A stretch of 25,888 nucleotides of DNA from a virus. The notes beneath the pieces are model-generated. The model did no database searches. It worked only from the letters and a program-made list of their open reading frames with translations, and was not told the DNA's origin. The position numbers and the translations under genes are program-made. Positions 1 to 25,888 of this stretch are shown piece after piece. The DNA lies in IMG/VR virus record IMGVR_UViG_3300025286_000123, positions 1 to 25,888 of that record; one strand, written 5' to 3'. Each line of letters begins with the position of its first letter. Position 1 is the stretch's first letter.

Positions 1-1170
1 CCGAAAGCCAAGCGCAAGATTCATACCGTTAGAATGTACACTGCTGAAGACAAGCGAAAGTACAAGGAACAGTATAAAAAAACCGCCCGTAAACCAGACC
101 CAGCTTTAAAAAGGCCCTTAACTTTTTCCAAAACGAAGGCTAAACCAGCACCTAAACCAGCTGCAAAGACAACTAAAAGGCCACTTGGTACAATAAAAGC
201 AAGTTCGCCTAAAAGTGCAGGAACAATGTTCCTAGACTATCTAGCTCCCAAACATCGTGGAATAGGACAGAGTGACACAGGCTACTCACGCGCCGGTGCT
301 GGTGATGTTGGTTTAGAGGTAGGAAAAAAAGCACTTAACGCATGGCTTACAGCAAGTGGAGGTAAGGCAGTTTGGGGTGGCGCTAAACAACTAAAAAATG
401 CACCGGGATTAGCCAAAAAGATGAAGCCGTGGCTCACAGGTAAAAAACCTGTAATGAGTAAAGAGTTTATTAAAACATTAGGCGGTAAGAATCTTGATAA
501 TTTTGTAAAGTTTGCGCGAAAACAGGGTCGTCGAGTGCAAGAAAGATTAGGATTAAAACCAATTCCAAAACCTAGGCGAATTACACACAAACCAGATTTT
601 ATAAAGCCAACAGGTTCAGCTAGGCCAATGCCTACAACAGCAAAACCGAAGCCGAAACCCGCAAAAGAAGGGCCACCAAAATGGCAACGTGCAGCTGACA
701 AGCCTATAACTAAACCACCAACAGGCAAGCCAACTAAAAGGCCAGCCAAGAAATCGGCAAAGAAGCCAGCAAAGAAAGCACCAGTCAAGAAACCAGCGGT
801 CAAGAAACCAGCCAAGAAGGTAGCTAAAAAGAAAACAACGCCCAAGCAAGCTATGCAGTCGTTGATTGACGAGGTAACTGGTTTGCGTGTTGGTAAAGGG
901 AAACCGCGTATTGTTTCCAAGAAAAAGCCAGCTGCAAAGAAGCCAGCTGCAAAGAGTAAAAAAAAAGTCTTAAGACCTAGTTTTGGGCGTAAACAAAATT
1001 TTGAGGAAGGTGGTAAAAGTATTGATGACTCTTTAAAGGAATTACAAAGACTTGTAGATGACTGGCCTAAACATTTTCCGACTGCTCCCCGCATACGGGT
1101 TTTGAAGGATGTCGCAAAGAAGCCGGTTAAGAAATCTGCAAAGAAGAAAGCGCCAAGGAAGAAGAAATGA
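1..1170 (+). CDS. Lys/Pro/Ala-rich basic protein, probably 5'-truncated by the window edge
   Basis: Very basic protein. From residue ~195 onward (counted from the ATG at 34) it is full of KKPAKK/KKPAAK-type tracts that resemble histone H1 or bacterial HU/H1-like tails. A globular section at about residues 60-180 is Gly/Ala/Leu-rich. The C-terminus ends in a K/R run. The first in-frame ATG is at 34, but the frame is open back to base 1, the residues encoded there (PKAKRKIHTVR) have the same basic composition, and no Shine-Dalgarno precedes the ATG. The true start is therefore probably outside the window. The stop at 1168-1170 overlaps the next ATG. A role in binding or condensing DNA inside the virion would fit the composition and the position before the lysis and tail genes. 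No specific family is recognised, and low-complexity tails evolve easily, so function is inference. Confidence 0.75.
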   Translation, partial: PKAKRKIHTVRMYTAEDKRKYKEQYKKTARKPDPALKRPLTFSKTKAKPAPKPAAKTTKRPLGTIKASSPKSAGTMFLDYLAPKHRGIGQSDTGYSRAGAGDVGLEVGKKALNAWLTASGGKAVWGGAKQLKNAPGLAKKMKPWLTGKKPVMSKEFIKTLGGKNLDNFVKFARKQGRRVQERLGLKPIPKPRRITHKPDFIKPTGSARPMPTTAKPKPKPAKEGPPKWQRAADKPITKPPTGKPTKRPAKKSAKKPAKKAPVKKPAVKKPAKKVAKKKTTPKQAMQSLIDEVTGLRVGKGKPRIVSKKKPAAKKPAAKSKKKVLRPSFGRKQNFEEGGKSIDDSLKELQRLVDDWPKHFPTAPRIRVLKDVAKKPVKKSAKKKAPRKKK

Positions 1171-1325
1171 CTGAGAGACAACAATTGAATGAGTTCACAC
1201 GAAGGATTTGTCAGGCTATTGAGTATTCTGAACAGGAATTGGACTTGACTTTGGAGCAGATGATTGGTGTAATTGAGGTCGCCAAGCAGATGTTAGTTGA
1301 CAAATTTTTACATGAACCTCGATGA
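1167..1325 (+). CDS. Small helical protein, 52 aa, unknown
   Basis: Short ORF whose ATG overlaps the stop of the basic-protein gene as ATGA (1167-1170), and whose 3' end overlaps the next small membrane-protein gene by 14 bases. The product starts MTERQQLNEFTRR and is predicted to be almost entirely helical and acidic (repeated E, Q, L, I). It has no membrane segment and one Cys. The close coupling on both sides, and the absence of a better reading in the other frames, support it being real. No family is recognised. It may belong with the lysis or virion accessory genes around it, but nothing in the residues shows this. Confidence 0.6.
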   Translation: MTERQQLNEFTRRICQAIEYSEQELDLTLEQMIGVIEVAKQMLVDKFLHEPR

Positions 1326-1476
1326 CCTAAAAGTTCTTGCGGCTTCTGTCTCAGGAATTGGAAACTGGCTACTTGAAATCGATATTTTACTGAAAGTTTC
1401 AATCAGTCTGGCAACACTGGTGTACATAATTTTAAAGATTAAACAGCTGATAAATGCCAAAAGGAACAAGAGTTAG
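1312..1476 (+). CDS. Small single-span membrane protein, class II/III holin candidate, 54 aa
   Basis: The product starts MNLDDLKVLAASVSG. It has a weakly hydrophobic helix at about residues 8-26 and a clear transmembrane helix at about 27-44 (LLKVSISLATLVYIILKI), followed by a short basic tail (KIKQLINAKRNKS). A short soluble N-terminus, one strong span and a positively charged C-terminus is the layout of small phage holins such as T7 gp17.5. The next gene encodes another tiny membrane protein and a nested lipoprotein follows, so this looks like a lysis cassette. An alternative is a small virion membrane protein. No endolysin lies in the window, so the assignment rests on topology and context. 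Confidence 0.6.
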   Translation: MNLDDLKVLAASVSGIGNWLLEIDILLKVSISLATLVYIILKIKQLINAKRNKS

Positions 1477-1497
1477 TCAAAGCAATGAATAAATAGA

Positions 1498-1677
1498 ATG
1501 AAAGCATTAGAAGGTAAAAAAACATACATAACGGCAGCCGGTGGTATTCTCGCAGCTGTGGGCGCGTATCTCTCTGGAGATATGGAAATTGGAACTATGG
1601 TTCACATAATCATAACGTCTTTACTTGCCACCTTCCTACGGAAAGGCATAAAGACAGATACAAATGGGAATAGTTAA
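1498..1677 (+). CDS. Small membrane protein, 59 aa, holin-like
   Basis: The product begins MKALEGKKTYITAAGGILAA. One glycine/alanine-rich hydrophobic helix lies at about residues 9-25 and a second at about 33-47 (TMVHIIITSLLATFL), then a basic tail RKGIK. The LEGKKTYI opening followed by two short spans and an RKGIK-like end resembles a common family of small phage membrane proteins often annotated as holin or holin-like. It lies 21 bases after the first holin candidate, and its last 14 bases overlap the start of the next gene. Two adjacent small membrane proteins could be a holin/antiholin pair, but the sequence does not say which is which. Confidence 0.6.
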   Translation: MKALEGKKTYITAAGGILAAVGAYLSGDMEIGTMVHIIITSLLATFLRKGIKTDTNGNS

Positions 1678-1945
1678 ACTACTTGCATCGCTGTTTAAGG
1701 CCATACCGTCATTGGAACGGTTGATCTATAAGCTGTCGGATGCGTTGAGGGAAGCCAATGCAAAGAATCGGTTGGAAAACAAGTTGGGCCACATTGATGC
1801 TCTTATTGATGGTGAGCGGGTGCAGCACTCCACGGTTGGAGGGCGTGACGGAGTTAAGCCAACACCCGGAGTTTCAAAGGGCAAGAGAGGCCGCGCCAGA
1901 GTTCACAAGGGCCGCTCTAAAGATGGTCGCAAGGTTGGAGTATGA
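1664..1945 (+). CDS. Small amphipathic protein hosting an out-of-frame lipoprotein gene, 93 aa
   Basis: The N-terminal ~50 residues (MGIVKLLASLFKAIPSLERL onward) form an amphipathic, then charged, helix. The C-terminal ~40 residues are rich in G, K and R and look shapeless. That tail is read from DNA that in another frame encodes a lipoprotein (1758-1961), so its odd composition probably reflects constraint by the nested gene. The ATG lies inside the end of the upstream membrane-protein gene, and the TGA at 1943-1945 overlaps the next ATG. The arrangement of a carrier gene with an embedded lipoprotein recalls Rz/Rz1 spanin pairs. However, no typical N-terminal transmembrane anchor is seen here, so an inner-membrane spanin role is only a possibility. 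Confidence 0.55.
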   Translation: MGIVKLLASLFKAIPSLERLIYKLSDALREANAKNRLENKLGHIDALIDGERVQHSTVGGRDGVKPTPGVSKGKRGRARVHKGRSKDGRKVGV

Positions 1946-1961
1946 GATTGAACGCCAATGA
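1758..1961 (+). CDS. Nested small lipoprotein, o-spanin (Rz1-like) candidate, 67 aa
   Basis: This gene is read in a different frame inside the preceding gene. It has a classic signal-peptidase II signal: basic start (MQRIGWK), hydrophobic stretch at about residues 11-19 (ATLMLLLMV), and lipobox VSGC with the lipidated Cys at residue 22, followed by STP. The mature part would be about 46 residues, helical and charged. A good Shine-Dalgarno (GAGGGAAG, about 1749-1756) precedes the ATG. Small lipoproteins embedded out of frame are characteristic of Rz1-type outer-membrane spanins of phages of Gram-negative hosts. The mature part is not proline-rich as in lambda Rz1, so spanin function is likely but unproven. 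It runs 20 bases into the next ORF. Confidence 0.65.
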   Translation: MQRIGWKTSWATLMLLLMVSGCSTPRLEGVTELSQHPEFQRAREAAPEFTRAALKMVARLEYEIERQ

Positions 1962-2142
1962 TTGTCGAGAGTTGCGCAATGACCTTGATGAGTTATTGGA
2001 AGCTGTAAGGGAATTGAAACATGAGTTGGGCAGCGATAACGAAGAGATCAAGTCAAACGGTAAGCGCAATCGCAAAAAGAACTGCAACTTCGGTAACGGC
2101 GATTACAAAAAGAGCCAAGCTAACGGTCGCAGCCATTACTAA
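1942..2142 (+). CDS. Short coiled-coil ORF, 66 aa, overlapping a repeat-peptide gene
   Basis: The ATG overlaps the upstream TGA (ATGA at 1942-1945) and has GGAG just before it. Residues 1-33 (MRLNANDCRELRNDLDELLE and on) have a clean heptad pattern of Leu and charged residues, which suggests a coiled coil. From about residue 35 the sequence turns into an N/K/R-rich stretch with little structure. Exactly there, another frame (2021-2149) encodes a regular 11-residue repeat protein. Either both genes are real and overlap, or the coiled coil is joined to the repeats by frameshifting. I favour overlapping genes, because the inner one has its own ATG and a possible ribosome site. Confidence 0.5.
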   Translation: MRLNANDCRELRNDLDELLEAVRELKHELGSDNEEIKSNGKRNRKKNCNFGNGDYKKSQANGRSHY

Positions 2143-2149
2143 ACGATGA
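2021..2149 (+). CDS. 42-aa basic protein made of 11-residue tandem repeats
   Basis: This ORF lies out of frame with the coiled-coil ORF that overlaps it. After MSW it consists of three and a half copies of an 11-residue unit: AAITKRSSQTV, SAIAKRTATSV, TAITKRAKLTV and AAITKR. The DNA has the matching 33-base period. It has its own ATG at 2021, preceded by an AAGGGAA stretch. Its TGA (2147-2149) overlaps the ATG of the adaptor gene as ATGA, the coupling used elsewhere in this block. A regular repeat that holds at the residue level is unlikely by chance. Function is unknown; a small basic virion-associated peptide is one guess. Confidence 0.6.
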   Translation: MSWAAITKRSSQTVSAIAKRTATSVTAITKRAKLTVAAITKR

Positions 2150-3201
2150 GTGCTGAGTACATAATTGACAGGTTTGGCAAGAAGGTTGGTCTTAATGCTG
2201 GTGACTCCAATCAGCGTTATGTCATCCTCGACTTTCTCAACGAGGCAATGCAGTCGATTTATGAACAAGTTGACATTCCCGGCTCATTGGTTGAGGAGGA
2301 ATTCTATGTTGCCGGTAAACAGCGGATAGCTCTGAGTCGTGATGTTCACGCTATTCGTGGCATGCGCGAGAAGGAATCCAAACTTAACTGGACAATTAAC
2401 AATCTATTATCGGAGTACAACCACAACAATTGGCGAAGCGATGATCGTTGCTGGCGAATAGTTGGTTACGATCCGCTCAAGAAATCGTTGTCCTCGACGA
2501 TTACAGGCACTCGCGGTAGCTCGGCAACTGGCCTGACAGTCCATTGGTTTGCCAACATCGCAGCTACAGAGAAGTTGGCCGTGACTTTTGAGACATCGGC
2601 GTCGGACAGGCAGACACTTGAGGTCTGGTCTAACTATCCCGGCACGGCAGCTGCCTACACAACCACATCATCACCGCATTCAATAGCACTCACTTTGGAC
2701 AACAATCGCACCATTACATCTATAGTGGGCATGAGACGATATGATACGAACAACGAACGGTTTGGCGATCATGCCTCGAATAACGGAGGGTTGGTTAGGC
2801 TGGTGGACACGGCTGATACATCAATTGTTTATTCCGAGATACCGCATGACGAAACTGAGTCGCGTTACTTGATTGTGGACATCTCCGAGTTTCCTTGGGA
2901 CGACACAGCGACACAGGACGACTCGCACACACTTCAGGTGCTTTACAAGAAGAGGCTGAAGTTCATCAAGAACGACAATGATCCCTTCCCGCTTTACGGG
3001 TTTGAGAATATTGTGATGCACAAGATGATGCAGTTATTCTTGGAAGAACAAGGCAAGTTACAGGAGTCGATGGTTTATGATGGCAAGGTGACTAGGGATT
3101 TGGGTAGGAGAATTGCTGATCTGGAGCGTGGACAGAAGCGCCTGATGCAGTTCGGGCGACATCCGCACGATAACATAACAATAGCTAGACGCTGGAATTA
3201 G
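2146..3201 (+). CDS. Putative head-tail adaptor / tail tubular A-like protein, 351 aa
   Basis: Residues 1-75 are helical (MSAEYIIDRFGKKVGLNAGD, then a helix with DFLNEAMQSIYEQ, then strand segments leading to HAIRGMRE). This is the opening typical of podovirus adaptor proteins related to T7 gp11 and P22 gp4-like proteins. A beta-rich middle at about residues 120-260 with many Thr and Ser looks like an inserted domain. The C-terminal ~80 residues return to helices (FENIVMHKMMQLFLEEQGKL and on). The position directly before the nozzle-like gene matches the usual order adaptor then nozzle. Family membership is judged by eye, so adaptor is the likely but not certain role. Its length is greater than that of T7 gp11, consistent with the inserted middle domain. 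Confidence 0.55.
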   Translation: MSAEYIIDRFGKKVGLNAGDSNQRYVILDFLNEAMQSIYEQVDIPGSLVEEEFYVAGKQRIALSRDVHAIRGMREKESKLNWTINNLLSEYNHNNWRSDDRCWRIVGYDPLKKSLSSTITGTRGSSATGLTVHWFANIAATEKLAVTFETSASDRQTLEVWSNYPGTAAAYTTTSSPHSIALTLDNNRTITSIVGMRRYDTNNERFGDHASNNGGLVRLVDTADTSIVYSEIPHDETESRYLIVDISEFPWDDTATQDDSHTLQVLYKKRLKFIKNDNDPFPLYGFENIVMHKMMQLFLEEQGKLQESMVYDGKVTRDLGRRIADLERGQKRLMQFGRHPHDNITIARRWN

Positions 3202-3205
3202 CAAC

Positions 3206-4945
3206 GTGGCTGATTACAAACAACAATCGTTTATGGGCGGCATGAACATGTCGGTCGATGACACTCGTTTAAGCAACGAGGAATACAAGTTTGCCAAGAA
3301 TGTTCGCAACCGTTTCGGCACATTGGAAGGGATCAAGAACGTCAACGACATCTCAGGTGACATAGGCGCGTTCACATCTAACCCGCCAATCCAGAACATT
3401 TATTCAATTGGAGAGTTCGTCTTTCTCTTTTTTGATGGCGGCTGCAAGTACCGCAAACCATTGAATCCTGACAGCACTTGGGCTGTTCTTTATGCTGGCG
3501 GCACGATGGACAGGTCAGCCGAGATATTTGTTCAGGCTGTCCCGGCATCAACCCAGAATTTTCTGCGCAAGGAGACTCGTGTGGCGGGTGCATCTCTTGA
3601 ACTTGATGTGAACACGGCAGTTCAGACAACCGTTGCGGCTATTGTTGTTCAGGATGGCACGAGTCAACCGCGCATTATTGAGCTTGCCGGTGGTTTAGCA
3701 ACTGATAGAGCGTCCAAGACTTATGCTGAATGGTCGGATGGAACCAAGACATCCCGTGAGTATGTGCCGATTGGCAAGCAAATGACTTTCTTTAACAATA
3801 AGATGTTCATTGTCAGTCCAGACGGAACTTTGATTTACCATAGTGTAAGTGGTCGGCCACTTGATTTTGTCATCCCGATTGATACGGATGGGAACAAGGT
3901 AAATTCTGATGAAACAATTGGTGGCGCTCCGGGATCATCGTACACGGTTGGTTACAATGTAATCACGGCCATGACTGTTATGAATAACGAGGCACTTTTC
4001 GTCTCGACGCAAGGTGGCAGTTATGGAGTTACGCTTGATTATGAATTAACGGTGTTTGCCGAGCCGATGTTCAAGAAGCAATTCTTGTTTACGGCCAACT
4101 CGATTAATCAGCGTTCATTTGTTGACTTGTTGGGCGACTTTGCCTTCATTGACCCGGAAGGCTTGCGGTCATTTAATGCTGTTGTGCAGTCAAAGAATGA
4201 GGGACGCAACTCGATCTTCTCGTTGAAGGTTGCGCGTTTATTCAAGGATATTGTACAGGACACCAAGAAGTGTGCCGCCATTGTTTATGATGATTATGCC
4301 TTGTTCGCCTGTAACACAATCTTTGGTCATGGCATCCTAGTTTATGACACACTCACGCAACAGTTTGTAAGTTTCGATCAACTAACTGATGACAGCAATG
4401 GTAATATTGGGCCGGTCATTGAGTTTGCCAAGGTGGAGACAAACAACAAGCGTGAGCTATTTGCGATCACGCACGGAACGACAACCAGTTCAGGTGAGCC
4501 AGCCTACAAGTGTGTTAAGTTATTTGAAGGTTCTAACTACGCCACAACCTATGTTGAGACTAGGGCATTTTGCACTAATGACACCAGAGTCGAGCAGAAG
4601 CCACAAGAACTGCGACTTCTCTTTAACAAGGTGCAGTCGGCCTCGTCGGTTACAGCCATGCAACGTGTAAATGATGAAGTCACACCGGCCACATCAGCTG
4701 GAACACAAGCGAAGACCTTGGCGGTTCAAGCCGCTCCAGTTAAGTTTTCCGCGGATTTCCCGGTAGTCTGGAGTGGGCCAAAGATGATACAGAATTTGTT
4801 GTACAATTTTCAGAGCGGTCAGCAGGGTTGGAAAATATCGTACACATTGAAATGGACAAACGGAATTAACCTGTCCAATATCCAACTCCAGACGCAGGAT
4901 ATAACTCCTATGAATCCAATGTTATCTCAGGCTTATGTCAGTTAA
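3206..4945 (+). CDS. Putative tail nozzle/hub protein (T7 gp12 / P22 gp10-like), 579 aa
   Basis: The start is GTG at 3206, four bases after the adaptor stop. The N-terminus (MADYKQQSFMGGMNMSVDDT, then a RLSNEEYKFAKNVRNRFG stretch) is the pattern I associate with podovirus tail nozzle or stabilisation proteins: a 'gift-wrap' GG-N strand, then an ordered residue that reads into the first propeller blade. The rest is beta-rich with repeated strand/turn units (FVFLFFDGG, MFIVSPDGTLIYHS, NEALFVSTQGG), as expected of a beta-propeller. It has no signal peptide. With the upstream adaptor it would form the short tail through which DNA leaves the particle. The call rests on pattern and gene order. Confidence 0.6.
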   Translation: MADYKQQSFMGGMNMSVDDTRLSNEEYKFAKNVRNRFGTLEGIKNVNDISGDIGAFTSNPPIQNIYSIGEFVFLFFDGGCKYRKPLNPDSTWAVLYAGGTMDRSAEIFVQAVPASTQNFLRKETRVAGASLELDVNTAVQTTVAAIVVQDGTSQPRIIELAGGLATDRASKTYAEWSDGTKTSREYVPIGKQMTFFNNKMFIVSPDGTLIYHSVSGRPLDFVIPIDTDGNKVNSDETIGGAPGSSYTVGYNVITAMTVMNNEALFVSTQGGSYGVTLDYELTVFAEPMFKKQFLFTANSINQRSFVDLLGDFAFIDPEGLRSFNAVVQSKNEGRNSIFSLKVARLFKDIVQDTKKCAAIVYDDYALFACNTIFGHGILVYDTLTQQFVSFDQLTDDSNGNIGPVIEFAKVETNNKRELFAITHGTTTSSGEPAYKCVKLFEGSNYATTYVETRAFCTNDTRVEQKPQELRLLFNKVQSASSVTAMQRVNDEVTPATSAGTQAKTLAVQAAPVKFSADFPVVWSGPKMIQNLLYNFQSGQQGWKISYTLKWTNGINLSNIQLQTQDITPMNPMLSQAYVS

Positions 4946-5177
4946 TGTAGCTCACACAGACTTTACAGATGCGACCACGCTGTTTGCCGACTTGGCAGCG
5001 GCCAATGCCATGCTGGATGGCTTGACAGTACCAGACGCCACAACCAGTACAGATGGTGTTGTTACGATGGCTGCACTTGTGGCAGATCCATCAGGTAATT
5101 CAGCTACAAACAATCAAACAGCAATTATTGCACTTTTAACAAGTCTCAAAAATGCCGGTATCATGTCGAGTAGTTAA
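4935..5177 (+). CDS. Short Ala/Thr-rich protein resembling a phage head-fibre segment, 80 aa
   Basis: The ATG lies 11 bases inside the end of the nozzle gene. The second half reads ATTSTDGVVTMAALVAD and ends with LLTSLKNAGIMSSS. A TTxxGVV(K/T)xAAxVAD stretch followed by a short helix ending in AGIM is the pattern of the repeat found in phi29-type head-fibre proteins and in many small phage virion decoration proteins. Here only one such unit is present, with a ~35-residue N-terminal helical part. It could trim the capsid or the tail. The likeness is by eye and the protein is much shorter than phi29 gp8.5. Confidence 0.5.
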   Translation: MSVNVAHTDFTDATTLFADLAAANAMLDGLTVPDATTSTDGVVTMAALVADPSGNSATNNQTAIIALLTSLKNAGIMSSS

Positions 5178-5182
5178 ACATT

Positions 5183-5239
5183 ATGAATTTTTTTAATCAC
5201 CTACGGTCAGTCTTACAGACAGCCGGTATTCTTACATAA
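5183..5239 (+). CDS. Possible 18-aa micro-ORF ending in an AGI motif
   Basis: The ORF reads MNFFNHLRSVLQTAGILT and fills the gap between the head-fibre-like gene and the next ORF. Its C-terminal half (LRSVLQTAGILT) matches the spacing of the ending of the preceding protein (LLTSLKNAGIMSS). It may be a decayed duplicate of that gene's 3' end or a separate tiny peptide. There is no clear Shine-Dalgarno, so translation is uncertain. Confidence 0.3.
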   Translation: MNFFNHLRSVLQTAGILT

Positions 5240-5241
5240 TC

Positions 5242-6456
5242 ATGCCACATACAGAAGGACATAGACCAATTACAAAAATGGGGCCGATACAAGAAGCTAT
5301 AGAAGCTCTTATTAACGGCATGGTTGGTGGTGTGGTAGCTGGTGGTGAACTTGTTTGGAATTTTATAAAAGAACAGGGTAAATCCATTTTCGGCAAAGAA
5401 GGTGCTTTAAGTGTGGATAATCTTGTTCAGCTAGGGACGATGTATATTATTGCTGAATCCCTGTCAAAAGATGATACTACTAAAAAGAATGTACAAAACC
5501 TTAAAGCTGCTTATGACAAGATTTTGCCAGCATTTGTTCAAGGTAAGATTGAGCAGGGAAAACTAGAACAGACTGCGCTTAATGAGTTAAACAGTTATCT
5601 GTTACACGGAATTAAGACAAAGGAGTATGACCAAAAGGATTTATTGGATGGCAAGATTCCTCCCGGCAAACAGATTGGTGATAAGTATGCAGAAAAAATA
5701 GCTCCCGGTTCAGAGGACATAAGAATATTGGCTGCTACTGGGCAGCAACCTCAGTTTGAAGTTGATGCAGATAATAATATTGTTCTTGATCCAGTAACAG
5801 GAAATCCAAAAACCATAAGTGCTGGATTTCCCGGCACACAAACAGTATTACGCAACTATGAACGCGACCAAACTCTTCTTGACAGACTAGCTCATGCTCG
5901 CGGAACAGCTAATGTCTTTGACCCTGAAGCTGGCACTATGCAGACAGTTGGCAAAGGATTCAGGGCGTTTGAGGAAGCTGCTTCTCCTTACCTTGATCCA
6001 AGCCAAGCACAACAAGCCTCAAGTCTTCAAGCATTGTTGGGTTCAATGGATCCGACTAAACTATCTGGTTCTGAGATGGCGAATGTTGAGCGTGGTCTTG
6101 GTCGCATGGGCATTGGTGTTGGTCGAACGGGAGAGATGGACAAGTACAAGGCGGCGCTGACGTTTGGTGATGCATTAGCCAAGAAAAAAGCGGCCCTTGC
6201 GCAAGCACTAGGCCAGACTGCATCCATTGTTCCTAGTTTTGGTACAAGATATAATCCAGCAGTTGTTGCGGGGCAAGGTGGGGTTGCCAACTTGCCGACT
6301 GCTCCCGGTCAGGTAACAACTTTTGGCACAACAGCGGGAACAGGTTTGGGTGCTGCTACTGGTATGGTGGACACATCAAGAGGCTGGGGTGGTGAGGATT
6401 ATTTGAGAAACACTTTGTTCAGCGAGGATGAACGTACCGGCGCACCGGGAGGATGA
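5242..6456 (+). CDS. Putative internal virion / DNA ejection protein, 404 aa
   Basis: A mostly helical protein with a glycine-containing hydrophobic stretch near the N-terminus (about residues 20-45, ALINGMVGGVVAGGELVWNF). Long helices at about 60-130 are followed by an Ala/Gln-rich region. A C-terminal Gly/Ala/Thr-rich segment (about 310-390) looks flexible. This mix, and the place after the tail nozzle and before a giant 2090-aa protein, match the internal core or ejection proteins of T7-like and related podoviruses (gp14/gp15 positions). The stop overlaps nothing but lies two bases before the next start. No enzyme motif is visible. Assignment is by context and composition. Confidence 0.5.
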   Translation: MPHTEGHRPITKMGPIQEAIEALINGMVGGVVAGGELVWNFIKEQGKSIFGKEGALSVDNLVQLGTMYIIAESLSKDDTTKKNVQNLKAAYDKILPAFVQGKIEQGKLEQTALNELNSYLLHGIKTKEYDQKDLLDGKIPPGKQIGDKYAEKIAPGSEDIRILAATGQQPQFEVDADNNIVLDPVTGNPKTISAGFPGTQTVLRNYERDQTLLDRLAHARGTANVFDPEAGTMQTVGKGFRAFEEAASPYLDPSQAQQASSLQALLGSMDPTKLSGSEMANVERGLGRMGIGVGRTGEMDKYKAALTFGDALAKKKAALAQALGQTASIVPSFGTRYNPAVVAGQGGVANLPTAPGQVTTFGTTAGTGLGAATGMVDTSRGWGGEDYLRNTLFSEDERTGAPGG

Positions 6457-6457
6457 T

Positions 6458-7480
6458 ATGCCAACATTATTTGACATAGTAAACAGACGCAGACGGGCCA
6501 AAGAATTTACTGAGGGGTTTCGTGAAGGTGCAACACCAGAAGAACTTGAATACTATGATCGGTTTTATCAGGAACCGAGTGCTAGTCCAGTTATGGAACG
6601 TGGTGCGCTTGGTGCGCAGATAGACGAGGTTGAAGCCTTGAAGCGACAGTTAATGGCGCGAGGCATGAATAATTTACAGGCAGAAGACCGTGCTAGACGC
6701 GAATTGGCACAGGAGGAAGCAGCGACAACAAAAAGAGGGGAAGATTATGCAACAATTTATGGCCCCGGTGGTGTTAGTGAAGCAAGTGAAGGTGGTTTCA
6801 GGGCATATCAGGAAGGATTAAGACCAGACCCACCAGCTGAAGTGCAACCTACTATTGGTGATTTTCCAGAACCACCATCTGAGGATTGGATAACAAGACC
6901 GCTACAACAACAGGGGTTAAGTCTCGAAGATTGGTCGAGACAAAAGGCACTTCAGCAGGGTATGGCTGGTGATGTAAGTGGGGCTGTCAAGGCTGAGTAT
7001 GATGTTGAGACATTACCGGGACGTATTGAGGAGGCGAGAATATCTCTGGAAGCGTTGCCAGCACTTATAGATGCCAAGGTAATTGATGCAACACTTGGAA
7101 GACGAATTAATGAAGCTATACTCAAAGAAGTGGATATTCTAGAGTCAACTAATGATCCAATTAAGAGAACTGAGTCTATACAAAGGATTGATGGATATAA
7201 TAGAATCCTTGGAAGATTACGAAGTTCAGGTACTGCCATGCCGGGACAAGACCCTAATCAATGGACTGATGCTGACAAAAAAGAGCTAGAGACTCTGACT
7301 CTTGAATCTGAAGGTGCGACAGCGGGAACTGTTGGTGGCACTCGAATGATAACTCCGATGCCCACCACAGAGAGGGTTTCTGGTGATTATTCAAGAGGGG
7401 TAAGCACACGGACTCCGGGCCAACAATCAGAAGAGGGTCGCGCAGCGGCTATTCGGAGGCGAAATAGAGATTATAAGTGA
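6458..7480 (+). CDS. Putative internal virion protein, helical and charged, 340 aa
   Basis: I place the start at the ATG at 6458 (MPTLFDIVNRRRRAKEF), because a strong GGGAGG (6447-6452) sits five bases upstream. The in-frame ATG at 6428 lies deeper in the upstream gene and has no ribosome site. The protein is acidic and helical with many E, R and Q, has proline-rich linkers at about residues 130-155, and ends in a disordered R-rich tail (AAAIRRRNRDYK). Its TGA overlaps the GTG of the giant gene (GTGA, 7477-7480), which suggests coupled translation. Position and make-up suggest a second ejection/core protein. No known domain is recognised. Confidence 0.5.
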   Translation: MPTLFDIVNRRRRAKEFTEGFREGATPEELEYYDRFYQEPSASPVMERGALGAQIDEVEALKRQLMARGMNNLQAEDRARRELAQEEAATTKRGEDYATIYGPGGVSEASEGGFRAYQEGLRPDPPAEVQPTIGDFPEPPSEDWITRPLQQQGLSLEDWSRQKALQQGMAGDVSGAVKAEYDVETLPGRIEEARISLEALPALIDAKVIDATLGRRINEAILKEVDILESTNDPIKRTESIQRIDGYNRILGRLRSSGTAMPGQDPNQWTDADKKELETLTLESEGATAGTVGGTRMITPMPTTERVSGDYSRGVSTRTPGQQSEEGRAAAIRRRNRDYK

Positions 7481-10400
7481 CTCTTGAAGAGAAAAAACAA
7501 AAACTTCGTGAGCAACTTGGATATCCCGATGACCATCCAATTTACACCGAAGAAGAGTGGTTAGCTCTTAAAAAGGCTGAAAGAACTTCAGCTGGTCGCG
7601 CTGCATTGGAGGGTGTATCAATTGAGATAGCACCGGGAGGTGGCGCTTTGGCTGCAATGGCTGGAGCGAGTAAAGCTCTTGCCAAGATTCCAGTACCAAA
7701 AGGGCGTTTAGCTATTCCAGCCGGAATAGCTAAAGGTGTGGGAATGCTTGGTAGTGCTGTACTTGGTGGTATTGCGACTCGTGAAGCTCAGGCTAAAGTT
7801 GAGGAGGCTGTTCGCGGCAAGGATGATTTTGAGGCGAAAGAGTTGCAACGACGGATGCTGCGCAAGGCACATCCGGTAGCTTACACAGCCGGTGAATTTG
7901 CTGGTGGTGGTCTTGGTGGTGGTGTTCGACCCACAAGCACCACACTAAAGGGAGCGCAAGAATTCATCAGAACAGCTGGTGGCATTCGCGGCAAGATGAA
8001 TCAGGATGTCGCCGCCCACGCCCTTACCAACGTCGGTATTGGTGGTGGCCTTGGTCTTGCCTTTGAAGGTGCAAGACAATATTCGGAGGGCGAGTTTAGT
8101 CCCGGCGCATTGGCGACTGCCGGTGTTGGTGGTGCTTTGTTGACTGAGCCGTGGGGTCATGGTAGAAAACTGTTGGGAGTACCCGCTCGTGGTGTCACCA
8201 AGAAACTGGGTGAGATAGAGGAAGCCAAAACGAAACTAGGTTATGTCTACGAACACGCCACACCGAGACAACTTAGAGAAAGTAAGATGCCTCTTTCAAC
8301 CACGGAAAAACTTCCGACAGAGGTGGCATATCTTCACTGGAAAGCCAAGCAAGGTCATGATCCAAAGGCCAGACAAGTTACCATAGAACAATATGTAAAA
8401 CTCAGAGAGAAGGAGTTGCTTGATGAGTTGGTCAAAAAGGAGAAGGTGAACACAGATGGAGCCAAGGTAAAAGAGTTTGATTTATTCGGTGATGAAGTAA
8501 CCACGACATCAACCAAGACAGCCAAGAAAGAGAAGGGTTTAACTGACCCTAAAATTACAAAAGCGGTAAAAGATAAATTTGAATCCACACAACGCAAGAG
8601 ATTAGAAAAGCAAGCCAAGGATATAATCAAACGTGAACTGGAGGGTTTGACGCATCGTGACCTTATGGGAAGTTTGCGACGAGTTAAGTCAGTCACAAGG
8701 GAATCTGAGGCGCTTCAATACATTAAGGAAAGCGGCAAGACAGCTGAAGAAGCCCGTCTGGAGTTGGCGGCTGAAGTTGAAAAAAATCTGTTACCCGGTG
8801 TGTTTGAATCAGCCAAGAATCTGGTGGCAAAGCGCGGTGTCACACTTAACATTGCTCTTAACAGAATGACGATTGATGCGTTAAGGAGTGTTGCTGGTTA
8901 TGCAAGAACAAAGCAACGCGATATTATATTAAGCATTGATGATTTAACTGCTGACCTACCGTATCATGAAGTGGCGCATGTCTTTGTTCGTGACATGGTG
9001 GAGTCCTCTAATGAGAGGGATAGTAAGTTGATGAAAGGTTGGTTGACCGATCTTTACAGTGATGATCCAAGAGTTGCGAGATTAAGAGGTCATCCAAAAC
9101 TGCAAGATAGATGGATTGAATCTGTCAAGAAGGAGGTTGAGGAAATATTTGTAACCGAGAGTAGTAAGCGCCTTGCGGAGCGTATTCGTACTTTACCAAA
9201 GGGTAAGTTCGACCAAATGCGTCGTTGGTTCAGTGATGTCAAGCGCGGCATGAAGGTGCGTTATGGTAAACCAGCGGTTAATGACATTCTTGATTACCTC
9301 GGTCAACGTATGGAGGTGGATGTCAGTATGCTTCTCGATAATGATTTGCACACCAGACAAGGTATTCCGTTGGAGGAGTACCTAACATCAAGCAAGTTGA
9401 ACTCAGAGACTCAACTTGATTTTGGTTTCAAGCCTGACGCCACTCATAAGGGTACGTTGACTGTTGAGGGTGTTACTTATGAGTCGAGTGCCAGTGCCTA
9501 TGCTATTCCCAAGGAGATTGCTGAGTTGTTTGGCATACCGGATATGCCCAAGGGTTTCGTCAAGCAGTATGTGGATAACATGAACAAGATGAAGTCGTTC
9601 ACGGTTAGTAACAAGAAATTCGGTTCTGAACTGGAATATCTTGAGCCGACTCATCTCATGGAGAACTCGACTGATTATCCAGCTGACTTCAAGAAGCTGA
9701 TGAAGATCATGCAAAGTCGCAACACAGGTGCGATCAAGCAGGTTTTTAAGGTTCTTGAGGATATGGAAGCGCCTGACATAGTTCTCCAGACTCGACGACC
9801 TGAAGACCCGATTGCTTCGTATAACAGCAAGGAGATCACTATTGGTGTACCTACGATAGACGATTCCTTCGACATGGTTCTTGCCCAGCAATTGATTCAT
9901 CGTCGTTTGATGAACGAACCAATATTGACGGATGAACTCAGTGGTGTGTTAAAAAGGATGCGAAATGCTGAGCATTGGTTCAATGTCTATGAGCCATACA
10001 TGGTCGAGAGTTTTCTGGACTTTGCAATTCGGCGTGACAGTCGTGTTTCTGATGCGTCTAAAGCTACAGTTGGAAACTATCACAAGGGACTTGATGTTGA
10101 GAATGTTGACTTGAGGGGAACACATGGCCATTCGGATTTGACTAATGCCAACTTCGCCAAGTACAAGCCAAGAATGCAGAATCAGGGTAATGCGTTGCAT
10201 GATGTGATGAATAATTTGCCTGATGATGTGCGGCTTGCTTTTGCCACCAGAATGGTTGCCAAGGATAATATATGGTCGAGTCCAGAAGAATTCCTGTCCC
10301 ACTATGATGCGATGTTGAATCTACTGGGTCTTGAGGGATCAACAATTCGGAATAATTTCAATGGTTTAAGTGGCTCGGAGCAAACAATTCTTAACGGCAT

Positions 10401-13400
10401 GTTGAACAAGAGAACATTTAGTGCTTTGGACAGCCTGAATGTTCTTGATGATAAGGTTCGTGTTTCGGGTCACAGGAATCCGCTAGGCCCGGAAGGTTTA
10501 CGCTATGGTTTAGATGAACTTTGGGAAGGTGAGAAGATTCCTTATGGTGAATCTGCCTTTGGCCAAAAATCGGCTGTGGATGCCTTGACCCAGAAAGCTG
10601 AAGAGGTGCTTGGCATCAAGGGATTGAAGCCGATTTTGGAGCGCGTGATTGATCTTCCGGTTTTGCCCAAGACTGATACGCAAATTAATTCTTCAGAAGC
10701 TATCCGGACAATGACCAAGATAAGTGGTGAGTCTACGGTAATGATGGTTAATGATGACACACCCATCCCGCATGACGCGACTCCTAGAGGGATGCAGCAG
10801 TCGATTACAGATCGAACGCACAAGATCAAGTACGGGACACTCAAGGATTTCAAGATCACGGAACCCCTGACTTGGAAACCGTTCCAGCGCCTCACACGAA
10901 GTTTCCGTCCTGTTATAGACAGGATAAAGGAGATTGGCCTGACACCGGAAGCCAAGGAACTTGCCATAGAAGTGTCTAAACAAGCGAGAGCCACGCTTGG
11001 TGAACACAGCAAATTGATGGGTCGATTCTTAGAAAGTCTGATGCTCGCCTTGAGCGAGGTCAAGATGAGTCCCGCTGAGTTTAATTTGCTTGGCGACTAT
11101 CAACATGCGCGTTGGCGTAAGCACTTGGGTTTGGAAGATTTGGCTGATGCTGACACGATCAAGGCCAGAAACGATGCCTACAACACTAACGCAAGGATTC
11201 GGTATTTTGATCGGATGATGGAGAACATCTATCGGGACACTCGACAGTATCAGAATGATATTGGGATGAAGGTGGAAGTGTTCAGGGGCAATGAATCATT
11301 CCTGACTCCCGGCAAGTTCACCCGCGAGTACACACCTGAAATCATCAGTCAAGTGGTTCGTCGTGTCATGATGAAAGGCGAGACAGCCAGCCCTGAATAT
11401 CAAAAGCTGCGTAATGAGGCTATTGAGTATTGGGAAAGTCAGTCCAAGAATCTCACACCAGAAGAACTTGAGCAGTCGCTTCTGGGTTTGGAAGAAGGTA
11501 GTGATGTTCCAACTGCGGAAATTATTTCGGACATTGAAAAGCTATTCAAGGAGCGCGACAGGCTTGGGTTGTTATTTGATAAGATGGCCAGCAGCCTGAA
11601 GATGAAGGAACAGAGGATTGGTTCCCAAAGATACAAGGCTCTCCGTGTTGCCACGGGTAAGATGGGTATTCCACCGCATTGGGTTGAACAGAATGCCATT
11701 CAGCGATTGACTCGTTACGTTGTTCGCTTTTCCAAGGACGCAGCTTTCTTCAAGCACATTGAGAGTAACGACAGGATGCGCAAGATTCTTGGCATACCGG
11801 ATCAGGAAGGCAACTACCTGAGACCAGACTTACCGGGGCTTGAGAAGGGTGGCCCATTCAATCTCAAGGTAAACAATGCCGGTGACATAGTTAAACCAGA
11901 CAAGTCAATAAAGCCTTACAACAGACCAGTACAGTCCAACCATGAAGTGTTGGATACGTTAATGCAGGGTTACATTGGTTACTATGAAAGTTGGGATTTA
12001 TGGACGCGCACATTCAATCGAATGGTTACATCAAGTTGGCTGGGTGTTGGCGCGGGTCTTCGTGATCTTGCCTCATCCTATCTGTTTGATCTGCCGTACA
12101 TGCGCACACAAGACTTGCATATCTTGGTCACGCACTTGTTTAAGTTCAGAGATGCTTGGGTCAAGAGTTACCTGACAGGTGTTAATAAGACCAGCCTTGG
12201 TAACTTGGAATTTACACATCAGAGCGCCAGCGAAATCTCCGACAACATTAACAAGGTGGCCGATGTTGCCTTGGTTGTTGGTGGTCGGAGTGTCTTGGAA
12301 AAATCAACTCGCGCATTGCAATTTGCTCTTGGTCGCCAGCTTATCTCGGCAAACCTGAGAATGCGGCCATTGGACAAGATATTGCCTAAAGGGGATTGGA
12401 CAGCTAACAGACTACTCAGGAACCTGATGGAACACATGGGTGAGACAACTGTTGCTGGTCGCAAGGTTAGCCTGTTTGATTATGTCGGCAAGAAGAACTC
12501 TGATATTCCAGAAGAGTTGCTGGATAATGCGGCAGCAGCTTGGGTGGAGATGAATCAAGGTACTTATGATGTTCGTGGTTTGCCGACGTTCACGCAGCGC
12601 GGTGTCTCAAGTATGTTCACTTCACTTGCAAGATGGTCGATTGAGAAGTCGGACAGAATGCTCAAGGATGTTTGGATGCCGTTGAGAACTGAAGGTGATC
12701 CGCTGCCACTTTTCAAGGCCACGCTGGGTGCATTGCTTGGTGGTGAGGCAATCAAGTATCTCAGTGAGGAGCTTGCTAACAAGGTTCGGAGTGAACCCAA
12801 GTTGCTTGAGGCTATCCAGATGGATAATGCAGAGGAACAGGCTTATGCCGTTCTCAGTTCGTTGCAAATGGCTGGTTATTTTGGTTTCCAATCTGCCTTG
12901 TTACATGACTTGTACAGGTCATCGCGGTTTGGTGTGTCAGAGGGTATTCCCGGTGGCTTCACCTTTCCCATGGCAGATGCTGCCACCACAATCTTCAAGG
13001 ATTTTGTGCATCTTCTCAGTTCTGAGGAGGCTTTTAGTAGTGGTTGGAGTGCGGCATGGATGAAGTTTCTGCGGAATACAATCATGGGACTCAACCAGAC
13101 TTTGCGATATTCGTTTCAGCATCTCACATTGTCGGATGAGATGTCGGAGTTTAATGCTCGCACACAACTCAGGAAGTTTAGAAGGCTTGAAACAGGTTTG
13201 GACAGGCCGGGAGTACCGTCAGGAATAAGTAACGAGTATGCTTGGCCAGCGCGTCGTGCCTTCAAGGAGGCGAACAGCGTGTCTGAAGCCAGACGACTCT
13301 TGCCAGCCGCCGTTGCTGAAGCTGCCAGAAAAGCAATTCAGAAGAGACCAAACAACAAGAGAGAACAGTCAGAACAATTTGATGATAACTGGAAGGAACT

Positions 13401-13749
13401 GTACAACCTGATGTGGACGGCGACTCCAGCTTTGCCTAACAAGAAGGATGTCAGCGATCAAATTGAGCGCATGAGATATTTGGGAATCAAAGCAAGCGCG
13501 AGTGACCTGATTAATTTTCCGATGCTTGCCAAGGAAACCACCAGAAAGCCTGGTATTGCTGGACTTAAACTGGGTGTGAAGACTGTTAGTGACATACCGG
13601 GAGCGCCGGAAGAGATGTTGCCGGGAACAATCATCTCAAAGAAACAATCCAAGAGGTTGATGGAGTTGGAGAAGGAGTTTCTGAGACTGAAACAGATCAA
13701 GAAATCCATGATACTTCGCTACATGCAATCAAATGGCAAAGTGATTTAG
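7477..13749 (+). CDS. Giant ejection/polyvalent-type virion protein with HEXXH motif, 2090 aa
   Basis: The GTG start overlaps the previous stop. After a charged N-terminus, residues ~40-230 hold several Gly/Ala-rich hydrophobic stretches that could insert into membranes. Helical charged regions follow. Residues 497-501 read HEVAH, an HEXXH zinc-metallopeptidase motif, with a glutamate-rich helix (VEEIF) about 55 residues on that could give the third ligand. A helix-rich region with KFDQMRRWFSDVK follows, as in metallopeptidase domains of phage polyvalent proteins. The remaining ~1450 residues are mainly helical, with hydrophobic stretches near 1520-1560 and 1740-1830 and a basic C-terminus. 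Size and gene order fit the gp16-type ejection protein of podoviruses, which crosses the envelope ahead of DNA. No lysozyme-type transglycosylase motif was recognised. Peptidase activity is inference. Confidence 0.6.
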   Translation: MTLEEKKQKLREQLGYPDDHPIYTEEEWLALKKAERTSAGRAALEGVSIEIAPGGGALAAMAGASKALAKIPVPKGRLAIPAGIAKGVGMLGSAVLGGIATREAQAKVEEAVRGKDDFEAKELQRRMLRKAHPVAYTAGEFAGGGLGGGVRPTSTTLKGAQEFIRTAGGIRGKMNQDVAAHALTNVGIGGGLGLAFEGARQYSEGEFSPGALATAGVGGALLTEPWGHGRKLLGVPARGVTKKLGEIEEAKTKLGYVYEHATPRQLRESKMPLSTTEKLPTEVAYLHWKAKQGHDPKARQVTIEQYVKLREKELLDELVKKEKVNTDGAKVKEFDLFGDEVTTTSTKTAKKEKGLTDPKITKAVKDKFESTQRKRLEKQAKDIIKRELEGLTHRDLMGSLRRVKSVTRESEALQYIKESGKTAEEARLELAAEVEKNLLPGVFESAKNLVAKRGVTLNIALNRMTIDALRSVAGYARTKQRDIILSIDDLTADLPYHEVAHVFVRDMVESSNERDSKLMKGWLTDLYSDDPRVARLRGHPKLQDRWIESVKKEVEEIFVTESSKRLAERIRTLPKGKFDQMRRWFSDVKRGMKVRYGKPAVNDILDYLGQRMEVDVSMLLDNDLHTRQGIPLEEYLTSSKLNSETQLDFGFKPDATHKGTLTVEGVTYESSASAYAIPKEIAELFGIPDMPKGFVKQYVDNMNKMKSFTVSNKKFGSELEYLEPTHLMENSTDYPADFKKLMKIMQSRNTGAIKQVFKVLEDMEAPDIVLQTRRPEDPIASYNSKEITIGVPTIDDSFDMVLAQQLIHRRLMNEPILTDELSGVLKRMRNAEHWFNVYEPYMVESFLDFAIRRDSRVSDASKATVGNYHKGLDVENVDLRGTHGHSDLTNANFAKYKPRMQNQGNALHDVMNNLPDDVRLAFATRMVAKDNIWSSPEEFLSHYDAMLNLLGLEGSTIRNNFNGLSGSEQTILNGMLNKRTFSALDSLNVLDDKVRVSGHRNPLGPEGLRYGLDELWEGEKIPYGESAFGQKSAVDALTQKAEEVLGIKGLKPILERVIDLPVLPKTDTQINSSEAIRTMTKISGESTVMMVNDDTPIPHDATPRGMQQSITDRTHKIKYGTLKDFKITEPLTWKPFQRLTRSFRPVIDRIKEIGLTPEAKELAIEVSKQARATLGEHSKLMGRFLESLMLALSEVKMSPAEFNLLGDYQHARWRKHLGLEDLADADTIKARNDAYNTNARIRYFDRMMENIYRDTRQYQNDIGMKVEVFRGNESFLTPGKFTREYTPEIISQVVRRVMMKGETASPEYQKLRNEAIEYWESQSKNLTPEELEQSLLGLEEGSDVPTAEIISDIEKLFKERDRLGLLFDKMASSLKMKEQRIGSQRYKALRVATGKMGIPPHWVEQNAIQRLTRYVVRFSKDAAFFKHIESNDRMRKILGIPDQEGNYLRPDLPGLEKGGPFNLKVNNAGDIVKPDKSIKPYNRPVQSNHEVLDTLMQGYIGYYESWDLWTRTFNRMVTSSWLGVGAGLRDLASSYLFDLPYMRTQDLHILVTHLFKFRDAWVKSYLTGVNKTSLGNLEFTHQSASEISDNINKVADVALVVGGRSVLEKSTRALQFALGRQLISANLRMRPLDKILPKGDWTANRLLRNLMEHMGETTVAGRKVSLFDYVGKKNSDIPEELLDNAAAAWVEMNQGTYDVRGLPTFTQRGVSSMFTSLARWSIEKSDRMLKDVWMPLRTEGDPLPLFKATLGALLGGEAIKYLSEELANKVRSEPKLLEAIQMDNAEEQAYAVLSSLQMAGYFGFQSALLHDLYRSSRFGVSEGIPGGFTFPMADAATTIFKDFVHLLSSEEAFSSGWSAAWMKFLRNTIMGLNQTLRYSFQHLTLSDEMSEFNARTQLRKFRRLETGLDRPGVPSGISNEYAWPARRAFKEANSVSEARRLLPAAVAEAARKAIQKRPNNKREQSEQFDDNWKELYNLMWTATPALPNKKDVSDQIERMRYLGIKASASDLINFPMLAKETTRKPGIAGLKLGVKTVSDIPGAPEEMLPGTIISKKQSKRLMELEKEFLRLKQIKKSMILRYMQSNGKVI

Positions 13750-13755
13750 TCGGTC

Positions 13756-13778
13756 GAGCCTTGCCAAACCCAAGGCTC
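13756..13778. terminator. Hairpin between converging gene blocks
   Basis: The 8-bp arms GAGCCTTG (13756-13763) and CAAGGCTC (13771-13778) are a perfect inverted repeat with a 7-base loop, six bases after the stop of the giant gene. There is no T run on either side, so this is not a textbook intrinsic terminator. Further along the same 107-bp gap lies a weaker hairpin, CAGGTG (13826-13831) with CACCTG (13844-13849). The place, where two opposing transcription units meet, makes a terminator role likely. Confidence 0.5.
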
Positions 13779-13856
13779 ACAAACAGGCAGGATTAGAAAA
13801 AACCTGCGCTCAACCAAAGAAAACACAGGTGAAAAAAGAACCCCACCTGACCCGAC

Positions 13857-15095
13857 TTAAAATTTCATAGTGCCATAGACATCATCCACCATTGACCTGA
13901 ACCAGCCCCCATTATTCTCTACTTGCTCGGTTGTGACAAGAAATTCCAGCACTTGATCCAACTCCTGTTTCGTGATGTCAGAGACAAAATTGAGCCAAAG
14001 TTTCTTGTACCGCACACCAGATTCCGAGTCGATGATATAACGAAGGATATGTTTTGTAATCTCACCGATTGGATTTCGTCCGATGGTGTTGAACGCCTCG
14101 TGCATCTTGTGTTCCGTGATTGTCAACAGCTTCTTCGCCCTCTTCATGTCCTCCAACGACACTTCCATGTTCATGTTGTCAGCGAAGTGTACAAGCATAG
14201 CCGTCTTCAACAGGTGAACATTCTTGCGACCATAGTAATTGTCCAGCCGTGGGTCTCTGTTCACTCGTTTATTTATAAGGTTGCCTGACTCATACAGTTC
14301 CTTGTGCCATTCTTGTGCCTCCTTACTTAACCTGACTTCACCAGCGATCTTGTGAATCCTGTACAGGAATTCAACTAGGTCTTCCCGACATTTCTGTTGC
14401 TTGTCGGTCAGGCCGGGAAACTGCCGGTAAAATCGTGGTTCATGTCCATAGACAACAATGACACGGGAAGTGAATCCTTGTGAGATTATCTTGTCGCTAA
14501 ACGCCTCCCGTATGAACATCGGCGTTGTGCCGCCAATCAGGGTCACGCAGATGTTTGAAATCCTGTCCTCACCCTGATGCTTACTCTTGTAGTGGTAGCT
14601 GCGAGCATCATAAAACTGGTTCAACATGTTCACCATATCCTCAGAGTTTTTGCGGAAGAGAACACCAAGTTCCTCAATCATAAAACAGATTGAGAAGTGT
14701 GAACGATTCTTCTTTGCGTCACCACCAAGTCTTTCATCTGGAACCTTGAATGTACGCAGACATTCCTTCGACATCATTCGCAGAAGAGACTCTTGCGTGG
14801 TTGTGTCTGCACCGTAGGGATACATGGGAACCATTGTGTTCTTCTCTTTGTTAGGTTCCATCAGTCGCTCACACTTGATTATGTCAGCGATCTGCGAGAT
14901 TACCCGCGACTTGCCAGAAGCCGGTGGCCCTACCAACAACACAAAGATGTTGGGAAAGATTGCCATTGCATCCGGGTAAAGCCAGACGCGCCTCTGCAAC
15001 GCGGTGCTTATCAGGTTATAGAAACCCCAATCTATGAAGAGGTCAGGTGATTCTATGTCCTTGAGATAATGCCGCCACTTCTCAAGATTCGTCAT
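13857..15095 (-). CDS. DUF3987-like P-loop ATPase, putative replicative helicase/primase-helicase, 412 aa
   Basis: Walker A GPPASGKS is at residues 56-63. A hydrophobic strand ending in acidic residues (ICFMIEE, 136-142) serves as Walker B, and a polar strand (ICVTLIGGTTP, ~182-192) could be a sensor. Before Walker A comes a short helical region with PDAMAIFPNIFVLLVG. This layout matches the DUF3987 family of phage and plasmid ATPases related to replicative helicases. A winged-helix-like region could occupy the last ~80 residues. It is the last gene of the - strand block, downstream of the DNA polymerase gene and overlapping the 65-aa gene by 14 bases. I see no primase zinc finger or TOPRIM domain, so priming must come from elsewhere. 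Confidence 0.65.
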   Translation of the reverse strand: MTNLEKWRHYLKDIESPDLFIDWGFYNLISTALQRRVWLYPDAMAIFPNIFVLLVGPPASGKSRVISQIADIIKCERLMEPNKEKNTMVPMYPYGADTTTQESLLRMMSKECLRTFKVPDERLGGDAKKNRSHFSICFMIEELGVLFRKNSEDMVNMLNQFYDARSYHYKSKHQGEDRISNICVTLIGGTTPMFIREAFSDKIISQGFTSRVIVVYGHEPRFYRQFPGLTDKQQKCREDLVEFLYRIHKIAGEVRLSKEAQEWHKELYESGNLINKRVNRDPRLDNYYGRKNVHLLKTAMLVHFADNMNMEVSLEDMKRAKKLLTITEHKMHEAFNTIGRNPIGEITKHILRYIIDSESGVRYKKLWLNFVSDITKQELDQVLEFLVTTEQVENNGGWFRSMVDDVYGTMKF

Positions 15096-15279
15096 CGAGT
15101 AGGTAACTAACTAGGTTTGAAACTTTTACCCACTCATCAAGAGTGACCACAGGGAAAACATTACCATTTACTGTGATAAACAACGCCGGTATATAGCTGT
15201 TTTCCTCATCTTGTGCCTTGTCAATACCTACGCTGATATTAACATCATCTTCATTATACGATACAGTTGGTCTACGCAT
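15082..15279 (-). CDS. Small acidic protein between polymerase and helicase genes, 65 aa
   Basis: The start overlaps the end of the DNA polymerase gene by 8 bases and the stop overlaps the start of the helicase-like gene by 14, so it is tied in translation to both. The product (MRRPTVSYNEDDVNISVGID and on) is acidic, with a beta-strand run around residues 28-45 (YIPALFITVNGNVFPVV) and a short helix at the end. No family is recognised. A role with the replication proteins is possible from position only. Confidence 0.6.
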   Translation of the reverse strand: MRRPTVSYNEDDVNISVGIDKAQDEENSYIPALFITVNGNVFPVVTLDEWVKVSNLVSYLLDDES

Positions 15280-17635
15280 ACATTTCTTTCCAGTTGTATC
15301 CCGTCAGGGCTTCAGAACGCATTTGGAATGGCTCGCCGCGAGGGGAGATTAGTTTACGGTTCAGGTGTTTCATTGCCTCCGTGGCAACAAACTCTTTGTG
15401 TTCTTCCGGACATTGAAGCAAGACACTATCGTGGTTATTTTGGAGGATGTCAACTTCCAAGTCCATCAGGTCTTGTCGATTTTGTAGCTCGACAAAGGCT
15501 AGATTGGTTATGCAGCCGACAGTTGACTGCGGGACAAAGGCATAAGCCTCCTTGTGCATCGACTCATCAATGAAGCCGGTGAAGGTTCGAGGATAGCCAA
15601 AGAGGTTCCTGAGCATCTTGGTATTCTTCAGCGTCATAATAGTCTCATTATGCCATTGCTTAATTTCTGGAAACAGTTTGTGGTAGGTTTTAAGGAAGCG
15701 AGACGCTTCCTTATTCTCAAGCGCGATTGCGCCCTGAGATTTCTGTAGCATGTTGACTCTGAAGGTTGGTGCTTTCATGCCGTAGTTGCTGGCGTGACAG
15801 ACCATCTTTGCCATGAAGTAGTAACGACAGTTAGCTGGCCACTCGTCACTATCCTTGATTAAAGTGTTAAGTTCATCCCAACCTTTCATCTCCTTCAGCT
15901 TGTCGATTGGTGCGTCACAGAATTCCCTGACACTTCGACCAAGTTTATCTTGCCAGACAGCCTCGAACAAACGCAAGGCAACGTAGACATGCGACTTGAT
16001 TCCCTCGCTGAACAGCATACGAAAGTTTCCACGCATACAAAGATAAGCAACGATCATCGCTTCAGCCCCAGCTTGATCCACTTGCACAAGTATCTTGCCC
16101 TTGTCGGCAATGAATAGGCGACGAAGTTTCTTTGGTATGTTCTGGATGTTGGTTCCCCACTTGCCTAACAGACGACGACTCGCAAGACGGAAGGTCGTTG
16201 TCCCGGCTAAATTATATGAGGTTGTAATTCGGTCAGCCATTGGCTTGGTGTATAAGCCTTCGTATGGCGGGAACTTCAACAAACCAGACTCCTTGGCGAC
16301 TGATCGGTAACGGATGATGAGGGAGACAGCCGGTAGATCGTGTTTCAGGCGCAGTTGTAAGAGGGTTTTCTCATTCGTAGCATCACGGTCAGGTTTTCTC
16401 AGGCTCAAGCCAGCATACAAATACTCCGAGACTTGCTTGGGACTGTTAGGATTAACATCGCGGCCAAGCAACAATGATAGCATCCGTTTAACTTGATATT
16501 GATAACGGTCATTGTGCATTCTAATCATCTGCAATTCTGGTGTGTCGATTCGTATGCCTTGAAGTATCGCAGTTAAGTAGGGTCGAACCATAGAGTTGAC
16601 CTGTTCAATGGACTCCTCGGCTCTCAAGGTCTTGGCCAGCTGATCGATGGACGGCTTGATTAGGGCCATCGTCAGCACATCCTTGATGTTGTACTCGTAA
16701 AGTTGCTGGAATTCGCTGCTGTTCTGCGGGTTAAAGATGCCCTCGTTCTTGTGATAAGGCTGGTCTGTGTACAGCGAGATACAATGGCCCAACGACTTCT
16801 CAACTTCAGGGAATAGTCGGTGATGAGATAGCATCGTGTCATAGACACGAGTGGGGGCTGGTATGCCGTAGCGATAAGCTATGACGAAAAGGTCGAACAG
16901 GGCGTTGTGTATGACTACGATGTTGTCACGGAGAGCGATGGCTAGTGCGCGAAGGATTTTGTGGGTGTTGTCATAGTGATAATGGTTTAGCTGAAGCATC
17001 GGGACACACCAACCCTTATCGGGGCCGAAGGAGAAACCGAAACAGGTCATCTCAAGCTGTGGGTTTGTTTCAATGTCGAAGAACATCTCCTTATCCTTGG
17101 TGTTTGTTAGGAGGTCAATGATCTCCTGTTCCTTGGGATAGGTGATTAGCTCGCCGCTCTCTGGTCTTGGCGGGTCTTTCAGGTATTGAGCAGCCTTGGA
17201 CACATCACGCAACATCCAGAATCGCCAGTTGCTGCGCTTGGTCTTGCCGTGCCTGACTGTCTCATACTCAAGTTCAGTCTCGTTAGCTAACGGGTTGAAG
17301 TAGGCTTTCCTGTCTATGGCATCTTGTGGGAGGAAGGTTGCCATGTAGGTTCTGCCGTGTGCCATCCAAGGACAACCACGCTGACCACCCAATGCTATGT
17401 TCTTGAATGTCCTGAGAGACTTTTCGCCAAGCAACAGAATGACTTTTGTGTCAGGCAGAAACCCCTCGCCAAGTGTATTCAGCAACCTAATGTCGCATGA
17501 TTGGCGAGGGATGTTGAGCGCACCCTGAAACAGATGACCGGCGTAGCCAGAGATAAGTTCGCAGTTGTCGAACCTACTTGGATTGTCCAGAAGTATCGTC
17601 AGACCGCTGTAGTTTATCGTTGGCTTGTGCCGCAT
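15272..17635 (-). CDS. polA: Family A DNA polymerase with 3'-5' exonuclease and degenerate UDG-like N-terminus, 787 aa
   Basis: Replicates phage DNA. The DEDDy exonuclease shows D187 and E189 (DIET), N244/D248 (HNALFD) and Y315/D319 (YNIKD). The polymerase domain has motif A D520 and E525 (VDQAGAEA), motif B K610 with YG at 618-619, and motif C H735-D736 (NNHDS). Compared with E. coli Pol I, the motif-B position equal to F762 is His614, the Arg four before the Lys is Tyr606, and the residue equal to E883 is Ser737. Residues ~60-110 (KVILLLGEKSLRTF, then RGCPWMAHGRTYMATFLP) resemble the C-terminal part of family 4/5 uracil-DNA glycosylases, but the usual HPS motif is replaced by FLPQDA, so glycosylase activity is unlikely. 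Other phage polymerases carry similar N-terminal modules, to my knowledge. There is no 5' nuclease domain. Confidence 0.9.
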   Translation of the reverse strand: MRHKPTINYSGLTILLDNPSRFDNCELISGYAGHLFQGALNIPRQSCDIRLLNTLGEGFLPDTKVILLLGEKSLRTFKNIALGGQRGCPWMAHGRTYMATFLPQDAIDRKAYFNPLANETELEYETVRHGKTKRSNWRFWMLRDVSKAAQYLKDPPRPESGELITYPKEQEIIDLLTNTKDKEMFFDIETNPQLEMTCFGFSFGPDKGWCVPMLQLNHYHYDNTHKILRALAIALRDNIVVIHNALFDLFVIAYRYGIPAPTRVYDTMLSHHRLFPEVEKSLGHCISLYTDQPYHKNEGIFNPQNSSEFQQLYEYNIKDVLTMALIKPSIDQLAKTLRAEESIEQVNSMVRPYLTAILQGIRIDTPELQMIRMHNDRYQYQVKRMLSLLLGRDVNPNSPKQVSEYLYAGLSLRKPDRDATNEKTLLQLRLKHDLPAVSLIIRYRSVAKESGLLKFPPYEGLYTKPMADRITTSYNLAGTTTFRLASRRLLGKWGTNIQNIPKKLRRLFIADKGKILVQVDQAGAEAMIVAYLCMRGNFRMLFSEGIKSHVYVALRLFEAVWQDKLGRSVREFCDAPIDKLKEMKGWDELNTLIKDSDEWPANCRYYFMAKMVCHASNYGMKAPTFRVNMLQKSQGAIALENKEASRFLKTYHKLFPEIKQWHNETIMTLKNTKMLRNLFGYPRTFTGFIDESMHKEAYAFVPQSTVGCITNLAFVELQNRQDLMDLEVDILQNNHDSVLLQCPEEHKEFVATEAMKHLNRKLISPRGEPFQMRSEALTGYNWKEMYA

Positions 17636-17855
17636 TGAGTGCCTGTTCTTTCAGTCTCTCCTTGATTGTCTTGCCATCCCTGTCCTTCATGGAATCCTGA
17701 AGCATCAGGATTATGTCGTGTATCCCAGACAAGTAACCATCAGCCAAAGCCTCTGCAACCTTGTCCATACTTATTATGCGCAGCCGCTCAAGCGGCTGCG
17801 CATATTGAGAATGCTTGACGCAAATATCATCAATTATCGATTGAATCTCTTTCAT
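17574..17855 (-). CDS. Small helical protein upstream of DNA polymerase, 93 aa
   Basis: I choose the ATG at 17855 (MKEIQSIIDDICVKHSQYAQ), because the longer frame back to 17924 runs through a separate 52-aa gene. Even so, its first 26 bases overlap that gene. The end overlaps the polymerase gene by 62 bases in another frame. The protein is helical, with a hydrophobic helix around residues 36-55 (VAEALADGYLSGIHDIILML) and a charged C-terminus that ends in a disordered tail. Its codons for YAQPLERLRI form a perfect 30-base inverted repeat. An internal ATG (17768) directly after that hairpin would give a 64-aa protein. Function unknown. Confidence 0.55.
   Translation of the reverse strand: MKEIQSIIDDICVKHSQYAQPLERLRIISMDKVAEALADGYLSGIHDIILMLQDSMKDRDGKTIKERLKEQALNAAQANDKLQRSDDTSGQSK
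17775..17804. repeat. Perfect 14-bp inverted repeat with 2-base spacer
   Basis: TATGCGCAGCCGCT, then CA, then AGCGGCTGCGCATA. The arms are fully complementary and much richer in G+C than the surroundings. On the - strand transcript the hairpin ends six bases before an in-frame AUG (17768). There is no U tract after it on either strand. It could control translation of a short form of the 93-aa protein, act as a protein-binding site, or be a recombination or origin-related palindrome. Confidence 0.8.
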
Positions 17856-17988
17856 ATTCCAAATCGTGAACACGTTTCCATGCAAGTCTTTCTGACCTGT
17901 CATAACTCTCGACTTGCCATTCAAGTGACCTGATCTTGGCCCTCAAATCAACAACCTCGTCAACTGCGCTTATGTAATTTTCTTTCAT
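17830..17988 (-). CDS. 52-aa coiled-coil protein
   Basis: The ATG overlaps the stop of the GIY-YIG gene as ATGA (17988-17985), and the 3' end overlaps the next gene's start by 26 bases. The product (MKENYISAVDEVVDLRAKIR, then SLEWQVESYDRSERLAWKRV and an acidic end) has a continuous heptad pattern and should be a single coiled coil. The coupling and the regular amphipathic pattern argue that it is a true gene. It resembles the small coiled-coil proteins common in phage early regions; no function is known. Confidence 0.6.
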   Translation of the reverse strand: MKENYISAVDEVVDLRAKIRSLEWQVESYDRSERLAWKRVHDLEYERDSIDN

Positions 17989-18410
17989 CTTACTACAATA
18001 GGTTCTGATGTTATTCTACCGGCTTTCTCTTCAGCCAGAAGAAATTGTGTACTGTTTCTGTAATGATCTGAATTTCCCCTTGTGTTTAATGCGGGTTTGT
18101 ATAACGATATTAACTCTCTCTCAAGCTGATGTCTTTCGTGAGAAAACGATTTGTTTTGTTTAATCACCAAGACATCATCAAAGTCCTTGGGTTCGTTTAC
18201 AACATGATTACACAAGCGGCTCATTACACATTGAGATTGTCCAACGTAAACAGGCCGACTACTCTTTAACAAGATGTAAACTCCGGAATCCATTACTGGT
18301 TTTGGGATGCGTATGTAATCAATTGTACCAGAAAATGATTCAGTCTTCTCTAGTATGTTGCTGACTAGTGTGTGTATGGTGCGTGAAAACGCATATGGTA
18401 TTTCTTTCAT
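17985..18410 (-). CDS. GIY-YIG nuclease, 141 aa
   Basis: The first in-frame ATG is at 18410 (MKEIPYAFSRT); the frame is open further upstream only from a TTG. The GIY-YIG core is visible as GVY at residues 43-45 and YVG at 55-57, with the expected Arg at 65 in the following helix (SRLCNH) and Glu 97/99 in LERELISLYKPALN, the helix that carries the catalytic glutamate in this family. There is no added DNA-recognition domain after the core, only ~30 residues. It may be a free-standing homing endonuclease or a phage nuclease that cuts host or rival DNA. It follows a hairpin terminator and is coupled to the downstream coiled-coil gene, so it may have its own promoter. Confidence 0.75.
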   Translation of the reverse strand: MKEIPYAFSRTIHTLVSNILEKTESFSGTIDYIRIPKPVMDSGVYILLKSSRPVYVGQSQCVMSRLCNHVVNEPKDFDDVLVIKQNKSFSHERHQLERELISLYKPALNTRGNSDHYRNSTQFLLAEEKAGRITSEPIVVR

Positions 18411-18447
18411 TGTATTAAAAAGAAGGCTGGTCACGGTTACGACGCAC

Positions 18448-18475
18448 AAAAAACTGGTTATTATCAGCCCAGTTT
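18448..18475 (-). terminator. Likely intrinsic terminator after the DUF669-like gene
   Basis: On the - strand the stem AAACTGG (18475-18469) and CCAGTTT (18457-18451) enclose an 11-base loop and are followed by a run of six T (18453-18448). A second, outer stem (GGCTGG at 18478-18483 with CCAGCC at 18425-18430, - strand) is also possible, so two alternative folds exist. It would end or weaken transcription coming from the recombination operon before the GIY-YIG gene. Confidence 0.6.
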
Positions 18476-18490
18476 ACCCAGCCTCGATTG

Positions 18491-19000
18491 TTAAGGAACT
18501 ACAATATCCAACTCAGGTGCAGCGGATACTATTTCGTTTACTGAATAGCCGTTAAAGGTGACTGGCTCGCCCGTTGCGGGGTCAAGCATAGCCTCACCGT
18601 TTTCGTTCTTCCTAGGAACCGGCTCCGTTTTGATCGTGGCATAGACAGCCTTTCCCTTGTAAATGTCAGGGTCAGGTTGAACAGTCTCCCAAGGGTTGTT
18701 CTCATCAGAACACTTGATGTCGGATGACAGTTCAAGAGTGCGGTGTATCTTCTTGATACGACCCGCCATCTTTTCTATGTACGGCAAGAACTGACGGAAT
18801 TGTAACCCGGCAATCTTGACATTTCCCAAGGTATCATCTTCGATAGACTCAGGCGCAACGATCTCCCAAGACAGAACAACCATAGGGTTGCCAGCTTGAG
18901 ATGTCTTACTCTCCGCATCAGCGACACGGATCGTGTAGGTATTCGATGGCAGAAACGGCCTTGCGTTCTCTGTTACATCATTCAGGTTTATAGTAGGCAT
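18491..19000 (-). CDS. DUF669-like protein, putative single-stranded DNA-binding protein, 169 aa
   Basis: The N-terminal part (FLPSNTYTIRVADAESKTSQ, then AGNPMVVLSWEIVAPES at about 16-53) follows the pattern of DUF669-type phage proteins: a P-x-G/N-x-Y strand, then 'KTSxAGNPM' and a hydrophobic strand. These are thought to be OB-fold-like and often sit beside phage recombinases. The middle has helices and a GLQFRQFLPYIEKMAGRIKK stretch. The C-terminus is short and acidic (EIVSAAPELDIVVP), as in many SSBs. It is located after the Sak4-like ATPase and alpha-CTD-like genes. Sak4-type annealing proteins are known to work with a partner SSB, so this is its probable partner. An AGGATAA ribosome site lies about 10 bases before the ATG. 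Confidence 0.6.
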   Translation of the reverse strand: MPTINLNDVTENARPFLPSNTYTIRVADAESKTSQAGNPMVVLSWEIVAPESIEDDTLGNVKIAGLQFRQFLPYIEKMAGRIKKIHRTLELSSDIKCSDENNPWETVQPDPDIYKGKAVYATIKTEPVPRKNENGEAMLDPATGEPVTFNGYSVNEIVSAAPELDIVVP

Positions 19001-19136
19001 TGTTTTGTTTTATCCTTGCATCATGCAAGAAATTAAATTGACACACGGGCGATCAATGCAGGTCAAAGGATACGAAGATGACAGTCTCCGCGAACACAAC
19101 CCAGTTGCATCTTAATAGCACCCTTGTACCCATGTA
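19001..19136. other. 136-bp gap with a short palindrome
   Basis: The gap lies between the alpha-CTD-like gene and the DUF669-like gene, long by the standards of this block. It contains the palindrome TTGCATCATGCAA (19016-19028) close to the DUF669 start. It also has a + strand frame of 30 residues (19023-19115, beginning MQEIKLTHGRS) and a - strand frame of 26 hydrophobic residues from about 19132. Neither has convincing translation signals. A promoter for the DUF669 gene could lie here, but I cannot identify -35/-10 elements with confidence. Confidence 0.4.
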
Positions 19137-19538
19137 TCATAGAGATTTCAGTTGTAAATTGTGTTCCTTTAGTTTGTGTATTACTTCAGACAAACTCTTC
19201 TTCCAAAAAGCGCGTATCATTAACAGATCATGTTCGGTCTTGTTGAGAAGATCACCCATATATTTAATTCCGCAATTACGGAAACAGTTGGAAACACGAG
19301 GACTCCAATCAATCTCATCTATTCTTGAGTAGTAGTCTATACCCTTTATACTGTCAGTGACATTGTCATAAATAGTGTTGTCAACGAAAAGATAACGGTC
19401 GCCACCATGAAGTGACCAGACTTTTGTGCCACCTTCATCATCCTCTTTTGATACAACCACACCAGAATCTAGGTTCACCAAGACATCACCTTTGAACACT
19501 TTGTTGTTTTCAGTATTTATGTTAATCCAATTAGGCAT
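19137..19538 (-). CDS. RNA polymerase alpha-subunit C-terminal-domain-like protein, 133 aa
   Basis: Residues ~73-131 reproduce the alpha-CTD fold pattern: IDEIDWSPRVSNCFRNCGIK, then YMGDLLNKTEHDLL, then KKSLSEVIHKLKEHNLQL. Relative to E. coli alpha, the DNA-contact residues R265, N268, C269, K298, S299 and E302 correspond to R81, N84, C85, K114, S115 and E118; G296 is replaced by Trp112. The N-terminal ~70 residues are a different, beta-rich domain (WININTENNKVFKGDVLVNL onward) in place of the alpha-NTD, so it cannot assemble as a normal alpha subunit. A strong GGAGGA precedes the ATG, which overlaps the ATPase stop by 8 bases. It could bind UP-element DNA, or compete for or redirect activator contacts. 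The helix-hairpin-helix fold also occurs in other DNA-binding proteins, but this residue set points to alpha-CTD. Confidence 0.8.
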   Translation of the reverse strand: MPNWININTENNKVFKGDVLVNLDSGVVVSKEDDEGGTKVWSLHGGDRYLFVDNTIYDNVTDSIKGIDYYSRIDEIDWSPRVSNCFRNCGIKYMGDLLNKTEHDLLMIRAFWKKSLSEVIHKLKEHNLQLKSL

Positions 19539-20175
19539 AGTATTCCTCCAGACTGTTGATGACGGTGTTGAGATCGTTGGGTATGTACAGGTCGCTGAAC
19601 ATTCCCATCGGGGTCTTTGCGGAGGTTACTCCGTCAGAGTTTGTTTGAAAACAATACTCGATGGAATCTTTCTCGCGCCTGACTTCGGTGAACAAGACCA
19701 ACAAAAACTCCTTCTCAATGCAGCCTTCGTGGACTTTACCCTGCACCTTGATGCGTCGGGTGTTGTACTCGCCGCCAGTTGGTTGCATGATCTTGACGAT
19801 CTCGTCAATGGCCGTGACAACGACTATTGCTTTCTCGTTCTTGAGGCTTTCAAGTGTCTTGCGGATTGACTTGTTGTAGTGTGACCAGACATCGTAGCCC
19901 TTGTACATTTTCTGGGCCGTGTCTATGAGGATTTCACAATATTTTGTGAACGACTCAATGACAACGATGTCGGCGTTCTTCGTGGCCGTTTCAATTGCCT
20001 TCTCTATCTCAGGCAGCATTGTTGCGGTGATGGTCTGGAAGTTTTTGGCTTCCTTGAATGGGAAACCTTTGCGCTCAAGATCAACGATAATTGTATCTTT
20101 GAGTGGTAGATTTCTCAGCGATGTCGATTTGCCGGTTCCGCTGGAACCAACTATTCCAATCAGGGGTTTATTCAT
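19531..20175 (-). CDS. Sak4/RecA-like P-loop ATPase, putative annealing recombinase, 214 aa
   Basis: Walker A GSSGTGKS is at residues 10-17, immediately after a short strand (LIGIVG). A strand ending in acid (DIVVIES, 69-75) is Walker B, and a later strand (EKAIVVVTAID) could carry the sensor. The size and lack of the RecA N- and C-terminal parts fit the phage Sak4-type, RecA-core single-strand annealing proteins. Typical neighbours of Sak4 are found here: a Cas4/RecB-like nuclease upstream and a DUF669/SSB-like protein downstream. The stop overlaps the alpha-CTD-like start. A general phage AAA ATPase of other function remains possible, since annealing cannot be read from motifs. Confidence 0.7.
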   Translation of the reverse strand: MNKPLIGIVGSSGTGKSTSLRNLPLKDTIIVDLERKGFPFKEAKNFQTITATMLPEIEKAIETATKNADIVVIESFTKYCEILIDTAQKMYKGYDVWSHYNKSIRKTLESLKNEKAIVVVTAIDEIVKIMQPTGGEYNTRRIKVQGKVHEGCIEKEFLLVLFTEVRREKDSIEYCFQTNSDGVTSAKTPMGMFSDLYIPNDLNTVINSLEEYYA

Positions 20176-20381
20176 TTTTTCAGTTTTTGTTTCAGTACAA
20201 CGAGGTAGTGAAATTGGTCGATGTTCTCTTCAATGGCAGAGTCCACAAGTTGTTCGAGCGACATTTTCCACATGCCTTTGTCGCCGGTTGGGTTGTGTTC
20301 AAGCATGCCTCTCTCAAATTTCTTGGGTGCTTCGCGTACAAAATGTGCAAGTGCCAGTCGTTTTATCTCAGGATCGGTCAT
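20172..20381 (-). CDS. Small MazG-like helical protein, 69 aa
   Basis: The ATG overlaps the nuclease stop as ATGA, and the end overlaps the ATPase start by four bases. The sequence has KFERGMLEHN followed by a helix (MSLEQLVDSAIEENIDQFHY) with the E-E-x-x-D spacing seen in the metal-binding helices of MazG-like and dUTPase-like all-alpha NTP pyrophosphohydrolases. The 'xFxxGxxEH' opening also occurs in a common small phage family of that type. At 69 residues it would contain only the core helices and would need to act as a multimer. Likely nucleotide-pool function, at low certainty. Confidence 0.45.
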   Translation of the reverse strand: MTDPEIKRLALAHFVREAPKKFERGMLEHNPTGDKGMWKMSLEQLVDSAIEENIDQFHYLVVLKQKLKK

Positions 20382-21283
20382 GTCTGGAACTTTAACGGAT
20401 CGTAGAGTTTTGTATAGTAATCATTGTCGATCACATTCTCAGCAAATTCACCGGCATTGCAGATTGAAGCGAATCTGCACATGCCAAACTTTGTCTCGCA
20501 ACAGTTGAAGTTGGGGAGAAACTTTGGCTCTCCATCCAGACTTTCGGTTAGGACATCAACAAACTTTACGACGGTCTCAGTCAAGTGCAGCTCAAACTTT
20601 TTCATCCTGTCCTCCGTGAAATCCAAGATGGCACTACGCTGGAACTTGTTCTTGCCAGAGCGAGAGAGGAAGATGCCGTTGATAACTGCCTGATAGTTTT
20701 TGTCGGGAAAGAGTTTGCGAAGGATCATTGTGTAGACCATGAGTTGCGTGGACATTCGGAAGGCATCCAAGAACCTGTCAACGGCTGTGACAGCTGTTGA
20801 TTTGTGGTCACAAAGAATTGGTTGTCCGAAGTAGGTTCCAATGAAGTCTATTGTGCCACATAGAAGAACATCGATTGTGCCGTTGGTGTAGAACGGGAAA
20901 GCAAACTTCATCTCAAGCAGAGGTTTGCCCTCGTGTTTCTCGACTACAAGACCATCCACATCTGCGTAGTTATCGAAGTATTGAGTGAGGCAGTTGGCCA
21001 AGTGACCGGCAGTTCGCCAATCAGTTTCAGGCACAATGATTTCAGGCTTTGTGTAATGAGCAATGGCAGCTGACATTGCCTCGGTCTTGTCGCCCGTGGC
21101 GTAAAATGATTCAAGTGCCTTGTGATAGGCTGTGCCGTACTCCATCTTGTGATTGAAGTCGTTGTTTCTCAGACCACGAACGATTGTGTAGTACATCTTC
21201 AGGTCACAGGTTGCCTCTCTGTATGCCGAGGCATCTATTCTCAGGATGTACCTGTCTTCACTTTTTTCTAATAAGGTTTTCAA
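20378..21283 (-). CDS. Cas4/RecB-like PD-(D/E)XK nuclease with Fe-S cysteines, 301 aa
   Basis: The RecB-type nuclease motifs are in order: GTAYHKALE with H54, GTIDFIG with D146, DHK at 159-161 (the D/E-x-K part), and a QLMVYTMIL helix with Q180. Cys26, and Cys261/262, Cys269 and Cys275 near the C-terminus, reproduce the one-plus-three cysteine layout that binds a 4Fe-4S cluster in Cas4 and AddB. The protein would trim DNA ends for recombination with the Sak4-like ATPase. No CRISPR array or cas1/cas2 is present, so this is a phage recombination nuclease rather than part of a CRISPR system. It overlaps both neighbours. Confidence 0.8.
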   Translation of the reverse strand: MKTLLEKSEDRYILRIDASAYREATCDLKMYYTIVRGLRNNDFNHKMEYGTAYHKALESFYATGDKTEAMSAAIAHYTKPEIIVPETDWRTAGHLANCLTQYFDNYADVDGLVVEKHEGKPLLEMKFAFPFYTNGTIDVLLCGTIDFIGTYFGQPILCDHKSTAVTAVDRFLDAFRMSTQLMVYTMILRKLFPDKNYQAVINGIFLSRSGKNKFQRSAILDFTEDRMKKFELHLTETVVKFVDVLTESLDGEPKFLPNFNCCETKFGMCRFASICNAGEFAENVIDNDYYTKLYDPLKFQT

Positions 21284-21440
21284 GGTTTATTCTTCCGCGA
21301 GTTTTCTTTGTTAGTTGCAGTTCTTCAGCTTCCGGTGGACGAGCGATCTTCAGGTATGGTTCCATGTGGGCTAGAAGTTCTGAGTCTGTCATCTTCTCCA
21401 GCCGATCAACTGATATGTCCAGTAGTTGCTCCAATGTCAT
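21258..21440 (-). CDS. Small charged protein, 60 aa, unknown
   Basis: The ATG overlaps the stop of the micro-peptide gene upstream as ATGA (21440-21437). The 3' end overlaps the nuclease gene by 26 bases. The product (MTLEQLLDISVDRLEKMTDS and on) has two short amphipathic helices with repeated Leu and ends in a K/R-rich segment (KKTRGRINLENLIRKK). It could bind nucleic acid or a partner protein. No family recognised; support comes from tight coupling. Confidence 0.55.
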   Translation of the reverse strand: MTLEQLLDISVDRLEKMTDSELLAHMEPYLKIARPPEAEELQLTKKTRGRINLENLIRKK

Positions 21441-21523
21441 GTCTTGATGTCAAAGGCTGCCAAGATTAGACAGCCAAAGAAGATGATGAGATAGATTAAT
21501 CCGATAAGGTCTAGTAGTGTCAT
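21437..21523 (-). CDS. 28-aa single-span membrane peptide
   Basis: This gene reads MTLLDLIGLIYLIIFFGCLI and then LAAFDIKT. Nearly the whole peptide is one transmembrane helix with Asp at each end. Both ends are joined to neighbours by ATGA overlaps (21523-21520 and 21440-21437), the same device used through this operon, so it is very likely translated. Tiny membrane proteins among phage early genes can modify host membrane proteins, but nothing here identifies a target. Confidence 0.6.
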   Translation of the reverse strand: MTLLDLIGLIYLIIFFGCLILAAFDIKT

Positions 21524-22047
21524 TTCATTACTCGTACGCTTGTTTCAGTTATGTCCACTTCGGACTCCGGGCCAATCAGATTGTGTACCCACTCCTTGTC
21601 GTCAGGACTGACGGCAACTTTACGCTCAAACAGTTCCTCTTCTGGGGCTGTCTTGTACCAAGTTTCGAGGTCGTTCTTCCACTTGAGACTGTCGTTGTAT
21701 TCGTACTCGATCTCACGGCTTGCCAGACGGTTCTTTGATGTGTCCTTGAAGTAGACAAGGATTCCACCGTCGAGTTTGCGTACGGAGACACGAGAGCGTA
21801 GGAGTGTGTACTTGTTCTCGTCAAAGTTATCGACGATGAACTTGAATCCATCGTTGAACTTGACATAGAGAGTGTTGGGCGAGTAGCCGGTGGACTCTGT
21901 GGTCATGTAGACATCCTTGCCTGTCTCCAATAGACGGTCGAGAATTGGCTGGATTTGCTTTGCCGCCGATGGCGAGTAGCTCGACCGCTTTAGCTTCATC
22001 GATTCCTTGTGAGGAATGGATGCTATGAAAGTGTCTTTGCTTTGCAT
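21520..22047 (-). CDS. Hypothetical protein, 175 aa
   Basis: The N-terminal ~70 residues contain two helices (SPSAAKQIQPILDRLLETGK and a segment NTLYVKFNDGFKFIVDN) that could form a helix-turn-helix-like unit. A strand (LLRSRVSVRKLDGGILVYF) and a charged, helical C-terminus follow. The start overlaps the upstream gene by 25 bases and the stop forms ATGA with the micro-peptide gene. An in-frame ATG at residue 17 (MKLKRSS) is an alternative start. It is the second gene after the sigma-54-type promoter. No family recognised; a DNA-binding role is only suggested by the N-terminus. Confidence 0.6.
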   Translation of the reverse strand: MQSKDTFIASIPHKESMKLKRSSYSPSAAKQIQPILDRLLETGKDVYMTTESTGYSPNTLYVKFNDGFKFIVDNFDENKYTLLRSRVSVRKLDGGILVYFKDTSKNRLASREIEYEYNDSLKWKNDLETWYKTAPEEELFERKVAVSPDDKEWVHNLIGPESEVDITETSVRVMK

Positions 22048-22424
22048 TGTTCCATTAATTCTCTGGCCTTATCATGTTCACCAGCAGCGACAGCCGCTTC
22101 GGACAGGAGGAATAGTTTGCGAGCCGACAGTTCCTTGACAGTTGGATGCCACTCTTTAGCTTGGTCTTGTGACAAGACACAGCCGTCAGGGTATTTTTGG
22201 AATATATCTTCCTTGAATCTTTCCAACTGGGAGGATGGTAGATTCTTGGGTAGATTGTTCTTTGTCTTGGTTCTCAGCCGGGACTGTATCTGTTGATTGA
22301 GAAGGGCAAGACAGGTCGGTTCTGTGTATGCTGAGACTACCTCTTCGATAGTTTCAAAGACAGGAACATAGAACTTTAGTCCCTTGAAGTCTCCTTCGAT
22401 GAATTTCTCTTGTTTATATTTCAT
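22023..22424 (-). CDS. First gene after the sigma-54-type promoter, hypothetical, 133 aa
   Basis: The ATG at 22424 lies about 22 bases downstream of the expected start point of the -24/-12 promoter at 22457-22472. The product (MKYKQEKFIEGDFKGLKFYV and on) is helical and basic in the middle (QIQSRLRTKTKNNLPKNLP), with a C-terminal helix pair (ARKLFLLSEAAVAAGEHDKA) that looks like a TPR-type hairpin. No ribosome site is obvious upstream (the leader ends TTGCCCATTT before ATG). No family is recognised. As the leading gene of the operon it would be a direct target of the phage activator. Confidence 0.6.
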   Translation of the reverse strand: MKYKQEKFIEGDFKGLKFYVPVFETIEEVVSAYTEPTCLALLNQQIQSRLRTKTKNNLPKNLPSSQLERFKEDIFQKYPDGCVLSQDQAKEWHPTVKELSARKLFLLSEAAVAAGEHDKARELMEQCKAKTLS

Positions 22425-22456
22425 AAATGGGCAATTGTTAAACCCGATGACATGTT

Positions 22457-22472
22457 AGCAGGAAGTGTGCCA
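22457..22472 (-). promoter_or_regulatory. Candidate sigma-54 (-24/-12) promoter
   Basis: The - strand reads TGGCACACTTCCTGCT. Against the sigma-54 consensus TGGCAC-N5-TTGC, the -24 element matches in all six positions and the -12 element in three of four (CTGC), with the essential GG and GC dinucleotides exactly 10 bases apart. It sits in a 66-bp intergenic gap, one of few in this block, directly after the gene for a sigma-54 activator AAA+ domain, and about 33 bases upstream of the next ATG. Transcription would start near 22446. A match of this quality is expected once or twice by chance in a window this size, but the location makes it stand out. Confidence 0.65.
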
Positions 22473-22490
22473 ACTTTTTGGGGGTTGGTA

Positions 22491-23219
22491 TTACTGATAG
22501 ATGACTAATTCGCCTAACACTTTGTATCGTGCGATAATGCTTTGTAATTCTCTATAGTTTCCAGATAGTTCTGTTAAATTTGTTATTTTGTTGGTGAGGT
22601 CTTTAGCTTCTTTCTTGTCAAAGCCTGTTTCTGTCAGGTAGAGCGTGATGTCGTCGGGTCTTTCTCTCAATGGGGTTGTCTGGATTATGAAGATCGATAT
22701 GCGATGGAACAGGTCTAGTCTGAATCGTTTCTCTCTCACTTCAATGCGGAGGTCTTTGTTAGTTGAGAAGACTAGCCGACAGTTGGCTGCTGTTAGCTTG
22801 GCATTTCCTACTTTGCGAAAGTTCTTGTGCTGAATGAATCGCAAGAGTTTGGGTTGGATCAATAGGGGAAGCTCGCCTATCTCGTCAAGGAAGAGTGTGC
22901 CGCCGTTAGCTTGCTGGACTAGGCCGGTTGTGTCACGGGTTGCACCCGTGAAAGCGCCTTGCGCGTGGCCAAACATTTGTGACTCAAAGAGTTCTGGTTG
23001 AAGAGTTGTGACATTGACAGGGACGAAGTTGTCACCGTGGCGATGTCTGCTGGTTGCGGTTTGGCCTTGCCTTCGGTTGCCATGTAGGATGTTGGCCATC
23101 TCCTCTTTACCCGTGCCGGACTCCCCCGTCACTAGGACGGGGTCGTCTCGGCTGGTCAATACTTGAGCAAACCGAATTTGGTCAAGCATGTGTGGGTCTT
23201 GAGTTATCAGATCAGGCAT
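22491..23219 (-). CDS. Minimal sigma-54 activator AAA+ domain (bEBP-like), 242 aa
   Basis: Bacterial enhancer-binding proteins use ATP to open sigma-54 RNA polymerase promoters. All landmarks of their AAA+ domain are present: Walker A GESGTGKE (32-39), the sigma-54-contact loop GAFTGA (88-93), Walker B GGTLFLDEIG (106-115, with D112 and E113), sensor I FSTN (to N154), the arginine-finger region FRLDLFHR (166-173), PLRERPDDI (183-191), and sensor II GNYREL (220-225). There is no N-terminal regulatory domain and no C-terminal Fis-type DNA-binding domain. It would thus be an always-on motor, able to act from solution or with a separate DNA-binding partner. A ~14-residue insert (QGQTATSRHRHGDN) lies before FVPVNV. 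It overlaps its upstream neighbour by 8 bases. Confidence 0.9.
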   Translation of the reverse strand: MPDLITQDPHMLDQIRFAQVLTSRDDPVLVTGESGTGKEEMANILHGNRRQGQTATSRHRHGDNFVPVNVTTLQPELFESQMFGHAQGAFTGATRDTTGLVQQANGGTLFLDEIGELPLLIQPKLLRFIQHKNFRKVGNAKLTAANCRLVFSTNKDLRIEVREKRFRLDLFHRISIFIIQTTPLRERPDDITLYLTETGFDKKEAKDLTNKITNLTELSGNYRELQSIIARYKVLGELVIYQ

Positions 23220-23403
23220 TGACTTCTTCTACATCAACCCAATCTACTTTCAATATCTTTTTCCAATCCCACTCACTTGGATGCCCGTCGAAAGACGAGT
23301 GTTCAAAGGTGAGCTTGATTGTTATTTCCTTTATCTCCTCCTTTTCAATGGGGGGAGTTTCGTTCTCACGCTGGCCCCAAGCGTCTAGTGAAGTCCAACT
23401 CAT
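23212..23403 (-). CDS. Small acidic Trp-rich protein, 63 aa
   Basis: The ATG overlaps the DUF932 gene's stop as ATGA (23403-23400), and the end overlaps the activator gene by 8 bases. The product (MSWTSLDAWGQRENETPPIE and on) is acidic with five tryptophans. It has a strand-like IKEITIKLTFEH followed by DWKKILKVDWVDVEEVNA. No family recognised. Since it is co-translated with the activator, it could regulate it, as the usual N-terminal regulatory domain is absent; this is speculation from position. Confidence 0.6.
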   Translation of the reverse strand: MSWTSLDAWGQRENETPPIEKEEIKEITIKLTFEHSSFDGHPSEWDWKKILKVDWVDVEEVNA

Positions 23404-24164
23404 TGCTTTGCTAGGAAGTTGAGTACACGGTGAGAAGTGCGCTGGGCTAACTCAAAACTCTTCTCTGAAAGAGGGGTGAGTTCTTGAGTGACAGCGTTGT
23501 ACAGGTTGTAGATGTTGCGGCGATGGTCTAATTCATAGGTTGGATTAGTCCATGTTTCCTCGATTCTCTTTGCTCGACGGTCGCCAAGCTCCATCTTCTT
23601 GATGAGAACGGAACCTTCATCCTGTGTTATCTGTCGGTTAGACATTGCCTTATAGAAATCAACGGCGGCAAGCCATTGAAATCGTGACTCCTTGATTGTG
23701 TCCCGCAAGAATTTTAGGTCGATGCGGTTGTTGTGTACCTTGGTCACTTGACTTTCCTTGGCCATTGAAACCATGCCATTTGAGCAGATGTAACGCAGTA
23801 GACCGGCAGCTAGGGTGACTCCAGTTGAGCCATCATAGGAGTTCTTGGCAAGGAGACGGAATCCAAGGTTGTCTCCCGGCACTATCTCACGCTGCTCACT
23901 ATCAAAGTCGTAAACAGCGTACATCCGACGACCACCAGCTACCGAGTAGGTTTGTCTGGTGAAACCACCGTAGTCTAGGCAGGATTCGATTGTCTCCAGA
24001 ACATCTTTGTTCTGAACGATCTTGTATTTCTTGCTTGTTACGGCCAAGCACTCGCCTGTGTCCTCGCGGAAGTTGCCGACAAAGCCGTCAACTCTCACGC
24101 CTTTTGAGTATATGGATTGCCTGACGACATTGAAGTCGTAGGCATCTGTTTGTTTAGTTTTCAT
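23400..24164 (-). CDS. DUF932 family protein, 254 aa
   Basis: I use the ATG at 24164 (MKTKQTDAYDFNVVRQSIYS), which overlaps the upstream gene by only 11 bases; a GTG at 24221 is in frame but lies deep in that gene. The run from LAVTSKKYKIVQNKDVLETI through GGRRMYAVYDF, GDNLGFRLLAKNSYDGSTGV and LRYICSNGMV is the conserved core of DUF932 (phage/plasmid-like protein family, TIGR03299-type). These proteins are widespread on phages and plasmids and their molecular function is not known to me. Helices fill the C-terminal half. Confidence 0.75.
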   Translation of the reverse strand: MKTKQTDAYDFNVVRQSIYSKGVRVDGFVGNFREDTGECLAVTSKKYKIVQNKDVLETIESCLDYGGFTRQTYSVAGGRRMYAVYDFDSEQREIVPGDNLGFRLLAKNSYDGSTGVTLAAGLLRYICSNGMVSMAKESQVTKVHNNRIDLKFLRDTIKESRFQWLAAVDFYKAMSNRQITQDEGSVLIKKMELGDRRAKRIEETWTNPTYELDHRRNIYNLYNAVTQELTPLSEKSFELAQRTSHRVLNFLAKQ

Positions 24165-24387
24165 TTTGTTTGTTGTGGAGCTTTTCCACAAGATTGTATA
24201 TTTGCTGTTCTCCTTTTTCACTTATTGGTTTTTCGAGTACGAAGTACAAGACTTTCCTGCCACTTTGTAGATTCTCACAAACACCCGTGTTCACGCATCG
24301 TATATTCTCACGAATTAAAATACCACCAATAATTGCAGTCAACATTTCCCGATAAAATTCGCTAATTTCCCAAATGTAGTGGTGCAT
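24154..24387 (-). CDS. Small protein, 77 aa, unknown
   Basis: The start codon and first codons (MHHY) lie within the first copy of the 41-44 bp tandem repeats; a second copy carries a similar ATG-CAC-CAT that leads to a stop after 13 codons. The product has a helix (ISEFYREMLTAIIGGILI), two Cys (CVNTGVC) and a C-terminal helix (KGEQQIYNLVEKLHNKQ). No Shine-Dalgarno is visible. It overlaps the DUF932 start by 11 bases. No family recognised. Confidence 0.5.
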   Translation of the reverse strand: MHHYIWEISEFYREMLTAIIGGILIRENIRCVNTGVCENLQSGRKVLYFVLEKPISEKGEQQIYNLVEKLHNKQNEN

Positions 24388-24506
24388 TACTACTGGTACA
24401 TATAATGTTGCTATTGGTTAAAGTGCTGGTTTACAACCGGCGCACATAATGTAGCGATTGGTAATGGTGCATTACTACTGGTAATCATAATGCAGCAGTT
24501 GGTTTT
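24381..24506. repeat. Three imperfect 41-44 bp tandem repeats
   Basis: Copies begin at about 24381, 24425 and 24466. All contain the core ATAATGnnGCnnTTGGT (24402-24418, 24446-24462, 24487-24503). Copies one and three also share GGTGCATTACTACTGGTA. The region is the longest gap without a gene in the - strand block and lies directly upstream of the 77-aa gene. It could be a protein-binding array (operator or activator site), a replication iteron set, or the scar of a duplicated gene start. The spacing and number are unlike a CRISPR. Confidence 0.75.
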
Positions 24507-24682
24507 TATAGTCCACATTTATAGCAGGGCAGATACCCCTCGAAGGGTGAGTCATTCCACGACTCGCCACCCCAACCACCACATTGAGGGCAACTCTCTT
24601 TTTCCTGTTCTTTGATTTCTTCTTCCTTAAAGTCAGGGTCTTTACCCCTGATAGGCTTGGTGTGTCTGTATTCCTGTTTCAT
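24506..24682 (-). CDS. Zinc-ribbon protein, 58 aa
   Basis: The ATG lies one base after the stop of the upstream gene. The product (MKQEYRHTKPIRGKDPDFKE and on) is charged in its first half. Its second half contains C31-x2-C34-GG and C53-x2-C56-G, a four-cysteine zinc ribbon with a ~18-residue spacer rich in Gly, Trp and Ser. The last Cys pair (CYKCGL) ends the protein. Such small ribbons bind zinc and commonly contact nucleic acid or protein. No specific family recognised. Confidence 0.65.
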   Translation of the reverse strand: MKQEYRHTKPIRGKDPDFKEEEIKEQEKESCPQCGGWGGESWNDSPFEGYLPCYKCGL

Positions 24683-24683
24683 T

Positions 24684-25031
24684 TTACCACCAACAATCGT
24701 AGGTTACAGTCCAACCGTCAGCAAGGGCTTCTCTGGCCCGTGCAATGAATTCTAGGTCTTTGTTGGCATAGTAGTTCATGTCCCACTCATAGGAATCGCT
24801 ACCAAAAAAGAATCCTTCTGTCTTTGGTAGATCTGCCTTGCGAACGACGGTCTCTAACGAGTCAATGTCGTCAATGGTTAGTTTAACTGGCTGGCAGTTA
24901 AAGTCTCCTGTGCCTCCTTGGCTGCGATAGAGTGACTCCATCCAGCCCTGTAACCTATTGTGCTTGCGCCAATCGGCTATTACTTTTTCATCATCGCCTT
25001 TCTTGGCAATGGCTATTTGGTCTAGTCCCAT
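24684..25031 (-). CDS. Conserved phage protein of the MGLDQ.../YDSWW type, 115 aa
   Basis: I use the ATG at 25031 (MGLDQIAIAKKG), the usual start in this family; an upstream in-frame ATG at 25064 lies within the preceding gene. Landmarks are RKHNRLQGWMESLY, the IDSLETVV helix, LPKTEGFFFGSDS and the C-terminal VTYDCWW. These recur in a phage family that is often listed as hypothetical, and sometimes, without good support that I know, as phosphoglycerate kinase. Function unknown. Confidence 0.65.
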   Translation of the reverse strand: MGLDQIAIAKKGDDEKVIADWRKHNRLQGWMESLYRSQGGTGDFNCQPVKLTIDDIDSLETVVRKADLPKTEGFFFGSDSYEWDMNYYANKDLEFIARAREALADGWTVTYDCWW

Positions 25032-25261
25032 TTTGCTTGTGTTTGTTCGTGTTTCTTTGCCCATCTAACCCACTTGCGAGGGTTGCCATAGACTTTTCTT
25101 GCTCTGTTTACTCGTCGCTTCTTGTTTGGAAAATCTGTTTTGTAATTCATGGTGCGTGATTCTTGTCTGCCAATCTCGGCTGTTGTCATGCCGTGCCGAA
25201 TGGCAAACCTTTTGAACGCATAGTCGAATGAGATGTAGTTTGTAATTTTAGAATCTGCCAT
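25022..25261 (-). CDS. Small basic protein, 79 aa, unknown
   Basis: The product begins MADSKITNYISFDYAFKRFA. Residues ~10-32 form a helix, with a possible helix-turn-helix-like RHGMTTAEIGRQES. The rest is rich in Lys, Arg and Trp (KKRRVNRARKVYGNPRKWVR), which suggests nucleic-acid binding. It overlaps both neighbours by 10-14 bases. No family recognised. Confidence 0.55.
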   Translation of the reverse strand: MADSKITNYISFDYAFKRFAIRHGMTTAEIGRQESRTMNYKTDFPNKKRRVNRARKVYGNPRKWVRWAKKHEQTQAKWD

Positions 25262-25508
25262 ATTCTTGGATAGAATTATCTTTTGGAAACAGGATTGTTA
25301 ATGGTGGAATCCAACAATGCATTTTGTATTCTTCAAAGTATTTAGCGTATTGAGGGTTGTTCTTTAAGTAGTTGTGGTTGTATCGGAGGGTGTGTATCTC
25401 TTCGAGTGTTAGTTTGTTGCGTGATTTCCAGTTAGTGTATTTGCCTTCCTTTCTACTGCTCCAACCGTATGGCAAGTCTGCAAAATCTTTTTTCCAAGGG
25501 TGTATCAT
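25248..25508 (-). CDS. Small protein, 86 aa, unknown
   Basis: The product begins MIHPWKKDFADLPYGWSSRK. It is rich in Tyr, Asn, Lys and Trp, with a helix LTLEEIHTLRYNHNYLK and a hydrophobic HCWIPPLTILF stretch near the end. It overlaps its neighbours by 4 and 14 bases, which supports a true coupled gene. No family recognised. Confidence 0.55.
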   Translation of the reverse strand: MIHPWKKDFADLPYGWSSRKEGKYTNWKSRNKLTLEEIHTLRYNHNYLKNNPQYAKYFEEYKMHCWIPPLTILFPKDNSIQEYGRF

Positions 25509-25864
25509 AACTCGGATAGTCCCGTGTCCTCTAGCAAGTACCAGCTTCGGGCATTTATGGGCTTGGACGGACTGTCAGCACCGATGCACCACACATATTG
25601 TTCGTGCTTGTGCTGGTGGAATCGTAGTTTGCTGTTCATCTCATTGAGTAGGGTGTTGAGGCGTTCGCGGGTTGTTGGTGTACCCCAACCGGCAAGTGTT
25701 AGGTGGATTTTATCGCCTCGTTTTCGGGCGATTATGTTGCCGTGCAAGTAAAGTTCGGTCATATTGCCGCCAATTGTGGGGAATGATCGGACTGTTGTGT
25801 TGTCTCTGCTGAATTTGCGCTCGTTGATAAAGGCGCGAGCCGCTAGTTTACTGATTTTTCTCAT
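25505..25864 (-). CDS. Conserved phage hypothetical with TTRERLN motif, 119 aa
   Basis: Near the centre the protein has LYLHGNIIARKRGDKIHLTL, then AGWGTPTTRERLNTLL. This combination of a beta-strand pair with 'LHGN-IA' and a 'W.TxTTRERLN' helix start is a recurring phage protein that I know only as a hypothetical. The N-terminus is basic (MRKISKLAARAF). It is the first complete gene of the - strand block in this window; the 24 bases up to the right edge show no further start. Confidence 0.65.
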   Translation of the reverse strand: MRKISKLAARAFINERKFSRDNTTVRSFPTIGGNMTELYLHGNIIARKRGDKIHLTLAGWGTPTTRERLNTLLNEMNSKLRFHQHKHEQYVWCIGADSPSKPINARSWYLLEDTGLSEL

Positions 25865-25888
25865 TTGTTTATGGTTTCTTTTATGTAT

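Follow-up and report, generated by a model that had tools for sequence, protein, structure and literature searches.

A phage-encoded AAA+-only activator and sigma-54 promoters that appear to switch on replication and virion genes in a group of uncultivated tailed phages

The window analysed here is a stretch of phage DNA from IMG/VR, 25,888 nucleotides long. Its minus strand carries a gene for a small sigma-54 activator, a -24/-12 promoter just behind it (P1), and a block of replication and recombination genes. The features are as follows.

23400..24221 (-), DUF932 protein upstream of the activator, presumed early (PF06067, 4.3e-20)
23212..23403 (-), 63-aa protein with an 8-nt overlap with the activator start; same position kept across the window's clade
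22491..23219 (-), sigma-54 activator (bacterial enhancer-binding protein, bEBP), AAA+ domain only, 242 aa (PF00158, PDB matches and alignment)
22457..22473 (-), predicted -24/-12 sigma-54 promoter P1, TTGGCACACTTCCTGCT, ∼20 nt past the stop codon of the activator; the next ORF begins 32 nt further on
22023..22424 (-), first gene past P1, 133 aa; ∼35-40% identity at the same position in relatives
21520..22047 (-), 175-aa operon protein (ORF in operon)
21437..21523 (-), hydrophobic membrane-like micropeptide, 28 aa; 28-31-aa counterparts in six relatives
21258..21440 (-), 60-aa operon protein (ORF in operon)
20378..21283 (-), PD-(D/E)XK nuclease, Cas4/exonuclease-like (PF12705, 6.3e-14; phrog_1218 exonuclease, 2.5e-14)
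20172..20381 (-), 69-aa protein, no family match
19531..20175 (-), Sak4-like recombination ATPase (phrog_2872, 1.6e-31)
19137..19538 (-), alpha-CTD-like protein: RNA polymerase alpha C-terminal domain preceded by a beta-rich N-terminal part (PF03118, 3.2e-15, above cut-off)
18491..19000 (-), SSB-like protein (phrog_378, 8e-5)
15272..17635 (-), family A DNA polymerase (PolA), same co-directional block (PF00476, 6.8e-31)
13857..15095 (-), DUF3987, helicase-like, the block's last gene ahead of convergent structural genes (PF13148, 4.5e-18)

An earlier note on this DNA had described a chain of genes behind P1 that ended with the SSB-like gene. The chain holds, but SSB is not its end: the co-directional block goes on to 13857 and takes in GIY-YIG-like, PolA and DUF3987 genes. 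The micropeptide, the Cas4-like nuclease and the Sak4-like ATPase of that note are borne out by the counterparts and matches listed above, and its SSB-like protein is weakly supported. Its ‘MazG-like’ label for the 69-aa protein was dropped, as neither Pfam nor PHROG profiles gave a family match. A recombination operon as the sole target was likewise rejected, since the block reaches PolA and DUF3987, and relatives have separate sites for their capsid and terminase modules.

The activator matches Pfam Sigma54_activat (PF00158) over residues 4-179 with E = 1.8e-53 and 181 bits, against a curated cut-off of 20.2. Its nearest solved chains in the PDB are the AAA+ domains of NtrC, FleQ, NtrC1 and PspF. 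The expected motifs are present: Walker A (GESGTGKE), GAFTGA, Walker B (LFLDEIGE), the arginine-finger region (FRLDLFHR) and sensor II (GNYREL). An alignment of 13 phage homologues leaves G35 T36 G37 K38, D112 E113, R167, R173 and G220 N221 R223 invariant. The sigma-54-contacting loop reads GAFTGA in the window and GAFTGA, GSFTGA, GAYTGA, GSYTGA or GSYSGA in relatives. Pfam profile search and alignment found no helix-turn-helix family, and the protein stops ∼22 aa after sensor II; it therefore lacks a DNA-binding domain, as had been claimed. Family search and the same alignment of 13 homologues showed no sensor or receiver domain either. As read from its sequence, the 242-aa protein is a natural AAA+-only bEBP, predicted to open Esigma54 complexes in an ATP-dependent manner.

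P1 was initially scored with a hand-made consensus, which is too weak as sole proof because 4 of 60 shuffled versions of this one window contained equally good sites. It was later replaced by a matrix of 29 published Salmonella sites printed in PMC3844500. Under this matrix P1 scores 17.4 bits, within the range of the training sites (16.0-23.2), and the window's runner-up reaches 10.4, a margin of 7 bits. P1 fits the GG at -24 and the GC at -12 in a TGGCAC-N5-TTGC context, and its sequence is kept among relatives although the flanks drift. Relatives also keep its place ahead of a transcription unit, and its orientation. The -24/-12 promoter of the earlier note is thus confirmed, at the level of sequence prediction, as a sigma-54 promoter facing the whole replication/recombination block.

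The pattern extends well beyond the window. Of 80 viral contigs, 70-72 have a strong site within 150-200 nt past the activator, where ∼0.1 would be expected, a count over contigs that are not independent because they are related; seven of the 80 have no site after the activator. With the published-site matrix, the three best sites of the entire record are P1, P2 and P3 in each of six related records (G012, G013, G016, G017, G018 and G024; G013 is 45,479 bp with overlapping ends). In these six, P2 precedes the capsid gene and P3 the terminase-portal block; both are seen only in relatives because the window stops short of the capsid. Across eight related records the motif stands upstream of same-strand ORFs 14 times, against a mean of 0.12 for 300 column-permuted motifs. 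In the window's clade (at least 70% capsid identity), all 18 loci carry a site 103-120 nt ahead of the capsid gene, with cores and flanks diverged. The sister clade (∼60% capsid identity) mostly lacks a site there. The order of activator, P1 and replication block persists to ∼40% protein identity, and the distant relative G030 has the activator with no strong site (best 13.2 bits). The earlier proposal that the activator drives the downstream operon through host sigma-54 thus gains comparative support, with targets that, in relatives, widen to capsid and terminase-portal genes.

Profile searches of 12 records found neither a sigma-54 DNA-binding domain nor sigma-70 region 4, in agreement with the earlier note, which saw no phage sigma factor in the window. 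A search for T7-type RNA polymerase, run without a positive control, gave no match; sigma-70-type early promoters in the window were not above chance, and Rfam returned nothing above threshold. No host-linked relative emerged when capsid and polymerase were aligned with 84,980 genomes. Phage records with a named host that did match were mostly apparent bacterial contaminant sequences, plus the gut phage MT121960. This almost unannotated genome contains a bEBP-like ORF, and its one strong -24/-12 site lies in a different place.

Host sigma-54 appears to be the route by which the window phage, like dozens of its relatives, turns on the genes for DNA copying and virion building. Very probably, the middle and late programme of the phage runs on host sigma-54 RNA polymerase by way of its own AAA+-only activator. 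Transcription would begin with the genes upstream of the activator and the activator itself, presumably by the host's housekeeping holoenzyme. The activator would then form an ATPase ring, reach sigma-54 closed complexes from solution via its GAFTGA loops, and open them. Three phage promoters would be fired: P1 for replication and recombination, P3 for a ∼1100-aa gene, terminase and portal, and P2 for capsid and tail. We infer this temporal order, the action from solution and the dependence on host rpoN. An AAA+-only architecture is sufficient in principle, because DctD250, a 250-aa AAA+-only fragment of DctD, needs no enhancer to activate sigma-54 promoters (PMC3844500).

An alternative to action from solution is a separate DNA-binding protein of phage or host that tethers the activator at upstream elements. 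The 36 kb of the G024 lineage contain 13 copies of TAGAAGAT; seven fall in the 160 bp ahead of P1, P2 and P3 (p = 1e-10, uncorrected for 427 words), and copies of AACTGTT concentrate at P1 and P3 in the G020/G022/G028 group. The gene for the 63-aa protein, a possible regulator or partner of the activator, always lies directly ahead of it in the window's clade. Yet no upstream word is common to the promoters of that clade beyond chance (G001, G013, G017, G018 and G012), and a shared enhancer was rejected there for that reason. Tethering is a possible but rather unlikely account.

Host enhancer-binding proteins could instead drive the promoters, for example under nitrogen limitation, leaving the phage protein to other work such as sigma-54 titration. 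Esigma54 requires an activator, and host activators generally exist wherever rpoN does. Against this, in 70 of 80 contigs P1 stays attached to the phage activator gene at its 3′ end, and divergent homologues retain a GAFTGA-type loop and the nucleotide motifs. We regard this explanation as very unlikely.

The earlier note had built its circuit around the alpha-CTD-like protein, as the DNA-binding partner of the activator or as a next step that alters host promoter choice. The protein itself is real: besides the PF03118 match, the modelled CTD part (pLDDT ∼72-77) resembles solved alpha-CTDs. Of the DNA-contact positions R265, N268, C269, G296, K298, S299 and E302, the R265 equivalent is present in five of five homologues. 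The window protein also retains the N, C, K, S and E positions, and W replaces G296. The fold, the R265 equivalent and the shared operon speak for the circuit. However, the versions in L004, L014 and L017 lose K298 and S299, an acidic position at 261 varies among the phage versions, and identity is 49-57% against 87-90% for the adjoining Sak4. Matches to PF03118 above cut-off occur in the window lineage and those three records; 20 other related records, 13 with the activator, have none. The gene is missing from 12 of 20 related contigs with its slot sequenced. Twelve distinct contigs with both Sak4 and SSB sequenced lack it between these flanks, while the activator and promoter are retained. 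The suggested co-occurrence survey thus came out negative, and the coupled step is not supported. Since activator and promoter stay where the gene is absent, the protein was rejected as an essential DNA-binding partner, and the circuit as a whole is highly improbable. Judged from these contigs, the gene is dispensable, an optional accessory cargo in a variable Sak4-SSB slot, and the proposed switch would not need it. The protein may have an accessory effect of its own on host promoters. Finally, there is next to no chance that the sites match by accident or as a by-product of coding and that the activator was captured recently from a host and plays no part in phage transcription; the four matching shuffles under the hand-made consensus aside, the published-site matrix, permutation tests and conservation over many genomes already refute this statistically.

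The usual view of sigma-54 is that it governs optional host functions and depends on an activator under signal control. If the switch proposed here is right, an unregulated activator supplied by a phage makes it a developmental switch. In a large group of uncultivated tailed phages, a phage AAA+-only activator probably fires the sigma-54 promoters that control the replication, packaging and capsid modules; the lytic programme would depend wholly on host rpoN, and some lineages would have added upstream elements of their own. Mutants in rpoN of the right host would then resist these phages for transcriptional reasons rather than through receptor loss. The host sigma-54 regulon would also be induced during infection; an AAA+-only fragment induces this regulon in Salmonella (PMC3844500). 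These viruses would further offer natural activators of very small size with which to study how bEBPs without DNA-binding domains function. A -24/-12 site close behind an activator gene could also serve as a cheap genomic marker that connects viral contigs with hosts carrying rpoN.

No description of a phage with this sigma-54 set-up turned up in the literature searched, itself only part of all papers; the earlier note likewise knew of none with the combination that it proposed. With bEBPs such as NtrC, FleQ and PspF, the phage activator shares the AAA+ domain, Walker A and B, GAFTGA, arginine fingers and sensor II. Bacterial members often have regulatory and DNA-binding domains (PMC7175178), whereas the phage protein has neither. 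The group 5 bEBPs FlgR and CtcC also lack a DNA-binding domain (PMC7175178, PMC7482065) but carry a receiver domain, which the phage activator does not; FlgR is termed an enhancer-independent activator in a title cited by PMC3844500. FleT of Rhodobacter (Cereibacter) sphaeroides is without regulatory and DNA-binding domains and was described in 2020 as the only such bEBP then known (PMC7175178). By domain description, the phage activator resembles it in missing both domains. FleT serves bacterial flagellar genes. DctD250 is likewise AAA+ only, but is a laboratory truncation, whereas the phage activator is a natural protein. The alpha-CTD-like protein resembles the RNA polymerase alpha C-terminal domain in its PF03118 match and fold; it differs in being detached from the alpha NTD and fused to a ∼65-aa beta-rich phage-specific part, with the DNA-contact set only partly retained. 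T4 MotA/AsiA, lambda CII and Mu Mor/C are early phage proteins that redirect host polymerase to middle or late promoters, which they do by recruiting or appropriating the sigma-70 holoenzyme. The phage activator would resemble them as an early protein that redirects host polymerase, and would differ by the proposed ATP-driven opening of sigma-54 closed complexes.

The sigma-54 activator proposed in an earlier note on this DNA, a virus record of 25,888 bp, is real. The 242-aa protein is assigned to Pfam Sigma54_activat (1.8e-53); among solved structures, the AAA+ domains of NtrC, FleQ, NtrC1 and PspF stand closest to it. Its N-terminus lies ∼3 residues ahead of the AAA+ domain and its C-terminus ∼22 residues past sensor II; because its ends flank the domain so closely, the protein lacks both a regulatory and a DNA-binding domain. 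A profile search built from 13 activators retrieved 233 relatives in viral contigs. A 304-aa ORF in MT121960 (L006), an almost unannotated gut phage record, matches the activator at 35%, and the one strong -24/-12 site of that record, at 3777 (minus strand), lies away from it.

Features of the window
25505-25864, minus strand: Kyanoviridae Gp96 family protein (PF23790, 2.9e-15)
24376-24504, early intergenic region: three iteron-like direct repeats of 44 bp with core ATAATGYNGCNNNTGG
22491-23219, minus strand: sigma-54 activator
22473-22457, minus strand: P1, -24/-12 site, TTGGCACACTTCCTGCT
21437-21523, minus strand: hydrophobic 28-aa micropeptide, absent from the ORF list
19137-19538, minus strand: alpha-CTD-like protein
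7477-13749, plus strand: 2090-aa structural-region protein, no Pfam or PHROG match

The accompanying promoter, P1, lies ∼20 nt past the activator stop and 32 nt ahead of the next ORF. Sites were first scanned with a hand-made consensus, by which P1 was the best in the window; equal sites occurred in 4 of 60 shuffled windows, so this consensus was not relied on as evidence. With a matrix of 29 intergenic Salmonella sigma-54 sites (PMC3844500), P1 scores 17.4 bits, within the range of the training sites (16.0-23.2), and the window's runner-up 10.4. Its -24 GG and -12 GC are invariant in six relatives with 56-91% activator identity, while neighbouring bases drift.

Downstream of P1 come genes for proteins of 133 and 175 aa, the micropeptide, a 60-aa protein, a PD-(D/E)XK nuclease, a 69-aa protein and Sak4, then a slot, SSB and, further on, PolA and DUF3987. 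This order is kept from the window to relatives of ∼40-60% identity, except for small or unmatched genes in more distant records, and P1 thus faces replication as well as recombination genes. Of the names given in the note, nuclease and Sak4 stand and SSB is tentative; the MazG label of the 69-aa protein had to be dropped. Counterparts of the micropeptide occur in L004, L016, L017, G012, G013 and G018. The 44-bp repeats, whose core is present as single copies in several relatives, are a candidate origin or regulatory site. The Gp96-family protein sits here in a podovirus-like genome, and the 2090-aa protein is conserved as the final gene ahead of the convergent replication block.

Site distribution in relatives strongly suggests a genome-wide sigma-54 programme, reaching further than the earlier note had claimed. 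The long relative G001 (42,759 bp) has three -24/-12 sites: P1, P2 before the capsid gene, and P3, which in long records precedes an ∼1100-aa gene, then terminase and portal. By the Salmonella matrix, the top three sites are exactly P1, P2 and P3 in six records (G012, G013, G016, G017, G018, G024), and P1 and P3 take the first two ranks in G020, G022 and G028; in G001, P1 and P2 rank first and P3 fourth. The G001 capsid protein as query gave 29 loci, and all 18 with capsids ≥70% identical carry a site 103-120 nt ahead of the capsid start; the flanks are shifted, and several of the cores are plainly distinct from one another. In eight records, 14 sites lay upstream of same-strand ORFs versus 0.12 with permuted motifs, and 70-72 of the best 80 of the 233 relatives had a strong site no more than 150-200 nt past the activator stop (∼0.1 expected). 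Site counts overstate independence because records are related, but the activators reach down to ∼40% identity and the promoter sequences differ. The window ends short of its own capsid; the close record G014 (neighbouring structural protein 89% identical) extends to the capsid and has P2. G030 has the activator and no strong site, and P2 is mostly absent from a sister clade at ∼60% capsid identity.

Features of related records
L041:4896-4950, same place in L029-L055: two tandem stem-loops in the leader between P2 and the capsid start
G024 (L093/L094), upstream of 31383 (plus), 23914 (minus) and 15303 (minus): TAGAAGAT repeats, candidate enhancer for a DNA-binding partner

The stem-loops are found in both clades and are specific to the capsid leader. 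Their loop, AAGGGCAT, is invariant and their stems covary: 98% of cells are paired, with double changes at three pairs, and slid controls scored far lower. They have no Rfam match, and are possibly an RNA element controlling capsid translation or stability.

The predicted order of events would begin with the upstream genes and the activator, transcribed by the housekeeping machinery, followed by activator ring formation and rpoN-dependent firing of P1, P3 and P2. In twelve records neither a sigma-54 DNA-binding domain nor a sigma-70 region 4 was found (controls worked); a search without a positive control found no T7-type polymerase. Within the window's clade, the three promoters share no upstream word more than chance would give, consistent with activation from solution. 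Of the 13 genomic copies of TAGAAGAT in the G024 lineage, 7 lie upstream of the three promoters, all of which have them, so this lineage may use a DNA-bound partner. AACTGTT copies cluster at P1 and P3 in G020, G022 and G028 (L085, L088, L099), part of them as inverted pairs 14 bp apart.

The earlier note had linked the activator, the -24/-12 promoter and an alpha-CTD mimic, all on the minus strand and no more than 4 kb apart. All three elements are confirmed; its interpretation was half right: the sigma-54 part is strong, but the alpha-CTD part is not supported. The mimic is real as a match and a fold, with PF03118 at 3.2e-15, well above cut-off, RNA polymerase alpha chains recovered at 2e-11 by a profile of five phage versions, and a modelled C-terminal part superposing on solved alpha-CTDs at ∼1-3 Å rmsd (whole-model mean pLDDT a modest 62). 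All five versions retain the R265 equivalent but not K298/S299 or the acidic 261 position, so the protein may or may not bind DNA. The gene is carried by the window's immediate lineage and by L004, L014 and L017, whose versions are 49-57% identical versus 87-90% for neighbouring Sak4. By the note's own criterion, failure of the gene to co-occur with the activator would be refuting. Of 20 distinct contigs with both flanking genes sequenced, 12 lack the gene (G001, L015, L020, G012, G013, G016, G017, G018, G022, G023, G024, G028); their Sak4-SSB slot has nothing in it or is occupied by other genes, a nuclease for example. A required activator/alpha-CTD circuit is thereby refuted, and on comparative grounds the protein is optional. 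The slot (window 19000-19537) is a site of variable cargo: the alpha-CTD protein, nothing, unknown ORFs or a nuclease, staphylococcal-nuclease-like in G022.

In the open-access literature searched, no phage was described as having a sigma-54 activator and sigma-54 promoters of its own; the nearest mention concerns a Pectobacterium phage, with weak HHpred similarity to sigma-54 itself (PMC7693777). That phages appropriate host RNA polymerase is known already, as are AAA+-only activators. The engineered AAA+ fragment DctD250, which needs no enhancer to activate sigma-54 promoters (PMC3844500), has the same architecture as the phage activator. So does FleT, which likewise lacks both extra domains and in 2020 was described as the only known activator of this kind (PMC7175178).
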